Shown here: positions 1 through 64,000 of the stretch, in pieces | Layout: each line of letters begins with the position of its first letter | Position numbering within the stretch: the stretch's first letter is position 1 | Assembly (NCBI GenBank): GCA_017302835.1 | Contig: JAFLCC010000002.1 | Location: 1 to 64,000, forward strand | Direction: 5' to 3' | Length of the DNA: 64,000 nucleotides | From: Deltaproteobacteria bacterium | Lineage (GTDB): Bacteria > Bdellovibrionota > Bdellovibrionia > Bdellovibrionales > Bdellovibrionaceae | Notes under the pieces: generated by a model | Databases searched by the model: none | Told to the model about the DNA's origin: nothing | The model's input: the letters and a program-made list of their open reading frames with translations, nothing else | Made by a program: the position numbers and the translations under genes

Positions 1-682
1 CGCTGGAAGGATTTCCCGCAACAATCGGAAGCGCAGCACTGCCATTACTGGTTGTCTGCACATAATTCGCAGCCGGAGTCGCAAGCAGAGTATTTAGATT
101 TGTTAATTGAGTTGGATTCAGCGCCGGAGCTGTCGCCGGATTGCCACTGCCATCCACCGCGCGCAGAATATGACTCACTTCAAATTTATCTACTTTTTGT
201 GCTTCAAGCGCGTACATAGCTTGCGGTACATAATTTAAATTCATAAGTGGCATCGCCTCATAGGCAGCCATAGTTTCATCTTTAAAATACACTACCAGTT
301 TACGTCCATCGGCTGAGTTAGGTGTGTAAGTGGTGCCTGCGGCACAGCGAGTGGTATCCAAGGTCATCGTTTCACGATTAGCAAAAATGCGGTCTACTTG
401 GTAAGTTGCCGTATCTAATCTTGTACCAGTGCCATCATTTAGAGTGAGTGCAAAAACGCCAGAAGAGCCAGCCATATTTAAAGTTTGAACTTCCTCATAC
501 AGCAAACAGTTTTCTGAACCAGGAGAGCGAACTTGTAACCGAAACTGAACTGATGATCCTTCAAGTGGATTTCCATCAGGTTTAAAGATGCGCCCTTGGT
601 AGGACACGCCAGGGTTGTTAGCAAAACTGGTCATCAATGAAAATTGAAACAGTAAAAAAACAAATAACCGTAAACTTTTCAT
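1..682 (-). CDS. secreted YQGR-type surface or fibre-like protein, 5' part only
   Basis: Reading leftwards from an ATG at 680-682 the frame stays open to the window edge, so only about the first 227 residues are present. It begins with a signal peptide (MKSLRLFVFLLFQFSLMTSF, cleavage probably after SFA), followed by the motif YQGRIFKPDGNPLEG. This N-terminal pattern (YQGRI, then a short P-x-G/D-G-x-P-L-E segment) is familiar from large Bdellovibrio-type surface or tail-fibre-like proteins, whose C-termini often carry an S74 chaperone domain; that part would lie outside the window. The visible region is rich in Asn, Thr, Ala and Val, as in beta-structured adhesins. Function is inferred from family resemblance only. 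Confidence 0.75.
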   Translation of the reverse strand, partial: MKSLRLFVFLLFQFSLMTSFANNPGVSYQGRIFKPDGNPLEGSSVQFRLQVRSPGSENCLLYEEVQTLNMAGSSGVFALTLNDGTGTRLDTATYQVDRIFANRETMTLDTTRCAAGTTYTPNSADGRKLVVYFKDETMAAYEAMPLMNLNYVPQAMYALEAQKVDKFEVSHILRAVDGSGNPATAPALNPTQLTNLNTLLATPAANYVQTTSNGSAALPIVAGNPSS

Positions 683-988
683 AGTAATGTTATAGATCGG
701 TGGAACTTGCCAAAGCTTTAGCTAAGTATTACATTTGTCTCATATTTTGACGAAATTATTAACACATTCCAAAATTGAGATTTTGCATTGAGAAAATTAT
801 CTCAATCTAGGAATTTTCAGATAATTCCCTGAGCTCTTAAATAAGCATGCTGCCTTGAAGTTGGAACGTCAAACGTATTAACCAGGGGCCATTAAACCAA
901 GTAAAATATATAGAGCTAAAACCAGTCAGGTTTGATATTTTTTCAATTCACCATGAATCATATGGAATGATATTTTTTTTAGTTTAAA
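683..988. other. intergenic region between divergent genes
   Basis: This AT-rich stretch separates the minus-strand surface protein from the plus-strand lipoprotein gene and must hold both promoters. I see no convincing reading frame, RNA gene or long inverted repeat in it. Confidence 0.5.
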
Positions 989-1921
989 ATGGCGGTGATG
1001 CGAAACTTTGTAAAAGTTATTTTCTTATTAATGATTTATGTTGCTTTTATTTTTCCTACTGGATCCTGTTCTTCAAAAGACAATTTAAAATCTAAAGGTC
1101 CTTCAGCCATAGAGCAAGCAAAGGTAAAAATTCATAACGAAAAGTACGCTGAAGCCGAATCCATACTTATTGATTTCCTAATGCTCCACCCAGGTCATTC
1201 CCGGGCTAAAGTTATTCTTGCATCGGTTTATATTCATAGAGCTGGAATTCGTATAGAAGATTATCTTAACTTAGAAGAAGTTATTAACTCAAAACCTTCT
1301 GAGACGGATGTCTATTTAGAAAAATCTTATCTAGAACTTTTTTCTCATAGTACTGATAATGAAATGAAAGACCTTGGTGAATATCTTAAGCGATTTAATA
1401 GCCTTGTCTTACAAATTCATGCCTGGAAAGACAAGCTAGAAAAACTTCCTAAGTTATCTGATACCCAAGCACAAGATTTAGAAAGTGCGATATCTATTCT
1501 TTCATCACTGTCAATGAAGCCAAGTAACAAAACAAGTAGACTCGATGAGATGGAAAACCATGACGAAATAGTAACCAACGGCATGATCCTTTATCGAGCT
1601 GCCCTTAAAATTTATTTTTTCAAATACCTTTGGGAAAAGGGAAATTTTTTACCCGTAAAAGAAAAAATGATTTGTAGAAGTACCCTATTAAATTTGAAAG
1701 AAAAAATGACGTATTTAGAAAAATATATCCAAGATGTATTTACTGATTTCGCTGTCGGTCTGCCCAGATCTAGTGAAAAGACCCTAGAACAAAGTAAAAC
1801 TTTTTCTGAAAAAACTGATCAGTTTCTTTTGTGGATGCAAAATATAGATCCTCAGACGCAGTCATTATCTGAGCTTTTAGAAAATCTCCCCAAAGTCGAA
1901 GGTTTTGAATGCAACTTTTAG
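989..1921 (+). CDS. putative TPR-containing lipoprotein
   Basis: The 310-residue product starts with a hydrophobic leader ending in T-G-S-C near residue 27, a plausible though imperfect lipobox because the usual Leu at -3 is Thr. Residues about 45-80 (QAKVKIHNEKYAEAESILID and on) read like a tetratricopeptide helix pair. The rest is helical and charged with no recognised catalytic motif. Two in-frame ATGs (989 and 998) are possible starts; neither has a strong Shine-Dalgarno, and the later one gives a more normal signal peptide. It overlaps the next gene by 13 bases, so the two are probably translationally coupled and work together in the envelope. No specific function can be assigned. Confidence 0.75.
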   Translation: MAVMRNFVKVIFLLMIYVAFIFPTGSCSSKDNLKSKGPSAIEQAKVKIHNEKYAEAESILIDFLMLHPGHSRAKVILASVYIHRAGIRIEDYLNLEEVINSKPSETDVYLEKSYLELFSHSTDNEMKDLGEYLKRFNSLVLQIHAWKDKLEKLPKLSDTQAQDLESAISILSSLSMKPSNKTSRLDEMENHDEIVTNGMILYRAALKIYFFKYLWEKGNFLPVKEKMICRSTLLNLKEKMTYLEKYIQDVFTDFAVGLPRSSEKTLEQSKTFSEKTDQFLLWMQNIDPQTQSLSELLENLPKVEGFECNF

Positions 1922-2994
1922 CCTGGGCACTGTTCTTTTTACATTTATGTTGGCAACTTTCATCCGTCGCGGCGTCAATTGGAGCCGTACAAACTAACTG
2001 GCAGCAACAGGATAATTTTCTATCCCATCGTTCTTTAGGGGCTGCCTGTAACGCCATTAGAAACATTCGCATCGATCCCCCTTGCAACCCTGCTTTCCTG
2101 GGGCTGGACTCTGAAGGTGTACCTGAAGAACGTGAAGGTCTTTTATCGGCCCAATTACTGCTCGGAGATACCTATAAATATTTTTATAAAAATCGAGACC
2201 TTTTTAATGAATCTGATAAACGAGCTCTCATTGAAGAACTTTTTTCGCATCGAGGGAGTGTGGGTCTTGATAGCAGCATTCAATTATGGTGGAAGGAAAA
2301 TCCCTTTGTCATTGGAATAGAACCTCTACGATTACATTCCTATTCTGAAGTTATCAATTCGGCTTATCCAGATATTTTTATGGAAGGAATTTATCAGCAA
2401 AGTTTATTTTTTCTCTACGGCACCAGCTTTAAAAGCTCATCTTTAAATAAGAATCCACTTTTAGGAATAAAAGTAAGTTTATTAGAACGACAGATTATTT
2501 CTGAACATTTTTATTTGTTTGATGCTCTTAATAATTTAGATGATTACTTTCAAGTAAAAAAACAAAAAGCCATCATGATCGAACCGGGATTTTCTTGGGA
2601 TTTAAGTGGTGAAAATAGTGAATGGAATCCTTTGTTGAGCCTTAAATTCTCCCAAATTGGTTTCGTCGATCAAAAAATTGATTCCTTACCGATGAAAACT
2701 TATGCTGATTTTGGATTGTCCATCGCACCCTCCTTATTCTCTAAAAATTTTGAAACAGCAATTAACTATAGAACGAACTCAGATAAAGAACTATTGCAAA
2801 ACCTGAGTCTGGCCTTTTCACTTTCCCTATCTTGGATTCAGATATATCTTGATCTTGAAAAAGACACGCCTTCACTGGGGCTATCGACAAGATGGCGCAA
2901 CTGGAGCTCTGGCATTATCTTTCAACAACAAAAAACTTTGCTCGAAGGATCTGCAAGAGATATTACTTTTTTAGAATTCAGAATTTTAATATAA
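1909..2994 (+). CDS. putative outer-membrane beta-barrel protein
   Basis: The 361-residue product begins with a signal peptide (MQLLAWALFFLHLCWQLSSVAA). A globular N-terminal part is followed, after about residue 130, by many short amphipathic stretches with alternating aromatic and polar residues. It ends in FLEFRILI, a hydrophobic terminal strand of the kind recognised by the barrel assembly machinery although the last residue is Ile rather than Phe. The start overlaps the upstream lipoprotein gene by 13 bases, suggesting a lipoprotein/barrel pair. No family was recognised; the barrel assignment rests on sequence texture alone. Confidence 0.6.
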   Translation: MQLLAWALFFLHLCWQLSSVAASIGAVQTNWQQQDNFLSHRSLGAACNAIRNIRIDPPCNPAFLGLDSEGVPEEREGLLSAQLLLGDTYKYFYKNRDLFNESDKRALIEELFSHRGSVGLDSSIQLWWKENPFVIGIEPLRLHSYSEVINSAYPDIFMEGIYQQSLFFLYGTSFKSSSLNKNPLLGIKVSLLERQIISEHFYLFDALNNLDDYFQVKKQKAIMIEPGFSWDLSGENSEWNPLLSLKFSQIGFVDQKIDSLPMKTYADFGLSIAPSLFSKNFETAINYRTNSDKELLQNLSLAFSLSLSWIQIYLDLEKDTPSLGLSTRWRNWSSGIIFQQQKTLLEGSARDITFLEFRILI

Positions 2995-3035
2995 ATTCAT
3001 ATCTATCAAATCATCTAAAATCAAATAATCTAATA

Positions 3036-3977
3036 TCAAGGTTTTTGAATAAACTCTTGAACAGCAGTTAACATGGAAGCGATAATGTCCAGAGTATCTA
3101 CATTGATATGCTTTGCCTCCAAATGAACGATCCTTTTTGGCTCGGGCAATAATCTTTCTAAGGCTTTACCTGATTCTGGAGGAAACACGGTATCCTGAAG
3201 GCCTCGAACAACCATAAATTCTCCCTTCAAGTAAGGAAGATGAATTTTCGGTGCGATGAGTTCGGTTGAAAACTCAATGGCTTGATGAAAAGGCTCTTTT
3301 AATAACACGGGAATACGGTCCCCAAACTCTTTCTCAAATACAGAGTTCACTTCGGCACCACCAAAGGCAAAAATAGTTTTGGTGGGAACAAATTTTTGCG
3401 ATTCAGCAACTCGCAAACTTATTGGTAAAAAAAGACTTCCAAGACTAACCCCTAAATTATATATTTTATTAACTTCAACCCAAGTTTGTGAATTTAGCCA
3501 TTTCCAAACCCCAACACTTTGTCCAATGGTTTGAAATACAGATTGGGTAAGTTTTTCTGGCGCTGCCAACATTTCCTCAGCGGTTGCCGGGTAGTTATAT
3601 CCAACAAGAACAATATTTTTTGGATTTCCTATCAAGGCTAAGCTTTGACTTCCAGTTTGGAATCCAGATATCACAAAAAGAACTGGGTATTTTTGCGTAG
3701 ATTGCCAAAAACCCTTAGGGCCGCTAATTAAAATACGACAGGTACCAGAATAAGGGTGGGTAAAAATAATCTTGTGCACCTCTCGATCTTGTTGGGGGAC
3801 TATTTGATCACTTATCAAAGATAAGGGAATATGAACATTTAATTCATTTTCCAAGGCCAAAGCCGCTGCATCTGATTTGAATTTATTTAAATCAAAAGCA
3901 AATACCGAAGTTTTAATAAAAACGATGAGGACAAATATTTTTATGGTTTTCATATACGTCGAGCTTATTATTTTCAT
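3036..3977 (-). CDS. secreted alpha/beta-hydrolase family protein
   Basis: A 313-residue product with a signal peptide (MKTIKIFVLIVFIKTSVFAF, starting at residue 9, which is probably the true start). The nucleophile elbow is G-V-S-L-G around Ser178. A plausible acid residue is Asp262 in RGLQDTVFPP and the His is His290 in EAKHINVD, spacing normal for alpha/beta hydrolases. The fold is typical of esterases or thioesterases; the substrate cannot be told. It is the last gene of a minus-strand operon, beginning five bases after the subtilase stop, and is presumably exported to the periplasm or outside together with the protease. Confidence 0.8.
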   Translation of the reverse strand: MKIISSTYMKTIKIFVLIVFIKTSVFAFDLNKFKSDAAALALENELNVHIPLSLISDQIVPQQDREVHKIIFTHPYSGTCRILISGPKGFWQSTQKYPVLFVISGFQTGSQSLALIGNPKNIVLVGYNYPATAEEMLAAPEKLTQSVFQTIGQSVGVWKWLNSQTWVEVNKIYNLGVSLGSLFLPISLRVAESQKFVPTKTIFAFGGAEVNSVFEKEFGDRIPVLLKEPFHQAIEFSTELIAPKIHLPYLKGEFMVVRGLQDTVFPPESGKALERLLPEPKRIVHLEAKHINVDTLDIIASMLTAVQEFIQKP

Positions 3978-3981
3978 AGGC

Positions 3982-5688
3982 CTAAAACGATCTAAGAACC
4001 GGCATTGAAAATTGGGCCGGCTTGGGCAAGGATTTGGATAAAGATGGTAAAACCTCTGCCGACACGGCTGTCCCTCCTGCGGGAGAGCAAAGACCAGAGT
4101 TTATTGGAGTTTGAAAGACTTCAACGACATTCATGGGGATAGCAGCGAATCTTGGATAAACCCGATAACCATTAACTGAACTAACAACCATATCATTGCT
4201 CCATTGACGACTTAAGTTTCGATCCAATAAGAGGGGGTCAAAATCAACCATCACTCTTACACCCATTGCCGTTTGAACCAAGACACCCCCCTTTTCAAGG
4301 AGCTCTTGAATATTCGGAGATAAGCTTGCATTTGGCTGTAATGGAAATTGATAAAAACAGCCAGGCCCCGTAAAACCAAATCCAAGCATTTGAACTGGGA
4401 GTCCACGTCCTGAACCCACGGTCATAGATTTATTTCCTAATTCCGTCCCCCTATCGTTTTTAGAGACACGTTTAAGCAGATCTTCTTTTGTCATCAATGG
4501 GTTCAAAGATTTTAAAATTGAAACTCCAGCCGCAACCACAGCCGCAGCGTTCGAGCTACCGCGATATTCTTCTGAACTAGAAATTCGTATGGATGAAGGA
4601 GCTATGATTTCTGGTTTTTTCAATATCACTGATGAAGAAGACCTATCCGAATCAGAAGCTCCTACAGTTATAACGCTCATATTATCAGCCGGGTTTAGAA
4701 GGGTCTCTTCTTCTGAATGGGATTTTACCGTTACATGATCTCCATCAACAGTGATCCGAAGCCTATCAGATTTTTTAAAATTATGACTGCGGTCTTTTAC
4801 TCTTATATAATAAAGACCTTTCTTAACTTCGGCAGTCAGAATTTCCCTAGGATACTTAGAATAACCTGGTCGCTCTTCAGCGGGATCTATAGACTGCTTT
4901 AAACCGGCTGTTTGAACTATATTTAACAAATCATCTGTTAATACAAGATCCAAATCTTTTTCTGTTCCGGTGCTGACATCATCGCTAAAATCACTCCAGC
5001 TCAGTCCGACTCGAAGTGAACACTTGCCATCTTTAGCTTTAATATCACACTTAATTGCTAATGACTTATTCTCATCAGGGAGCCTAACCCAAGATTCCTC
5101 ATCAGATTCTATAGAGGAATTATAAGTTCTATTGGCAAAGTTTCCTGCCGCATTGATCCAGATAACCCCTTCATTTGTAGCGCGAGAAACTTCTTCATTA
5201 AAAAAACCTTTGCCATCCCAATTGCTTCCGTACTCCCAAACTTCTGAATACAAAACGATATCTATTTTCCTTGCAATAATATCAGAAATTGCATTCTTAA
5301 AATTAGTGTAGCCGTAAACATTATACAAATGAAGTTCAGGCAACATTTTTTCGTAGGCACCATTATTCGACATCAAAGCTGTTAAAATTTGGGCCATCAC
5401 TTTTCCGTGTTCATTTTTTGAATCAGGAGGACTCGAAACTAAGCCTTTATGGTATTGAGTCCCTGCTGGCAGAGTACGACCAATTTCTTTTTCATAGTCA
5501 TAGAAACCTTGATCAAGAACCGCCACAGAAAGCTGACGAATCGGCGGAACAGAGTAAAATGATTCAAAACCCAATTGTTGAATGATGTCCTTAATATTAA
5601 GGAAAGGGGATTTTTCGAGAGAGAAAACAGGGACGGCCAGAAACAGTCCCATGATTAAATTAAGTATCCGCACTTTTAAGCCCTCCAA
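3982..5688 (-). CDS. secreted subtilisin-like (S8) serine protease
   Basis: The 568-residue product has a signal peptide (cleavage after VFS near residue 23) and a subtilase catalytic domain. Asp59 lies in LSVAVLDQG, His94 in NEHGKVMAQ, the oxyanion Asn183 in INAAGNF, and the expected Ser379 in GSSNAAAVVAAG. The last motif deviates from the classical GTSMAAP (Thr to Ser, Met to Asn, Pro to Ala), but all four catalytic positions are filled. A likely beta-sandwich insertion around residues 210-320 resembles a pre-peptidase C-terminal or P-like domain inserted before the Ser motif. It is the middle gene of a three-gene operon. It probably degrades or processes extracellular or periplasmic protein. 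Confidence 0.85.
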   Translation of the reverse strand: MEGLKVRILNLIMGLFLAVPVFSLEKSPFLNIKDIIQQLGFESFYSVPPIRQLSVAVLDQGFYDYEKEIGRTLPAGTQYHKGLVSSPPDSKNEHGKVMAQILTALMSNNGAYEKMLPELHLYNVYGYTNFKNAISDIIARKIDIVLYSEVWEYGSNWDGKGFFNEEVSRATNEGVIWINAAGNFANRTYNSSIESDEESWVRLPDENKSLAIKCDIKAKDGKCSLRVGLSWSDFSDDVSTGTEKDLDLVLTDDLLNIVQTAGLKQSIDPAEERPGYSKYPREILTAEVKKGLYYIRVKDRSHNFKKSDRLRITVDGDHVTVKSHSEEETLLNPADNMSVITVGASDSDRSSSSVILKKPEIIAPSSIRISSSEEYRGSSNAAAVVAAGVSILKSLNPLMTKEDLLKRVSKNDRGTELGNKSMTVGSGRGLPVQMLGFGFTGPGCFYQFPLQPNASLSPNIQELLEKGGVLVQTAMGVRVMVDFDPLLLDRNLSRQWSNDMVVSSVNGYRVYPRFAAIPMNVVEVFQTPINSGLCSPAGGTAVSAEVLPSLSKSLPKPAQFSMPVLRSF

Positions 5689-5697
5689 GGCCTTGGC

Positions 5698-6168
5698 TTA
5701 TCGCCAATATAAACCGGGGTATCCGTAATAGTAGTAGTTGTAGTAGCCTTGCCCGTAATTATAATAGGGAGTATAGTAGTTTCCATAATAGCAATAAGTT
5801 GGAAAATAGTTATAGTAGGTAGGATAGTTGGGATAATAATAAGAAGAACCCCAGTAAAAATACCAGCTTGAAATCCCGCCTTGGGTATCTAGTTCATTTA
5901 AAATTTTGTTTGTAGGCAAATTTACAAAATGAGAAGCCTCACTTAATATCAGAGATTTTGCTTCTTCTTTATTTCCCATAATTTTTTTTACGTAAACCAT
6001 GGCAACAGAATTGTCACGAGTATCGACGCGAAGAACGGTAGTTCCCTCGTCAACCGATTGAACATTCATAACCAAGGCTGGGTTATCTAGTTCATTGGCG
6101 AAAGAAATCCCACTTGTTATCATTACAGTCAAAAGTAAAAGCAGATGACTAAAAATAGATTTTTTCAT
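5698..6168 (-). CDS. small secreted tyrosine-rich protein
   Basis: The start chosen is the ATG at 6166-6168 (MKKSIFSHLL), because AAGGA at 6178-6182 is about nine bases upstream; the in-frame ATG at 6175-6177 sits directly against that Shine-Dalgarno. A signal peptide (cleavage after SFA) precedes about 75 ordinary residues and then a C-terminal tail of roughly 55 residues made mostly of Tyr, Asn, Pro and Gly. Such Tyr/Gly/Asn tails are low-complexity and may be adhesive or cross-linkable. It leads an operon with a subtilase and an alpha/beta hydrolase, so it may be a partner or substrate of the protease. No family recognised. Confidence 0.8.
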   Translation of the reverse strand: MKKSIFSHLLLLLTVMITSGISFANELDNPALVMNVQSVDEGTTVLRVDTRDNSVAMVYVKKIMGNKEEAKSLILSEASHFVNLPTNKILNELDTQGGISSWYFYWGSSYYYPNYPTYYNYFPTYCYYGNYYTPYYNYGQGYYNYYYYGYPGLYWR

Positions 6169-6205
6169 GATTACCATCCTTCGTTTTTAAATTAAATGAA
6201 TTTAT

Positions 6206-6334
6206 GAGCCTTTCCCCAAAAGGTCAGATACAAGGCGTGATTCCGTCAAAAAATTCGTGGAGGCTTACTTTATGTAAGTTGGAACGAATTTTTTGACGGT
6301 CCAACGAAGTAGATGACCTTTTGAGGAAAGGCTC
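6206..6334. repeat. nested extragenic palindrome, long copy
   Basis: Three inverted repeats are nested here. The outer arms are 6206-6226 and 6314-6334 (21 bases, one mismatch). The middle arms are 6243-6258 and 6284-6299 (CCGTCAAAAAATTCGT and its exact complement). The inner arms are CTTAC 6264-6268 and GTAAG 6274-6278 around TTTAT. The right flank, CCAACGAAGTAGATGACC (6301-6318), recurs in a shorter palindrome at 59953-60005. It lies upstream of the Tyr-rich operon on one side and the cytochrome b gene on the other, outside any gene. Confidence 0.9.
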
Positions 6335-6721
6335 TTTATAGTTTTGCCCTGATATAGATACATGTAGACTAATTAGTCAAGTTCAGATTTGTGAACATTG
6401 TGAGTCCCAATAAACCTTATTTTTCAAGAAGTTTTCGTCTTGCTCAAACTTGAAAAATCAAGCAAGCGATAAAGGGATGACTAGTCGTAAAGCTCCAGAT
6501 CAACACTGCGGAGAGCATTTACAAAGACATCATGGGTCAATGTCCACTCTCAACAAAAATATCATGATGGATTATACTTTCGTAAATTGACCAGAAAGCC
6601 TAGAGGATTCTAATTGCTGAATTTTGCTTGATTTAGGCCATATGGTCAATAGACTGAATTGGTCCCAAAATTGATAGTAATGCTGAGAAGAATATAATAT
6701 CCGTTTCAAATTGGAGTTTTT
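6335..6721. other. intergenic region upstream of the cytochrome b gene
   Basis: I see no convincing gene in this stretch. A short minus-strand frame (6572-6766) lacks a signal peptide, domain or good start and overlaps the start of the cytochrome gene. The region must contain the promoter of the cytochrome b gene. Confidence 0.45.
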
Positions 6722-7477
6722 ATGAGACCGCAACTTGTATATGACCTGCCGACTCGATTTTTTCATTGGCTCTTTGCTGGACTTTTTTTAACCAGTTTTA
6801 TAATTTCTAAAACCGTCGATGATGATTCTCCCTGGTTTAATTTTCATTCACTTGCAGGATTAACCTTGGGGTTTTTAGTACTTCTTAGAATTCTATGGGG
6901 TATTTTTGGTACAAAGCATGCCCGATTCACTGGCTTTGCGCTGAACCCGATGGATCTCGTCAACTATTTCAAGGGTATTCTTACGGGTGAGAAAAAACGA
7001 TGGGCCGGACACAATCCGGCATCCAGCTGGGCTGGCATCACTATGATGGTCTTGGCACTTTGTCTCGCAGTAACTGGCTATCTCATGACTTCTGGACCAA
7101 ATAAGGAAACCTTCGAAGATATTCATGAATTATTTGCGAACGGATTCATTATTATCGTGGTTCTACATGTTGCTGGAATTGTGCTGCACACCATTCGCCA
7201 CCAAGAGATGATTGGCCTAAGCATGTTTGATGGTAAGAAAGCGAATGTATCTGGCGATCAAACGATATCTTCGTCGAAATCAGCATTCGGCATTTTGTTA
7301 ATTGGCCTTGTCGTTGCGTTTGCCCTTTTTCTTTTCAAAAATTACAACAGCCAAACACGATCCCTCCAATTTTTTGGAACGACACTACAGCTTAGTGAGA
7401 GTGATGGAGATAAGGGAACTCAAAAACAAGGAATGGACGAGAAGCATGAAGCAGGGGAAAAAGATGGTGACGACTAG
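6722..7477 (+). CDS. cytochrome b561/hydrogenase-type di-haem membrane protein
   Basis: The 251-residue product matches the four-helix cytochrome b fold of Ni/Fe-hydrogenase b subunits and bacterial b561 proteins. Candidate haem-ligand histidines are His15 (RFFHW), His42 (FHSLAG), His135 (EDIHELF) and His149/156 (VVLHVAGIVLH). Four membrane helices span about residues 13-30, 42-63, 103-122 and 140-158, and a fifth hydrophobic segment lies near 188-206 before an acidic, Lys-rich tail. It probably carries electrons between membrane quinone and a periplasmic partner. No cytochrome c gene lies beside it, so the partner is unknown. Start ATG at 6722. Confidence 0.85.
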   Translation: MRPQLVYDLPTRFFHWLFAGLFLTSFIISKTVDDDSPWFNFHSLAGLTLGFLVLLRILWGIFGTKHARFTGFALNPMDLVNYFKGILTGEKKRWAGHNPASSWAGITMMVLALCLAVTGYLMTSGPNKETFEDIHELFANGFIIIVVLHVAGIVLHTIRHQEMIGLSMFDGKKANVSGDQTISSSKSAFGILLIGLVVAFALFLFKNYNSQTRSLQFFGTTLQLSESDGDKGTQKQGMDEKHEAGEKDGDD

Positions 7478-7510
7478 TTTTGATTTCTTTTCGATTTCAA
7501 GAGGTGGATT

Positions 7511-7690
7511 TTGAGTCAACTGCGAATAAAAACAAAGAACGGAAAGGGATGTTGGCATGCTGCGACCATTCTGAGAATTTTAAGTCGTTCTATGGATGGT
7601 GTCGATGTCATGAAATTTGAAAATGGTAAAATCAAAGAAGTCTTTTTGTTTTCAGCTGATCAAACCGCCAAAGATGCTTTCTGGATTTAA
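7511..7690 (+). pseudogene. short frame resembling the C-terminal end of an NTF2/SnoaL-like protein
   Basis: From a TTG at 7511 a frame of 59 codons runs to TAA at 7688-7690. Its second half, with DVMKFENGKIKEVFLFSADQ, looks like the last strands of SnoaL/NTF2-like proteins (F-x-x-G-K-I-x-E). The N-terminal two thirds of such a domain is missing, so this is most likely a gene remnant. It has AGGTGG just upstream and follows the cytochrome gene by 33 bases. The family match is tentative. Confidence 0.35.
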
Positions 7691-7838
7691 ACGATGAAGT
7701 CCCAAACTCTTGCAAGTCTTCTCAAGAAATTGAGAGAGGCGGCAAATTTTTTGACTCGCATTCTTTTTATAGACAACAGCGACCCTGTGCAGTTTACTTT
7801 AAGAAAAGTGACCCTAAACATTCTATAGGAAATCAGAT

Positions 7839-8207
7839 TTGGATTTAAAAGAAGGCACTTATTATTTTGCGCTTTTTGTCGGAGTTGGAACTCTAATTAT
7901 TGGCATTTTAGCTGTCTTGCGGCCTGAACCAATGTCAAAAAAATTCGGAATTTCTGTCGATGGGTCAGCTCTACCATACGTTATTAGCACAGGAGTTCGT
8001 GATATTTTTATTGGGCTAACTGTACTGATTTTATTTTATAAGAAAGAATGGTTAACACTTGGCCTAATCAATTTATGCATAGGAATTGTTGCAGCATCTG
8101 ATTTTATAGTAGTTCGAAAAAATGGAGATCAAAAAACTTCAATTGCTCATCTTTTTGGAGCCATCATGGTAACCATTTATGGCGTTTGGTTATTAGGTAA
8201 TCCGTAA
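7839..8207 (+). CDS. small four-helix membrane protein (DUF4267-like)
   Basis: The 122-residue protein starts at TTG 7839 with AGGA about eight bases upstream. It has four hydrophobic segments at roughly residues 8-27, 45-63, 69-89 and 100-118. The pattern, with a short hydrophilic loop and GVRDIFIGL before the second helix, resembles the DUF4267 family of small integral membrane proteins of unknown function. It stands alone between a decayed fragment and a regulator on the other strand. The family name is from memory of the pattern, not from a search. Confidence 0.65.
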   Translation: MDLKEGTYYFALFVGVGTLIIGILAVLRPEPMSKKFGISVDGSALPYVISTGVRDIFIGLTVLILFYKKEWLTLGLINLCIGIVAASDFIVVRKNGDQKTSIAHLFGAIMVTIYGVWLLGNP

Positions 8208-8498
8208 AATAATCAACATCACCTTTAGTCACTTCTGGCCGAGTCGAATTTCTTCAATTGGCGTTTTCTCTGTTTTTTTTGAAATGCATGAAATATCAAA
8301 ACTGAATCAGTCAGTTCCGCAACGTAAAAAACCTATAAGCCAGATTAAATCAGGACTTCTATATTTATTTGACAACCAAGCACATCTGGCTACCGCCATT
8401 GCTAGATCGAACGTATTCAACTTCGGGGTATCAGCGTATTTACACATAGGTAAATAATATCGAAGTGGTACAATTAAGATCCATTTGAGAGGCTACTT

Positions 8499-9266
8499 CT
8501 ATTTAGGAGCATCCATAACTCTTGCAAGTAGATCTACTTGATCAACTCCGAGTAGCGCATTAACAACTTTAAGTTGATTGGGTGGAAAAGATTTTTGTTC
8601 TATTTGGGATAGATGATGGTATTTTTCTTTTAACTGCTGTACATCGCGAACATATTCTTCATAAGTAGTCTGGTAGAGTAATACCGAATCCAGGAAAAAA
8701 TAGAACCCTTTGTTGTTTACACCATCATTCTGAATGGTTTTTTCATAAAAGTAGTCAACTGCTCGCCAGTAGAGATTGCGTCCAAACTTTCTGAAAAGAG
8801 GCCCATTTTTTCTCCAAGGAGCTGGCCATCTTACCAAGATACGTACAAAACTATTTTTTTGGACTTGAATTAATTTAAGAGACTCCAGCTTTCGCAGGTA
8901 ATCTTGGACCTTCTTTGGAGACAGATTGAATTGTTTAGAAATATCGGAAATTTCGATCCCTCTTCCTAGATAACGTAAAAGCGTATACATATCAGGATGT
9001 TTAACAAAAAACACTTCAAGTTCTTCTGAAAGAGGTTCTGTTTCCTTTTGTTCACGAAAAGAAAGTTGAATGAGCTCTGGAAACGTGATCTTTAAAAAGT
9101 CGCATATCTTGCTGAGGCGCTCGACTGAAAGAGAATCTGAAGTGAGTAATCGCCGAACTGTTGGGAGCGAAACGCCAAGCTCGTCAGCGAGCTTTTCATA
9201 GTTGGCTCCTTGTTTTTTTAGAAGACCCTTTATTGTGAATTTTATACGTTGTTCGTTACTTATCAT
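8499..9266 (-). CDS. XRE-type helix-turn-helix regulator with long C-terminal domain
   Basis: The preferred start is the ATG at 9264-9266 (MISNEQRIKF), nine bases after AGGA at 9276-9279; in-frame ATGs upstream give up to nine more residues. The N-terminal 65 residues form a Cro/C1-type HTH (LADELGVSLPTVRRLL). A second winged-helix-like part follows (ISDISKQFNLSPKKVQDYLRK) with a C-terminal domain of about 110 residues, an arrangement like the TIGR02147 group of regulators common in Bdellovibrio and Fibrobacter. It is divergent from the HELLH lipoprotein gene, and repeated GATAT boxes fill the gap between them, suggesting it controls both. Confidence 0.8.
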   Translation of the reverse strand: MISNEQRIKFTIKGLLKKQGANYEKLADELGVSLPTVRRLLTSDSLSVERLSKICDFLKITFPELIQLSFREQKETEPLSEELEVFFVKHPDMYTLLRYLGRGIEISDISKQFNLSPKKVQDYLRKLESLKLIQVQKNSFVRILVRWPAPWRKNGPLFRKFGRNLYWRAVDYFYEKTIQNDGVNNKGFYFFLDSVLLYQTTYEEYVRDVQQLKEKYHHLSQIEQKSFPPNQLKVVNALLGVDQVDLLARVMDAPK

Positions 9267-9344
9267 GATATTCATCCTGTCTTTAGATATCAATAAATGA
9301 TATTATCCATATTTTAATATCCAATAATATCGAATTAAGATATT
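9267..9344. promoter_or_regulatory. cluster of GATAT/ATATC boxes between divergent genes
   Basis: Two inverted repeats lie here: GATATTA (9299-9305) with TAATATC (9315-9321), and AATATC (9326-9331) with GATATT (9339-9344). Further GATAT copies occur near 9285 and 9266. They sit between the XRE-like regulator and the lipoprotein gene and are probably operator sites, but AT-rich DNA makes chance copies common. Confidence 0.5.
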
Positions 9345-9371
9345 TATGTAAGCACTTTATTGGAGAAAAAT

Positions 9372-10172
9372 ATGTTTCGAATTCAAAAGTGTGTCGTTGT
9401 GGTCTTAGGGTTAATAGGAAACTTTCATTTAATAGCATGTGCTACTTCTCGTGCAATGGCAGAGGATAATCGAATTCCTGCATCACAGAAATTAGAAGTA
9501 ACTCCACGACTGTTTATGCAAGCATCACCAGTATTTGATATGTTATGCCAACAAACACCTTTCAAGATTGATCCTGAGATCCAAGAGAAGTATCAGAAAG
9601 AGTTGAATGAAAAGCTTGGAACATTTCAGAGCGAATGGGATAAAGCAGCCATTTCTATTGTTCCCGAGTCTGAAAAAGTTGCTGGCATTAAATTTAGCCG
9701 AAAAGAATATTCTGTGGCGCTAGCGCTTTGTTCTTGGATTCCGATGGGAGATCCAGTTTTCATTGTAACGCCTGGAGCCTATCTAGGAGCGCCTCGAAAA
9801 ATGAATGGTTTCGATTTACCATTCAGCATGGATGCCTTTGTAAGCATGACTCATCATGAACTTTTGCATAGTCTTGTTCAGAACTTCATTGATGCTATCG
9901 CCAAAGACAATCCAAATGCTTCTTCTCCTCTTTTAGAAAAGTATGGAAGTGCGCCATACAAAGAACATTTCAATGTTTTAGTTCATTTGCATCTAATGGC
10001 TATTCAAAAAGCTTCGTATCAACAGCTTAATAACAAAGTACTCTTGGATGCTACGAGCAAGATTTACGCATTCATTGGCGGTGATTATCAACGTGCGTGG
10101 GAAATTGTCGACGTCGAAGGCACAGAATCGTTTTTAAAAGAGCTTCAATCGTTTAACTCGAAAAGCAAATAA
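9372..10172 (+). CDS. putative zinc-metallopeptidase lipoprotein (HELLH)
   Basis: The start at ATG 9372 is favoured by GGAG at 9362-9365; an in-frame TTG at 9360 lacks this. The leader ends in L-I-A-C with Cys23 as lipidation site, so the mature protein should be membrane-anchored. Residues 162-166 (HELLH) form an HExxH zinc motif within VSMTHHELLHSLVQ. A third ligand cannot be assigned safely. The domain resembles no named family that I can identify. It is read divergently from the regulator at 8499-9266 and is probably under its control. Similar HExxH secreted proteins appear elsewhere in the window. Confidence 0.75.
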   Translation: MFRIQKCVVVVLGLIGNFHLIACATSRAMAEDNRIPASQKLEVTPRLFMQASPVFDMLCQQTPFKIDPEIQEKYQKELNEKLGTFQSEWDKAAISIVPESEKVAGIKFSRKEYSVALALCSWIPMGDPVFIVTPGAYLGAPRKMNGFDLPFSMDAFVSMTHHELLHSLVQNFIDAIAKDNPNASSPLLEKYGSAPYKEHFNVLVHLHLMAIQKASYQQLNNKVLLDATSKIYAFIGGDYQRAWEIVDVEGTESFLKELQSFNSKSK

Positions 10173-10311
10173 GACCAACTAAGCCAACTTAAAAGTTGCA
10201 TAAAGTTGAAATTGAAGTAGAAGTTTTGTAAACCGATACCGACAAAGTCGCTCGGTAATTAAACCGTCAATTTCCCTTGGTAATGACACTTCTACACCAA
10301 AGGAGCAAAAA

Positions 10312-10719
10312 ATGAAACCAACAAATTTAATCATAGCAGGACTTTTCTTAATGGGATTGTCAGTGCAGGCTAAGACCATTAGAGCCTCAGCGCTTGGTGC
10401 TTCGGTCTGGTCTGAAATTACCAAAGGAAAACTGAGCGACGTTATTATTGAATTTAGACAAGGTGACGAGTTGCCAGTCAGCTTCTCTGCTGAAGGTGAT
10501 CTTTTTGAAACCACTCAGTCTAGTGTCGGATATGTTGGAATCAAAAAGAATTTCTGGATAAAACTTCAGAACAACAAGATTCTAATGAGTTTAGATAACT
10601 TGAGCTTTAAAGAAATTAAAGATGTTATTTCTGGAAGCTTTGAAGCTGGGACTGGCGCCAGTCAAAATGGTGGCTTGGCAAACACCTTGAATTTAGCATT
10701 GAAGGCATATTTAAAGTAG
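10312..10719 (+). CDS. small secreted protein of unknown function with a truncated paralogue at 43.5 kb
   Basis: The 135-residue protein has a signal peptide (cleavage after VQA near residue 20) and a beta-rich mature part (SDVIIEFRQGDELPVSFSAE). Its C-terminal half, from YVGIKKNFWIKLQ to LNLALKAYLK, matches the frame at 43556-43750 along its whole length with similar residues. A good Shine-Dalgarno (AAAGGAGCAAAAAATG) fixes the start. It precedes the ECF sigma gene by 79 bases that include a hairpin, so it may be part of, or a target of, that regulon. No known family. Confidence 0.8.
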   Translation: MKPTNLIIAGLFLMGLSVQAKTIRASALGASVWSEITKGKLSDVIIEFRQGDELPVSFSAEGDLFETTQSSVGYVGIKKNFWIKLQNNKILMSLDNLSFKEIKDVISGSFEAGTGASQNGGLANTLNLALKAYLK

Positions 10720-10726
10720 ACCGACT

Positions 10727-10767
10727 TTCAGCCAATAAAAGATTTCGTGAACCTTTTGCTGGCTGAA
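10727..10767 (+). terminator. hairpin between secreted-protein and sigma-factor genes
   Basis: TTCAGCCA (10727-10734) pairs exactly with TGGCTGAA (10760-10767), followed by TTGTTTAAT. The T-run is weak, so it could be an attenuator or partial terminator rather than a full stop. Confidence 0.4.
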
Positions 10768-10797
10768 TTGTTTAATCCATAAGGGGACATAAAAAAA

Positions 10798-11325
10798 ATG
10801 CTCGGCGACAACGATCTTTACATTCAGCTTAAAATTGATAGCAAGAAAGAATCTGCGTTTCGCATTCTTTATGATCGCTACTCGAGTTCACTTTTTCGAT
10901 TCATTTATAGATTCACTTTGAATCAACAAATCGCTGAAGAGATCCTTCACGATATTTTTATTCAGCTTTTAAACGAAAAATACAATCATAATGATGGTAA
11001 TTTAAAAAGTTGGCTTTTTACTGTCGCAAAACATAAAAGTTTAAATCATGTAAAAAAAGCGTCTTTTGAAACTTCTGACGATTTGGCAATTGCAAAAGCT
11101 TCTTCCGATTCCGACCTAGAAAACTCATTTATTAATCACAGTCTTCTGAAAAACTTGTCTCTTATAGAAAACAATTTACCTTCAGATCTTTGGAAGACTT
11201 GGAACTTAAAAAAACAGGGCTTGGACTATCAACAAATTGCTCTGGCTCTTTCGATTCCAGTGGGAACTGTAAAATCCAGGTTCAGCCGTTTAGTAAATCA
11301 TCTAAAAAAGGAGTTTCATTTATGA
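10798..11325 (+). CDS. ECF-type RNA polymerase sigma factor
   Basis: The 175-residue product has the two domains of group-4 sigma factors. Region 2 runs from about residue 20 to 85 (RILYDRYSSSLFRFIYRFT, AEEILHDIFIQLL, GNLKSWLFTVAKH). Region 4 runs from about 120 to 170, with the HTH DYQQIALALSIPVGTVKSRF. The stop overlaps the start of the next gene by four bases (ATGA), the usual coupling of a sigma factor to its anti-sigma. It directs transcription of a small regulon, probably including its own operon. The start is the ATG 50 bases after the upstream hairpin. Confidence 0.93.
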   Translation: MLGDNDLYIQLKIDSKKESAFRILYDRYSSSLFRFIYRFTLNQQIAEEILHDIFIQLLNEKYNHNDGNLKSWLFTVAKHKSLNHVKKASFETSDDLAIAKASSDSDLENSFINHSLLKNLSLIENNLPSDLWKTWNLKKQGLDYQQIALALSIPVGTVKSRFSRLVNHLKKEFHL

Positions 11326-11705
11326 ACCAAAAAATCAAATCACTTCTTTTGTCATTTCATTTCGGGGCCATTGAAGACAAAGATAGAACTCTTGTCGAGC
11401 GAGAACTCCTGACGGATTCAGAAGTACTTGTGGACTATCTAGATCTGAAAAGAAATCTTGAGTCAGCCGAATCAATACCTCAAGCCCCATCTCGGTCGGT
11501 TTGGCTAAAATTGCAAATGCAAGTACAAGCTAAGAAGAAAATCATCATTCCTATTTCATTTGGAGCCGCAGTCGCCGCCAGTGTCGTAGCTGCATTCATT
11601 TTTTTTCATCAGCCTTCGCAAGAGATTAAAACGCAAAATCAAAGCACCGAAGAAATTTTATTTGATACTAGGACTGAACTTCCTGCCAACTCAAGTGTTC
11701 TATAA
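11322..11705 (+). CDS. probable single-pass anti-sigma factor
   Basis: Start ATG at 11322 overlaps the sigma-factor stop. The 127-residue product has a cytoplasmic N-terminal helical region of about 70 residues, one membrane helix at about residues 74-95 (IIIPISFGAAVAASVVAAFI), and a short periplasmic tail. No HxxxCxxC zinc motif is visible. Position and topology fit an anti-sigma that holds the ECF factor at the membrane. The S41 peptidase gene lies 15 bases downstream. The tail is short (about 30 residues), so signal sensing would have to be through a partner. Confidence 0.75.
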   Translation: MNQKIKSLLLSFHFGAIEDKDRTLVERELLTDSEVLVDYLDLKRNLESAESIPQAPSRSVWLKLQMQVQAKKKIIIPISFGAAVAASVVAAFIFFHQPSQEIKTQNQSTEEILFDTRTELPANSSVL

Positions 11706-11720
11706 GAAGGAGGATTTAAT

Positions 11721-12926
11721 ATGAACAAATTACTAATTATTTTTGCCTTGGTCTTGTCTTCAACTGGCTTCGCAGCAAACCACCGAGACTCAAAAGACTG
11801 GAAAGAAAAACCAGCTGAAAAGTTTTCAGACGCCGAGACAAATTTTAAGGCAACAATGCAAAAACTTATGGAAAAGTATGTCGATAAGTCGCTAACACAG
11901 GACGAATTATATAGAGCAGCCGTTGCTGGAATGCTCGCTTCACTTAATCAAGGCGAAGAAGATTGGAATGCCCTTCTTTCCCCTTCGGATATGAAAGAAA
12001 TGCAGATTGATATGTCTGGGAAAGTAACAGGCATTGGCATTGAAATGAAATTTATCGAAGAGACGGGCTACGGCCAAATTCTGCGACTTATCCCAGGCTC
12101 TGTTTCAGAAAAGGCTGGACTAAAAATAGATGATCAAATTCTTAGCGTGGACGGAAAAAAGTTTAAGAATAAAAAATTTCGTGATCTTGTCTATGCGGTG
12201 AGAGGCAAGGCTGGTGAATCTGTTGTGCTTAAAGTCCTAAGAGAAGATAAAATAATGTCGTTTAATGTGAAAAGAGAAATCGTTCCTTGGACTCCTGTTG
12301 AGCTTGAGAAGGTTAATAGTACAACGGCACTATTAAGCATTCGATTTTTCAATGAAGAGACGCCAAGACTGGTCGAACAAAAAATTAACGAGATCAATGC
12401 GGGCAAGTATAAAAAGCTTATTCTTGATCTGCGAGACAACTCGGGCGGGGGATTTGATCAGGCTGTTAAAGTCACTGAGCTATTTTTGCCAGTAGGGTTG
12501 GTTGTCGCAAGCACCAAAAATCGAGACGGCAAAGTTGAACAATTCAAATCAACTAGAAGTCTTTTAGACCCAAACGTACAAATTGCAATTCTAACAAATA
12601 AAGATACTTTTTGTGGTGCGGAATTATTTACCGCTGCATTAAAAGAAAATTTAAAAGTTAAAATTATCGGCGAAACGACATTTGGTAAATGGAATGCTCA
12701 ATCGGTTGAAAACTTACCAAACAAGTACGCCATTAAATATACAGTTAAGGAGTTCTTATCACCGCAAGGTAATTCATTTCAGGGAAAAGGAATTAAGCCT
12801 GACATTGAAGTTTCCCTTCCGCAAGGCGTTGAGTCGCACGTGCTGAGATTAAAATATGGAATGAAGGATCGCTTAAACTCTGATTCTCAACTAAAAGCAG
12901 CCGTCGAGTTAGTGCAGTCGATTTAA
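11721..12926 (+). CDS. S41-family C-terminal processing peptidase homologue with Cys at the nucleophile position
   Basis: The 401-residue product has a signal peptide (MNKLLIIFALVLSSTGFAA), a PDZ domain at about residues 88-165 and an S41 core (LDLRDNSGGGFDQAVKVTEL). In CtpA/Prc enzymes the Ser and Lys of the dyad are 25 residues apart. Counting back 25 from Lys323 (TTFGKWNAQ) lands on Cys298 in DTFCGAELF, where the family normally has Ser-Ala-Ser. The enzyme may use Cys, or be a non-catalytic scaffold. A good Shine-Dalgarno (AAGGAGG) precedes ATG 11721. It lies 15 bases after the anti-sigma gene, consistent with a role in envelope-stress proteolysis. Confidence 0.88.
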   Translation: MNKLLIIFALVLSSTGFAANHRDSKDWKEKPAEKFSDAETNFKATMQKLMEKYVDKSLTQDELYRAAVAGMLASLNQGEEDWNALLSPSDMKEMQIDMSGKVTGIGIEMKFIEETGYGQILRLIPGSVSEKAGLKIDDQILSVDGKKFKNKKFRDLVYAVRGKAGESVVLKVLREDKIMSFNVKREIVPWTPVELEKVNSTTALLSIRFFNEETPRLVEQKINEINAGKYKKLILDLRDNSGGGFDQAVKVTELFLPVGLVVASTKNRDGKVEQFKSTRSLLDPNVQIAILTNKDTFCGAELFTAALKENLKVKIIGETTFGKWNAQSVENLPNKYAIKYTVKEFLSPQGNSFQGKGIKPDIEVSLPQGVESHVLRLKYGMKDRLNSDSQLKAAVELVQSI

Positions 12927-12985
12927 TTTATGCATCGATACTTCGTTAGTGTTTCAAAAACTTAAAAATCAAGAGGCCCATCAAC

Positions 12986-13891
12986 ATGAGAATTTCATTA
13001 GTATACTGTTTTCTGTTTTTATTAATCGGTTCAAATTTGTTCGCCCAAAGCCTTATTCCAAATGTTGGAGGATTCATTAGAACGAAGAGTATACAGGATC
13101 ACGTTTCAGTTGCGCGGATAGAGAACAGCGAGGAAATGTGTTCACCAGCAGTTCTCATTGGTCCTCGTGTATTTTTAACTGCTGCACATTGTACGCCACT
13201 TATTGCTTCTAACGGACTAGTGAAAGTTTATGGACCTGGTTTCAATAAGATTATTCGCGTCAAAGCTGTCACTATGTCGCTCATTACAGACGACGACTTC
13301 TTTTCTGGTGACGATTGTAGGACGCTTATTCAAAGCTTACCAGATGGTGTAACACTCACAGATCAATATCTGGCCAAATGCTGGTTTAAAGGTGGAGCAG
13401 CCGACATAGCCTTACTGGTAGCCGATCAAGATATTCAAAGTCCGATGTTAAGCCTGGGCGGAATCGCCCCACAGAATATGGAAGTCATAAGTAGACTTGC
13501 TGAGATTTCTAAGTGCGGTGGTGATCAAGGATTTTTTAATCGGTCGCAGTTCAAAGTTTTTGAACTCAATAACTCACAAGTAGTTTTAGAAAATTTTAAT
13601 GTGGGTTCAGCTCAGTCCAATCTTTCGAAATGTGGAGGTGGTTCAGGCGGAATCTATTATCGCACTCTTCAAGATGGTTCCATTAACATTGTTGGTATCC
13701 ACTCGGCATCGATTCAAAATGCTGGGCCCTATACAATTTATGGCAAGAAAATATTTCTATCGACAAATCTTTTCGGTGGAACTAATTTATTTGCAACAGA
13801 ACCAATGGATTGGCTAATTCATCAAATCGCAAAATTTGGGCTTCAAATTTGTGGAATAAATCTAACCTGCCATCCTGTCAAGTTGAAGTAA
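12986..13891 (+). CDS. secreted trypsin-like (S1) serine protease
   Basis: The 301-residue product has a signal peptide ending LFAQS near residue 22 and the S1 catalytic triad: His68 in LTAAHC, Asp140 in AADIALL, and Ser220 in GGGSGG. Several Cys residues (52, 69, 111, 132 and others) could form disulfides. The Gly-Asp-Ser-Gly-Gly consensus is Gly-Gly-Ser-Gly-Gly here, which would remove the Asp that normally pairs with the new N-terminus after zymogen cleavage. It lies 59 bases downstream of the S41 gene and may share its transcript. It probably acts outside the cell or in the periplasm. Confidence 0.88.
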   Translation: MRISLVYCFLFLLIGSNLFAQSLIPNVGGFIRTKSIQDHVSVARIENSEEMCSPAVLIGPRVFLTAAHCTPLIASNGLVKVYGPGFNKIIRVKAVTMSLITDDDFFSGDDCRTLIQSLPDGVTLTDQYLAKCWFKGGAADIALLVADQDIQSPMLSLGGIAPQNMEVISRLAEISKCGGDQGFFNRSQFKVFELNNSQVVLENFNVGSAQSNLSKCGGGSGGIYYRTLQDGSINIVGIHSASIQNAGPYTIYGKKIFLSTNLFGGTNLFATEPMDWLIHQIAKFGLQICGINLTCHPVKLK

Positions 13892-14475
13892 ATGAGTGAG
13901 TTAGAAGGTCGTGAAAGTCGCTTTTTTGAAGAATTGCTTACTTTGTTCAAAAGCTAATTTGGTCAGACGAATTAATTAGAAAATCCCATTATCATTTAAT
14001 CCCAACAAAAAATACTTAAGGTAAGGAGCTTCGGACTATTCCATTTAGACTAGATTTAAAAATGCCGTGAGATGAAGTGCGCAAGGCTTCAGAGAAAAAA
14101 TGATGAACTCACGTGTATGGCGGGATTTGTACTTACACCCATTGGTTCAATAATATTCTAAACAACCCAAAGAAACTTGCATGGATGATATCACCATGCT
14201 CAGACGTTAAGAATGGGGTAGTGGAGTTGAAACACTGGCTACTTCATAAGATCAGAGAAGTTCTGAGCCTGAGTGTTACAATTAGTGACGGAACTCTGAA
14301 CCATACCTTGGTTAAGGAAGTTATAAAATGCACGGAAGTTGTTTTTAAATTGAATGAATCGCGGTGACCACGTGGCTAATTGTATTTGAGATAGCGCCTT
14401 TACAAGTGTGAAATACTATAAATGGTTAGATGTGCTTGTCGAAGAATTGTCGTAAACATCGTAGGTCGTAACTCT

Positions 14476-14512
14476 GTAGTTACTCACCCAGGTAACTACG
14501 TACAGTAACTAC
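14476..14512. repeat. GTAGTTAC / GTAACTAC short repeat cluster
   Basis: GTAGTTAC (14476-14483) is followed by two copies of its exact complement, GTAACTAC (14492-14499 and 14505-14512), with a partial copy GTAACT at 14468. The arrangement, one inverted and two direct copies, is operator-like. No adjacent gene makes its role clear. Confidence 0.6.
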
Positions 14513-14627
14513 AAAAGTCTGCAAATTGGGTTATTTTCGATGATTTTGAATGATGAAATGAAGTGACTAATTCTCAGAAAAACTTAACATATGTTATTGA
14601 TTTTGTTTACGATCTCTTGAAACTAAA

Positions 14628-14647
14628 AAACCACCTGGCGGTGGTTT
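14628..14647 (-). terminator. rho-independent terminator reading leftwards
   Basis: AAACCACC (14628-14635) and GGTGGTTT (14640-14647) form an 8-bp stem with loop TGGC. Read on the minus strand the stem is followed by a six-base T-run, so it would stop transcripts coming from the XRE gene at 15142 or from antisense reading of the recombinase-like gene. Confidence 0.65.
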
Positions 14648-14662
14648 AACTATCTTTTAAAA

Positions 14663-15130
14663 TTGGCTCAGCACTTAAGAGCCAAAACTACTATTGTTCC
14701 GCTACCGGAAACCTTAGTACTTTCAATAGTTAACTGCATACCGCAGTCATTGTCAAAAGGCTTCCTCTGGCAAAAATATGTGCTCGAAATGAACTCAATA
14801 AGCCAAATTTCAAGGGAGATTTCTTCCGCCAAGGAGACCGTCAAGCGCCACCTATTGCTTTGGGATATTAAGCTAAGACCCTCTGACAACAAGCAGCGCC
14901 TTAATAAGGGACAAGTAGGGTTTGGTGAGAGGAGAATTAAAGCTCATATTGAACAGAATAAACGAGAGCTTGCGGTGGTCGAAAAAATGAAGGCTTTGCG
15001 AAGCCAAGGTTATAGCTACTGGAAAATTGCTGAAATCCTCAACTCCATGAAGGTTCCAACCAAATCACGCAAGGCAAAATGGAAGGCGGCTACAGTAATG
15101 AAAATTCTTAAGAGAACTGGAGCATTTTAG
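14663..15130 (+). CDS. recombinase-type helix-turn-helix protein lacking the catalytic domain
   Basis: The 155-residue product starts at TTG 14663. Its last 50 residues (VVEKMKALRSQGYSYWKIAE, LNSMKVPTK, ATVMKILKR) match the DNA-binding tail typical of serine-recombinase family proteins. An earlier HTH-like segment occurs at about residues 45-65 (ISQISREISSAKETVKRHLL). The resolvase catalytic domain is absent. It could be a truncated recombinase or a stand-alone regulator or directionality factor. It is the first island gene on the left, consistent with a mobile context. Confidence 0.6.
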   Translation: MAQHLRAKTTIVPLPETLVLSIVNCIPQSLSKGFLWQKYVLEMNSISQISREISSAKETVKRHLLLWDIKLRPSDNKQRLNKGQVGFGERRIKAHIEQNKRELAVVEKMKALRSQGYSYWKIAEILNSMKVPTKSRKAKWKAATVMKILKRTGAF

Positions 15131-15141
15131 TCAGCTAATAA

Positions 15142-15564
15142 TCATTCTAGCTCGTATCCTAGCAACTGAAGGCCGAGCTTAAATTTTGGCCCTAGTTGTT
15201 TTACCAAATCTTGAAGGACAGAAATTTCCGGTTCTCGGATCTTACCAGCTTCTAGCTTCAATATATGTTTGTGATCCCTGTCCACGAGTCTTGCAAGCTG
15301 CCTAACCTTCATGTCGTGTGCTATTCGATGGTGCTTAAGCAAAAATGAAACAGACAAGCTACCCCGCTGGGGTATTTCTAAAATATTAAATACCCAATCG
15401 AGACCATTTATTTTGTCTGATGGGCCTCCACTGCCAGCCCCAGCTTCGGAAACTAACTGCTTCATTAGCGCCTCTGGGACCAAGTAATGGGGTCCAGACT
15501 GCGCTACTTCTACTTTTTGAAGGTCTTCCAATTTCATAAGTCGCTTATCGGCGGCGGATTGCAT
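15142..15564 (-). CDS. XRE-family regulator of the adjacent Panacea-like module
   Basis: The C-terminal 65 residues form a helix-turn-helix (MKVRQLARLVDRDHKHILKL, then EPEISVLQDLVKQLG), preceded by about 75 residues of unknown fold. The frame extends up to an ATG at 15609, but the internal ATG at 15564 (MQSAADKRLM) would leave the operator at 15603-15615 outside the gene and is preferred. It is divergent from the Panacea-like gene. Palindromes of the form ACCCC-N3-GGGGT flank and lie within it, suggesting autoregulation and control of the neighbour. The start remains uncertain between 15564 and 15609. Confidence 0.75.
   Translation of the reverse strand: MQSAADKRLMKLEDLQKVEVAQSGPHYLVPEALMKQLVSEAGAGSGGPSDKINGLDWVFNILEIPQRGSLSVSFLLKHHRIAHDMKVRQLARLVDRDHKHILKLEAGKIREPEISVLQDLVKQLGPKFKLGLQLLGYELE
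15360..15374. promoter_or_regulatory. TACCCC-GCT-GGGGTA palindrome inside the XRE gene
   Basis: A perfect 6-3-6 palindrome, matching the promoter-region site at 15603-15615 in its ACCCC and GGGGT arms. A half site (TACCCCAATGG) lies at 15570-15580. Together they look like binding sites of the local regulator. Confidence 0.55.
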
Positions 15565-15602
15565 CACAATACCCCAATGGTCCTCTTTTATTGGAAATCT
15601 AG

Positions 15603-15615
15603 ACCCCAATGGGGT
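15603..15615. promoter_or_regulatory. ACCCC-AAT-GGGGT operator between divergent genes
   Basis: A perfect 5-3-5 palindrome 24 bases upstream of the Panacea-like ATG (15640) and upstream of the preferred XRE start. Its sequence recurs at 15360 and, as a half site, at 15570. Position and recurrence suggest repression of both genes by the XRE protein. Confidence 0.6.
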
Positions 15616-15639
15616 ATCATTTGGCTTGGGAGAAGAAAT

Positions 15640-16194
15640 ATGGAATTGACACGATCAATTCGAGACGCATTCGGCTGGCCTAAGGACGATAAAAATTGTA
15701 AAGAAGAAGTCGAATTCTGTCGAAAAGATATAGAGATGAACGAGAATAATTTGGTCTTACTTTTAGGAAGCCTTGAGAAGGGTAGTTTTTCAGGAGCAGT
15801 TAAGCTCGTGAAGGCAATTTTTCTTGCGCAGTCAGAGGCAAAACATAAAGGTCTTACTGGAAATTTTTCGTACAATTTTTATCGTTGGGATTATGGCCCC
15901 TTCGATTCAGCGATTTACAAAGACTTGGAATCGCTTCGATCAAAAGGTCTTTTGCAAATCAATCAAGAATATACTCCCTATCTTGAAAAGACTTATGCTC
16001 TTACTGAAGCTGGCCAGAAGCAGTTCAAGAAAGTAAAGGCAGAAGTAGATACGACGTTTGGAACAATAGTTTCCAAGTGGGCAAATAAAGTAAATCAGAT
16101 GAGACGAGATGATGTACTTAAATTTGTCTATGACAAATCAAACGTCAAATCATACGAAATGGGAGATAAGGTGAATCTCCCAGATGTCGATTAG
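15640..16194 (+). CDS. Panacea/SocA-like (DUF4065) antitoxin-type protein
   Basis: The start is ATG 15640 with GGAG at 15630; the frame is open further upstream but crosses the divergent gene. The 184-residue product contains the SocA/Panacea pattern: VKLVKAIFLAQSEAKHKG, then FSYNFYRWDYGPFDSAIYKD, ESLRSKGLLQI and YALTEAGQKQFKK. Proteins of this domain act as antitoxins or proteolytic adaptors, and Panacea antitoxins are known to pair with many unrelated toxins, including membrane-active ones. The gene overlaps the next, a large membrane protein, by 11 bases, as expected of an antitoxin/toxin or sensor/effector pair. The partner's large size is unusual for that class. Confidence 0.75.
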   Translation: MELTRSIRDAFGWPKDDKNCKEEVEFCRKDIEMNENNLVLLLGSLEKGSFSGAVKLVKAIFLAQSEAKHKGLTGNFSYNFYRWDYGPFDSAIYKDLESLRSKGLLQINQEYTPYLEKTYALTEAGQKQFKKVKAEVDTTFGTIVSKWANKVNQMRRDDVLKFVYDKSNVKSYEMGDKVNLPDVD

Positions 16195-18112
16195 TCCCGA
16201 AGAAATCCAAACAATCACACTTGCAATAAAGGTGTTGGCAGGACTCGCTCTTATTGCCGTATCAATTTTCTGCTCTGGTTGGATAGAGAAAAAGTTTAGC
16301 TTCGTGTATCGCTCCAACGGTGATGATGCGATTCCAGAGCCTGAGTCATGGAGATATTTCGGAGTTAGAGTTCTAGTCGATTCTGTTTTGGTCTTATTCG
16401 GCCTTTTTCTTATTTATAGCGGACATCAAATTCCATGTTCATTTCTTACCACAATAGACAAAGACCTTGTTAGTACGCTTTTCCAGTCGATTGCTGGAAT
16501 TTTAGCAATCACAGTTTCTGGGCTTTTATTGGTTACGCAGCTTTCGTCAGAAAAATATTCTTCAGTAACAGTCCACCGTTTTCAATCACATGGAACTATT
16601 CATTCAATTTTAAGGATTCAAATTATTGCCTTAATTTCGAGTGGATACTCACTTCTTACGATACAAAATGTAAACGATCACACGATCTTTTCCGCAAATA
16701 TTATGGCGGCCTCATTGCTGTTTGGTGCTCTCAGCATTCTAGCTCTGCCACCGCTTCTCTCAATAACAATACTGCAGCTAAGACCTCGAGGACTCATTAA
16801 GTGGTCGGCATTACTAGCTAAAGAGCAAATCAAAACTCTTCCCACATATTCCAGTAAAAAAAATAAGAGCCGTCTTCGATGGGAAATGGTCGTTCTACAT
16901 GAATGTTTACAAAGTCTAAGATTTATTGGAGTAAGTGCAACGAAAGATCAAGATGATGAAATCGTAGAGCGAGTTCTCGGTGCGTTTCGAGATATTTTGG
17001 AGTTCTATTTTTTGACTATCTCTGATTATAGAGGAGGCTCTTCTGTAGAACGTAGTTTCAGAACGCTTTGGGATACGACTTTGGCTGAAAGGTTTGTCTT
17101 TAATTACGACCTAACATCAGCTCTGGGAGAATCTGAAAATCAGGATAGCAAGTGGCTATACTGGATTGAGAACAATATTCTCAGAAGTGTTGCTTCAATG
17201 TTGGAGGCATCTGTTCAAACAGGGGGCGAATCAAATCAAAAGATTCGACTTTTCTATGAAAGCTGGTCTGACCTGATGAAAAATAGGGGTGCAAATACAC
17301 AGGTTGAGTATCCACTTATACTGCAAATGGTTTGCTCAGATCTGCTTGTCACCTACAGAAGCTGCCTTACTGACAGTATTGAATCTCAAAGCGAACTTTT
17401 AGACTTCTTTCATGGGCGCATCGAAAAAATTCTTTCTATTTGCTTCCCCGAATCGGCTGAAGAAATTCCTCGTGAACGACAGGTTCGTCAGGTGACTAAA
17501 TTTTTAAAACAAGTGGGTGAACTGGTTATTCGTACACAAGGGGGCCATCCTTTACAAAAATGGCTTTTTATAATTGATCGTCTGCGAAATTCCTTAAAAC
17601 AGAAGGACTCTGGAAATTTAGTCGGTATTATTATTGAGGAATCATTCGCAAGAAGCTACTTCGATTTATTCCTATTTGCTTTGCTTTCCAAAAAGCATGA
17701 TTCCGCAAAAATTATTCTCCAATACATTTGTTTCAATGAGCCAATTCAGTTTATTGAACAAGTATTTGCTCAATCTGCAAAAGTGATGAATTCAGCATTT
17801 AGTGGCGAAGGAAGAGCTCCTGATAACACCTATGTTCGTTATGACAAATATATGTACTCTGTTTCAAAGACACTATTGTTGATTGTCGTTTATCGAAGAT
17901 ACCTAGAAGATCAATCTTTGGTTGATGATAAATTGAATTGGCAAAAATGTCTGGCTACTTTCAAAACGGTAGATTGTTTCAACGATATTCGATCGAAATC
18001 ACTTCCACATTTGAAAACTGAAATACTGCATTATTCGAATGACCGCCTTGAGCTTTGTCCAGAAAAATCATTTGATTCTTATATAGACGAGGCTTGGAGT
18101 GTTCTTTGTTAG
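16184..18112 (+). CDS. large membrane protein, putative effector partner of the Panacea-like protein
   Basis: The 642-residue product has five predicted membrane segments in its first 200 residues (about 12-31, 57-76, 93-115, 136-158, 166-195), then about 440 residues without membrane helices. The segment TLFQSIAGILAITVSGLLLV followed by TQLSSEKYSSVTVHRFQSH resembles DUF2254-type membrane proteins, but the long C-terminal part does not look like that family. No enzyme motif was recognised. The ATG overlaps the Panacea-like gene by 11 bases. A defence or toxin role (membrane damage on phage infection) is inference from context. It converges with the small gene at 18109 with a four-base overlap. 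Confidence 0.7.
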   Translation: MSISPEEIQTITLAIKVLAGLALIAVSIFCSGWIEKKFSFVYRSNGDDAIPEPESWRYFGVRVLVDSVLVLFGLFLIYSGHQIPCSFLTTIDKDLVSTLFQSIAGILAITVSGLLLVTQLSSEKYSSVTVHRFQSHGTIHSILRIQIIALISSGYSLLTIQNVNDHTIFSANIMAASLLFGALSILALPPLLSITILQLRPRGLIKWSALLAKEQIKTLPTYSSKKNKSRLRWEMVVLHECLQSLRFIGVSATKDQDDEIVERVLGAFRDILEFYFLTISDYRGGSSVERSFRTLWDTTLAERFVFNYDLTSALGESENQDSKWLYWIENNILRSVASMLEASVQTGGESNQKIRLFYESWSDLMKNRGANTQVEYPLILQMVCSDLLVTYRSCLTDSIESQSELLDFFHGRIEKILSICFPESAEEIPRERQVRQVTKFLKQVGELVIRTQGGHPLQKWLFIIDRLRNSLKQKDSGNLVGIIIEESFARSYFDLFLFALLSKKHDSAKIILQYICFNEPIQFIEQVFAQSAKVMNSAFSGEGRAPDNTYVRYDKYMYSVSKTLLLIVVYRRYLEDQSLVDDKLNWQKCLATFKTVDCFNDIRSKSLPHLKTEILHYSNDRLELCPEKSFDSYIDEAWSVLC

Positions 18113-18336
18113 CCTTCTTGCTTTTTCAAAAAGGCTCCCACTGACGCTCTAAGGGTATTATTTTGCAAAACTCCAACGACACTGATCTGATATTTCGGAG
18201 CATCATACATTGGAAACAGCACTTTAAATCGCTCAATGAAATGCGACTCAAGCTGTTCTTTTGACCACTCGCTTGGTTTTTCAATTAAAACTTCAACTTC
18301 TTGAGTGAAAACAGGATTTGCTTCGACTTTTGACAT
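18109..18336 (-). CDS. small protein of unknown function
   Basis: The 75-residue product (MSKVEANPVFTQEVEVLIEK) has a strong Shine-Dalgarno (GAGAGGTAATTC) before ATG 18336, so it is probably real. It is soluble, with one central amphipathic helix (EWSKEQLESHFIERFK). No family recognised. It is downstream of, and in the same direction as, the nuclease gene at 18409 with a 72-base gap, and converges on the membrane-protein gene. It may be an accessory protein of the nuclease. Confidence 0.65.
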   Translation of the reverse strand: MSKVEANPVFTQEVEVLIEKPSEWSKEQLESHFIERFKVLFPMYDAPKYQISVVGVLQNNTLRASVGAFLKKQEG

Positions 18337-18408
18337 GAATTACCTCTCAAGTTCAGTTTATGATCTAATTATCCAGATCCTTTAAGTTGAACTTGGAGTC
18401 CTGAAGTT

Positions 18409-19551
18409 CTATGAGACTTTTTCAAATCCCAAGCCGCCGAAGACCTTCAACAAAGTAATTCCGTGCTCTCGACAAATCTCCGCCATCTCCTCATCCACAT
18501 AATCAGTTACGATCATAAATGATAGATTTTTAGTTGGCCTCAATCCAAAAGATGAATACTTAATTTCCAAATCTGAAAGGTTTTTTCTAGCCCAAGTCGT
18601 ATAACGAAGAAACTGATCGTATCCAGATTTCTTATCTCGTTTTCTTGTCTTTACTTCAATAATGACAAGATCTTTGGTCTCCTTGTTCATTGCAAGCAAA
18701 TCGAGTCTACCAAACTTGCCATCACTCCAAATTGCATTAGGTTGTCGATCAATAATTTGAAGATTATCAGCAACTTTATGGATATTTTCTTCAAGCCACA
18801 TCTCGAGAAACTTTTCTGACGAAAAAAGATAGTCGGCATTGAGTATCTTTTGGTACTGCTCCTTATACTCTTTCAAATTTATGACCTCTTGCTGAAGGTC
18901 AATTACTGTCTCTTGAAGCGAGATTACACGATCCATCAGTTGGCTATTGTGCTGACTGGAACAAATATCGTCTTTTTCCAAACTAGTTTTAATTGTGGAT
19001 TCTGAGCACTTGAAGTCGGCACCATTAGATTGTGATTCTTTGTCTTTAGAGTCACAAATCTTTTTGTTAGATCCCAATACAAATAAATTCGCTGGATCTG
19101 GCGAACCTTTCAAAATCACATACCTCAAAGCTGACTGTCCAGGGACCTTTGGAGTTGCTCCTGCCTTGAAAGTTAGCGGTCTAATGTCTTCTAATAGAAA
19201 GGCCACAGCTAGTTCGGTGTCACGATAATATGAAGGAATAAGTTCACGATTCCTTGGGTTGCCTATGTAGATGTCTTTTAAAGTAGCGAAATGCCAAAGA
19301 TTACCATCTTCACAAATAGACTTGGGAACTGCTGTTGCGTAAAGAAAAACATATGTTTTAATTCCGGCAGCAAGTTGCCTTTTCAATGTCTCGGCTTTTT
19401 CAGGCCCGATGCTGTTTACACGGCCCCACCATACTGAACTTTTTTGCTCTATTACTTTTAGATGTTCTTGCATGGTTTCAATGGAATTATCTTCACGATT
19501 CCAGGCAAAGAATTGATATTTAATAACAAGGTGTAGATCATTGCTCATCAA
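18409..19551 (-). CDS. putative defence endonuclease with PD-(D/E)XK (NucS/DUF91-like) domain
   Basis: The 380-residue product has three parts. The N-terminal domain, about residues 1-150, includes SSVWWGRVNSIG, TYVFLYATAVP and FATLKDIYIGNPRNRELIPS. A linker with a coiled coil follows at about 205-240 (DRVISLQETVIDLQQEVINL). The C-terminal nuclease carries Asp284 (FGRLDLLAM), Glu299 and Lys301 (LVIIEVKT) and Gln313 in YDQFLRY, the expected PD-(D/E)XK layout of NucS-type enzymes. The N-terminal domain resembles no named family for certain, but its WW and later aromatic motifs look like a nucleic-acid or modified-base recognition module. It probably cuts invading DNA. Confidence 0.75.
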   Translation of the reverse strand: MMSNDLHLVIKYQFFAWNREDNSIETMQEHLKVIEQKSSVWWGRVNSIGPEKAETLKRQLAAGIKTYVFLYATAVPKSICEDGNLWHFATLKDIYIGNPRNRELIPSYYRDTELAVAFLLEDIRPLTFKAGATPKVPGQSALRYVILKGSPDPANLFVLGSNKKICDSKDKESQSNGADFKCSESTIKTSLEKDDICSSQHNSQLMDRVISLQETVIDLQQEVINLKEYKEQYQKILNADYLFSSEKFLEMWLEENIHKVADNLQIIDRQPNAIWSDGKFGRLDLLAMNKETKDLVIIEVKTRKRDKKSGYDQFLRYTTWARKNLSDLEIKYSSFGLRPTKNLSFMIVTDYVDEEMAEICREHGITLLKVFGGLGFEKVS

Positions 19552-19684
19552 CTATTCATCGGATTTCTGTATGAGAAGTTAACAGGACTTTTGACTTATA
19601 GTTCATTGATCAAAATGAAACTTGTCACGTTAACTAAGCTCCTTTGGTATTTGATCTTGCACCCAAGATTATACTGAAAGGTGA

Positions 19685-19816
19685 TTAAAACCGAATCGGT
19701 TTCAGGCAATTTGGAAGGTGTGCGTCCAACATAAACTGCAATATTGTTCTTCAACTTCAGTTGATCAGGTGAACCACCTCGTGTGCCATGACATATTCCA
19801 AATATTGAAGTGGCTT
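19685..19816 (-). pseudogene. fragment of a YgjP/M48-type metallopeptidase gene
   Basis: On the minus strand one frame reads KPLQYLEYVMAHEVVHLIN, two stop codons around a Ser, then RTILQFMLDAHLPNCLKPIRF. This matches the zinc-binding YVxxHExxHL core and the following LPxWKxxR segment of YgjP-like metal-dependent hydrolases. Those enzymes are often encoded beside type I restriction systems. Nothing else of the gene is recognisable and two in-frame stops are present, so it is a dead remnant. Confidence 0.6.
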
Positions 19817-19827
19817 ATGCGTTTAGA

Positions 19828-20142
19828 CTATTGAAACTCTCCACACATTGACCGCACATCTTTAAATCTGACGGTCTTTTTCACTTCGGAAAATGGAAAT
19901 TCGCATGTTTTTTTATTTACCACGTTAGCTGTTTCGACTGTAAGCTTTTCTACTATGCAACGGCAGACAGATTCAATTTTTTCATTGTTCGTTTTGCCAC
20001 CAAATGAATCGTAGTATTGCATTCCAGCCATTTTGCAATTCTGAAAAAAGCTAGATTGAATCTCTGATGTCGAACACTTTGCGAAAGCATTTGTCTCACA
20101 AAGAAGAAATGTAAGTATAAGTAGAATGTTAATTTTCAGCAT
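19828..20142 (-). CDS. small secreted six-cysteine protein
   Basis: The probable start is the ATG at 20142 (MLKINILLILTFLLCETNAF), giving a signal peptide and a mature domain of about 80 residues with Cys spaced C-12-C-23-C-1-C-17-C-19-C. The same spacing (with 15 instead of 17) occurs in the C-terminal half of the protein at 20854-21489, so the two share a domain. The Cys pairs are likely disulfides in the periplasm or outside the cell. It is the last gene of a four-gene minus-strand operon headed by an XRE regulator. I do not recognise the domain. Confidence 0.75.
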   Translation of the reverse strand: MLKINILLILTFLLCETNAFAKCSTSEIQSSFFQNCKMAGMQYYDSFGGKTNNEKIESVCRCIVEKLTVETANVVNKKTCEFPFSEVKKTVRFKDVRSMCGEFQ

Positions 20143-20158
20143 TTTACATCTCATTTCT

Positions 20159-20839
20159 TTATTGGAATGCATCACCAATTGCACTATCTTTGATACACGA
20201 CCAGTTTGTAAGTTGTGGGGTAATATCAGCATTGGAAATTGCACTGTCGTGATATGTCCACATCGCTGGCGGCAAGAAGTTAAGTAGCCGCAATGAACTT
20301 ATTGAATTGCCAGCCAAGTCATAGAAGTTATGCACATAATATGTCGAAGCATTGTTTGGCCGAACAAAATCGAAGTATGCTCTGCCCTCAGAGGTCGGCG
20401 AGTTCACTGAGACAGAACATCGACCAACAACACCTCCACCACTTTGGACATAGTTGCCAACCCAATACTTGTATTTTGGAATGTCTGTTCCGTTTGAATA
20501 TGTCATGGCGAAACCTACGCATTTGCCACCACCCGATAGATAGTCTGTTTTGAAGACACTCCATCGTTCTTGGTCGGGACGGTAGACTGATATACAGGTT
20601 TGCGTGCAGTATTCCATTTTTGGAGTGCAAACAAGGATAGCGTCTTCAGTGCCGTCAATCGGCGTGACCCCATCCAAGCGAACAAGCCTATAAGAAGCAG
20701 ACGATTTTGATACTGCATTCATTGAACTATTGAAGCCCGTGGGACTTGTGATTGAATTGGAGGTTGAGCTTTCTGAACCATTCTCGTTACACGAGCACAT
20801 GCAGAGCGAAAGTAAAACGATCAACCATTTTGAATACAT
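20159..20839 (-). CDS. putative lipoprotein of unknown function
   Basis: The ATG at 20839 (MYSKWLIVLLSLCMCSC) follows AGGAGGAAAGA directly and is the likely start; the open frame extends 11 codons further. The leader ends in a Cys-rich stretch, with M-C-S-C a possible lipobox. The mature part (about 210 residues) is rich in Ser, Asn, Tyr and Gly with several Cys and looks beta-stranded and extracytoplasmic. It lies between the two six-cysteine genes, overlapping neither domain, and is probably co-transcribed. No family recognised. Confidence 0.7.
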   Translation of the reverse strand: MYSKWLIVLLSLCMCSCNENGSESSTSNSITSPTGFNSSMNAVSKSSASYRLVRLDGVTPIDGTEDAILVCTPKMEYCTQTCISVYRPDQERWSVFKTDYLSGGGKCVGFAMTYSNGTDIPKYKYWVGNYVQSGGGVVGRCSVSVNSPTSEGRAYFDFVRPNNASTYYVHNFYDLAGNSISSLRLLNFLPPAMWTYHDSAISNADITPQLTNWSCIKDSAIGDAFQ

Positions 20840-20853
20840 TCTTTCCTCCTGCC

Positions 20854-21489
20854 CTATCTTCCCTGCACGCACATGACATATACAGGTCGGGACTTCAAAA
20901 GTTGAAATGCGTCCTCAGTTTTAAATTTGCAAGAGTCACCTGGGATAAGTTTCTTTAAATCAAAGTTGTCCTCTACACATTTACAAACGACCCTAAAACT
21001 GTTTAGCATGTGAGGTATTCCTAACGATCTAAGATGTAGACCGTTTAGATTCATACACGAGTGTTCAAAATTCTTTTTTAGGTTAGCTGCATCACATTTC
21101 AAGTCAGCGACAGGGGGCGGATTGCCAACAACAATTGGGATCATCACAGAATCTGTTGAGTCTTTTTGACTCGATGGAAACTTTGCATTTTCCAAGATGG
21201 CTGCGACGCAATCGTTGGCCTTATCGTTTGGCAGGGGAAAGCCATTGAACATTATTGCCCTTGCTTTGCCTTTTGTTGTGATTTGAAATTCAATACTATA
21301 GCGAAGAGACTGGTCGGACTTACATTTTTCAAACTGATTTTTAATGACATTCAATGATCGTCTTACAGCTTCTCGATCAAATTGACCCTTGAAGACAATT
21401 CCACTTTCATCAATGTTAAAATGAAAGTCTTCCGCATAGGAACTTGAAGAAAGCAGCAAAATAGTCAAAGTTAAAAAAATGTATTTCAT
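20854..21489 (-). CDS. secreted protein: TonB/AgmX-like domain plus six-cysteine domain
   Basis: A 211-residue product with a signal peptide (cleavage after SYA near residue 19). Residues about 35-120 (FDREAVRRSLNVIKNQFEKC, then YSIEFQITTKGKARAI) follow the pattern of the AgmX/PglI or TonB C-terminal domain of delta-proteobacteria. The C-terminal 80 residues carry Cys in the pattern C-12-C-23-C-1-C-15-C-19-C, shared with the small protein at 19828. The ATG overlaps the stop of the XRE gene (ATGA), so translation is coupled. It probably acts in the periplasm; its role is unknown. Confidence 0.7.
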   Translation of the reverse strand: MKYIFLTLTILLLSSSSYAEDFHFNIDESGIVFKGQFDREAVRRSLNVIKNQFEKCKSDQSLRYSIEFQITTKGKARAIMFNGFPLPNDKANDCVAAILENAKFPSSQKDSTDSVMIPIVVGNPPPVADLKCDAANLKKNFEHSCMNLNGLHLRSLGIPHMLNSFRVVCKCVEDNFDLKKLIPGDSCKFKTEDAFQLLKSRPVYVMCVQGR

Positions 21490-21803
21490 TTTTCTTCACC
21501 CTCACCATCAGGAATTGCTCTTTCTATTTTAACCTTCATCCAACCACTGAAAAGCTGTTCTGTTTTAAGTCCGTTGAGAGATTTCGTACCGGACGGCTTT
21601 CCTGTTAATAAATAGTCTGTGCTCACCTGAAAGAACTCACCAAGCTTTAAAACGTGATCCAACTGATAAGTTGCCTTTTTGCCCGCAAAGTATGTTGAAA
21701 GTGTTGAATGAGGAATTCCAACGGCTTTGGATAGATCCTTTATATTTAAGCCTCGCTCGTCAGCCAGACGTTTTAGAATTTCATGTATCTTCAACTTGCT
21801 CAT
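21486..21803 (-). CDS. XRE-family regulator heading the six-cysteine operon
   Basis: The probable start is ATG 21803 (MSKLKIHEIL); the open frame allows an upstream ATG at 21821. Residues about 5-65 are a standard HTH (IKDLSKAVGIPHSTLSTYFA) followed by LGEFFQVSTDYLLTG, as in Cro/C1-type repressors. Its stop overlaps the next start by four bases. An imperfect 15-base inverted repeat lies immediately upstream (21816-21853) and is likely its own operator. It probably represses the secreted-protein operon and perhaps the divergent island genes. Confidence 0.85.
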   Translation of the reverse strand: MSKLKIHEILKRLADERGLNIKDLSKAVGIPHSTLSTYFAGKKATYQLDHVLKLGEFFQVSTDYLLTGKPSGTKSLNGLKTEQLFSGWMKVKIERAIPDGEGEEK

Positions 21804-21815
21804 ACTCCCTTTATC

Positions 21816-21853
21816 GGTCATAAATGCATGGAATGGTTCATGTATTTATGATC
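21816..21853. promoter_or_regulatory. inverted repeat upstream of the XRE gene
   Basis: GGTCATAAATGCATG (21816-21830) pairs with CATGTATTTATGATC (21839-21853) with two mismatches, around an 8-base spacer. It covers the start region of the XRE gene and is a probable autoregulatory operator. Confidence 0.6.
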
Positions 21854-22022
21854 GTGTGATATATGTTTACGATCTAAGATTGAAATAAAGGCCAAGCTGT
21901 TAAGTCCTTATAAAGAGTAGAACTTACGCCATCTCAAAACTGCATCGTGTTGAGCCAATCTACGATCATAGAATTAAATATCTACGAAGACCTCCTCTGA
22001 TTATCTCATCTTACGCAATGCA

Positions 22023-22062
22023 GTATTGAAAATCAATACAAAATCGTATGCAATATCAATAC
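22023..22062. promoter_or_regulatory. two GTATTGA-N3-TCAATAC operators upstream of the RHH gene
   Basis: The first site (22023-22039) is a perfect 7-3-7 palindrome GTATTGA-AAA-TCAATAC. The second (22046-22062, GTATGCA-ATA-TCAATAC) has the same spacing with two changes in one arm. The two centres are 23 bases apart, about two helical turns. A third perfect copy lies at 22306-22322. They are likely binding sites of the ribbon-helix-helix protein encoded just downstream. Confidence 0.75.
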
Positions 22063-22080
22063 AAGACTGGAGTCAATTAA

Positions 22081-22296
22081 ATGAAGAAATCAAAGATATG
22101 GGAACTAACAGTAAAGCTACCTCATCCATCAGCTATGCCTAAAGGTGATACCGATCCCTTGTCTACTCGTATACCCACTTCTGTAAAAGCATTCCTTGAA
22201 AAAGAAGCTAAATCTGCAGACTTATCTCTTAGCAGTCTCGCTGCCAATGTACTTATTGGATATGCTCAGGCACTTGGGTACAAAGGTGAGACATAG
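22081..22296 (+). CDS. ribbon-helix-helix DNA-binding protein
   Basis: The 71-residue product has a ribbon-helix-helix pattern: the strand STRIPTSVKAFLEKEAK, helix, then LSLSSLAANVLIGYAQAL. This is like small Arc/CopG-type repressors of mobile elements. Operator-like palindromes lie before it (22023-22062) and after it (22306-22322), which suggests it controls itself and the RepA-like ATPase. Start ATG 22081. Confidence 0.75.
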   Translation: MKKSKIWELTVKLPHPSAMPKGDTDPLSTRIPTSVKAFLEKEAKSADLSLSSLAANVLIGYAQALGYKGET

Positions 22297-22305
22297 TTTT
22301 CAGTT

Positions 22306-22322
22306 GTATTGATTTTCAATAC
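22306..22322. promoter_or_regulatory. third GTATTGA-N3-TCAATAC operator before the RepA-like gene
   Basis: A perfect palindrome with spacer TTT, ten bases upstream of the RepA-like ATG and ten bases after the RHH stop. Identical arms to the site at 22023-22039. Confidence 0.75.
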
Positions 22323-22332
22323 ATTTTGAGGC

Positions 22333-23127
22333 ATGATTGTATCTATGGAAGATTCAAACGCCTTAAGTAAAATAAAGATATTCCGAGGTTCAGAGATTAA
22401 ATCAGAATCCTCGAAAAGCAGATGGTTGATTCACTCTCTTTTGCCAGCATCAAGTTGTGTATTTCTCCTCGCTGAGCCGAAAGTTGGGAAATCATTCGCT
22501 GCACTTGAAATGGCTCTATCAGTTGTTTCTGGTAACAAATGCTTTCAACAAAACCAAGTAATGCAAATAGGTCCAGTGGCTATTTTTAGCGCCGAAGATG
22601 CGCCATGGATTATTGCTGAACGACTTGAAGGAATCGCTAGATCAAAAGGTTGTTCCAATTTCGATTTGGAGAACCTCCATATTATTGACCGATCGAATGG
22701 GATTTTTCTCGATGAAGAAGAGTCCTTTGCTCGATTGCGTTCAGCACTATTAGAAATCGGCCCGAAGCTAGTTATTTTAGATCCCTTAGCTCAGATACTC
22801 TGCAAAACCCAAGAGTCCAATGCACGACAGATGGCAGATGTATTGAGAAAAGTTCGCAATCTTCAAACAGAACTTGATTGCACCATCCTAATCACGCACC
22901 ACGTTCGCAAAGATGGTAAGGGCAGCATCAACGCTCGCACTAGAGGCTCATCATTAATCGCTAGTTTTTGGGATGGCTGCCTTCTTATGGAAAAATCATT
23001 CAACGGCATTGTTCGTATAGAGTCGTCATGGAAGGGATTTCCGACCTCACCTGAGTCCTTCATCAAGCTTCAAAACCACAATGGTGGCTACGGTCCGATA
23101 GGAATTGGAATTGAGGAAGGAGCTTAA
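22333..23127 (+). CDS. RepA-like AAA/RecA-fold ATPase of the island
   Basis: The 264-residue product has Walker A at about residues 47-56 (AEPKVGKSFA), an IFSAEDAPWIIAERL motif, Walker B LVILDPLAQIL with Asp150, and a later TILITHHVRKDGKGS motif. This set defines the RepA/RSF1010-type hexameric helicase group found on plasmids and integrative elements. It is shorter than many homologues but complete through the core. An operator palindrome is close upstream. It could help the element replicate or partition. ATG 22333 is close to its GAGG, and the ATG at 22345 is an alternative. Confidence 0.82.
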   Translation: MIVSMEDSNALSKIKIFRGSEIKSESSKSRWLIHSLLPASSCVFLLAEPKVGKSFAALEMALSVVSGNKCFQQNQVMQIGPVAIFSAEDAPWIIAERLEGIARSKGCSNFDLENLHIIDRSNGIFLDEEESFARLRSALLEIGPKLVILDPLAQILCKTQESNARQMADVLRKVRNLQTELDCTILITHHVRKDGKGSINARTRGSSLIASFWDGCLLMEKSFNGIVRIESSWKGFPTSPESFIKLQNHNGGYGPIGIGIEEGA

Positions 23128-23264
23128 TGAAATACTTGACTGAATCAGTCCCTTTTATTTTTAAACTCTACAAAAAAAATTATGGATCTATCCAGTTAGT
23201 ACCCATTTGTGACTCCAATCGACCTCATTAGATTTTAGCCCCCCATCCTTTAAAGGAGGATTTT

Positions 23265-23861
23265 TTGAAATGTGCAATTTACGCAAGATGCTCAACTTCA
23301 ACAAAAGATCAAAATCCTGATTTGCAGGTCTCCAGGATTAAATCGTTCGTTAGTCACAAGGGCTGGAAGATTACAGAAGAAATTGTAGATCACGGATTCA
23401 CAGGCTCAAATGATAATAGACCTGGCTTTCATAAACTGATGGAACTGGCTCGATCCAAACAAATCGACGCAATCGTCATCACTAAGTTTGATCGACTCTT
23501 TAGAAGTCTAAAAATGCTTCTCTCGACGCTCGAAGAACTGAATCAGCTAGGAATAATATTCGTGGCGGTGGATGACAACATTGACTACAGCAGCGCAAGT
23601 GGTCGCCTGATGCTTCAAATTCTTGGAAGCCTCTCTGAATTCTACAATGCCCTACTGAAAGAGCGCACGATCCAGGGACTTGAATATGCTCGAAACGTAA
23701 AAGGTAAGCGCCTTGGTGCTCCTGAGAAATTCAACAAAGAACTAATTCTGCAACTTGGTGAACAAGGGAAGTCCTATGTTGAAATTGCCAGACTAATGAA
23801 ATGCTCAAAATCGACAGTGGGGCGTATTCTTCAAAGACGAGTCCAACAATGGCAAAAATAG
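23265..23861 (+). CDS. small serine recombinase (resolvase/invertase family)
   Basis: TTG 23265 follows a strong AAAGGAGG. The 198-residue product has the catalytic Ser10 in YARCSTS, then VDHGFTGSNDNRPGFHKLME, AIVITKFDRLFRSLKMLLS and an HTH at the C-terminus (SYVEIARLMKCSKSTVGRIL). This is the full layout of Tn3-type resolvases and invertases. It probably resolves element multimers or inverts DNA; crossover sites were not found. It is distinct from the large integrase at 27396. Confidence 0.92.
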   Translation: MKCAIYARCSTSTKDQNPDLQVSRIKSFVSHKGWKITEEIVDHGFTGSNDNRPGFHKLMELARSKQIDAIVITKFDRLFRSLKMLLSTLEELNQLGIIFVAVDDNIDYSSASGRLMLQILGSLSEFYNALLKERTIQGLEYARNVKGKRLGAPEKFNKELILQLGEQGKSYVEIARLMKCSKSTVGRILQRRVQQWQK

Positions 23862-23921
23862 CAGTTATTGGAATTCCAGGTGACGAACGTATAATGGACA
23901 AAAATGAAAGGTGGGCAAATT

Positions 23922-24155
23922 GTGAAATCCGAAAAGACTGAGGCTTTATGGCTGGCTATAGTTGACATCATAAGGCTATCTCCAGCACAAGCGTCTGCCT
24001 TAGAACTGGAATCACTAGCATACCTATTACTCACGATTTTAGATTACGAAATCTCACCAGACTCTCTTGTCGTCATCTACCATTCTGCTGTTGAGGGTGA
24101 AAATTTAGAGTGGCTAATTGATCGTCTTGAGCACAAAAAACCGAAAGCATCTTAG
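23922..24155 (+). CDS. small protein of unknown function
   Basis: GTG 23922 is preferred over ATG 23904 because AAGGTGG (23909-23915) is seven bases upstream. The 77-residue product is acidic and helical (EALWLAIVDIIRLSPAQASA, then LAYLLLTILDYEISP). No family recognised. It follows the resolvase by 60 bases in the same direction. Confidence 0.55.
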   Translation: MKSEKTEALWLAIVDIIRLSPAQASALELESLAYLLLTILDYEISPDSLVVIYHSAVEGENLEWLIDRLEHKKPKAS

Positions 24156-24367
24156 GTTCAGTTGCGTCAAACCTTCCGCTACTTGGGGTGATTCTTTCCG
24201 GTTGCATAATTTTCTTCGCAAACCAGATGCCCGTGTACGTTCAAGGATTAGTTGTAGCGAATTCGCAGGAATGGCTGAACCCTGCTAAGCGTGCAGATGT
24301 CTGGTGATCAAAACTGCCTTGCCGTATAATTGCGAGGCTATCACTTTGAATTCAGACAAAATCAAAA

Positions 24368-24586
24368 CTACACGTTTTCCTGCTGAAGTTTCAAAATATG
24401 CTCAAGCTCTTTCTTGCGCCTTTCCAGATACTGTTTATGCTTTCTCGGCCAACTGCGCAGATAGAAGTTTTCAATAATAAAATCGAGCAATTGATTGGCT
24501 GGCTTACCAAGAGCATTGGACATTCTGTCCAAATATTCTTTGGATTGTAGGTCTAGGGTGGTCGTAAACTTTATCTTCTTTGCCAT
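24368..24586 (-). CDS. CopG/Arc-like ribbon-helix-helix protein
   Basis: The 72-residue product begins with the strand-like KIKFTTTLDLQSKEYLDRMS, then helix NQLLDFIIENFYL, typical of small RHH repressors, with a basic C-terminal helix. It is separate from the polymerase-like operon by about 220 bases. It could be a copy-control or TA-type regulator, but no partner is next to it. Confidence 0.7.
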   Translation of the reverse strand: MAKKIKFTTTLDLQSKEYLDRMSNALGKPANQLLDFIIENFYLRSWPRKHKQYLERRKKELEHILKLQQENV

Positions 24587-24731
24587 ATTGAATTTACCTT
24601 GATTGCCATAATCTAAAGAGCAATCTTATATGGCTTTAGAATACCATTATTGAAAGATTATTTTTTTCTAAAAAAAAGAAATGTCTAGCTATCCGCTGAG
24701 ACGTGGAAAACTCATTGTTAAGTATGCAGAA

Positions 24732-24796
24732 AGGAGGAAGGCTATCGACACTCCAGAGTCGTGTCTTTACTTCTCTTCGTTCAGCCGCCTTCTCCT
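24732..24796. repeat. imperfect long hairpin downstream of the polymerase-like gene
   Basis: AGGAGGAAGGC (24732-24742) pairs with GCCTTCTCCT (24787-24796) with one bulge, and GACAC (24747-24751) pairs with GTGTC (24761-24765) inside. It ends just before the 3' end of the polymerase-like gene (24804), so it could be its terminator or a structured control RNA. Confidence 0.55.
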
Positions 24797-24803
24797 ATAC
24801 TGT

Positions 24804-26180
24804 TCAAAATAAGGAATCATCTTTTTTCTTTGAGATATTGGGAACTTGTACTTTTCTCTTCTGCTCCTGAATCTTAGAAAGAACCGTGATCCATGCATCT
24901 ATCATTGTTTGCTGTAGTAAGTTTTCATCCTCTTCCTTAACTATAAAAGAATCATGCTTCGGGATTATCGGTTTATTTAGTTGAGCGAATCTGTCAACTA
25001 CCTCAAGACAAATATCAGATTCAACTTTCATAAGACGAAGGCCTGCGCCACTGAAGAAGTATTCAGCTATTGGCTCATGTCGTCTTGTTATCTCTGCAAT
25101 CACATCTGGAATTGAAATTCCAAGATCAGTTTTGTATTTGATGCCCTGATCAGCAAACTCTTTTCCAATAGCTTGAGCGGCGGCTTTGCGTGAATCTGCA
25201 TTGAGTATTATATTCGTGAATGCCTTGCCTAGTTTTCGCTTTAAATCTGGATCTTGAATTGATCTCAAGGTGTTGAGGATATACACGTCCTTGCTTGGCA
25301 TTGGAGTACCTTTGATTGCGTAAGCAATAGCAGTATGTGTTGAAGAGTAATCAAGCTCCACTGTTGGCCGATCATCTATTAGCAAATCTCGGACAAACTT
25401 CTTCTTCCAGTTCTGAATAGATCCTCCTTCAGAGTAAATCCGCCCATGCTTGGAGTAATCAGGACTAAAACTCCGATAGAACCTAGGTGCTTCAATTGAA
25501 ACAGTTCTTATATTGAATTTTGACCTTTGCAGAACGCTGTCCAATTTATCTAGAACTTGAATTGTTCTTACAACGTCAGGTCTGTCAGCCTCTAAATCAT
25601 AATAAATCCTAGAGTCGTTTTTATCAGTCTCATAGACGATAGCTCTAATTGCTGATTGCCCTGCTGGCTTTGATCGCCTAATGAAGAGTTCGTTTCCACT
25701 TTTGGTTGCCATTCGCTTAAAGAGGTCAAAGTCTGAAGTGGGTAAATAAAGGGACAGCGATGAGTTTTTTTTATTTTTCTTGTTATGGAATCCCCGACGC
25801 AAGAGTTTGACGAACCCTATGTTTTTATCACAAAACTCTTTCAAAACCGCCTTCATAATATAAGCAGTTATTTGTTTCGGGTTTGGTCTTGTCCTTTTCT
25901 TATAAAAGTCCTCTCGGTGGCCTATTGCTATAGGCAGTTCTTGGAGAACAGACTCAGTGAGATTAGCAAGCAAACAGTTTAGAGCTGTAATGTACTTTTT
26001 ATTCCGATTCCTGGGCTTAACGCCTGTTCGAGCTTTGGCTTTAAGCTTTGTTCGATTGGCTTCATTGACCATCATTTGAATATCAACAAAAAGATTGCCT
26101 TCGACGTGTGAGTCGAGACGCAAAGTAATCATATCTGAACGCTTTAGTTTTCTACTCCCTTTTTGTGATTTTGATTCCAT
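24804..26180 (-). CDS. polymerase-like replication protein with family-A/T7-type palm motifs
   Basis: The 458-residue product has the three palm motifs of the polymerase A / T7 RNA polymerase superfamily in the C-terminal half. A motif-A-like VELDYSSTHTA carries Asp277. A motif-B-like segment is RKLGKAFTNIILNAD (about 315-329). Motif C is PKHDSFIV with His409-Asp410. A segment GRIYSEGGSIQNWKKKFVRD precedes motif A, like the template-binding region of related uncharacterised plasmid proteins. The N-terminal 200 residues are basic and unknown. It shares an operon with an HTH gene 24 bases upstream. It may be the element's own replication polymerase or primase; this is inferred from motifs. Confidence 0.7.
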   Translation of the reverse strand: MESKSQKGSRKLKRSDMITLRLDSHVEGNLFVDIQMMVNEANRTKLKAKARTGVKPRNRNKKYITALNCLLANLTESVLQELPIAIGHREDFYKKRTRPNPKQITAYIMKAVLKEFCDKNIGFVKLLRRGFHNKKNKKNSSLSLYLPTSDFDLFKRMATKSGNELFIRRSKPAGQSAIRAIVYETDKNDSRIYYDLEADRPDVVRTIQVLDKLDSVLQRSKFNIRTVSIEAPRFYRSFSPDYSKHGRIYSEGGSIQNWKKKFVRDLLIDDRPTVELDYSSTHTAIAYAIKGTPMPSKDVYILNTLRSIQDPDLKRKLGKAFTNIILNADSRKAAAQAIGKEFADQGIKYKTDLGISIPDVIAEITRRHEPIAEYFFSGAGLRLMKVESDICLEVVDRFAQLNKPIIPKHDSFIVKEEDENLLQQTMIDAWITVLSKIQEQKRKVQVPNISKKKDDSLF

Positions 26181-26204
26181 AAATCATTCTCTTGATAAAT
26201 TTAG

Positions 26205-26810
26205 TCATCTATTTCTTAATTTTTTAAGCGACCTTGCGCCTCTGTCAGTCGATAATGAACTTTTCCGTTCAAGCTTAATCAACCACCCTCGCTTTTCAAT
26301 TTCTTGAATTAGATCATCTAAGCTTGCAGAACCTAACTCATCTTTAGAAGATAAGTGTTGTTCTGCAACGCCCTTATCTGTTGATAGCCGCTGCCTCATG
26401 CTGGCGTTCTCTTCCATTTTGATTTCGCCCTTGGATAAGTACAAAAGGGTCACCGGAACTTTAAAGGTGTTCATTTGCACTCTCACCGCCTCCAGGTTTT
26501 CGTCAGAGGGCTTTGATTCAACGTAGAGGTGCTCACCTCTATTGAAGAAATCCTTCACCCTGAAATCGAGAGTCTTGTTGCTTTCGCCTCTAATCGTCGG
26601 GTTGGCTTCAATCTCATATCCGCCAAATTTATTGAGGACCAATAAATGTCCGAGTTTATCTGAAGGTATAATTCCCTTTGATTGCCACTTATAGAATCCA
26701 GCGTGAGAGACATTAAACAGTCGCTCTAGCTCCATACCTTTCAGCCCTGTGGCATCGAACAATTGCCTTAACTTTTCAGTGCCGATGAAAACCATATTCC
26801 CTTTCGCCAT
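26205..26810 (-). CDS. helix-turn-helix protein upstream of the polymerase-like gene
   Basis: The 201-residue product has an HTH at about residues 13-55 (LFDATGLKGMELERLFNVSH, then AGFYKWQSKGIIPSDKLGHL), followed by a middle domain of about 80 residues and a charged tail. The start has a good Shine-Dalgarno (AGAGGAG TTT ATG). It is 24 bases upstream of the polymerase-like gene in the same direction and probably regulates or assists it. Outside the HTH I recognise no family. Confidence 0.7.
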   Translation of the reverse strand: MAKGNMVFIGTEKLRQLFDATGLKGMELERLFNVSHAGFYKWQSKGIIPSDKLGHLLVLNKFGGYEIEANPTIRGESNKTLDFRVKDFFNRGEHLYVESKPSDENLEAVRVQMNTFKVPVTLLYLSKGEIKMEENASMRQRLSTDKGVAEQHLSSKDELGSASLDDLIQEIEKRGWLIKLERKSSLSTDRGARSLKKLRNR

Positions 26811-26945
26811 AAACTCCTCTTTCCAGCTACTGAAAGTTTACTCGTTATTTACTTTAAAATCAATAATATGGCTTTGACGTGTATTGTTTTGAGAAATGTC
26901 TACCGTAAATTTGCTTTTCGACCTTATGCACAATAAAATAGTTAT

Positions 26946-27080
26946 ATGAGTAAACAACTGGTTGTCAAAAATACAAATTTGACTGGTCGGCTAGAAGGTG
27001 CCGAACTCGACCTATGCTTGGGGTTGGACCATTGCCCTCGTTGTTATCTCATAGGCATTAGGCGTTTGGTGGATCTCTAA
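26946..27080 (+). CDS. 44-residue microprotein with CPRC motif
   Basis: ATG 26946 opens a short frame (MSKQLVVKNTNLTGRLEGAE) with LCLGLDHCPRCYLIGIR near its end. The Cys-x-x-Cys suggests a zinc knuckle. Its stop overlaps the next start (TAATG), so it is translationally coupled to the zinc-finger gene and through it to the integrase. Confidence 0.5.
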   Translation: MSKQLVVKNTNLTGRLEGAELDLCLGLDHCPRCYLIGIRRLVDL

Positions 27081-27412
27081 TGGAGCTGTTGAGTGGCTCC
27101 GCTCAGGAAATCCTAGTCAAAGCTGAATCGGAAAAATCCGAATCGGTAAAGACATGCACCTGCTGTGGGAAGGCTAAGTCACTTAGAAGCTTCCACAAAA
27201 ACCGCTCAAAAGCTCTTGGTGTCGAATCAGCGTGCAAGGTCTGCGTTCGTAAACAGAAAAAGAAAATACGCCAGAAAGCGAAAAGGAAAAGGCTAAGTAC
27301 CATCTCATTCACATCGGCTGTCGTTGGTGAACTTGGTGAAGATACTGAAAAAAGTTTTGTGGAATCATATTCAGAAATAATAAGGGACTTACATTATGAC
27401 AAAAAAATCTGA
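27080..27412 (+). CDS. small zinc-finger protein coupled to the integrase
   Basis: The 110-residue product contains CTCCGKAKSLRSFHKNRSKA and a second ACKVCVRKQKKK, that is two Cys-x-x-Cys pairs about 27 residues apart with intervening basic residues. This layout is common in phage and element-encoded HNH-like zinc ribbons. It overlaps the preceding microprotein start-to-stop and the integrase by 17 bases, so the three are one cassette. It may be a recombination directionality factor or DNA-binding accessory; that is inference from position. Confidence 0.65.
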   Translation: MELLSGSAQEILVKAESEKSESVKTCTCCGKAKSLRSFHKNRSKALGVESACKVCVRKQKKKIRQKAKRKRLSTISFTSAVVGELGEDTEKSFVESYSEIIRDLHYDKKI

Positions 27413-29189
27413 ACTTTCAAAGGCTACACAAAAGAGACTTCTCATCGAGAAAATCGTAGAAGACTGTCGTATTGTCATTGCCAACTATCAGGCCAACTGG
27501 AGGCCCCAGAATAAAGAATGGCAGACAATCGAAGGATGTGCTTACCTACGCCTGTCCACAGAGGACCAAGTAACAATTGAAAAAGGCTCCCTAGAGCAGC
27601 AAGTAAATATCGCTATAAGCGAAGCCGAAATTCGTAGTCAAGCAGAGCAAGTAAACTATAAAATCACGGAGTTTTTCATTGAGCCAGGGTTAACAGGTCG
27701 AAACGACGACCGACCTGAGTTCAAGCGGATGAGTTATGAAATCAAAAAGAAAATGTTTCGATTTGTTGTCATCAAAGAAATATCTCGGATAGCGAGAGAC
27801 GCAACTATTTGGGAATCCTTTTTTCGCCTCTGTACGAATAATGAATGTGAAATTGTCATCCGAAGTTTTCCATTCAACCCGAACGACCCATCCCAACTTT
27901 TTCAACTCAGAATTTTATCGGCTTTTGCACAATATGAATCAGAACAAACATCAAAACGTGTCAAAGAGAGCAATTTTTCAGCGATGATTAACTCTGGAAA
28001 ATTCAACTCCACTCATCCTGTTTTAGGGCTAGATCAACGCAAAGTCGGAAGCGAAAGGAAGGTTGGCTTTTATACACCTAACAGAGAGGAGTTAAAAACC
28101 GTCGAATGGATTATGAGAACTTTCATCAAACTCGGATCGTTTCAAAAAACTCTTGAGGAGTGCAACGCAAAGGGAATTTTGAACAAGCATGGCGAGAAGT
28201 TCAAAAAGCACAGTCTCCACACATTGCTAACGAATAAGAAATATGTTGGACTCTGGCAGGTCAACGTGGACAACAAAGATAAAAACCAAAAGAAGCTTAT
28301 GCCGTACGAAAAATACGAAGAGGTTGAGCTGCCTCATGGGTGTGTCGTTGAGAGGAAGCTTTGGGACGAAGTTCAACAAACAATTGAAAAAGTTTCTAGC
28401 GATAAAATCAAAAACACCAAGGTTACAAAAATCTACCTGCTTTCAGGACTCTTGAAGAACAAGGATGGGGAGCCCCTTTCCGGTAGAAGTGGTGTCGGTC
28501 AGCACAATAAAGAACGGTATCATTACTATGGCGGCCCAGGAGTTAGAAACATTGGTGCGAAGGTTTTGGAAGACGAAGCCTTCAAGATTGTTAAAGACAT
28601 CATCAGCAAAAATACTCGCCTTAAAGATGCCATAAAAAGAAGGATTTCAGACTTGAACAGTCGCAATGACCTTCTAAAAAGCGAATCACAGAAAATCAAA
28701 GATAAGATTTCATTTCTAAACGATGAGAAAAGTTCTCTTAAAAAATCATTGATTCAAATTACGAAGGGCGCAACGGAGAAAGAAATCAAAGAAATTCGTG
28801 ATGAGTTTATGAGAAACATTGCCGAAAAGAACCATGAGATTCAGGCTCTGGAGCAAAATCTAAAAAATATAGGAGAGTCTATTGAGCAAGGCGAAAAAGA
28901 TGGTTTTGATTGGGAACATGTTACTGAGAGCGCAGAGAAAATTCAAAGACTGATAGCGGAAAATGATCCTGTCTCATTGAGAACAGCATATCAAAAATTA
29001 TTCAAGGAAATCATTGTTGGCGAATTGGATGATAACGGGAATCGGCCACTTCAATTCGTGCTACGAGGAGACGACCTATTCGATTCTGTTAATCGGGCGG
29101 CTCATAGTAGCGTTGGAATAAAAATGGCTCAGGAGGAGGGACTCGAACCCCCGACCAAGCGGTTAACAGCCGCTTGCTCTACCAACTGA
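27396..29189 (+). CDS. large serine integrase of the island
   Basis: The 597-residue product has a 45-residue N-terminal extension, then the catalytic domain with Ser54 in YLRLSTEDQ, FIEPGLTGRNDDRPEFKRM, and FVVIKEISRIARDATIWESF. The recombinase domain follows (TVEWIMRTFIKLGSFQKTL, GILNKHGEKFKKHSLHTLLT), and a long coiled coil lies at about 420-500. In most large serine recombinases the segment after LLSGLL is a Cys zinc ribbon; here (LKNKDGEPLSGRSG) the Cys residues are missing. The gene runs into the 3' end of the tRNA-Asn gene on the other strand, which supplies its last 20 or so codons and its stop. It is the enzyme most likely to insert and excise the island. Confidence 0.93.
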   Translation: MTKKSELSKATQKRLLIEKIVEDCRIVIANYQANWRPQNKEWQTIEGCAYLRLSTEDQVTIEKGSLEQQVNIAISEAEIRSQAEQVNYKITEFFIEPGLTGRNDDRPEFKRMSYEIKKKMFRFVVIKEISRIARDATIWESFFRLCTNNECEIVIRSFPFNPNDPSQLFQLRILSAFAQYESEQTSKRVKESNFSAMINSGKFNSTHPVLGLDQRKVGSERKVGFYTPNREELKTVEWIMRTFIKLGSFQKTLEECNAKGILNKHGEKFKKHSLHTLLTNKKYVGLWQVNVDNKDKNQKKLMPYEKYEEVELPHGCVVERKLWDEVQQTIEKVSSDKIKNTKVTKIYLLSGLLKNKDGEPLSGRSGVGQHNKERYHYYGGPGVRNIGAKVLEDEAFKIVKDIISKNTRLKDAIKRRISDLNSRNDLLKSESQKIKDKISFLNDEKSSLKKSLIQITKGATEKEIKEIRDEFMRNIAEKNHEIQALEQNLKNIGESIEQGEKDGFDWEHVTESAEKIQRLIAENDPVSLRTAYQKLFKEIIVGELDDNGNRPLQFVLRGDDLFDSVNRAAHSSVGIKMAQEEGLEPPTKRLTAACSTN

Positions 29190-29200
29190 GCTACTCCTGA
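29125..29200 (-). tRNA. tRNA-Asn (anticodon GTT)
   Basis: On the minus strand the sequence folds as a complete cloverleaf. The acceptor arms are TCAGGAG and CTCCTGA, the D-arm is GCTCAGTTGGTAGAGC, the anticodon stem is AGCGG/CCGCT around loop CTGTTAA, and the T-arm contains GGTTCGAGTCC. A discriminator G and encoded CCA are followed by five Ts. The anticodon is GTT (Asn). The integrase gene overlaps its 3' end on the other strand, marking this as the island's insertion site. Confidence 0.95.
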
Positions 29201-29570
29201 ACTTAGTCGAGGCCCTAATTTAGGTGATTTGGAATTTGAAGTCAAGAATTCAACTTATTTTTCCCTAATTCCCGTCGGAAAATATTATTTGATATCTTTG
29301 TGGCTTAATTTTTTGATCGAAAAACGTAACCACTCTTTACATTGCGTTATTTCAAAGTATTAGATTTTGCCAATTCCATTGGAGTTAGTATGGTAATGCC
29401 TTTGATGATTTCTTTTACTATTTGACCCAAGGAGTATCACATTGCACAAATAGAGGCAGTTTGTGCGACATTGAAAAAATGTAGAACCAAGTTTAACATT
29501 TCAAATGTAACATCAGTTTGATTTTAAAAAGAAACCTACCCTCACACATAGAATCATCGGTTTCTCCTTG
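29201..29570. other. intergenic region beyond the tRNA
   Basis: About 370 AT-rich bases between the tRNA-Asn 5' end and the tautomerase gene. I see no reading frame, repeat or RNA structure worth naming; the tRNA promoter must be at its left end. Confidence 0.45.
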
Positions 29571-29927
29571 TTAGCTCCATTGATAATTAAACCAAACATC
29601 TTGTGGATTCATTTCTTCGTAGTGTATCCATATATTTTCTGGAGGCATTTCTAACGCATCACTAATGGCATCAGCAACGGCTTTTGCTAATGCAGTTTTC
29701 TGCTCGTGGCTCCGGCCTGATTTGGCTTTTATGGTGACAATGGGTGAGTTTTTTAAATCATCTTGTCTTTGCGCATAATGATGACTTTCCAGAGGTTGAT
29801 AGATGACCCAAATATTGTCAATTGAGCATTGCAGAGCACTTGCGCTTTTCATTCGAATATCAGAAATCATTTTTGAAACTGACTCTAAATTGCTTGGCTG
29901 TAAAGAAGTGATATTAATTAAAGGCAT
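29571..29927 (-). CDS. tautomerase-family protein (4-oxalocrotonate tautomerase-like)
   Basis: The 118-residue product begins MPLINITS, so Pro would become the catalytic N-terminal residue after Met removal. The C-terminal half (SPIVTIKAKSGRSHEQKTAL, then AVADAISDALEMPPENIWIH) matches the second beta-alpha-beta unit of tautomerase superfamily members. The length fits a two-unit (cis-CaaD/MSAD-like) member. The substrate is unknown. It is read divergently from, and probably controlled by, the LysR-type regulator at 30519. Confidence 0.85.
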   Translation of the reverse strand: MPLINITSLQPSNLESVSKMISDIRMKSASALQCSIDNIWVIYQPLESHHYAQRQDDLKNSPIVTIKAKSGRSHEQKTALAKAVADAISDALEMPPENIWIHYEEMNPQDVWFNYQWS

Positions 29928-29939
29928 ATAGTGTCCACA

Positions 29940-30428
29940 TTAATGGCAGCTGCCGGGGCGAATGGGACAAGCTGGCAAACCAGAACCCTGGCAGTTTGGA
30001 TTACAAAGGCTACAACAATGGCTAAAGAACTCCTCCTTATTAATTATTTGGCAATTTAATGGGCCACTTAATTTTTCACCAAAAAGCGAGCTGTTATTTA
30101 AAGTGGCAGTAACAAATGAAGCTCCTGTCTGAATGTAAAGAGCGAATTGCCGCTGCCGATCTTTGTAAACTAAAGATTTATTTCCATTTAAACTTTGACC
30201 ACTTTCTAATACCTGATATTGACCAATTAAGTTGAACGTTCTGGTTAAGTTATTAGATTCAACTATAACGGCACGATACGTTTGATCTGATAATGGAGTT
30301 ACATTTATAAAATAGTTATTGCTTGCTAAATATAAGGAACATTGAAGTTCTTTTGCACCTGCTGAACCTATAAAAATTAAAAAAATATACAAAATGAATT
30401 GTAATTTTACTAAGAAATGATTTTTCAT
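29940..30428 (-). CDS. small secreted Cys-rich-tail protein
   Basis: The true start is ATG 30428 (MKNHFLVKLQFILYIFLIFI), which has AAAGGAGCGAATATG as its translation signal; the longer open frame reaches across the LysR start. A signal peptide (cleavage after GAG or AKA) precedes a beta-rich body and a C-terminal tail with CCSLCNPNCQGSGLPACPIR. The tail's seven Cys residues suggest disulfides or metal binding. The stop is 12 bases before the tautomerase start, so the two are probably one operon divergent from LysR. No family recognised. Confidence 0.75.
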   Translation of the reverse strand: MKNHFLVKLQFILYIFLIFIGSAGAKELQCSLYLASNNYFINVTPLSDQTYRAVIVESNNLTRTFNLIGQYQVLESGQSLNGNKSLVYKDRQRQFALYIQTGASFVTATLNNSSLFGEKLSGPLNCQIINKEEFFSHCCSLCNPNCQGSGLPACPIRPGSCH

Positions 30429-30518
30429 ATTCGCTCCTTTTTCTGATAGAGATGAATGTTTATATAGACAAATATATATTGATTTAAAAGTAATAATAAC
30501 GTAACATATGATGCGTTT

Positions 30519-31385
30519 ATGGAAACATTTGAATTGAGATATTTTTTGGTTGCAGCGGAACTTCAAAGCGTTAATAAAGCGGCTGATCGGCTTGTCATTT
30601 CTCCACCTGCCATAAGCAGGGCTATAAAACGACTAGAAGATGAATTAGGTGTGAAGCTTTTTGAAAGAATCGGAAGAAATATTTCTTTGTCGCAGTATGG
30701 GAAACAATTGCAAAAAGAAGTAAGCCGTATAATTGGAGATATTGATGATCTTAAAACTCAATTTAAACCTACAGACTATCACTTAGGGATATCAATAATA
30801 GGAACTGAATTTAGTCTGTCTTCATTTGTACCAGATATTATTAAAAAATTAGATTCTAAACGACTCCAATTATCACTGGATTTAAAAATGGGTCAAACCT
30901 CAAAAGATATTGAACGAGCTGTTTTAGATGGTGAAGCTCATTTGGGTTTAATTACGAAGGCCCCTTCTTCTAGTTTTAAAAAAATCAAACTGGGGGAATA
31001 TTTCTCAAAGACTTATGTGGGTGAAGGGCATCCATTATACAAATACGCAAAAAAAGAACTGTCAGTTGATGTTCATGAGGTGCTTAAGTTTGAATTTGCT
31101 TCATTTTTTGAATCAGTTTTTAACCAAGAGAGCTCAGCCCCGTCTGCCGACGGATGGCGAGATGATAAGTTTAAAAGAAAAATAGCATTAAAAAGTGAAA
31201 GTGTAGAGGCTGTTTTGAAATTAGTAGAAGCTGGAAGGTATCTTAGTTATTTGCCTACAGCTCTAGAAAAAGGACGTGATTTTTTGCCACTTATTACTTC
31301 TGGATGTCCGTATAAATGTGAAACTGAAGTGTTTTTAATTGCCGATAGAAAATCAAACTTTGGATGGTTAAATTCATTATTTTAG
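30519..31385 (+). CDS. LysR-family transcriptional regulator
   Basis: The 288-residue product has the canonical N-terminal winged HTH (FELRYFLVAAELQSVNKAAD, then ISPPAISRAIKRLEDELGVK and LFERIGR) and a periplasmic-binding-like effector domain. It is slightly short for the family (about 300). It is divergent from the secreted protein and tautomerase genes, the usual arrangement for a LysR regulator and its target. The ligand is unknown. Confidence 0.92.
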   Translation: METFELRYFLVAAELQSVNKAADRLVISPPAISRAIKRLEDELGVKLFERIGRNISLSQYGKQLQKEVSRIIGDIDDLKTQFKPTDYHLGISIIGTEFSLSSFVPDIIKKLDSKRLQLSLDLKMGQTSKDIERAVLDGEAHLGLITKAPSSSFKKIKLGEYFSKTYVGEGHPLYKYAKKELSVDVHEVLKFEFASFFESVFNQESSAPSADGWRDDKFKRKIALKSESVEAVLKLVEAGRYLSYLPTALEKGRDFLPLITSGCPYKCETEVFLIADRKSNFGWLNSLF

Positions 31386-31428
31386 GAAGTAACGAGATTT
31401 TGAGACTTTAATCCACTTCAGCAGATGG

Positions 31429-32427
31429 CTAGAGAATTTTGCCGTCATGACCCACTAATTTCTTCTGGCTTAATTTTCGAATTGATTGGATTGCAAATTG
31501 CGACGAATCCAATTCGACGAATTTAGTTTTTAAGTTTTGAACCGTAGGTATGATTTGAGCCCCCACTAAATTTCCACCGTAGTTGATTTTGACCAGCAAG
31601 ATGAGACCATATTTTTGCTCGTCCATTAAATTAAATCCGGGGGTTGTGGCGAAGTTCCCGAGAGAGTAGGCTATGATCTTTTTCTTATAAATTTCGATCT
31701 TTCTTAGAACATGAGGGCCATGGCCAAACACAATATCAGCGCCTGCCTCAATCGCTTTTTTTGCAAATAGATTTATATTGCCTCTTCGTTCCCCGAAATC
31801 AAACTCCTCGTCTGGCGGCAGAACCTTTGCTTTTGCCCCCTCTGCCCCCGCATGAATAGACACAATGACAATATCATTTTTATTTTTAGATAAACGAATT
31901 AACTCAAATGAAGATTTAAAATCATAGATGTCGTTTGCCCAGGGCGAAGAATGAAAAGCTATGAAAACAATGTTTAGTCCTTGGTATTTAAATTTTGCAA
32001 CGGTACCCTTTTCACCCGAGTACTGAATTTTGACTTTAGATAGATGTACCTTTGTTTCCTCAAAACACTTTTGTCCATAATCAAATACATGATTATTGGC
32101 CAAAGAAAAGGCGTCGATACCCCAGTTTTTGAAAATTTCGCTTACGCTTGAGGGCATTTTATTGAAATAACAAGTAGCTTGATTGCCGCGGCACTCTCTT
32201 TTTGCAGATTCGGTATCACAAATGGGTCCTTCCAAATTTCCGAATTTGAATTGTGATTTCTGTAGAACCGCATTTAGCTCTAAAGACAAACTCAAGTCTG
32301 CTGCGCTACCAAGAAAAACATCTCCTACTAGTGCAAATGTAATTACAGGGACTTTGATACCTTCAGCGGAAGCTAAGGATTGAAATGCATAAGAATTTAG
32401 AATTAGAGAAATTAGCAAAGATCTCAT
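31429..32427 (-). CDS. CapA-family (poly-gamma-glutamate/capsule type) metallophosphatase-like protein
   Basis: The 332-residue secreted product (signal peptide to about residue 20) contains FALVGDVFLG, FGNLEGPICD, FSLANNHVFDYG, IVSIHAGAE and VFGHGPHVLRKIEIY with AYSLGNF. This is the complete set of CapA/PgsA family metal-binding motifs. These proteins act in polyglutamate or capsule production at the membrane. It follows the VanW-like gene with an ATGA overlap, so the two are co-translated. Confidence 0.88.
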   Translation of the reverse strand: MRSLLISLILNSYAFQSLASAEGIKVPVITFALVGDVFLGSAADLSLSLELNAVLQKSQFKFGNLEGPICDTESAKRECRGNQATCYFNKMPSSVSEIFKNWGIDAFSLANNHVFDYGQKCFEETKVHLSKVKIQYSGEKGTVAKFKYQGLNIVFIAFHSSPWANDIYDFKSSFELIRLSKNKNDIVIVSIHAGAEGAKAKVLPPDEEFDFGERRGNINLFAKKAIEAGADIVFGHGPHVLRKIEIYKKKIIAYSLGNFATTPGFNLMDEQKYGLILLVKINYGGNLVGAQIIPTVQNLKTKFVELDSSQFAIQSIRKLSQKKLVGHDGKIL

Positions 32428-33152
32428 GGGGAGACGCCAATGACATATCGTGAAGGAAACTCCTTCTCTAGGCGGTCACCAGCATATACCTTCGTCATGG
32501 CGTAGCGCAGTCCATCGACATCAAAACGGTCCACTTTAATTAGTCGAGTTTCGATGGGTTTGCTAGAAAGAATCTTGCCAGAAAAAATATATTTATTCTC
32601 AATTCTCAAGAGATTGAATTCCAATTGAATGGCAGAACCTGTCGTATTTTGAAAAACTAAATCTTTTATGCAAAATGAAACGGTTGCATCAAGACCTAAT
32701 GGCGTATGGCGCTCTTCTTCGCGATAAATATCTACAGAATGGGAACTTCTTGCTTTTGTCTTCATTCCGGCCAATAGGGCTAGGTGAAATAACATCCCAG
32801 ACACCTGACAAAGCCCACCTCCGTAATCTTGCATCGTTTTGCCATTTACAATGGCGCGACTTTTTACAAATCCATTGCTTGGGACCGGTCGGCCTATGAT
32901 TTTCCAAAACGAAAAGACCTGATTCGGTAATAATATAATGCCATTGAGGCGCTCCATGGCGAGTTTGATATTAATTATCTTTTCAGATCCAGAATCGGCT
33001 GGCCATTCGTGAAAGGCTTCTGCCACAGTGAAAAGCGATGACTGTTGTATCTTACTGACGGCGCGATCCAAATCTGGATAAATGTTCTTTCTAAAAAACC
33101 AAAACAGCTCACACTTTACAAACCGCAATAACGGCATCACGAGTGCCTTCAC
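32424..33152 (-). CDS. VanW-family protein
   Basis: The 242-residue product starts at GTG 33152 with AAGGAAAAGTC upstream. The motifs ILLPNQVFSFWKIIG, YGGGLCQVSGMLFHLALLAG and HSVDIYREEERHTPLGLDAT are characteristic of VanW-like domains. These occur in vancomycin-resistance and other envelope loci; the biochemical role is unknown. No signal peptide is clear, so it may be cytoplasmic or anchored by partners. It is coupled to the CapA-like gene, and with its neighbours suggests an envelope polymer locus. Confidence 0.85.
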   Translation of the reverse strand: MKALVMPLLRFVKCELFWFFRKNIYPDLDRAVSKIQQSSLFTVAEAFHEWPADSGSEKIINIKLAMERLNGIILLPNQVFSFWKIIGRPVPSNGFVKSRAIVNGKTMQDYGGGLCQVSGMLFHLALLAGMKTKARSSHSVDIYREEERHTPLGLDATVSFCIKDLVFQNTTGSAIQLEFNLLRIENKYIFSGKILSSKPIETRLIKVDRFDVDGLRYAMTKVYAGDRLEKEFPSRYVIGVSP

Positions 33153-33161
33153 GACTTTTCC

Positions 33162-34022
33162 TTAGAACTGAATAAGGACATGGGGTCGATCCTTTTTAAA
33201 ATTTTTAATTTCCGATGGAGTTATTGGATTTCCACGAAGATCGATGGACTTAAGAGCGCTCAATTTTGTTAGACAGCCTATGGTTTTAATTTTATTTTTT
33301 TCGAGCTTCAGATACTCTAAAGATGCCAAAGACTGTAAGGGGCAGATATCTTGAATACCATTTTGACCTAAAAATAAGCGCATGATTTTATTTAAATCTT
33401 TCAATTGGCTTACGTCTTTGATTTTGTTGTTTGTTAGATTGAGCGATTTTAACTGTTTAAGTCCGGACAGCGCTGTTAGATCTTGAACGTCACTATTAAA
33501 AATAAAAAGTCTTTCTATATTTACGAGATTTGAAATGGGCTCGAGCGAATGAATTGGGTTTTTCTTAATTCCTAATACTTTCAAATGGGTCAACGAACGA
33601 AGCGACTCTAGATTTGTTATTTTATTTGTACCCAAATAAAGCTCCTCAAGACCAATGAGTAATTCAATTGGTCTTAAATTTTCAATTTGATTTCTATACA
33701 AATTGAGTTTTTTGAGACGCGTGAGACCCATGAGCTCTTCAATGCTCTTTATACTATTATGATGAAAATCAAGTTCTTCGAGATGGGGAAAATACGATAG
33801 CCCCTCCAAATCATCAATCTCCATCACTCCCAAATTGAGGTGTCTGTCTTGATTTACTTTAATCTCTAAGCCTTCACATGAATGATTCTGTGTGGCGATT
33901 TGAAGTGCTTTAATAAAACTATTTTGCAAGTGTGTTTTGCAAAAGTGCTCAAATGGCATTTTTTTTTCTAAGTTTGAAAATGCCGAGAGCGAAAGAAGAA
34001 GAATCAAAACAAATAGGCTCAC
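33162..34022 (-). CDS. secreted leucine-rich-repeat protein
   Basis: Start GTG 34022, two bases after the stop of the upstream gene. The leader MSLFVLILLLSLSAFSNLEK is followed by ten or so 22-residue repeats of the form L-x-x-L-x-x-L-x-L-x-x-N-x-I (for example LKKLNLYRNQIENLRPIELL and LKSLNLTNNKIKDVSQLKDL). This is the internalin/SDS22-type LRR, a protein-binding arc. It probably binds a partner in the periplasm or on the surface. It ends ten bases before the VanW-like gene and belongs to the same operon. Confidence 0.88.
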   Translation of the reverse strand: MSLFVLILLLSLSAFSNLEKKMPFEHFCKTHLQNSFIKALQIATQNHSCEGLEIKVNQDRHLNLGVMEIDDLEGLSYFPHLEELDFHHNSIKSIEELMGLTRLKKLNLYRNQIENLRPIELLIGLEELYLGTNKITNLESLRSLTHLKVLGIKKNPIHSLEPISNLVNIERLFIFNSDVQDLTALSGLKQLKSLNLTNNKIKDVSQLKDLNKIMRLFLGQNGIQDICPLQSLASLEYLKLEKNKIKTIGCLTKLSALKSIDLRGNPITPSEIKNFKKDRPHVLIQF

Positions 34023-34024
34023 AA

Positions 34025-35377
34025 TTATGGAGGCCCCAAGCGCGATCTAAGGGAGGCGGGGGCTGCGTGATAGAACTGCTGTTTTTGATCAGTAGATAAT
34101 TTCGGATAAACTTTTAAAGCCACTTTTTCACTGGCTAAAGTCATAACTACCGGGTCCTTTTTTACCAGGGCCGTAAAAACGGCTTCGTTGTCTAAAATTT
34201 CAGGAGCTGCATATTGAACTGACCAAGGTCTGAAACTGCAAACATCAATAATAAATTTTGGATCTTTTTTTAGTCTGTCCGAAGAGTATTGTACTGACAT
34301 GGCGTTCACGGGCGCAATTTTCTTAAAAATTTCTGGGTTATCCCTAAGTCTTTTAGAAGCATGTTCCATTAACAGTGGGTTTTGAATCGCGGCAGTTAAG
34401 ACAACCGCCTCGTCGTCTTTTAGTTTTTCAGAAGCATATTTAATTTGTTCAGGCAGTATTTTAAATACTTCTTTAGCGATTTCAGGGTCGTTTTTTACTG
34501 TGCTTGAAAACAGTTCATAAATCAGATAAGATCCATGGGAAACAGTCTTTGCAACGAGATCAGAATCGGATTTGTATTTAATCGGCATGGCCTCCCAAAA
34601 CCCTCGCAAAGTCGAATTCGCATTTAGCCAGAATTTTTTATCGTCAATGACAGATGCAAAATATTTTTCTTGCGGCCCCCACTTTGATTTATCTTTACTT
34701 AGGTTCTTCAAAATTGTACTGGCCAAAGCAGACTGAGCCGCATTGGCAGAATCAGGGTTTGATTCCCCCTTGCCAGTCACTTGACTCAGTAAGGCGCGCA
34801 CTTCTTCTGTTGAAAACGACTCAGCTTCAAAGCTCATGGTTTCAAAGTTTGTGCCTTGGTTGAATCTTTCAAAAAACCAAGCCATACCGAGATCACTATC
34901 CATTTTATCTTTAGCACTTTTTCTGTCGAATGCTAAATCAATATCAGCAATGGAGACCCACCCCGAACCAAATTCAGACTCGATTGAAAATCGGCTCCCA
35001 TCTTTTGATGGCTTTCCCACTTTCACAATGGTGTATTTATAGAGCCTTTTCTCGCTGGCAGATTGGCTCTCAGCGCTTGGATAAATCGGAATATCATCAT
35101 GAGTGGCCAAACCCAAACCATCTTTTTGAACAATAGGTTTTGCTGGTACCTGATTTGAGACTGCCGTCGACGCATTTTTCGCTGCAGGCGCCATTTTTCT
35201 GTCGTCGGCCCAAGAGACTGAAACCACGCTCGTGATCGTCAAGAGACTAATGATTATAAGAATCTTACTTCGTGTGGTATTTTTTCTCTCTTTTTGTCTC
35301 TTCTCTTGTATTTTCGCTTGAGTCTTGTTGTCGAATTTTTTCAAGAATTCCCTCCGCTGATAGTAAGTTAAGTCCAT
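34025..35377 (-). CDS. secreted protein with DUF4116-type helical repeats
   Basis: From ATG 35377 the product is 450 residues, but its first 38 codons overlap the 3' end of the upstream O-antigen-ligase-like gene. Residues about 40-58 (ILIIISLLTITSVVSVSWAD) look like the real signal peptide, so translation may begin later from a non-ATG codon. The C-terminal half contains at least six repeats of about 22 residues (LKDDEAVVLTAAIQNPLLME, LRDNPEIFKKIAPVNAMSVQ), which match DUF4116. The middle is unknown. It is co-transcribed with the LRR gene. Confidence 0.7.
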   Translation of the reverse strand: MDLTYYQRREFLKKFDNKTQAKIQEKRQKERKNTTRSKILIIISLLTITSVVSVSWADDRKMAPAAKNASTAVSNQVPAKPIVQKDGLGLATHDDIPIYPSAESQSASEKRLYKYTIVKVGKPSKDGSRFSIESEFGSGWVSIADIDLAFDRKSAKDKMDSDLGMAWFFERFNQGTNFETMSFEAESFSTEEVRALLSQVTGKGESNPDSANAAQSALASTILKNLSKDKSKWGPQEKYFASVIDDKKFWLNANSTLRGFWEAMPIKYKSDSDLVAKTVSHGSYLIYELFSSTVKNDPEIAKEVFKILPEQIKYASEKLKDDEAVVLTAAIQNPLLMEHASKRLRDNPEIFKKIAPVNAMSVQYSSDRLKKDPKFIIDVCSFRPWSVQYAAPEILDNEAVFTALVKKDPVVMTLASEKVALKVYPKLSTDQKQQFYHAAPASLRSRLGPP

Positions 35378-37067
35378 AAGTTTTTGTCGGCACTCTCGGC
35401 TCAGTTTTTATCAATAATTGAGCGTAATAGGCAGCACTTTTTTTGTCACCTAAAGTGAGCGCACATTGGGCCAAACCAGAAATAGAGCTGAGATGCTGCG
35501 GAAATGCCATGTGAATATTTCTATAAATTTCTTGAGCATGATAGCAGTCACCAGCCAATAAAAATGATTTGGCTGAAATTTTAAGAGTATTAAAGTCAGG
35601 ATTTAACTCCATTGCCACTTTGACATAAGGTCCTGGGTCTTGAGTGGGCAAACTATTGACCGCAACAAATGCCAACCCCAGCCAGGCATCCGAGTGATTA
35701 GGGTACCGTTCAGTTAATTTTTCAAATTGGCTTTTGGCGAGTTTCAAGTCTCCTGATCTCAGAGATTTATAGCCGTTTGAGTAAAGATTTTCTGCCACAC
35801 AAAAGTGAAACAGGCTTATACAAGCTGCAGCCATGAGAATCATCAAACCGCCGTTCACTAGAGGACGGCTCAATCTTAATTTCACGGGTCGATCATTGAA
35901 AAATTTTGAGTCCTCCGTTAAAAACTCTTTTTTTAAAGTGAGGCCTAAGCCAATGGCAAAAGAAGCGACACTAACCGGTGACAGTAAGACTACGGTGTAA
36001 GTTAATTTACCCATCAGCAATAAAATAAGGCCACTATCTACTTGATCTGCTTCAACCTCTCTCGCTCTGAATCGCTTATAAATGCGAAATAGTCCGATGA
36101 AAACGAACAGCGAAGAGACTAAGCCGGGTAACCCCATTTCAGCAAAGGAGTTTATAATTAAATTGTGGGCTTCATCAATAGCTCCAGCAGTGTCTCCCAA
36201 ATTGGTTCTTAAAATTGGAAAACGCGCAAAAATTTCAACCAAGGAGGTTAAATAATATTTTCCAAAGTTTCCTGTTCCTACCCCCCAGGGTAAATGATCC
36301 AAACCCATTTTCAGGCCAACAAACCAAATCAGCAAGCGCCCGCGAACAGATTGGCTCAGTAAGCTTATGGTGAGAATAGCAAAAGTCGCCGAGGACCAGT
36401 AGGTCTTTGGAAATCGTGAAAGGAGTGGCCTTCCCCAAATCAAGCAGAGCAAAAATAATGTTCCTTTACTTTGAATGATCCATAACCCCGCAAGAATCAA
36501 AATCGCGCCAGTTATAAAGAAGAGATTTTTTTCTTCTTTTAATTTTTGAGCGTAAGGGAATTGCAACAGCAAACCTACACTTAAGAAAGTGGCTAGGAAC
36601 TCTCTATTGCCAACGAGTCCAGAGCTACGCTTGACCTCAAAACCAATATTCATGTTTTGCCAAAACTCAGGCCAAATCAGTTGAGCCGCAACAACAACTG
36701 CCTGCAAGACTGCCATGGAAAAAAACCAGCTTCGCAATTTATATGCAGACACTGGATCTAAGCACATTGTGGTTACAAAAAGCACAAGGCCTGACATTAA
36801 AAATGTCCAGGTCAGCGAAGCACTCCCACCGAGAGTACTGAATAAAACGACTATCAAAAAGTAAGACATTATTAAAATAGAATTCAGCCCTGAGAAAAGG
36901 GGCACCACTATTTTTAATTTTTGGTTCTTAATTAGAAGAATTGAGCAAATGCATGCCCCTGCCACAAGGATAATGGCTTTGGCCGTGAAATAAACTTGAT
37001 GAAGAGCTGGCAGAACCACCATCGAAATCAAGAATATATTTAGGGCTAAAAATGCTACCATTCCCAA
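35265..37067 (-). CDS. O-antigen ligase/polymerase-like membrane protein with TPR tail
   Basis: The 600-residue product has about ten to twelve membrane helices in its first 400 residues. It has Wzy/WaaL-type motifs: SSGLVGNREFLATFLSVGLL, GLKMGLDHLPWGVGTGNFGK and DEAHNLIINSFAEMGLPGLV. The last 170 residues are tetratricopeptide repeats (LKLAKSQFEKLTERYPNHSD, AWLGLAFVAVNS). The fold joins sugar polymers or transfers O-antigen in the periplasm. The start overlaps the M23 peptidase stop (ATGGTAG), so it is coupled to that gene. It starts at TTG 37067 or ATG 37061. Confidence 0.85.
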   Translation of the reverse strand: MGMVAFLALNIFLISMVVLPALHQVYFTAKAIILVAGACICSILLIKNQKLKIVVPLFSGLNSILIMSYFLIVVLFSTLGGSASLTWTFLMSGLVLFVTTMCLDPVSAYKLRSWFFSMAVLQAVVVAAQLIWPEFWQNMNIGFEVKRSSGLVGNREFLATFLSVGLLLQFPYAQKLKEEKNLFFITGAILILAGLWIIQSKGTLFLLCLIWGRPLLSRFPKTYWSSATFAILTISLLSQSVRGRLLIWFVGLKMGLDHLPWGVGTGNFGKYYLTSLVEIFARFPILRTNLGDTAGAIDEAHNLIINSFAEMGLPGLVSSLFVFIGLFRIYKRFRAREVEADQVDSGLILLLMGKLTYTVVLLSPVSVASFAIGLGLTLKKEFLTEDSKFFNDRPVKLRLSRPLVNGGLMILMAAACISLFHFCVAENLYSNGYKSLRSGDLKLAKSQFEKLTERYPNHSDAWLGLAFVAVNSLPTQDPGPYVKVAMELNPDFNTLKISAKSFLLAGDCYHAQEIYRNIHMAFPQHLSSISGLAQCALTLGDKKSAAYYAQLLIKTEPRVPTKTYGLNLLSAEGILEKIRQQDSSENTREETKREKKYHTK

Positions 37068-37969
37068 AGGCCTTCTAATGGCAAGGATGGATTCACAAAT
37101 ATTTTGGATAATTTTTCATGTAAATTAGCGTGTATAGAACCATTCCCAAGATCATCTAAGCCTTTTCTCACTTCGAAATGCACATGATTGTACACATGAT
37201 GTGTTTTTTTGAATTCTTCTCGAGTAAAGGTGCGGGCCAACATGGTTTGAGAATTGACAAGATCGCCTACAGAAACAGCGAGATCTTTTACGTGTGAATA
37301 AGCACTATAAAAAATGGTTTTGTCTTTTTTAAGGTGTCTGATGAATAAAGTCGACTGCGTCTTTAAATTTGAGATCATAACGACCTGGCCGTCAGCAGGA
37401 GATAGAATACTTTCCTCATAGGGCGTAGGGATATCTATGGCCGTATGAAACCTCTCACCTTTTCTTTGTCTTCCGAATTGTCCACTGACAGGGATGTTTT
37501 TTTCTAAATAAACTTTCCCTCTTAAGCTTTTTACTGGCACCAAAAAAACATCCGCAGTGCTGACAAGGCCGCTTTTTTCACTCGGTTCTAAAAACAAGGT
37601 ACGGTCGGCTATTTTAATTTTAAAAGCCCCTTGATCATTTTGCAGAGGACATACGATAGGACGATGGGAGTAACTGATGATTCCTTCAACAGAGACAGAG
37701 CCGTCTTTGAATTTATCTAAAATGAGCACATGACTTTGGTCGAGCTTAAAGAAGAGCTTATCATTCTTGCAATCTGCTTGCAGAAAAATCTTTCTCTTAA
37801 TAAAACTCGAACGGATCTCTGATAATAAAAAATATTTCTGCTGTAGGTGATTGCAAGGGAATAGGTTTTTGGATTGAGCCTCCGCGCACGTGAAAAAAAA
37901 AGTGATGCTACAAATAATTATAGACAAAAAATGCGTGGAGCATAGAATATTTTTATTCATTGCCATCAA
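37055..37969 (-). CDS. secreted M23-family (LytM) peptidase-like protein
   Basis: The 304-residue product has a signal peptide and an M23 domain in its second half. FHTAIDIPTP gives the H-x-x-x-D metal pair, ILSPADGQVVMISNLK and YSAYSHVKDLAVSVGDLVNS follow, and NHVHFEVRKG gives the H-x-H motif. All zinc ligands of lysostaphin-type peptidases appear present. It probably cuts peptide cross-links in peptidoglycan or regulates envelope growth. It overlaps the O-antigen-ligase-like gene by 13 bases at most. The start is most likely ATG 37960 or 37966; the frame opens at TTG 37969. Confidence 0.87.
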   Translation of the reverse strand: MMAMNKNILCSTHFLSIIICSITFFFTCAEAQSKNLFPCNHLQQKYFLLSEIRSSFIKRKIFLQADCKNDKLFFKLDQSHVLILDKFKDGSVSVEGIISYSHRPIVCPLQNDQGAFKIKIADRTLFLEPSEKSGLVSTADVFLVPVKSLRGKVYLEKNIPVSGQFGRQRKGERFHTAIDIPTPYEESILSPADGQVVMISNLKTQSTLFIRHLKKDKTIFYSAYSHVKDLAVSVGDLVNSQTMLARTFTREEFKKTHHVYNHVHFEVRKGLDDLGNGSIHANLHEKLSKIFVNPSLPLEGLWEW

Positions 37970-37990
37970 TAAAATAGGAGAGACATAACC

Positions 37991-39229
37991 TTGTCAACTT
38001 TATCAAAATCCCGATGGGTATTATTTGGCGTTGTTTTTCTTTGCAAGGTATTGGGCTTAGGTGCAGAGCTTAAAAAGATTCAAAACTCGATGGCCACGCC
38101 AAAAGAGGTCGCCGCTCCTATCTCTTGGGGCAAAGATTATGAAACTCTAAAGTTGCAATTTCACAGCGTTAGAAAACTCCCAAATAAAAAATTATTGATT
38201 GTTTCCACAGGGACGACGGCCAGCGCCCCGCTGACGGCCCTTTTTTTTGACCCTGTTGCTGAAACAACTTCACGCCCCATTCCCTATCCAACCACCTTAG
38301 AACCTAATTTCGAGGGTGTCGTTGGTTTCAAGATTAACGACCAAATCCTAGGATTCACCAATCTTTCTCAAACGCCTTATGGAAACGTGTACGGTAGCGT
38401 GACAAATAGGATTGTATTTTGGAATGCAACGAAAAATAGCTGGGCAGCCGAAGCTATTGAGTTTGACAGCAAATCGCAAGCGGCACTGCCAATCATCCGT
38501 CACCGAAAAGGCACTGATGAAATTGTCTTTTTCAAAGGCGAAGGGGTAGATACTCTTGGAAAAAGCATAAAAATTCCTGGCATACAAATAAACGTTACAG
38601 GACGTGTTGTGCTGGCTGATGGACGTATCGAGGAAAGTAACTCCCTCGGGCACCTTGTTAGAGCGCGAGTCAATTTTGATACCAGTACCTTTGCCGACGG
38701 CAGAATCTTTATTGTCGGTGGGAATGAACTCTCTTATTCAGGGGGAGAAAACGGAGATTACAGAGACTTAGTCACTGCAAAAACAGCAGAATTCTATTCT
38801 CCAGAGAAAAACATTTGGTATGAAACTCCGCCACTCCCGAGCGAAATCACTTCTGCTAAAGCCTATAATCTGAATGAGAAAGAGGTTCTCGTTGTCAATG
38901 TTATTAGTGGAGTAGGTTTTATCTGGTCATTTGCTACCAAATCATGGACATCTGCTTTTGATCTTAAGAAAGAGGTTAGCCGTGGGCTGATGCTTTCAAA
39001 TGGTAAATTTATAGCAACCGTTGCAGGTGAAAAAAGTGGTTCCGAAAAAATGTTGATTTGGAATCCAACCACTAAACAAATTGACTACAAAGAGTCCCCA
39101 TTAAATTTTAACAAGGGAACAAATTTAATTGAGATGGAGGATCAAAAAGTTCTTGAGACCCAGCCTAGTGGGGCTATCATTTGGAATTTCAAAGACGATT
39201 CAAGCAAACTGCTTACAAAAACAAAATAA
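37991..39229 (+). CDS. secreted kelch-type beta-propeller-like protein
   Basis: The 412-residue product starts at TTG 37991 with AGGAG about 11 bases upstream. A signal peptide (MSTLSKSRWVLFGVVFLCKV) is followed by repeated beta-motifs such as DGRIFIVGGNEL, TAKTAEFYSPEKNIWYETPP and WNPTTKQIDY. These are kelch or galactose-oxidase-type propeller blades. It probably binds a sugar or protein. It is divergent from the M23 gene with only 21 bases between them and is followed six bases later by the SGNH-like gene, so it begins an operon with the MBOAT pair. Confidence 0.75.
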   Translation: MSTLSKSRWVLFGVVFLCKVLGLGAELKKIQNSMATPKEVAAPISWGKDYETLKLQFHSVRKLPNKKLLIVSTGTTASAPLTALFFDPVAETTSRPIPYPTTLEPNFEGVVGFKINDQILGFTNLSQTPYGNVYGSVTNRIVFWNATKNSWAAEAIEFDSKSQAALPIIRHRKGTDEIVFFKGEGVDTLGKSIKIPGIQINVTGRVVLADGRIEESNSLGHLVRARVNFDTSTFADGRIFIVGGNELSYSGGENGDYRDLVTAKTAEFYSPEKNIWYETPPLPSEITSAKAYNLNEKEVLVVNVISGVGFIWSFATKSWTSAFDLKKEVSRGLMLSNGKFIATVAGEKSGSEKMLIWNPTTKQIDYKESPLNFNKGTNLIEMEDQKVLETQPSGAIIWNFKDDSSKLLTKTK

Positions 39230-39235
39230 ATCTTT

Positions 39236-40345
39236 GTGAAAAATCGACTGGCAACTAAAGCCTACATCACCATTCTTTCTATATGCTTGATCGTGGCCTT
39301 GTTTAATTTTTTTATTAATCCATATAATGCTTATCTCATAACTAATTCCGAAGGAATTGATCTAACTAATTCCACAGGAATTGAACTTACCAGATCCGAA
39401 GGAATTGATGCCTATAAAAACTATCCCGTAATGGCGCCACTAGGGAAAATTTCTCTATTGAAGAAAGTCTCTTGCCAGCGAATTTTGATAGGAACTTCAC
39501 GTGTGGAATTTGCACTTAACCCATTTGACCCTCATTGGTATGATATGGTGACTTGCAATCTCGGTCTTTCTGGCAGTTCCATAGGCGATCAGGTGAAAAT
39601 GATTGAACTAGCGCTTGAAAAAACAGATGTAAGAGAAGTGATCTGGGCTCTCGACTTTCAGTCTTTCGCAAAAAATCACAAGCATGTTTTAAAAAAAAAT
39701 GAAATCACCTCGCTATTATCATGGAGCGAAACCAAAGAAAGTATCAAAGTGGTGTCTCGATTTTTACAAGATATAAAATCAGGCTACGACAGTTATGGTT
39801 TCTTAGCGATACCTCCGTTAAAGGCGCTCGCACTGACTCGATTTCAAAATGACGTCAAACAATACACGTTAGATCAAAATATGTATCTTGATTACCGACT
39901 CGATAAGGAAGTGATTTCAGAAGTCTCAAAAATTAAAGACCGACTACTCAGCAAAAATATTAAAATTCATTTTTTAGTGTTGCCTGTTCATGCTGCCCAT
40001 TTTCAAATTAGGCACAAAATGCAATTAGATGCCACTTACCAAAAATGGATTTTAAACTTGATTCAATATTTAAAACCTATCTACATCTCGGCTGAAGTCA
40101 CGTTCCCTAATGATGAACCCGTGCCCCTTAATTATCAAAAAATGCGCTGGTTTTGGGATACCAACCATATTACCAAAGAGTATGGAGCGATAATCATAGC
40201 CGACTTCTATAGTCAAACGCACTCGGTGGGCACGTTTATTTCGAGTCCCGAAAATTACTTAAGGCTCAATGAAAAATCACAAGATTTGCTACAAAGCTGG
40301 GCGAAAAAAAATGAAAAGCTGCTCACCACGATAGGTTTAAAATGA
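39236..40345 (+). CDS. SGNH/DltD-like membrane-anchored partner of the MBOAT transferase
   Basis: The 369-residue product starts at GTG 39236. One N-terminal membrane helix (about residues 9-28) precedes a periplasmic domain with ILIGTSRVEFALNP, CNLGLSGSSIGDQVKMIELA and EVIWALDFQSF, then a C-terminal segment with WDTNHITKEYGA. This is the pattern of proteins encoded with MBOAT acyltransferases (DltD/AlgX-like). Residues 35-58 carry three copies of an eight-residue repeat. It overlaps the MBOAT gene by four bases, so they act together in acylating an envelope polymer. Confidence 0.75.
   Translation: MKNRLATKAYITILSICLIVALFNFFINPYNAYLITNSEGIDLTNSTGIELTRSEGIDAYKNYPVMAPLGKISLLKKVSCQRILIGTSRVEFALNPFDPHWYDMVTCNLGLSGSSIGDQVKMIELALEKTDVREVIWALDFQSFAKNHKHVLKKNEITSLLSWSETKESIKVVSRFLQDIKSGYDSYGFLAIPPLKALALTRFQNDVKQYTLDQNMYLDYRLDKEVISEVSKIKDRLLSKNIKIHFLVLPVHAAHFQIRHKMQLDATYQKWILNLIQYLKPIYISAEVTFPNDEPVPLNYQKMRWFWDTNHITKEYGAIIIADFYSQTHSVGTFISSPENYLRLNEKSQDLLQSWAKKNEKLLTTIGLK
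39341..39412 (+). repeat. three 24-base in-frame tandem repeats
   Basis: Units at 39341-39364, 39365-39388 and 39389-39412 share ACTAATTCC-AAGGAATTGA and encode TNSEGIDL, TNSTGIEL and TRSEGIDA. The third unit has drifted most. They lie at the start of the periplasmic domain of the SGNH-like protein. Confidence 0.85.
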
Positions 40346-41685
40346 TCTTTCACGGACGTATTTTTTTGTTAATTACTTACCCCTTATTGTGCCTTCTCTT
40401 TCATTTCCTCCCCAAATTTCGTTTACAAATTGTTATACTTTTTTCGCTTTCGCTCGTTGCGATCAACGGGAAACAAGATTTATTTCTTTTAATGTTTTCA
40501 ATCCTCATCAATTATTTTTTTTCAAGAGTGGTCTTAAGTTCCGATGCAGAAACCAAAAAGAGATGTTTTTACCTCAGCCTGGTTTTTAATGTTTCTCTCC
40601 TTTTAATATGTAAAATTAAATATGACGATTGGCTGGCTGGTGTGATTCCATTGGGTATTTCGTTCTACACCTTTCAACAAATTGGGTTTCAATACGATCT
40701 TTTCAGTAAAAAAATCAAACACACTCTTTTTTCTGAGTATTTATTTATTATTTCTTTTTTCCCCCATTTGGCGGCAGGGCCCATTGTCGCATACAAAAAT
40801 CATTTGGCCCAGATTCGTTCGGAAAAATGGAAGACTCAGCCTCTCTCTTTGACATTGCCAAATCTGAGTCTTTTAATTATTGGGCTCGCAAAAAAAGTTT
40901 TAATCGCAGATCAAATCTCGCCCCTTGTGTCTCAAGCTTATTCTTTAGCTTCAAATTTACATTCGCAGCTCAATCTGGAGCATTTTTTATTGAGCACCTT
41001 TGGCTATGGGTTTGAAATATATTTCGATTTCTCGGGATACTCAGACATAGCCATGGCTCTTGCTCTCATTATTGGGATAGAACTCCCTATAAACTTTAAC
41101 TCACCCTACAAAAGCCAAAATATCATCGTATTCTGGCGACGTTGGCATATTTCGCTTTCTTCATTTATTCGTGAATACTTTTACAATCCTCTTCGTGAGC
41201 GTTTTGAAAGCCTCTACTCCAAATTCATTATCATTTTCTTTGTTATGGTCATTGTTGGCCTCTGGCATGGTATTGGATGGATGTTCTTATTCTGGGGTCT
41301 CGCTCACGGTATCTTGTTGGCAGCAAATCATTTTTTTAATCACCTAAACTGTAGAATGCCGAAATTTATTTCTTTTCTATTAACCTACGTGTCCGTAAAT
41401 CTATTGTGGCTTTTATTTAACAATATCAATTCGAGCTCGGTCTTACGATTACTTCAATCCGCACAAAACCCAGTCATTACAAATAAAAGCTTCATATTGG
41501 CGGTTTTATTTTTGGCTGTTACCAGTGCCCCCAACTCAATAGCTATTTTTGACTGGGTTCACACTCAGTTCGAAAACCAAAGAAAGTCTCTTCGGTCGCT
41601 TTACTTACTTTGTCTTATCATGATAGGAATCTTAGTTATTTTATTTTCTGAAGACCAAAATGAATTTATCTACTTTAGATTCTGA
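40342..41685 (+). CDS. MBOAT-family membrane O-acyltransferase
   Basis: The 447-residue product has about eleven membrane helices and the family signatures IPLGISFYTFQQIGF, FPHLAAGPIVAY, YFDFSGYSDIAMALA, FWRRWHISLSSFIREYFY and VGLWHGIGW. His309 in the last is the expected catalytic His and His269 in WRRWHIS is the conserved second one. Such enzymes (AlgI, PatA, DltB) move acyl groups across the membrane onto polysaccharides or teichoic-type polymers. It overlaps the SGNH-like gene. Together with the kelch protein and O-antigen-ligase gene it suggests acetylation of a surface polysaccharide. Confidence 0.93.
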   Translation: MIFHGRIFLLITYPLLCLLFHFLPKFRLQIVILFSLSLVAINGKQDLFLLMFSILINYFFSRVVLSSDAETKKRCFYLSLVFNVSLLLICKIKYDDWLAGVIPLGISFYTFQQIGFQYDLFSKKIKHTLFSEYLFIISFFPHLAAGPIVAYKNHLAQIRSEKWKTQPLSLTLPNLSLLIIGLAKKVLIADQISPLVSQAYSLASNLHSQLNLEHFLLSTFGYGFEIYFDFSGYSDIAMALALIIGIELPINFNSPYKSQNIIVFWRRWHISLSSFIREYFYNPLRERFESLYSKFIIIFFVMVIVGLWHGIGWMFLFWGLAHGILLAANHFFNHLNCRMPKFISFLLTYVSVNLLWLLFNNINSSSVLRLLQSAQNPVITNKSFILAVLFLAVTSAPNSIAIFDWVHTQFENQRKSLRSLYLLCLIMIGILVILFSEDQNEFIYFRF

Positions 41686-41815
41686 TCCATATAATGTTGA
41701 AACGTCGAATAATAATTGGCTTTCTCACAATTCAAAAAACCACTTTCTCCTTGCCTGTGTAGTATCGTGTTCCTTTGCAAAGGTAGTCACTTTCTGCTAG
41801 ATAGTAAAGAATTCC

Positions 41816-42080
41816 TTATTTTATGATACTAGTAGCAGCTTCTAATACTTTTTTTGCTAATTCAAGTGCTGATTTAAGATCATCACTATCAAGCTCAAAA
41901 GTACCTTCTTCATATCTTCGAACCGTGGCATACTCGGTTAGTTCATTTAAACCAGGAAGACTAGAGAAAGCTTCTTCCTTTATTGGAAGTAGCTAAAACT
42001 TCAGCTGTTTCATAATCTCCTTTAGCAATTTTTAAAAGCTCGTAAGCATATTCTTTTTTAAACTTTTGCTCTTTGATCAT
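41816..42080 (-). pseudogene. decayed HEPN-domain gene (toxin half of a HEPN/MNT pair)
   Basis: The ATG at 42080 opens MIKEQKFKKEYAYELLKIAK then ends in a stop after SNKGRSFL. In a shifted frame the sequence continues EAFSSLPGLNELTEYATVRR, LDSDDLKSALELAKKVLEAA and stops at TAA 41816-41818. The beginning and end match HEPN proteins, but the central part with the RxxxxH active site is missing and the frame is broken. The start overlaps the MNT gene by 23 bases. It is almost certainly inactive. Confidence 0.7.
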
Positions 42081-42426
42081 AAACAATTTTCCCTCTATTT
42101 TTTATTTCCCAACAAACTCCGCCAATATCAGCTTTTCGTTGAAAATCACTCATCTTAAAGAATAATAAATCCAAATGAATATCAGGAAATAATTTCATAT
42201 TTAAAATATGTTTTTTTTCCTTTTTCGAATCGATATCATCAAAAAAAATGATGGCAAAATCAAAATCTGAAGCCATTGTCATTGACATATCTGCAGCACT
42301 ACCAAATAAATAAATTAATACAGGATTAGAGTTCGAGGTGATTCTTTTAATCACCTCCTGAGAGATTTCATTGACGTCTTCTTTAGTCAGATTTGATTTT
42401 GTTAATTTAGAAGCAAGTATTCCCAT
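42058..42426 (-). CDS. MNT-type minimal nucleotidyltransferase (antitoxin half of HEPN/MNT)
   Basis: The 122-residue product contains VLIYLFGSAADMSMTMASDF with the following DFAI, that is the G-S-x10-S-D-x-D pattern of minimal nucleotidyltransferases, and a third acidic region LFPDIHLDLLFF. These proteins AMPylate and neutralise HEPN ribonuclease toxins. Its HEPN partner next door is broken, so this gene may now be an orphan. Start ATG 42426. Confidence 0.8.
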   Translation of the reverse strand: MGILASKLTKSNLTKEDVNEISQEVIKRITSNSNPVLIYLFGSAADMSMTMASDFDFAIIFFDDIDSKKEKKHILNMKLFPDIHLDLLFFKMSDFQRKADIGGVCWEIKNRGKIVYDQRAKV

Positions 42427-42526
42427 TCCGGATAGCTTAATGAATTTGCCTTATTTGTGCAATTTTAAATTAATTCTTCACTCTTTAGAGGTTATCGTGG
42501 TAAAAACTATACTGGGGGTTATTAAA

Positions 42527-42922
42527 ATGAAACAAAAATTACCGACAATATCACGCTATTTACTTGGCCTTATCTTTTTGGTTTTTGGAGGTGCCGGGCT
42601 CTTTAATCTCATTCCTCCGCCACCAAATATGCCAGAAAAACTAATGACCTTTATGAATGGACTGATGGCCACTGGTTATTTTTTCCCGCTATTAAAGGGC
42701 ACAGAAACGCTGAGTGGACTTTTGTTACTACTTGGGGTCGCTCCGGCGCTTATCCTTATCATACTCGCACCGATAACTTTAAATATCATCCTCGTTCATT
42801 TATTCTTAACTCCCGGTTTGGAAAACCTAATAGTGCCTGTGGCAATAGTTGCACTCCATTTAGTTGCAGCCTCAAAATATAAGGAAATTTACCTCCCGCT
42901 TTTTAAAAAAAATAAGAATTAA
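42527..42922 (+). CDS. DoxX-like small membrane protein
   Basis: ATG 42527 is favoured by GGGG at 42514-42518; the open frame upstream overlaps the MNT gene on the other strand. The 131-residue product has four membrane helices with ISRYLLGLIFLVFGGAGLFN, FFPLLKGTETLSGLLLLLGV and LAPITLNIILVHLFL. This is the pattern of DoxX/DoxD-like proteins, whose role is uncertain (oxidative stress or sulfur metabolism in characterised cases). A strong terminator follows five bases after the stop. Confidence 0.78.
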   Translation: MKQKLPTISRYLLGLIFLVFGGAGLFNLIPPPPNMPEKLMTFMNGLMATGYFFPLLKGTETLSGLLLLLGVAPALILIILAPITLNIILVHLFLTPGLENLIVPVAIVALHLVAASKYKEIYLPLFKKNKN

Positions 42923-42926
42923 AAAT

Positions 42927-42954
42927 GCCCTTCAGATTAAGAAGGGCCTTTTTT
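42927..42954 (+). terminator. rho-independent terminator after the DoxX-like gene
   Basis: GCCCTTC (42927-42933) and GAAGGGC (42941-42947) form a 7-bp stem with a 7-base loop, followed by CTTTTTTG. Confidence 0.85.
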
Positions 42955-42988
42955 GTGAATATATTTTGTTTAGGACGATAACTACGAT

Positions 42989-43600
42989 TTAGTTCAGATC
43001 AATAACTTTAAGACTTCTTTTCAAATCACTTGTTGAGAAGAATATTTGCTTTGCAACACCTACTAAATCAGTTAAGGGAAGAGAACCAAAATGTCTAGAG
43101 TCTGATGCATGACTTCTGTTATCGCCAAGAACAAATACTTGACCAAAGGGGACTTTAAAAATCTCATCTTTTAATAACTCATCTTTTTTCCATAACGCAG
43201 GATAGATTTCACCTGAATCAGCCATTTCAAGATTCGCTTTGTGATCTTTTAACAAGTCGTTAAGCTGACGACTTCCCAAATCAGTTGTTTCACCTTTAGA
43301 GATTGATTTTCCATTGACAAGAACATCCGTCGACTTAATTTCGACAGTATCACCTGGTAATCCAATAATGCGCTTAATATAGGTTGTCGTTCGATCGTTA
43401 GGATAGATAAAGGTGGCAATATCACCTCGTTTAACTGCCCGTTGGCAGCCAGGACAATTAATAGCTTTTGAAACAAAAATATAATCCCCCTTAATCACAT
43501 TTGGACTCATACTCTGCGAAGGAACGGTATAGAATTTTACCAGATGAGCTCCTGTTTGAGCTATGTGAAAGTAAAAAGAAGTTTCTGGATTCACCTTCAA
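42989..43600 (-). CDS. lepB: signal peptidase I lacking its membrane anchor
   Basis: The 203-residue product has all catalytic boxes of signal peptidase I: PSQSMSPN with Ser30, YIKRIIGLPGDTVEI with the general-base Lys, and VLGDNRSHASDSRHFG. The family normally has one or two membrane helices before the Ser motif. Here the homologous part begins at VKFYTVPSQS, and the first 20 residues (MKVNPETSFYFHIAQTGAHL) are simply the antisense of a truncated paralogue of the 10312 gene. The gene therefore seems to have lost its 5' end in a rearrangement near 43540-43560. It may be inactive, or start elsewhere. Confidence 0.75.
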   Translation of the reverse strand: MKVNPETSFYFHIAQTGAHLVKFYTVPSQSMSPNVIKGDYIFVSKAINCPGCQRAVKRGDIATFIYPNDRTTTYIKRIIGLPGDTVEIKSTDVLVNGKSISKGETTDLGSRQLNDLLKDHKANLEMADSGEIYPALWKKDELLKDEIFKVPFGQVFVLGDNRSHASDSRHFGSLPLTDLVGVAKQIFFSTSDLKRSLKVIDLN

Positions 43601-43750
43601 AAGAATGAAGCGAAAATGAGCTTAGATGGAATCACTTTCAAACCTCTGCATGAGATCATTACAGGAAGCTTCACTGCGGAGGCAGGAACCAATTCTATAG
43701 GAGTGCCTGTAAATGCAATTAACATGGTACTCAAAGCCTCTCTAAAATAG
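43556..43750 (+). pseudogene. 5'-truncated paralogue of the secreted protein at 10312-10719
   Basis: The frame (LSYVKVKRSFWIHLQKNEAK to NAINMVLKASLK) matches the C-terminal half of the 10312 gene product (GYVGIKKNFWIKLQNNKILM to NLALKAYLK) in order and spacing, but the signal peptide and N-terminal half are absent. It joins the truncated lepB head-to-head at about 43540-43560. An ATG at 43544 exists but has no proper leader. The gene is presumably dead. Confidence 0.75.
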
Positions 43751-44028
43751 AATTCTTGTGCGTTTCAAAAGATTCATCCAGATTTTGGGGCCACTATATA
43801 TTGAGTTTCACGAAGGACGCAGTTGTCTGGGTTGGTAATGGCTGTAAATATTTATGTATCCAACAATCTCAGCATACGAATCAAGCGACTGCAGAATTGA
43901 AATTAAAACGAAAAAATTTCTAGTTTGATTGCATTAAGTTTTCCCATCAATAAGCAGTCCAAATAGACCTTCGTCATGTATACGGAGTCCTGATTTTTGT
44001 TTAAAATAAAAGGACGATTAAAGCTTTC

Positions 44029-44967
44029 ATGCTGACGATTGTTTTTGTGCTTCCTCTTTGTCTTTTTTCTCAAGAAAAACCACCTGTTCATGTTGAAACA
44101 GTATCTGATCTCAACAGCGCCGAAGTCTCTATGGCCTATCGTTTTATGGTTGCCGATTTTTTGAAGTCAGGTGGTGAAGGCCGAACCTTTTTGGTCAAGA
44201 CAGACGACAAGGACGTCGCTGGATATTATTTTGCCGTGGATAAGCTTCCTTCATCCTTTAATATCAAAGGAGTCTCTCTTTTTACGAGAGATCCAAAAGT
44301 TCTTCAGGGGTTGAAGAATGCACAGAAAGGAGGAGTGCCGCTTTTCCTCGAATCAATCGACCATGACGTTGATGCGCAAGTTTTCGGAGACGACGAACTT
44401 GGCAGGTCCCTTCGGTTAGCGGCTTTTCCAAGTTCAAAAGCGAATCTATTATTGTCGGTCTCCCCAACAGCGACGGAAGATGTTCTTATTCACGAAATGG
44501 CCCACATTAAACATAAATCCACATCACATGCATTTTCTATTTTTTTAAATTCGCACAAAGAAACCTTGAGCGAGGCTCAACTTGGTATAATCAGACGGGC
44601 TTTGACTGAGCTTGGTGCTTATCAAGAACAGTATGAGACGTTGGAGACAATGAAGAAGCAAGGGCGGGTGAACATGTTGACAGTCATCAAAGATTCCTCT
44701 GGACATCATGTTGAGTTAGCTAGCTTTAATGACATCTATAAAAAGCGAATGAAAGAAATACGGGCCAATTCAGGAATGTTTATAGGTCTTATAGCTTCGA
44801 AACTTCGTAAATTACCATCTCCCGTCCAATGCGCAGTGATCGACCAGGCCAGAAATTTCATCAAAGGAATGGGGGCTATAGAGTCTGATCTTGTTGGGGA
44901 ATTTCCGATACAAAGATGCCCGACGGCCCTCCCTACCAACAAAAAAGATAAACCGGGCGTTCGGTAG
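44029..44967 (+). CDS. putative secreted zinc metallopeptidase (HEMAH)
   Basis: The 312-residue product has an N-terminal leader (MLTIVFVLPLCLFSQ) and an HExxH zinc motif at residues 155-159 within ATEDVLIHEMAHIKHK. A candidate third ligand is Glu in ALTELGAYQEQYE downstream. The first 140 residues contain no named domain. It resembles other HExxH secreted proteins in this window only in the motif. Isolated gene; the start lacks a strong Shine-Dalgarno. The catalytic assignment is motif-based. Confidence 0.72.
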   Translation: MLTIVFVLPLCLFSQEKPPVHVETVSDLNSAEVSMAYRFMVADFLKSGGEGRTFLVKTDDKDVAGYYFAVDKLPSSFNIKGVSLFTRDPKVLQGLKNAQKGGVPLFLESIDHDVDAQVFGDDELGRSLRLAAFPSSKANLLLSVSPTATEDVLIHEMAHIKHKSTSHAFSIFLNSHKETLSEAQLGIIRRALTELGAYQEQYETLETMKKQGRVNMLTVIKDSSGHHVELASFNDIYKKRMKEIRANSGMFIGLIASKLRKLPSPVQCAVIDQARNFIKGMGAIESDLVGEFPIQRCPTALPTNKKDKPGVR

Positions 44968-45066
44968 AATTCATGTCCATAAAGCATTTGATCAGCTAAC
45001 ACTTCATCTTGGGGTTCTAAAATCCAAAGCATTTAAGTTTTTTGAAGCCTTAAGCGCTCTTGTTCC

Positions 45067-45082
45067 GTTCGCAGGTGCGAAC
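45067..45082. repeat. short perfect palindrome upstream of the alginate-lyase gene
   Basis: GTTCGCA (45067-45073) and TGCGAAC (45076-45082) form a 7-2-7 palindrome, 74 bases before the likely start of the alginate-lyase-like gene. It could be an operator. Confidence 0.4.
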
Positions 45083-45156
45083 ACCCTTGAAAGGTAGACC
45101 TCCTTGATCCGGCCAGGTATGTGGACACAATGAATATTGCTCGTTATAATGTAAGC

Positions 45157-46134
45157 ATGAAAGATTATTATCTAATTGCCTTGATAAGTATAATTACTTC
45201 TTTTATTTCTTTTAGAGTTCTTGCCTGTAAACCTTCCCCTCCTGCAATCATTAATTTAGACGTTAATAATTACTATACTGATAAAAAATTCTCTATTATC
45301 GATCAGACCCGTAAAGAAAAACATGATGCAGCCGTTAAACCAATTGAAATTTACATACAGTTTATCTCTAAGCAGAGTGATGAATATATGCAGGCTCCTA
45401 AATCTAAAAAACAAGCGGGATCATGTGCTCTAAAATGGATTTTTGATTGGGCAAGTTCCTCGGCCTTAACTGGTGAAATGAAAACAGAGCAAGCGTTTTA
45501 CGAACGCAAATGGATGCTTACTGGAATTGCTCTCGTTTATGCAAAAGTACGAGAAATATCAACGACAGATGAAAAGTACAAAATAGAAAACTGGCTTTCA
45601 AAATTAGTCGATCTTACGATTCAGCATTCGGAACTTCAAAAATCGCCGCGAAATAATCACTATTATTGGGAAGGATTGGCGGCTGGAGCTGTTGGTAAAA
45701 TCACTAATCAAGACAAGTATATTAATTGGGCTTCGAAGGTATTTGCTTTTGGAATGAATGAAATTCAAACAGATGGCTCTCTCCCTAAGGAAATGAACCG
45801 TGGACAAAGGGCGCTTCATTATCATTTATTCTCGGCGGCACCTTTGGTTTTTTTATCTTCAATACTCAACAGCAATTCCCCAAAGTTGAAACTCTTGGTT
45901 GATTTTACTTTTCAAGCTCTTACAGATCCCTCCGGAATCTCCAAAATGTCTGGCGTTTCTCAAGAAACTGAAAAAGATCGTGATATGGCATGGCTTGAAA
46001 TCTATTTACGACGTAATCCTGACATAAAGATCGAAAAGTTTCTAAAACCTAAGCGTCCATTGTCATATAATAAACTTGGTGGAAATTTAACTCTAGTAAA
46101 TCCTCTTGAGTGTCCTGCCGGCTACTGTAAATAA
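45157..46134 (+). CDS. alginate-lyase-family (PL5) lipoprotein
   Basis: The likely start is ATG 45157 (MKDYYLIALISIITSFISFR), whose leader ends V-L-A-C, a lipobox. The open frame begins at GTG 45121. The mature protein contains SPRNNHYYWEGLAAGAVG and DGSLPKEMNRGQRALHYHLF followed by SAAPLVFLSSIL, the signature motifs of PL5 mannuronate lyases (AlgL), including the Asn-Asn-His and Arg/Tyr region. It should cut alginate-like polyuronic acid at or near the membrane. No alginate biosynthesis genes are visible nearby, although an MBOAT (AlgI-like) transferase is 4 kb upstream. Confidence 0.88.
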   Translation: MKDYYLIALISIITSFISFRVLACKPSPPAIINLDVNNYYTDKKFSIIDQTRKEKHDAAVKPIEIYIQFISKQSDEYMQAPKSKKQAGSCALKWIFDWASSSALTGEMKTEQAFYERKWMLTGIALVYAKVREISTTDEKYKIENWLSKLVDLTIQHSELQKSPRNNHYYWEGLAAGAVGKITNQDKYINWASKVFAFGMNEIQTDGSLPKEMNRGQRALHYHLFSAAPLVFLSSILNSNSPKLKLLVDFTFQALTDPSGISKMSGVSQETEKDRDMAWLEIYLRRNPDIKIEKFLKPKRPLSYNKLGGNLTLVNPLECPAGYCK

Positions 46135-46160
46135 ACACTTCATTAAAATCAAAACGCAGT

Positions 46161-46214
46161 TCAGCAAGGCGCAGTCTAAAAAGCGGAGCCTTTATTTTTA
46201 CGAAAATTAATTAG
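46161..46214. repeat. 54-base repeat with terminator hairpin, copy A
   Basis: This segment matches 49844-49897 base for base in length, with about six or seven differences. Each copy begins TCAGCAAGG, has the stem AAGGC.../GCCTT followed by a T-rich run (TTTATTTTTA), and ends AAAATTAATTAG. Here it follows the alginate-lyase gene and would end its transcript. Confidence 0.8.
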
Positions 46215-46315
46215 CATTTAAAAGATACTGAAAGATTCAGACTTAACCGCCCGTGCTGACAATCGGAACTCCTACTTTTCTTTACATTGCCACAATATCG
46301 CATTATCTTTCAGGT

Positions 46316-46552
46316 ATGAAATCATTATTGTTTTTACTTAGCAGTATAATAGTAACCTTTCCTCATTTCGTTTTTGCTTGCAGATGCAATTTTGAGTACT
46401 TGAACAAACTGATTAAAGATCCAAAAAATAAAAAATGTGCCCGAACAAAATCACATCATTTTCTAGTAACAAAATTGCAACCTCCTGAGCCTTCACAGAC
46501 AGTGGGTTTTTTTTGTAGCTTCAAGAGGTCACCCTATAAAGGAAATCTATGA
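46316..46552 (+). CDS. short secreted protein, possibly truncated
   Basis: ATG 46316 opens MKSLLFLLSSIIVTFPHFVF then ACRCNFEYLNKLIKD, a clear signal peptide and a short Cys-containing mature part of 58 residues ending ...SPYKGNL. The mature part has no known family and its C-terminus overlaps an unrelated minus-strand frame, so the gene may have lost its 3' part. Translation signal AGGT is close to the ATG. Confidence 0.5.
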   Translation: MKSLLFLLSSIIVTFPHFVFACRCNFEYLNKLIKDPKNKKCARTKSHHFLVTKLQPPEPSQTVGFFCSFKRSPYKGNL

Positions 46553-47018
46553 CGAACGCGCCAGGATCCCTAATCAACTGCAGCACTTCGTCATCAACCA
46601 ACCTTTTGCTATTACCGCCCTCATTCGTAAAACTATGTATATTGTTAAGTTCATGCGTTACGATAAAATAGGCAGACTCGAAGGCGCTTCTCCGATCATT
46701 CAAAACGGGCAAAGTATTTCGATATTCAAAATAATTTTTTCGAAGTTTGGATCGTTTCTCTTTAGTGATATCAAATCGCGAATTAAGACAAACTTCATTT
46801 ACGATATGTACTTCTTCGTGTCGAAAAAAGTGATCAGGGTACATTTCAATTGCGTCTATTATTGATTTTTCACCGATCAATCCTTTAATTCCAGTGTCTG
46901 ATCCAGACATTGAATTTATTGAAGCTATTCCAACGCGTGTATCAACTACTGGGATGGAAACTCTTTCTGGAAATACCCTTTGAAACGTGTTGTGCTCCAT
47001 AAACTGAAAATCAAGCAA
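46521..47018 (-). CDS. 5'-truncated HExxH metallopeptidase-like gene
   Basis: The 165-residue frame has HEEVH at residues 67-71 (HFFRHEEVHIVNEV) and a later AFESAYFIVTHELNN. It has no signal peptide or good Shine-Dalgarno, and the frame is open further upstream without a start (ARALLDFQFMEHN reads like the inside of a protein). It therefore seems to be the C-terminal piece of a longer gene whose front was lost near 47050. Whether it is expressed is unclear. Confidence 0.5.
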   Translation of the reverse strand: MLDFQFMEHNTFQRVFPERVSIPVVDTRVGIASINSMSGSDTGIKGLIGEKSIIDAIEMYPDHFFRHEEVHIVNEVCLNSRFDITKEKRSKLRKNYFEYRNTLPVLNDRRSAFESAYFIVTHELNNIHSFTNEGGNSKRLVDDEVLQLIRDPGAFVIDFLYRVTS

Positions 47019-47079
47019 TGCCCTAGCAAATTCGCTTGAAGGTTTATACTTTTAACCACTGCCCAAAGTCTACTTTTCG

Positions 47080-47114
47080 ACTGCCAACACTTGACTTCAT
47101 CACTGCCAACACTT
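47080..47114. promoter_or_regulatory. direct repeat ACTGCCAACACTT upstream of the ATPase gene
   Basis: Identical 13-base units at 47080-47092 and 47102-47114 are 22 bases apart (two helical turns), 18 bases before the ATPase ATG. A looser copy (CACTGCCC) lies at 47057. It is a candidate operator or a duplication scar. Confidence 0.5.
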
Positions 47115-47131
47115 CATTGTAGTATATAACC

Positions 47132-48310
47132 ATGAAATTATTTTGGGAAAATCAAAATTGGGAGAAAGAAGATAGGCACTTTTTGGGGCTAAAAAATATG
47201 CCTTTTGAAAGGGTTTTTCCTGCTATTGATTTACGTACAGGTTTATACTCTATCAGGGGGCCAAGGCAAATTGGGAAAAGTTCTTGGCTTAAGAAACTTC
47301 TTAAACAAGCCTGCAATTTTTCTTCGCCTAGTGAATGCTTTTTCTTAAGTTGTGAGAATTTAACTGACTTCAAAGATTTAGCGGAAACGTTAACGCTTTT
47401 TAAGAATCGTCGTTACATTTTTTTAGATGAAATTACTTTTGTAAAAGATTGGGCTCGCCCAATAAAGCATTTGATAGACTCTGGCTATAATGGAACCATC
47501 ATTGTTACAGGATCTAATACTTATGATCTGCGAAAGGGTGTTGACCGGATGCCTGGTAGAGAGGGCTTTGGTGAAGATCTTTTCTTGCTGCCTATGAATT
47601 TTCAAGAGTATTTAAAAGCACGAAAAGATGCGAACTGGAAAACCTTAGCAAAGACCGAAGCCCTAGAGAAATATTTTCGCATCGGTGGTTTTCCGCTTGC
47701 CATTGCGGAGGCCGGTGAAGAATCCACTAAAACTAGTAAGACAGAAAAGCTTATTGAAAAATGGATTCTTGGCGATATTGCTAAAATCGGAAAAAATGAA
47801 AATTACACCAAGGAAATTATTTCCCAAGTTGTGCAAACGATGACTTCAACTATGAGTTCCCATAAACTAGCTCAACGAACGCAAGTTGGCTCTCATCATA
47901 CCATTGCAGACTACCTTCAAGTGCTTGAGGATATGTTTATAATTAAAACTTTGAATAGCATCGATCCAGATACTGGCGCTTTTAGGTTTAAAAAAGAAAA
48001 GAAATTTTATCTAACAGATCCCATTTACACAAAACTTGGCCTAAGATGGCTGGGGCTAGATACCAATGATATCGAAAGCCCACAGCTCGCAGAGCAAGTA
48101 GCACATGAACACCTGAGTCGAAAATATGATAGGTTTGGATTATTAACTTCGGCTAAAAACGGGGAAGTAGATTTTTTTGCCTATAAAAAATGGGCGGTTG
48201 AAATTAAATGGTCAGATATTCCCTCAAACCTATCAAATGCATATAAAAATTTAGTCGTGCCTAAGAAAATCATATGGGCTAAAGAAAACTTCTTAAATAA
48301 TTTTGATTAG
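47132..48310 (+). CDS. AAA ATPase with DUF4143-type C-terminal domain
   Basis: The 392-residue product has Walker A RGPRQIGKSSWLKK, Walker B RRYIFLDEITF, sensor IIVTGSNTYDLRKGVDRMPG, then YFRIGGFPLAI and the C-terminal FYLTDPIYTKLGLRWLG with a nuclease-like GEVDFFAYKKWAVEIKW. This is the AAA_14/DUF4143 family, widespread, often horizontally moved, and of uncertain function. The E-V-D...E-I-K pattern resembles a PD-(D/E)XK core. It stands between two truncated genes, which suggests it arrived as a cassette. Confidence 0.88.
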   Translation: MKLFWENQNWEKEDRHFLGLKNMPFERVFPAIDLRTGLYSIRGPRQIGKSSWLKKLLKQACNFSSPSECFFLSCENLTDFKDLAETLTLFKNRRYIFLDEITFVKDWARPIKHLIDSGYNGTIIVTGSNTYDLRKGVDRMPGREGFGEDLFLLPMNFQEYLKARKDANWKTLAKTEALEKYFRIGGFPLAIAEAGEESTKTSKTEKLIEKWILGDIAKIGKNENYTKEIISQVVQTMTSTMSSHKLAQRTQVGSHHTIADYLQVLEDMFIIKTLNSIDPDTGAFRFKKEKKFYLTDPIYTKLGLRWLGLDTNDIESPQLAEQVAHEHLSRKYDRFGLLTSAKNGEVDFFAYKKWAVEIKWSDIPSNLSNAYKNLVVPKKIIWAKENFLNNFD

Positions 48311-48366
48311 AACTACAAAAGCGAATAGGAACTTCAAAGCCCGAATTGTTCAATCCCAGCATCTAG

Positions 48367-48759
48367 TGTTCATGTGCAGTTGTTAAAGGTAGTCCATTAA
48401 AGACGATTGAAAACTCAATTTACTTGCCATATGTAGGAAATTATCAAGATCAAGATGAGCGTCCCTGCAAAAACTCTATGATGTTTGAAGCATTTGCAGA
48501 TAATTTTGCTCGGGAGGCATATTTTGCTTTGGCAGGAACCAAACCATCCTTAGACTCATTGACTGAGGCGACCTTACTAATGTGCGAAGATATTCTGATT
48601 CGTCGATCCAAGCCCTACTTGGATAGAAGAGACTTCGATGACCATCCCAGTGGACAAAATCGTTTAAAAATGTTTTTTTCCCATCCTTTGATAGAAAAAC
48701 TATCTGGATGTAAGTCTAATTACAAAACAGAAAAAGGATATGTTTTAAGGTGCCAGTGA
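48367..48759 (+). pseudogene. C-terminal fragment of a metallopeptidase-like gene
   Basis: After an in-frame TAG at 48364-48366 the frame reads CSCAVVKGSPLKTIENSIYL, then SMMFEAFADNFAREAYFALA and DDHPSGQNRLKMFFSHPLIE, the last parts of a protein resembling the tail of zinc peptidases (FADNFA and HPSGxxR motifs). No HExxH or leader precedes it. It begins just 56 bases after the ATPase stop. It overlaps the next gene by four bases, so that part of an older operon survives. Confidence 0.5.
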
Positions 48760-49163
48760 ATTTAAAACTATTTTTTATCTTAAGTTTTATTTTGGTAAAT
48801 GCATACGCAGAAAAAAACAGCGCATGTAGAACTATTTTTTTAGTCAGAGGGAGGAGAGGAAACACGACAATGTCAAATTCGATTTCTTACTGCAGTCAAA
48901 ATAAGAATTTAATTTCACTTGAAGTTAAGCTCCAAAATTTTCCTAAAAAAACGATTAGTATTTTGACTACTGATTTTATTGAAATAAAAAAACAACTCAA
49001 TAGTATAAAAAGGAGTATTATCAAGAATCCGCAAGTTTGCAAAAAAGACAAGGCTCTATTTAATTACGAAGGTTTGTTCTTAAGTATTTGTTTTGAAGAA
49101 AAACAATGGAACTACATTAAACAACTGGAAGAAATGTCCACTTACTTACTGAATGAAAAGTAG
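48756..49163 (+). CDS. small secreted protein of unknown function
   Basis: GTG 48756 (MNLKLFFILSFILVNAYA) overlaps the previous stop by four bases and has AAGG five bases upstream; a GTG at 48750 is the alternative. A signal peptide precedes about 115 residues with four Cys and many Lys, likely extracytoplasmic. No family recognised. It belongs to a run of small exported proteins (46.3-50.4 kb). Confidence 0.65.
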   Translation: MNLKLFFILSFILVNAYAEKNSACRTIFLVRGRRGNTTMSNSISYCSQNKNLISLEVKLQNFPKKTISILTTDFIEIKKQLNSIKRSIIKNPQVCKKDKALFNYEGLFLSICFEEKQWNYIKQLEEMSTYLLNEK

Positions 49164-49216
49164 CGCCAGGCAATCTATGAAGAGCGCGCTTTGAATTATT
49201 AACCTTTTTTTCAAAG

Positions 49217-49248
49217 ACCGCTTCTATCAATAAATTTGTAAAAGCGGT
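49217..49248. repeat. short inverted repeat after the secreted protein gene
   Basis: ACCGCTT (49217-49223) pairs with AAGCGGT (49242-49248). There is no T-run directly after it, so termination is uncertain. Confidence 0.4.
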
Positions 49249-49351
49249 TTCAAAAACCTCAGAACAAAAATATTGCGATCAGTTGAAAATCATTTGGTTC
49301 TGGACTTACAATAGTCTCAGTAATTAAACTCAGATTTCATGGAGGTAAATT

Positions 49352-49804
49352 ATGGAAAGGCTGATTTTTGCTATTGGTATGCTCGTTGGAATTAATGCTC
49401 TTGCTTGCGTTGATGTAAGTGGGAAATACTATGACCTAAACACTACAAACCATAGCAGATATGAATTTGTTCAAACTGCCTGTAAATCCATTAAACTCAT
49501 CAGATATGATGATCAATCATCCACTCCGAAGTACCAAACTGAATGGATAACCGATGGGATTCCAAGAGAGATAGTCGATTCCAATTATCCGGATATGGTT
49601 TACGCTCAACAAATTCAATTTGTCGATCAGAAGCTCACTTTTAATTCGAGTTCTTTTGATAAAAAGACGGGACACTTTAAGATTTTCACTCGAAGCGAAA
49701 TAACATTAGAATCTTCCGGGGCTCTATTAATAGTGCGATTTATAGCCCATGATACAAACGGACGCATTGTTGATCAGTTCGTCAATTACTATCAGAAAAA
49801 TTAA
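49352..49804 (+). CDS. small secreted protein of unknown function
   Basis: ATG 49352 follows ATGGAGGTAAATT, a strong translation signal. The leader MERLIFAIGMLVGINALAC may be a lipoprotein signal (A-L-A-C). The mature part is a lipocalin-like or beta-rich domain of about 130 residues (VDVSGKYYDLNTTNHSRYEF, then SEITLESSGALLIVRFIAHD). A terminator-bearing repeat (49844-49897) follows 40 bases after the stop. No family recognised. Confidence 0.75.
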   Translation: MERLIFAIGMLVGINALACVDVSGKYYDLNTTNHSRYEFVQTACKSIKLIRYDDQSSTPKYQTEWITDGIPREIVDSNYPDMVYAQQIQFVDQKLTFNSSSFDKKTGHFKIFTRSEITLESSGALLIVRFIAHDTNGRIVDQFVNYYQKN

Positions 49805-49843
49805 TCTGTTTTCAAAACTCCGTCGTTAAATTCACATCACTTT

Positions 49844-49897
49844 TCAGCAAGGCTCATGCAAAAAAACGGAGCCTTTATTTTTACAAAAATTAATTAG
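49844..49897. repeat. 54-base repeat with terminator hairpin, copy B
   Basis: The stem AAGGCTC (49849-49855) / GAGCCTT is followed by TATTTTTA. It is the second copy of the segment at 46161-46214 and ends the transcript of the 49352 gene. In this copy the stem is fully paired. Confidence 0.8.
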
Positions 49898-50009
49898 TAC
49901 TCAAAAGGTTCTGACTCTGCTGCTCATGCCAGCAGTCAATGTATTTGAGTTTTGTGGACAGATTGTATTCTTAATGCTGTACTGGATTCATTCGAAATGG
50001 GGGTACCTT

Positions 50010-50438
50010 GTGAAGAAATTTATCTTTTCATTGTTTTGTTCGTTTATTTTTTTAAGTTTAGTTGCTCAAGCAGCAATGCCACTAAAAATTTCGTGCAACG
50101 AAACGTTCGAAGGTTTTCAAGTCACTGCATTATTTGATTCAAGCGCCCCACTCTTCAGATCTAAAATGGCAATTGATCCTCAAAACCCTACTGAAAGTAA
50201 ATATATAGATAGTGATAATGTTTGTGGGGTCAATCTCAACTTCACGAACAATTGCCAAGGCGAAGTTAGATATTATCAGAGCGACGTCGGTTACGTCTTC
50301 AATTGTAATAATGGAGTCGAAGGAGAAGCAGTTCTCAGTGCTGAGCAGTTAACTTTTTCTTGCTCTGGCCCTGGTGTTACAGAAGATTTTCAAGATTTGC
50401 TGTTCTTCGGTTGCAAAACAACCAATTTCAGCTTTTGA
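50010..50438 (+). CDS. small secreted protein of unknown function
   Basis: GTG 50010 has GGGGG about six bases upstream and starts a good signal peptide (VKKFIFSLFCSFIFLSLVAQ, cleavage after QAA); the longer frame from 49926 has no such leader. The mature part (about 118 residues) has six Cys and a beta-rich pattern (PLKISCNETFEGFQVTALFD). No family recognised. Confidence 0.72.
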   Translation: MKKFIFSLFCSFIFLSLVAQAAMPLKISCNETFEGFQVTALFDSSAPLFRSKMAIDPQNPTESKYIDSDNVCGVNLNFTNNCQGEVRYYQSDVGYVFNCNNGVEGEAVLSAEQLTFSCSGPGVTEDFQDLLFFGCKTTNFSF

Positions 50439-50553
50439 AAGGCTGATATTGGTAGTTTTCTGGGTAAAAAATTGAGGGAAAATTATTTAAGAATAAAGAG
50501 CAAAAATTCAAAAAAGAATATGTTGTGTTAATAATCTTTATTTTTATTTAGGA

Positions 50554-51035
50554 GTTTTCTTGGATATCTAAATATGGAAGTTTAACTTATTCGCAGTTTG
50601 GAAAGGAATTTCCAGTCAGTGGGTTAACGAAAAAAGTTTAGTTGTAGAGACTTTATGTCTGAACGCTTCGATGCATGTTGATTTAAACCCTGATGGTCCA
50701 GCTCTCTTGAATGAGTTGCAGTGGGTTCAGTATATCCTGGATACGTCTGCTTCTGTTAAAGAGGCTATTTCTCAATCTTCAAAAATTGATATTCTCCCTT
50801 TATATAAGAAAGTTCATTATTTTGTTTGTGATCAGGCAGAGTGTGCTAGCTTCGAGTATTTAAACAAAAATCTAGTTATTAATCGAACTCAGATTAAATT
50901 ATCTCCACAAGCTGTAACAAATAATCTCTAGATGGGCCCGAATCTGTTCTCGCAGAGCAAAATTATTACAATTAATTCAAATAGGACAATCATCTTGAAG
51001 AAATTTACTGTAAATGATTTAATTCAAGCAGCGTA
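50554..51035 (+). pseudogene. decayed linear amide C-N hydrolase (choloylglycine-hydrolase-like) gene
   Basis: The region reads WISKYGSLTYSQFGKEFPVS then stops, resumes with LVVETLCLNASMHVDLNPDG and LLNELQWVQYILDTSASVKE, YKKVHYFVCDQAECASFEYL, and breaks again after AVTNNL. This order matches the middle of Ntn-type choloylglycine hydrolase family proteins. The start with the catalytic Cys is missing and stops interrupt the frame. The best surviving frame is 50671-50931. Clearly inactive. Confidence 0.7.
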
Positions 51036-51045
51036 AGGGAAGATT

Positions 51046-51678
51046 ATGTTTGAAAATAAAGAACCAAAAATCAGATACAGTAATGAAAGGTTTGTAAAGC
51101 CAAATGATTTGCAAAATCTTTTACTAGATGAATTATTTGAAAACTTTGAACAGCCTGAGCTTTTTTCTTCTCGATTTATTCTAGAACCCATTACGGAGTC
51201 TCATAAAGTAGAATTATATCAATTTTTTAATGATTTAGAACTTTATCACTTTGTCCCCTTGGATCCTCCTACTTTAGAACAACTAGAAAAACGTTGTTCT
51301 CGGTGGATTACTCGTCGATCTCCTGATGGTGAGGAATTATGGCTAAATTGGGCGGCTCGAGATAATCAGAATAGAGAGATTGTCGCTCATATTCAAGGAG
51401 GGCTGACGAGGGATAGGATTGCCTCCATTGGATATATTGTTGGACAAAAATTTCAGAAAAAGGGAGTGGCTACGGAATGCCTCGAGGCCGTCTTTTTATA
51501 TTTGGATAAAGTTCTTCAGGTTAAGGAAATTAGAGCATGGTCAGACACTCGCAATAAAGCGTCACACAAGGTTGCAAAAAAGCTAGGCATGGTCCAGGTG
51601 GAACTGATTAAAAGTGCGGATTTTTTTAAGGGTATCACAAGTGATGAATATGTTTTTTCAAAAGTATTCAGGAAGTAA
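51046..51678 (+). CDS. GNAT-family N-acetyltransferase
   Basis: The 210-residue product has a RimJ/RimL-type GNAT domain: FSSRFILEPITESHKVELYQ, then IASIGYIVGQKFQKKGVATE (acetyl-CoA loop with Q-x-K-G-V-A-T), and RNKASHKVAKKLGMVQVE. It transfers an acetyl group to an amine; the acceptor is unknown. An AAGGGAAGATT sequence precedes the ATG. It follows the dead hydrolase and precedes the rhodanese in the same direction. Confidence 0.9.
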   Translation: MFENKEPKIRYSNERFVKPNDLQNLLLDELFENFEQPELFSSRFILEPITESHKVELYQFFNDLELYHFVPLDPPTLEQLEKRCSRWITRRSPDGEELWLNWAARDNQNREIVAHIQGGLTRDRIASIGYIVGQKFQKKGVATECLEAVFLYLDKVLQVKEIRAWSDTRNKASHKVAKKLGMVQVELIKSADFFKGITSDEYVFSKVFRK

Positions 51679-51776
51679 GGGCGTGGTTCAACTTTAACAC
51701 CGTTTGTAACTAAATAATCATTATTTGCATTTCAAAATTAACAGCATCACAATGAGGTTGTCCATGGAGGTGTTTG

Positions 51777-52148
51777 GTGTTCGACGGGATTGAAGTGAAT
51801 GACGGTATCCCTGAAGTATCATGCGAAGAATTAAATAGATCTTTGACTCATGATTATGGAATTTTAACAAAAATAAAATTAATCGATGTTCGACGGCCAG
51901 AGGAATACAATGGTGAATACGGTCATATCAAGGGATCTAAATTAATGCCTTTGGGTTTTGAGCTCGAGAATTATTTAAAGCAGGAAGATAAAAGTACTGA
52001 AATGGTATTTATCTGCCGAAGCGGTGGCCGTTCGGGTAGTGCTACGGGATATGCGCAAAACTTGGGATTTAAAAGCGTCGTTAATCTCGCAGGTGGAATG
52101 ATCCGTTGGACCGAGTTGGGATTCCCTGCAGAAGATAGACAAAGCTAG
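51777..52148 (+). CDS. rhodanese-like sulfurtransferase
   Basis: GTG 51777 is six bases from GGAGG; the frame also allows TTG 51774. The product (123 residues) has the rhodanese fold with IDVRRPEEYNGEYGHIKGSK and the active-site loop FICRSGGRSGSA (Cys80). It moves sulfur from thiosulfate or a persulfide to an acceptor. It is followed by two YeeE/YedE-type membrane genes, a common sulfur-import and handling set. Confidence 0.9.
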   Translation: MFDGIEVNDGIPEVSCEELNRSLTHDYGILTKIKLIDVRRPEEYNGEYGHIKGSKLMPLGFELENYLKQEDKSTEMVFICRSGGRSGSATGYAQNLGFKSVVNLAGGMIRWTELGFPAEDRQS

Positions 52149-52165
52149 ATTGTCATAGGAGTTTT

Positions 52166-52600
52166 ATGTATTCGTCGGGATTCATATTATCGATAACCAA
52201 TGCTATTATTGGTGGGGTTTTAATCGGAGTGGCATCTGCACTGATGTTAATATTGAATGGCAGGGTTGCTGGAATCGCAGGAATTTACAATGGCATCTTA
52301 GGATTAACTAAAAAGGACACAGCATGGAGGGTCGCATTTGTAGCCGGGTTAGTCTTTGCGGGAGTCCTTTTTTTTCAAATAGCTCCCGAATTGTTTGTGA
52401 ATGAATCCAAACGTTCAACACCCGTGATTATTATTTCTGGATTGCTCGTTGGATTTGGAACCATCTTGGGAAGTGGCTGCACGAGTGGTCATGGAATTTG
52501 TGGAATTTCCAGAGGATCTGTAAGGTCCTTTTTAGCCACATTGACTTTTATGATGGCAGGTTTTTTTGCAGCCTCGCTGATGGGTTATTATGGATTATAA
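52166..52600 (+). CDS. YeeE/YedE-family transporter, N-terminal half
   Basis: The 144-residue protein has about four membrane helices and the family motif ILGSGCTSGHGICGISRGSV, whose Cys takes part in thiosulfate uptake in characterised TsuA proteins. It corresponds to the first half of the full-length YeeE and is completed by the next gene, which overlaps it by 11 bases. Together with the rhodanese it forms a thiosulfate or sulfane-sulfur uptake unit. Confidence 0.9.
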   Translation: MYSSGFILSITNAIIGGVLIGVASALMLILNGRVAGIAGIYNGILGLTKKDTAWRVAFVAGLVFAGVLFFQIAPELFVNESKRSTPVIIISGLLVGFGTILGSGCTSGHGICGISRGSVRSFLATLTFMMAGFFAASLMGYYGL

Positions 52601-53036
52601 AAAATATGGATTTCAAATTTTATCGGCCTTGATTGTCGGGTTTCTTTTTGGGCTCGGGTTAATTTTTTCAGGGATGACTCAACCTCAAAAAGTGATTTCA
52701 TTTTTAGATATCTTAGGAAATTGGGATCCCTCTTTGATGTTTGTGATGTTGGCGGCTATCCCAGTTCATTTTCTAACTTTTAAATTGATTGTGAATAAAC
52801 CATCTCCTTTGTTGGATGTGAAATGGCATTATCCGACTAATAAAGAAATCACCAAGCCTTTGATTTTTGGAAGTCTGCTTTTTGGAATAGGTTGGGGTCT
52901 TGGCGGTTATTGCCCGGGGCCAGCAATGGCGTCTCTGGGATCAGGAGCTTTAAATGTTATTCTATTTCTGATTTCGATGACCTTTGGCATGTGGCTATTT
53001 GGTAGGCTGAATAAGAAGTTTCATTTTAAAAGATAA
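52590..53036 (+). CDS. YeeE/YedE-family transporter, C-terminal half
   Basis: The 148-residue protein has four membrane helices with FGLGLIFSGMTQPQKVISFL, then GIGWGLGGYCPGPAMASLGS containing the second conserved Cys. It pairs with the preceding gene (11-base overlap) to make a complete YeeE/YedE transporter (PmpA/PmpB-like split). The fate of the sulfur is likely the rhodanese upstream. Confidence 0.9.
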   Translation: MDYKKYGFQILSALIVGFLFGLGLIFSGMTQPQKVISFLDILGNWDPSLMFVMLAAIPVHFLTFKLIVNKPSPLLDVKWHYPTNKEITKPLIFGSLLFGIGWGLGGYCPGPAMASLGSGALNVILFLISMTFGMWLFGRLNKKFHFKR

Positions 53037-53153
53037 AACTCGTTTGTTTTCAGTAACATAAGAGTTTTATCTTGCCTTTTTGATTTCAATTGTGTTAAAG
53101 ATAATTCACTCGATTCAATCAAAAAATAATCTTCATACAGTCTGGGATGTGGA

Positions 53154-54230
53154 ATGTTATACCAATGGCTTTACTCATTTGCTAATGAAATTTCCGCTTT
53201 TAATATTTTTCGTTATATCACTGTTCGAACCTTTATCGCTTTTTTTACCGCTTTTTTTCTTTGTCTTATCTGGGGTCCTGTTTTTATTCGTAGACTTATT
53301 AAAAGTCATTATGGACAAGCCATCAGAGACGATGGGCCACAAACTCACAAGAAGAAAACGGGCACTCCAACTATGGGTGGTGGATTAATATTATTGTCTA
53401 CATTGATTCCTTGTTTGTTATGGGTGGACATCCATAGCCCTTATGTTTGGTCAGTTTTAATCATAACCTGGGGCTTTGGAGTCATAGGCTATATTGATGA
53501 TTATTTAAAAGTAAGCAAGAAAAACACCAAAGGACTTTCTGGAAAGCTAAGATTGTTTTGCGAGTTTTTAATTTCTGGTGTGACCTTATTTGTGATGGTG
53601 CAGTACTTTCATTTATCAACCTTGGTCACCATTCCCTTTTTAAAAATGTTCCATTTTGATTTAGGATACTTTTATATTTTATTTTCTTCTCTCGTAATCG
53701 TTGGGACTGCAAATGCAGTTAATCTGACTGATGGATTAGATGGTTTAGCGATTGTTCCGGTAATTATCAGTGCTTGCACTTTGGGGCTGTTTGCTTATTT
53801 TGCGGGTCATGCTGGGATTGCTGGTTATTTACAAATTCCCCATGTTTTAGGAGCGAGTGAATTAACCCCTGTCGCCGCCACGATTGTGGCATCAGGATTG
53901 GGTTTCCTTTGGTTTAACGCTTACCCAGCACAAGTTTTTATGGGGGATGTAGGAAGCCTCAGCCTTGGTGGCTTTTTAGGAACCATGGCGGTCTTAACAA
54001 AAAATGAGATTTTGATGATGCTTTTAGGGGGCGTATTCGTTGTCGAGGCATTGAGTGTGATTTCGCAAGTGATTTCCTTTAAGCTCACGGGAAAAAGAAT
54101 TTTTAAAATGGCCCCTATTCACCATCATTTTGAATTGGGTGGAATGACTGAAAATAAAATTATTGTGCGTTTTTGGATCGTGTCCCTCCTTTTGGCAATC
54201 CTGAGTCTTGCAACTTTAAAATTAAGATAA
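53154..54230 (+). CDS. mraY: phospho-N-acetylmuramoyl-pentapeptide transferase
   Basis: The 358-residue product is the normal length for MraY, with ten membrane helices. It carries [35 protein letters not shown] and [14 protein letters not shown] followed by [12 protein letters not shown]. It joins UDP-MurNAc-pentapeptide to undecaprenyl phosphate on the inner face of the membrane, forming lipid I. It is the first gene of the division/wall cluster here, but mraZ, rsmH, ftsL, ftsI, murE and murF are not upstream as in the usual dcw order; a sulfur-transport pair is there instead. Confidence 0.97.
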
Positions 54231-54272
54231 ATAAGGATTAAATTTAAAAGGTATTATTTGAAGGAAATAGCT

Positions 54273-54346
54273 TTAGAAATTTTAGGTTAGAAAATATTGG
54301 CATTAGAAATCATTAGTTAAGAATTTATTAGGTTAGAAATCATTAA
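54273..54346. repeat. degenerate TTAGAAAT repeats upstream of murD
   Basis: Units beginning TTAGAAAT or TTAAGAAT start at 54273, 54287, 54303, 54317 and 54333, at alternating 14- and 16-base steps. They lie in the 130-base gap between mraY and murD and are AT-rich, so function is uncertain. Confidence 0.6.
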
Positions 54347-54360
54347 AAATGGGGTAAATT

Positions 54361-55749
54361 ATGTTCAAAGAAGTCTCTGAGTTAAAGGATAAACGAATAC
54401 TAGTTGTAGGTTTAGGAAAGACAGGCGTTTCGCTCTGTCATTTTCTGAGTCAGCACGGGGCTCAGGTGACGGTGACGGATCATAAGTCAAAACCTGAGTT
54501 ATCAACACAATTGGAACTTTTAGATGGTTTGCCAATTAAATTTGAATTAGGTTCACATTCTCCAAAAACCTTTCTACAGCAAGATCTTGTTGTTTTAAGT
54601 CCTGGAGTTTCTCCAATACTAAAGATTTTTGAATATGCCCGCAATCAGGGAATTAAAATTACGGGCGAGTTTGAATTTGCTCAAGGATTTATTAAAGAAC
54701 CCATCGTAGGTATTACGGGAACTAATGGTAAAACAGCGGTTGCAAGAATGATGGAATCCATGCTCAAAGAAAGTGGCATTTCTTGCTGGGTAGGTGGTTC
54801 GAATGAAAAACCCTTGACGGATTATTTGCGCTATAATGAAAAGGCCCAGGTAGTCATTATCGAAGTCTCAAGTTTTATGTTAGAACACGCTGAAAACTTT
54901 AATCCAAATAATATTGTATTTACAAATTTGGCCGAAAACCATTTAGATCGATATCGTTCTATGGAAGAATACATAAATGCAAAAAGAAGAGTGTTTAGAA
55001 ACACAAATCAAATGACCACGTCTATTTTAAATGCCGATGATAATGCAGTGGTGGAACTTGCCAGAGATCCAGCAGTTCAAAGAGGAAAAATATTTTATTT
55101 TTCAAGAAAACAAGCTCTGGAGCCACAAATAATGAATATCGGCGGGGCTGTGAATATTGGCGATGAAATCCGTGTACGTACAGGCCCAGAGGTCGAGTAT
55201 TATAGTCTTAAAAATGTTAAAATTAGAGGCAAACATAATATTGAAAATTTAATGGCGGCCATTCTTACAGCGAGAGAATATGGAGCTAAGAAAGAAGCGA
55301 TTCAGAAAGTCATCGAGACCTTTAGTGGATTACCTCATCGCATTGAGTACGTTAGAAAAGTTCGTGGAGCCATTTTTTACAATGATTCCAAAGCAACAAA
55401 TGTTCACGCTGTTCTAAGGTCTTTGGACACGTTTGATGAGAATGTCATATTGATCATGGGTGGTAAGGATACTAATTTAAATTACGAGCCTTTAAGAAAC
55501 ATGATCAAGCGAAAAGTAAAAACCTTGATATTAGTTGGTGAGGCCAAGGAGCGAATCAATAGAGAGTTGGGTGATTTTGCGGAAACATTTTTGATTGGCA
55601 CCTTTGAAGAGGCAGTCTTGATTTCATTTCATAAAACAAGAATTGGTGATATTGTCCTGTTGTCTCCGGGGTGTTCTAGTCATGATATGTTTGATAGTTA
55701 TGCCGAACGTGGTGACTATTTCAAAGAGATCATTCGAAAGTTTCAATAA
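54361..55749 (+). CDS. murD: UDP-N-acetylmuramoylalanine-D-glutamate ligase
   Basis: The 462-residue product has the Mur-ligase domains: an N-terminal Rossmann-type part (ILVVGLGKTGVSLCHFLS), the central ATPase P-loop VGITGTNGKTAVARMM, ENHLDRYRSMEEYINAK, and the C-terminal domain with YNDSKATNVHAVLRSL. It adds D-Glu to UDP-MurNAc-L-Ala. Length and motifs are normal. GGGG precedes the ATG by seven bases. Confidence 0.97.
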   Translation: MFKEVSELKDKRILVVGLGKTGVSLCHFLSQHGAQVTVTDHKSKPELSTQLELLDGLPIKFELGSHSPKTFLQQDLVVLSPGVSPILKIFEYARNQGIKITGEFEFAQGFIKEPIVGITGTNGKTAVARMMESMLKESGISCWVGGSNEKPLTDYLRYNEKAQVVIIEVSSFMLEHAENFNPNNIVFTNLAENHLDRYRSMEEYINAKRRVFRNTNQMTTSILNADDNAVVELARDPAVQRGKIFYFSRKQALEPQIMNIGGAVNIGDEIRVRTGPEVEYYSLKNVKIRGKHNIENLMAAILTAREYGAKKEAIQKVIETFSGLPHRIEYVRKVRGAIFYNDSKATNVHAVLRSLDTFDENVILIMGGKDTNLNYEPLRNMIKRKVKTLILVGEAKERINRELGDFAETFLIGTFEEAVLISFHKTRIGDIVLLSPGCSSHDMFDSYAERGDYFKEIIRKFQ

Positions 55750-55776
55750 TTTTTATAGAAAAGAACATAATTAAAA

Positions 55777-55826
55777 CTTAGGGCCAGTCAATAGATAAGT
55801 GATCACTCTTTTTCACTGGCCCTAAG
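55777..55826. terminator. strong hairpin after murD
   Basis: CTTAGGGCCAGT (55777-55788) and ACTGGCCCTAAG (55815-55826) are perfect 12-base arms around a 26-base loop. There is no T-run after it, so it may be a processing or attenuation structure rather than a simple terminator. Confidence 0.55.
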
Positions 55827-55924
55827 GTCTACAAATCGAAGTCTCAATTGAAGAATAAAACTTGAATTGCGGAATTAATTAAATAGAATATTCGTGAGAT
55901 CTTAAATATGAGAAGGAGATTCAT

Positions 55925-56317
55925 ATGTCCGGTATAAAGATTGTAGCCTCTGTCCTTGTTGGATTTTTTTTCTTGTCAGGGTGTACCTCCATGCAAAAAA
56001 GACAAGAGGAAAGAAATAAAGTAGCACAGAGCTCTGGTTTGTATTGTGAGTTTGTAAATGGTGATGCCAATAATGATGTTGATGTGGAAGTGAATCTTCG
56101 CATGTCCAAAAAATGTGACGTCAATAAACAGTTCACTTTAACTAATTATAAAAATGCATCTGATTTATTTGGCGTTATATTTTGTTGCCACTATCAGAAA
56201 AGCTCGAACTCTTCTACTTCGAGTTCAACGGCATCCCCAGCCTCAACGTCTAAAGGTCCCGGATCTGCACCAGGAGCAGCATCTCCTTCCGCTCAAGGTG
56301 GCGATGATTTAAATTAA
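55925..56317 (+). CDS. small lipoprotein inserted in the division cluster
   Basis: The ATG at 55925 follows AGAAGGAGATTCAT, one of the best translation signals in the window. The leader MSGIKIVASVLVGFFFLSGC has a good lipobox (L-S-G-C), so the 130-residue product should be membrane-anchored. The mature part has several Cys, then a Ser/Thr/Pro/Ala-rich C-terminal tail. No family recognised. It lies between murD and ftsW and ends five bases before ftsW, so it is probably co-transcribed with the wall-synthesis genes. Confidence 0.85.
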   Translation: MSGIKIVASVLVGFFFLSGCTSMQKRQEERNKVAQSSGLYCEFVNGDANNDVDVEVNLRMSKKCDVNKQFTLTNYKNASDLFGVIFCCHYQKSSNSSTSSSTASPASTSKGPGSAPGAASPSAQGGDDLN

Positions 56318-56321
56318 TTTC

Positions 56322-57419
56322 ATGACAAAACCCCTATCTTCCAATTTATTTTTAGCGCTTTTAGCTTTGTTGGGGATGGGGATTGTTCAAGTGTACACCT
56401 CGAGTTACATTTTTGCTTTTGAAACTTATGGCGATGGGCTTTTCTTTTTTAAGAAACAATTACTTTTTGGGTTCGCCAGTCTTATCGTTTTTTTTATTGC
56501 TTTTTCAATTCCTCTAGCCTGGATACAAAAATTTAGTTGGTTGTTGTGGATTGTTGGTTTTTTAGGTGTTGGCCTGACTTTGATACCTGGGGTGGGAGTC
56601 AAAGTCGGTGGTGCCTACCGGTGGCTTCAATTGCCTTTTGGTTTGCGATTTGAACCTGGAGAATTATTAAAAATTGCTTTTATTTTTTACTTTTCATCCC
56701 TGCTTTATTTTCGAAAAACGCTTTTTAATAAAATACCCATGATCTTTCTAGTAGCCGTTTTATTAATTCCTCTTTTTTTACTATTAAGACAACCTGATTT
56801 TGGCAGCTTTGCTATTATTTGTCTTACGGCAATCAGTTTGCTTTTTGCCTTTGGACTTTCTTGGAAATATATTTTAGGTGGTTTCGTAGCGATTATTCCT
56901 TTATTTTATTTTTTAGTGATGCAAGTGGATTATCGTAGAGCGAGAGTGATGACCTTTTTAAATCCCTGGGCAGATCCAGAGCATAAAGGATTTCAAGTGA
57001 TTCAATCAATGCTCAGTTTTCATTCCGGTGGTCTAACGGGAGTTGGGTTAGGACAGGGTCAAGGAAAATTGTTTTTCCTTCCCGAGGCGCATACAGATTT
57101 TACCCTCGCTGTGATGGGTGAAGAACTAGGTTTTTTAGGTTTTTTCTTTATTCTTTGTATTTATGGGTTCATTCTTTATCGGACTTTGCAGATTGCTATT
57201 TTAATTAGGTCTGATTTTTTTAAATCAATTGTTGTGGGGTCAGCGTTAGTATTTGGAATAAATGTCTTTATTAATTGTGGTGTTGTGTTAGGATTGCTGC
57301 CAACGAAAGGCTTAACCTTACCATTTTTAAGTTATGGGGGAAGCTCTCTATTAGTATATATGTTTTTGTTTGGTATCGTTGTTAATATCGAAAAGAATAT
57401 GGAGCGAAATTTAAATTGA
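56322..57419 (+). CDS. ftsW: SEDS-family glycosyltransferase FtsW
   Basis: The 365-residue product has about ten membrane helices and the SEDS motifs KVGGAYRWLQLPFGLRFEPG, FLPEAHTDFTLAVMGEELGF and LPTKGLTLPFLSYGGSSLLV. The neighbouring murG and division genes identify it as FtsW rather than RodA. It polymerises lipid II at the division site together with a class-B PBP, which is not in this window. It overlaps murG by four bases. Confidence 0.94.
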   Translation: MTKPLSSNLFLALLALLGMGIVQVYTSSYIFAFETYGDGLFFFKKQLLFGFASLIVFFIAFSIPLAWIQKFSWLLWIVGFLGVGLTLIPGVGVKVGGAYRWLQLPFGLRFEPGELLKIAFIFYFSSLLYFRKTLFNKIPMIFLVAVLLIPLFLLLRQPDFGSFAIICLTAISLLFAFGLSWKYILGGFVAIIPLFYFLVMQVDYRRARVMTFLNPWADPEHKGFQVIQSMLSFHSGGLTGVGLGQGQGKLFFLPEAHTDFTLAVMGEELGFLGFFFILCIYGFILYRTLQIAILIRSDFFKSIVVGSALVFGINVFINCGVVLGLLPTKGLTLPFLSYGGSSLLVYMFLFGIVVNIEKNMERNLN

Positions 57420-58504
57420 AAAAAATAATGATTGCTGGTGGCGGAACGGGTGGCCATATTTATCCCGCCATCACTATCGCAAAAGCCATTCAGCGATTGA
57501 ACCATTCCTGGGAAATTGAATTTGTAGGAACGCCGGAAGGTCTTGAATCTCAAATAATCCCGAAGGAAGGGTTCTTAATAAACCTTATTTCCGTTGGAAA
57601 ATTAAACTACAAGGGCTCCCTGTTTAAAAAATTGGTTACCTTGTTTCGATTGCCCTGGGGATTTATCAAATGTTTAGCTTTGGTCATTGAAAAAAAACCA
57701 GTATTGGTTTTAGGAGTAGGAGGTTATGCCTCTGGGCCTTTTGTTTTAGCAAGTTCCTTGATGGGTGTTCCGACGGCTCTTTGGGAACCAAATGCTCATC
57801 CAGGTTTGACGAATCGTATTTTAGCCCGATTTGTAAGGAAATGTTTTATTGTATTCGATGAGGCCAAGCTTTATTTAAAAGCAAGGCGTTTTATAACTGT
57901 AGGTGTTCCTATTCGAGAGGAAATCGAAAAACTTTATCAAGAGATAAGCGCACCTCACGAGAAATTTAGAATCTTAGTGTTTGGCGGATCTCAAGGGGCG
58001 CGAGCGATAAACACGGCGGTGAAAGAAATGATTTTGAATTTTCCCTGGGAAGGGGTTGAGTTTATTCATCAAACGGGTGTTCATGATTTTAATGATATAA
58101 ATGTAAGTTATCAAAATAAAGATTTTGCAAAGGCCTATGAGTATTTATATCAAATGGATCAAAATTACTTGTGGGCTGATTTGGTTATTTGCAGGGCTGG
58201 AGCCGGGACGGTTGCTGAGATCGCCGCAGCAAAGAAGCCAGCGATTTTTATACCACTCCCATCTGCAGCTGATGATCATCAAAAAAAGAATGCCGAAGCT
58301 TTGGTAAATCAAAATGCGGGAATGATGATAGAGCAAAAAGATTTAAAACCTGAATTATTATATAAAAAAATACAAGAATTAAAAAACAATGAGGAATTAA
58401 GGCTTAAAATAAGTCAAAATGTAAAATTGTTTTATCAGCCGCAAACGGCGGCAAAAATGGCAGAACAAATAGTTAACATGCAATACGATAATCACGAAGA
58501 GTAA
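57416..58504 (+). CDS. murG: UDP-N-acetylglucosamine transferase
   Basis: The start is TTG 57416, overlapping the ftsW stop (TTGA), and giving MKKIMIAGGGTGGHIYPAIT with the nucleotide-binding glycine loop. VLGVGGYASGPFVLASSLMG, VFGGSQGARAINTAVKEM, CRAGAGTVAEIAAAKKPAIF and PSAADDHQKKNAEAL complete the MurG pattern. It turns lipid I into lipid II at the membrane. Length (362) is normal. Confidence 0.97.
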   Translation: MKKIMIAGGGTGGHIYPAITIAKAIQRLNHSWEIEFVGTPEGLESQIIPKEGFLINLISVGKLNYKGSLFKKLVTLFRLPWGFIKCLALVIEKKPVLVLGVGGYASGPFVLASSLMGVPTALWEPNAHPGLTNRILARFVRKCFIVFDEAKLYLKARRFITVGVPIREEIEKLYQEISAPHEKFRILVFGGSQGARAINTAVKEMILNFPWEGVEFIHQTGVHDFNDINVSYQNKDFAKAYEYLYQMDQNYLWADLVICRAGAGTVAEIAAAKKPAIFIPLPSAADDHQKKNAEALVNQNAGMMIEQKDLKPELLYKKIQELKNNEELRLKISQNVKLFYQPQTAAKMAEQIVNMQYDNHEE

Positions 58505-58507
58505 GTT

Positions 58508-59923
58508 ATGAGTTTACAAAAATCAAAGTTTCATTTCATAGGTATTGGTGGCATTGGTATGTGTGGGTTGGCAGAAGTATTAGCCAACATGGGAATGGAA
58601 GTCACAGGTAGTGATTTGGTTGAAAATGCAAATACCGAGAGATTGAAGAAAAAGAACATTAAGATTTACATTGGACATCATGAGTCTCATTTAGGAAATG
58701 GAGATTCCAAATCAGAAATGAATTCAGAAATGAAGTCTGACAGTGAAGTGGATGTTGTTGTCTACAGCTCTGCAGTTTCAGCAAATAATCCCGAAATGAA
58801 GGAGGCTCGGGCTCGAGGAATTCCTGTGATCCCTAGAGCCGAAGCTTTGGCTGAAGTGATGAGATCGAAAAGAGGCATTGCCATTGCTGGAACCCATGGG
58901 AAAACAACAACAACAAGCATGGTGTCTTCGATATTTCTTAGCGCGAACAAAAATCCAACCATTGTGGTGGGCGCTCGATTTGAAAAAATCAATTCCACTG
59001 CTTTGCTTGGAAGTGGTGAATGGATGATTGCGGAAGCTGACGAGAGTGATGGCAGTTTTAACAAGCTCACCCCAGAAATATCAATTATTACCAATATCGA
59101 TTCCGATCATATGGATTATTATAAGACATTTGAGAATTTACAAAAATCATTTTATGATTTTGCATTAAAAATTCCCTTTTATGGAATCAATATTATTTAT
59201 GGTGATGATCAGGTGACTCGAACCTTATTTGAAAACTTTCCTAAAAAGATTTGGTATTATGGCTTTAGTTCTCAGAATGATTTTTGGCTCCAAGGTGAAA
59301 AAGGCAAATACGAAATTTATTATCATAATAAAAAAAACAGTAAACATAACTTGCTAGGAATTTTGGAATTAGAAATTCCGGGACGCCATAACGCTTTAAA
59401 TGCTCTCGCATCTTTATTGGTTGCCTACCATTGTGGGCTTGATTTAAATCAATCACTTCACGCTTTGAAGAATTACAAAGGTGTGGATCGACGATTTCAA
59501 TTTAAGGGTGAATACAATTCGATTAAAGTTTATGATGATTATGGACATCATCCAACGGAAGTCAGGGCAGTTCTGGAAGGTATCAGAGAAAAATTTCCTG
59601 AGAATCGAATTGTAACCTTGTTTCAGCCGCATCGTTATTCAAGAACGCAAAGTTGTTGGCATGAGTTTTTGAACTGTTTCTATTTAACGGACGTTTTAAT
59701 TTTAACTGATATCTATCCTGCAGGAGAGGCCCCCATCCCTAACATTAGCTCCAAAAAATTATATGATGAACTGAAGCTGGATAAGAAATATTATTTAGCA
59801 AAAGATGTGGATTATATTGTAAGTCTGGATCAAATCCTGAAACCAGGTGATATTTTTCTTACTTTGGGAGCTGGGGATAGCTGGAAGATTGGTATGTCAT
59901 TAATCTCTGCTCACACCAATTAA
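58508..59923 (+). CDS. murC: UDP-N-acetylmuramate-L-alanine ligase
   Basis: The 471-residue product has FIGIGGIGMCGLAEVLANMG, the P-loop AIAGTHGKTTTTSMVSSI, EADESDGSFNKLTPEISIIT and the C-terminal motif YDDYGHHPTEVRAVL, characteristic of MurC. It adds the first L-Ala to UDP-MurNAc. Length and order are normal. It is three bases after murG. No murB or ddl follows; a palindromic repeat and ftsQ do. Confidence 0.97.
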   Translation: MSLQKSKFHFIGIGGIGMCGLAEVLANMGMEVTGSDLVENANTERLKKKNIKIYIGHHESHLGNGDSKSEMNSEMKSDSEVDVVVYSSAVSANNPEMKEARARGIPVIPRAEALAEVMRSKRGIAIAGTHGKTTTTSMVSSIFLSANKNPTIVVGARFEKINSTALLGSGEWMIAEADESDGSFNKLTPEISIITNIDSDHMDYYKTFENLQKSFYDFALKIPFYGINIIYGDDQVTRTLFENFPKKIWYYGFSSQNDFWLQGEKGKYEIYYHNKKNSKHNLLGILELEIPGRHNALNALASLLVAYHCGLDLNQSLHALKNYKGVDRRFQFKGEYNSIKVYDDYGHHPTEVRAVLEGIREKFPENRIVTLFQPHRYSRTQSCWHEFLNCFYLTDVLILTDIYPAGEAPIPNISSKKLYDELKLDKKYYLAKDVDYIVSLDQILKPGDIFLTLGAGDSWKIGMSLISAHTN

Positions 59924-59952
59924 TAGAAATGGGTACCAAATTTATTCCTATC

Positions 59953-60005
59953 GAGTCTGTCCCCAAAAGGTCCAACGAAGTAGATGACCTTTTGGGGACA
60001 GACTC
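59953..60005. repeat. extragenic palindrome, short copy
   Basis: GAGTCTGTCCCCAAAAGGTC (59953-59972) and its exact 20-base complement at 59986-60005 surround CAACGAAGTAGAT. The core GGTCCAACGAAGTAGATGACC (59969-59989) is the same as in the long copy at 6206-6334, which has an extra inner hairpin. It lies between murC and ftsQ, outside both genes. Confidence 0.9.
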
Positions 60006-60099
60006 CTGTCAATTCCTGGTTGTGACAAAGGTAGGGAACCTGTAAATCCCGACTCTACATCAGAATGAGATCAGGCTATTATACAATAAAGCCACAACT

Positions 60100-60840
60100 A
60101 TGAGTCAAAAAATAATAAAAGTTATTATCATGATCCTTCTGCCAATAATTATTTTTGTTCCTCTTTGGAAATTAAATGAGCAAGGCTATTTTGAATTAAA
60201 AGAAATTAAATTTGAAAATGCATATTGGGATCGTCAAGATTTCTATTTGGATTCATTAAAGCAACATTTAAATGCCCAATTAGAAAACTTTAAAGGTAAG
60301 TCTTTATTTCAAATCGATCTGAGTGAAGTTGTTAAAATCATTTCTAATGAAAAATGGATTCGGAATTTTGAAGTACAAAGAGAGTGGCCCAATTCATTGA
60401 AGGTTAAAATAAATAAATTTGATATCGTCATGCTTTATTGGGATGAAAATAATGATGTCTTTCCCATATTCGAAAATAATGAAATGCTTGATAAAATAAA
60501 TAAAAATCAAATTCCAGATCGCGTGCATCTTTATGATCGGAAAGTGGCTCTGCAAAAAGATTTAAGAAAGAAGACGATCGATTTGATTCAAAGACTTCCA
60601 GAAAAAGGTCCTCTCAATCAAAATGAAATTGCAGAAGTAGGTTACAATAAAAAAACAGGATTCTGGTTGCAGCTGATAAAAAATGATCTGCTCATTCAAA
60701 TGGGTGAAGATAAAATTGAAATCAAGTCAGAACGAGTTTCAAATGTAATGGAATATCTAGAATCAAAGCGAATTGATGCTCGCGTCATAGATGCAAACCT
60801 TTCACAGAAAGTTCTTGTCAGGTTGCGTAAGGGTCCCTAA
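60100..60840 (+). CDS. ftsQ: cell-division protein FtsQ
   Basis: The 246-residue product has one N-terminal membrane helix (about residues 7-24, IKVIIMILLPIIIFVPLWKL) and a POTRA-like part (GKSLFQIDLSEVVKIISNEK, then WIRNFEVQREWPNSLKVKI), followed by the FtsQ/DivIB beta domain. It bridges early and late division proteins in the periplasm. Sequence conservation is low as usual, so the call relies on topology, the W-P-N-S-L-K-V motif and position before ftsA and ftsZ. Confidence 0.9.
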   Translation: MSQKIIKVIIMILLPIIIFVPLWKLNEQGYFELKEIKFENAYWDRQDFYLDSLKQHLNAQLENFKGKSLFQIDLSEVVKIISNEKWIRNFEVQREWPNSLKVKINKFDIVMLYWDENNDVFPIFENNEMLDKINKNQIPDRVHLYDRKVALQKDLRKKTIDLIQRLPEKGPLNQNEIAEVGYNKKTGFWLQLIKNDLLIQMGEDKIEIKSERVSNVMEYLESKRIDARVIDANLSQKVLVRLRKGP

Positions 60841-60894
60841 GCTTAAACGATAAGGACTTAAGATGAGTCCTGTTTAGACTTAAGGGATTATTCC

Positions 60895-62145
60895 ATGAGT
60901 AGTTTAAAATCAAAGAATCCGGTTATTGCAGGTTTGGACATTGGCTCTACGAAAGTAGGCTTTGTTATTGGTGTCGTCAATTCTGAAAATAAGATTGAAG
61001 TCGTCGGTGTTGGCAAGGCCCATAATACCGGTATTCGTCAAGGCGTTGTGGTGAATATTGAGGCCACCCAAAGCGCTATCAAAAAAGCGAAGGAAGAAGC
61101 CGAACTCATGTCAGGATATCAGGTCCAGGAGGCCTGGGTTGGGGTCAGTGGAACCCATATTAAATCTTTTGACTCAAAAGGCATGATTGCCATCAAGAAC
61201 AAAGAAGTAACTCAATCAGATATTGATCGAGTCATTGAAGCAGCAAAAGCCGTGGCCGTCCCCGCTGATCGACAAGTTTTACATGTTCTTCCAAGAGAAT
61301 ACAAAGTGGATACCCAAGATGGAATTTCAGATCCTATTGGTATGTCTGGAGTTCGACTTGAGGCAAATGTTCACATCGTCACGGGTGGGCAAACAGCCAT
61401 AAACAATACGATTAAGTGTGTAGAAAAGTCGGGAATTAAAATTAAAGGATTAGTATTAGATTCTTTAGCCGCCTCCATGTGCGTTCTTTCTGAAGACGAA
61501 AAAAGTCTTGGAGTTTGTGTTGTGGATATGGGTGGTGGTACCTGCAATTTACTCTATTTTGTGAATGGGAGTGTGGCTCATACCTCAGTGATTCCCGTAG
61601 GCGGGCAACATTTTACCCATGATGTAGCTATTGGTTTAAGAACACCACAAAATTCAGCAGAGCAGTTAAAGGTTGATTTCGGATATGCCATTTCTTCGCA
61701 GATAAATGAGCAAGAAGTCGTGGATGTTCAAGGGGTCGGAGGAAGAAAATCCAGATCCATTCCGCGCAAGGATTTAGCTGATGTTCTGGAGGCTAGATCT
61801 GAAGAGACTTTAAATCTTATTCAACAAGATATGAAAATGAGCGGTTTGATGTCCATGATGGGCTCGGGAGTTGTGCTTACGGGAGGGGCCTGTCAATTAC
61901 AAGGACTTGTCGAAATGGGTGAATTTATTTTTGAAATTCCTGTGAGAAAAGGAATACCTTCTGGAGTTGGTGGACTTTCTGATGTCGTCAGGCTCAGTGA
62001 GTATGCGACGGCTGTGGGTCTTTTATATTACGGATTAAACGAAAATAAAGAAGAGCTTTCAAAACAAGGACACGAGTTTATAATATCTGAATCAGCAGAT
62101 TCGCTTGCAAAAAAGATGAAAGAATTTTTTGCACAAATTTTTTAA
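60895..62145 (+). CDS. ftsA: cell-division actin-like protein FtsA
   Basis: The 416-residue product begins the actin-fold with [20 protein letters not shown], has [18 protein letters not shown] (1C domain), [20 protein letters not shown] (phosphate 2) and [20 protein letters not shown]. The C-terminal [17 protein letters not shown] is the amphipathic membrane-binding helix. It tethers FtsZ filaments to the membrane. GGGATTATTCC precedes the ATG. Confidence 0.97.
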
Positions 62146-62159
62146 TTAGGGGAGAGAAT

Positions 62160-63716
62160 ATGTTTGAGCTAGAGGAAAATATCAGTATTGGAGCGAACAT
62201 AAAAGTAGTGGGTGTTGGTGGCGGCGGCAGCAATGCGGTTTCGACAATGATTGCTGGTGGAATGACCGGTGTTGAGTTTATTGTGGCCAACACAGATATT
62301 CAAGCCTTGAACTCAAATAAAGCCGCAACTAAATTACAACTGGGATTAGATTTAACCAAAGGCTTAGGCGCTGGTGCCAATCCTGATGTAGGAAGAAGAG
62401 CTGCCATTGAATCCTACAATGAAATTGTTGAAAAGCTAGAGGGCGCTGATATGGTTTTTGTCACTGCTGGCATGGGTGGTGGCACAGGAACAGGTGGCGC
62501 ACCTGTTGTCGCAAAGATTGCTCGAGAGCTGGGCGCTCTTACTATTGGAGTTGTGACCAAGCCCTTCATGTTTGAAGGTAAGAAAAGAAGCAAGCACGCA
62601 GAAAGTGGATTGCAAGAATTACGAGAAAATGTCGACACTCTTATCGTCATTCCTAATCAAAAGCTATTAACAATTGCTGCAGAGAAAACCCCTTTATTGG
62701 AAACATTCAAAAAAGCTGACGAGGTTTTATTACAAGCCGTAAAAGGCATCTCTGACTTGATAAATATACGTGGTTTAATTAATCTAGATTTTGCAGATAT
62801 TCGCACGGTGATGAAAGAAAAAGGCATGGCCATCATGGGAACGGGCGCTGCTAAAGGTGAAAACCGTGCGGTTCAAGCCGCGACAGCAGCCATTTCTTCT
62901 CCGCTTCTTGAAAATATCAAAATTGATGGAGCTACAGGAATTATTATCAACGTCACCGGGGGATCGGATCTCAGCCTTTACGAAGTTAATGAAGCCTCCA
63001 CCCTTATCACAGAGGCAGCCCATGAAGATGCCGAAATTATTTTTGGAGCCGTTATTGATGACAGCTTAGGGGATGAAGTGCGAGTGACTGTAATAGCCAC
63101 CGGTTTTTCAAAACCAGAACCTAAGATCAATGTACAAGACGCCTTTTCTGGAATGCAAAATTTCCTAAATCCAATCGTTAACAATCAGGGTGTTTCGATG
63201 CCCAATTTGAATTTCACACTGCCCCCTATGCCCAATTTGAATTATGAATTGCCGCCCATTTCAACGGTGCAAAACTCAGTGAATTATTTTACTCAAGAAA
63301 AAATATTTTCACAAGAAATTCATATGCCGATGGCGATGCCAAGTCCAAGTCAAAATCAAAGTCAAAATCAAAGTCAAAATCCTGTTCCACAAGCGATGGA
63401 AGAGATTCATCAGGTTCCCTCTGTTTCTCAAATCCCTGCTCCTCAGCCCATTGAAGCGACGCCTATTGCTCCGATAGACTCGTCTTTAAATACTCGAGAA
63501 ATGTTGATCGCCAAGGCACGCGCTTTTAGAGAAAGTCAGGAAATAAAAAATAAACATCATCAGCCAGAGCAGCTTTCAATGAATGTGGACGCCGAGGCTT
63601 CCTTAGAAGAAGCCAGAAAAATGGCCCGGGAGGTCTTAAACTCCTCATTCTCGAGTCAAAATTTAGAAGTTCCTTCTTTTATTCGCAAAAGACAAAGTCA
63701 AGAAATTGATAAATAA
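62160..63716 (+). CDS. ftsZ: cell-division tubulin-like GTPase FtsZ
   Basis: The 518-residue product has [20 protein letters not shown], the tubulin signature [20 protein letters not shown], and [20 protein letters not shown]. It forms the division ring. The GTPase and activation domains end near residue 320. The remaining 200 residues are a long linker with repeats ([20 protein letters not shown] and [11 protein letters not shown]) and the conserved C-terminal peptide [11 protein letters not shown]. The linker is longer than in most FtsZ. It follows ftsA by 14 bases with a GGGGAG signal. Confidence 0.98.
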
Positions 63717-63719
63717 TGA

Positions 63720-64000
63720 ATGGCAGTTAGTTACTTTTTATCTGATGTTCATATAAAAGATAATCAAGATATAAATTATATAAAACTCAATCAGTTTTTA
63801 GAAAAAGATTGGTTGAGTCATCGGGGCGATATTTATTTACTTGGAGATATCTTTGATCTTTGGGTTTCAAACCATCAAATTTTTGTTCATTCCTATAAGC
63901 GGCTTATACATAATTTAATTCAGGTTAAACAAAAAGGATTTAAAGTCGTTTACTTTGAAGGAAATCATGATCTTCATTTAAATAAATTTTGGCATCAGGA
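63720..64000 (+). CDS. lpxH: UDP-2,3-diacylglucosamine hydrolase-like metallophosphatase, 5' part
   Basis: ATG 63720, three bases after the ftsZ stop, opens a frame that runs off the window. The visible 93 residues have the calcineurin-type motifs VSYFLSDVHIKD (D-x-H), IYLLGDIFDLWVSN (G-D-x-x-D) and VVYFEGNHDLHLNKF (G-N-H-D/E), in the order and spacing of LpxH, including the L-W after GDIFD. It would cut UDP-diacylglucosamine in lipid A synthesis. A different metallophosphatase of the same fold cannot be ruled out without the rest. Confidence 0.8.
   Translation, partial: MAVSYFLSDVHIKDNQDINYIKLNQFLEKDWLSHRGDIYLLGDIFDLWVSNHQIFVHSYKRLIHNLIQVKQKGFKVVYFEGNHDLHLNKFWHQ

Follow-up and report, generated by a model that had tools for sequence, protein, structure and literature searches.

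Minimal polymerases of transposons and viruses were described under the name TV-Pol by Iyer, Abhiman and Aravind in 2008 (PMC2579912). They combine an Arg-hairpin, a two-Asp palm, fingers with an Asp and an RxxxK signature, and a bi-helical coiled-coil thumb; from their context, next to resolvases or integrases, they were predicted to be primase-polymerases, and they were proposed to resemble the ancestor of Pol I and the T7 RNA polymerases (PMC2579912). CcPol of SCCmec, the only TV-Pol to have been characterised biochemically to the knowledge of the authors of the 2020 SCCmec study, belongs to family A; together with its partner MP it was shown to prime DNA, for which its two catalytic aspartates are needed (PMC7581432). 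Paired with an OB-fold protein, it uses dNTPs for priming (PMC7581432, PMC10061031), and it retains E710 and F762, the Pol I determinants of dNTP selectivity (PMC7581432). A 2024 paper describes divPolA2 proteins of barbaviruses, Vibrio phages and other phages, which have a palm and lack an exonuclease, and whose N-terminal domain is unique; their gene neighbourhoods are variable, they coexist with the barbavirus replicative DNA polymerase, and a function as repair polymerase or RNA polymerase was suggested (PMC11348598).

Here we analyse a stretch of 64,000 nucleotides from a member of the Bdellovibrionaceae (contig JAFLCC010000002.1; hereafter the window), which carries a further member of this described family, as its place in phrog_4756, its homology to divPolA2 and its core TV-Pol features indicate. 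With moderate confidence, we predict that the product of this gene is a minimal A-superfamily polymerase of the TV-Pol/divPolA2 kind, serving as the primase-polymerase of the integrative island on which it resides. We know of no measured activity for any member of its subfamily.

Catalytic core of the polymerase

The polymerase gene (24804-26180, minus strand) encodes 458 residues counted from an ATG. An initial annotation of this DNA had placed the reading frame and motifs A, B and C exactly and in the right order: VELDYSSTHTA (D277) is motif A, RKLGKAFTNIILNAD belongs to the fingers and PKHDSFIV (H409-D410) is motif C. It had overlooked a conserved hairpin, GRxYS...Q (residues 246-256), which corresponds to GRLSS...NLQN of Pol I.

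Across an alignment of 110 proteins, the window's included, the polymerase-A catalytic set (R247, D277, R315/K319, H409-D410) is invariant or nearly so. In the Arg-hairpin G246-R247-I-Y249...Q256 (25413-25445, minus strand), R247 is conserved in 100% of the sequences, G246 in 99% and Y249 in 96%. Motif A, V274-E-L-D277-Y-S-S-T-H282 (25329-25361, minus strand), has its catalytic Asp D277 in 100% and a His at the steric gate, H282, in 80%; in motif B, the fingers helix R315xxxK319xxxN323xxxN327 (25200-25238, minus strand), K319 reaches 100%, R315 98% and N327 88%; in motif C, P407-K-H409-D410-S-F-I-V (24939-24962, minus strand), H409 and D410 reach 100% and S411 98%. Y300 (98%) and D298 (93%) are also conserved. 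Asp277 and Asp410, on whose conservation among homologues the initial annotation had made its polymerase reading depend, are present in all 110.

When a profile of 82 homologues was aligned to bacterial Pol I by hhalign (E = 8e-6), R247, Q256, D277, R315, K319 and H409-D410 were paired with the GR, NLQN, D(YSQ), R, K and HD of Pol I. In E. coli Pol I numbering we take D277 to be D705, R315 to be R754, K319 to be K758 and H409-D410 to be H881-D882. Judged from these alignments, the catalytic motifs of the 458-residue protein are not a product of chance, and the near-absolute conservation of the catalytic positions argues against a dead enzyme.

In the same alignment to Pol I, the steric-gate Glu710 is replaced by His282, Phe762 by Asn323 and Tyr766 by Asn327, and Glu occupies position 282 in none of the 110 sequences. 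Because both Pol I determinants of dNTP selectivity are replaced, the use of ribonucleotides by the window polymerase is possible; His282 could also serve as a bulky steric gate. At positions 282/327, 86 sequences have His/Asn and 10 have Asn/Gln. Asn282 is invariably paired with Gln327, and since the 10 carriers come mainly from one clade (SAR116), this pairing may go back to one single event. The SAR116 loci with Asn and Gln at the steric-gate and Tyr766 positions are L090, L091, L092, L094, L101, L102, L106, L108, L117 and L122.

Predicted structure

AlphaFold2, given 82 sequences, models the window polymerase with a mean pLDDT of 84.7 and a pTM of 0.85, the palm and fingers lying mostly at 90-98. 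The palm domain that the initial annotation had claimed, and which it would have given up had a predicted fold lacked it, is present in this model: the palm/fingers catalytic domain (residues 169-454; 24819-25676, minus strand) gives VIA-align Z scores of 13-15.7 to mitochondrial RNA polymerase, family-A DNA polymerases and T7 RNA polymerase (yeast mitochondrial RNA polymerase 15.7, apicoplast DNA polymerase 15.0, Bst Pol I 14.2, T7 RNA polymerase 14.2). Because rows no more than 1 Z apart are counted as ties, the modelled fold does not separate a DNA from an RNA polymerase. In a Foldseek search of viral models (BFVD), phage homologues came out on top, the Barba31A protein among them (E = 1.3e-20).

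The structural matches mostly cover only about residues 169-454, and Pfam, profile and structure searches found no exonuclease domain in the N-terminal 168 residues, which bears out the absence of an exonuclease noted at the outset. A classical thumb was not recognised in the window polymerase; in the model, one helix (201-218) precedes the hairpin and long helices lie at 29-80 N-terminally, and no clear coiled-coil pair could be made out. Strands 234-238 and 246-250 are predicted to form a beta-hairpin before the palm, which holds the invariant R247.

The N-terminal domain (residues 25-165; 25686-26108, minus strand) is likely winged-helix-like, to judge from its model and profile matches. 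Folded alone it reaches a pLDDT of 82 (AlphaFold2), and its matches are mostly winged helices, among them replication terminator protein, PadR, MarR and HlyU, each of them individually weak (Foldseek E >= 0.18, VIA-align Z <= 6.2). In the profile search PadR ranked first (1xma, E = 0.003), alongside other winged-helix profiles.

Relatives and their neighbourhoods

The window polymerase falls into phrog_4756 (residues 60-435, E = 1.4e-55 in PHROGs), a family of 'unknown function' to which all 82 of its scanned relatives also belong; the initial annotation had not recognised that this family was already described. Pfam, NCBIfam, PADLOC and PDB sequence searches returned no informative family for it. 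By tblastn, 260 phage records and three plasmid records were matched, the phages being those of Vibrio (ICP1 included), Rheinheimera (115 phages, barbaviruses), Aeromonas, Pseudoalteromonas and Shewanella. With the window protein as the only query, viral and genome contigs gave no matches, and a 12-sequence alignment was too divergent as a seed; narrower alignments recovered a further 34 viral and 80 bacterial loci, mostly from alphaproteobacteria, with one Bdellovibrionaceae genome (UBA6776). Clear homologues occur in Paracoccus, Loktanella and Methylobacterium, three genera that the published TV-Pol list includes, and a few family members match phage RNA polymerase PHROGs. The position of the window polymerase among the phage copies in the tree has weak support (0.54), and nothing is built on it.

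Class-wide, 144 genomes yielded a strong full-length match only in the window's own genome and in one other of the same order, which suggests a host from the Bdellovibrionota and a sporadic, mobile distribution. The seven weak matches in this search were ordinary DNA polymerase I genes and point independently to homology.

Ma-LMM01 gp030, presumably that phage's TV-Pol, was picked out by a motif search and has the hairpin, D-x4-H and K-x7-N motifs in common with the window family. The match is one of motifs, with an E of 0.0092 in a single-pair hhalign, and HMMER found no match to the family profile in Ma-LMM01. No broader TV-Pol profile could be drawn from gp030, because its relatives are more than 90% identical, except for one 94-residue fragment at 84%.

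A site-specific recombinase lies within 6 kb of the homologue at 48 of the 80 bacterial loci (of the serine type in 12 of the 48). Recombinases recur among the neighbours whereas repair genes do not, and phmmer and Pfam searches of the 80 loci showed no recurring RepA-like or D5-like helicase. In ICP1 the homologue (ORF100) is present besides the phage's own DNA polymerase gp58 and primase-helicase gp57. ORF100 (NC_015157, 53113-54780; 38114-39781 of locus L016), annotated as hypothetical, is itself a member of the polymerase family; a Mom-like modification gene lies near it, and another lies near the relative in phage VnaP (L017). Large open reading frames near the relatives in L124, L058 and L128 have no recognisable domain. 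The one in L124 (5602-7455; Bdellovibrionaceae UBA6776), of 618 aa, ends at the start of the polymerase homologue and is possibly its partner.

The island and its cargo

The polymerase gene is carried by an island of 14.46 kb (about 14,658-29,132) inserted in the 3' end of a tRNA-Asn gene, delimited by att sites and represented by an uninterrupted, empty site in five congeners. On the left, attL, TAAAATTGGCTCAG (14658-14671), agrees with attR and with the flank next to the tRNA in a congener, and window positions 14619-14671 match the tRNA-flanking left DNA of one congener (terminator hairpin and TTGGCTCAG). On the right, attR, TAAAAATGGCTCAG (29119-29132), lies at the 3' end of the tRNA-Asn(GTT) gene that served as integration site (29125-29200, minus strand); homology to the five congeners begins at 29120-29122 and extends rightwards over the tRNA-Asn region. 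The shared core of the att repeat is too short for a repeat search and was recovered by comparison with the congeners.

A large serine recombinase, the integrase (27396-29189, plus strand; Resolvase and Recombinase domains), reads into the tRNA-Asn gene and matches the NCBIfam CcrB model at E = 6e-23, below that model's cut-off. The island also encodes a small serine resolvase (23265-23861, plus strand; Resolvase E = 1e-38) and a hexameric helicase ATPase resembling RSF1010 RepA (22333-23127, plus strand; AAA_25 E = 2.9e-29, RepA 1g8y E = 3.6e-7). Upstream of the helicase, an RHH-like small protein (22081-22296, plus strand) is flanked by 19-nt perfect inverted repeats, GTATTGAAAATCAATACAA (22023-22041 and 22304-22322), which are possibly an operator or a replication-control site. 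A CI-like HTH protein of 201 aa (26205-26810, minus strand; Phage_CI_repr E = 5.6e-4) is encoded 24 bp upstream of the polymerase gene on the same strand, and might be a co-transcribed regulator or a partner of the polymerase; an endonuclease-VII-like protein at 27080 is also part of the cargo. Polymerase and helicase are encoded on opposite strands and do not form one operon, and Pfam and PHROGs profiles found no match to an OB-fold SSB partner among the neighbours of the polymerase.

Discussion

That a palm polymerase is used by the element, as the initial annotation had it, is supported, whereas the three functions it listed are unevenly so. A compact replicative polymerase for the whole element is the less likely, because phage relatives coexist with a replicative DNA polymerase of the phage (gp58 in ICP1; barbaviruses). 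A primase-polymerase is the best supported, because the same role was proposed earlier for TV-Pols and agrees with the presence of a RepA-like helicase on the island. We favour it because of the invariant catalytic residues, the modelled palm and the N-terminal winged-helix signal; because of the recombinases adjoining its relatives, the borders and empty sites of the island and the helicase encoded there; and because TV-Pols were predicted to be primase-polymerases (PMC2579912) and CcPol-MP was shown to prime (PMC7581432).

We infer a cycle in which the large serine recombinase would excise the island and the hexameric helicase would open the excised circle; the winged-helix domain would bind DNA and guide the polymerase to its template, where primers and short strands would be made by two-metal chemistry at D277 and D410. 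Host enzymes would finish replication, and the small resolvase might resolve multimers. Against this stand the opposite strands of polymerase and helicase, the lack of an identified SSB-like partner of the CcPol-MP type, and the phage relatives beside full replication systems, which are equally compatible with an accessory role. Since phmmer found no RepA-like helicase near the relatives, the pairing with a helicase may be confined to this island.

With TV-Pols, the window polymerase has in common a minimal core of palm, fingers and Arg-hairpin, the two catalytic Asp, RxxxK, the conserved fingers Asp (D298), the absence of a nuclease domain, an extra N-terminal domain (in TV-Pols, in a subset only) and carriage by mobile elements with serine recombinases or integrases. 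It differs in that the helicase of its island is RepA-like (RecA fold) and not D5-like, and in an N-terminal domain that looks winged-helix, whereas that of TV-PolN was predicted to be all-helical. With divPolA2, to which it is homologous (the Barba31A protein and the 115 Rheinheimera phages above), it shares its size, a palm with catalytic residues, the absence of an exonuclease and an N-terminal domain in place of the thumb; divPolA2 is phage-borne, whereas the island of the window polymerase is a bacterial integrative one that also encodes a helicase and a serine recombinase. On the core features and the gp030 motifs, the two names would cover one family, a link that the available text of the 2024 paper does not state (PMC11348598). 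The phage divPolA2 proteins would thereby be tied to TV-Pol features and bacterial islands, in a family that is widespread (phages including ICP1, alphaproteobacterial islands) yet has no Pfam name.

The CcPol-MP and PolA-SSB primases of SCCmec-like elements offer a parallel: there too, a family-A polymerase is carried by an island with a large serine recombinase and a replicative helicase (PMC7581432, PMC10061031). The window island, in contrast, has no match to an SSB/OB partner and a RepA-like rather than a COG3378/DUF927 helicase, and its polymerase has His282 and Asn323 where CcPol keeps E710 and F762. With Pol I and the T7 and mitochondrial RNA polymerases it shares the palm/fingers fold and catalytic residues; it departs from Pol I in lacking exonuclease domains, a recognised thumb and the Glu710 gate, and from the RNA polymerases in that no promoter-recognition domain was recognised. 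The family has a shared active-site signature, with His and Asn at the positions of the Pol I steric gate and of the neighbouring tyrosine, and a likely winged-helix-like N-terminus. A bolder version of the primase-polymerase reading, which we hold to be rather unlikely, is that the enzyme would not exclude ribonucleotides (Glu710 to His, Phe762 to Asn/Leu, Tyr766 to Asn), would be aimed at an origin by its winged helix and would replace a RepB'-type primase. If true, a serine-recombinase island would carry an RSF1010-like helicase-primase pair whose primase is an origin-specific intermediate between Pol I and T7-type RNA polymerase.

Alternatively, the enzyme could be an accessory DNA polymerase for repair or gap filling, recruited by the island and the phages to tolerate damage or process ends, and not for priming. 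The gene of ICP1 beside gp58 and gp57, the variable neighbourhoods, the same suggestion in PMC11348598 and the missing exonuclease all fit; however, recombinases and not repair genes recur nearby, and the Pol I selectivity residues E710, F762 and Y766 are all replaced. We regard this reading as improbable. Somewhat more doubtful still is a single-subunit RNA polymerase that would start from promoters of the island or of a phage, recognised through its winged-helix domain, and produce transcripts or RNA primers. Mitochondrial RNA polymerase is the best structural match (Z 15.7, with T7 RNA polymerase at 14.2), but family-A DNA polymerases, at about 15, are level with it. In motif C the window polymerase has HDS like T7 RNA polymerase, against HDE in Pol I, and a few members match the RNA polymerase PHROGs; the loss of the gate Glu, to His in 80% of homologues, points the same way, although a bulky gate could still be formed by His. 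Neither a promoter-binding nor a specificity-loop domain of the T7 type was recognised, and the Tyr common to Pol I (766) and T7 RNA polymerase (639) is Asn in the window polymerase. A catalytically silent or regulatory palm protein, or a defence-system part, is very improbable: the family is functionally unannotated and the island protein at 18409-19551 has weak candidate-defence matches, but all catalytic positions are near-absolutely conserved, the polymerase has no PADLOC match and phages carry the gene too.

Other cargo of the island deserves mention. At attL, a 155-aa open reading frame (14663-15130, plus strand) holds part of the 'Recombinase' domain of a large serine recombinase and may be left over from an element that formerly occupied this tRNA site. 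The protein at 18409-19551 (minus strand; 380 aa) has a Pua-like match besides its weak PADLOC candidate-defence matches (PDC-S11, PDC-S18) and is possibly nuclease-type defence cargo. A protein with a near-threshold Panacea/SocA antitoxin-like match (15487-16194, plus strand) is followed by an overlapping 642-aa membrane-type protein (16184-18112), and the two are possibly a toxin-antitoxin-like pair.
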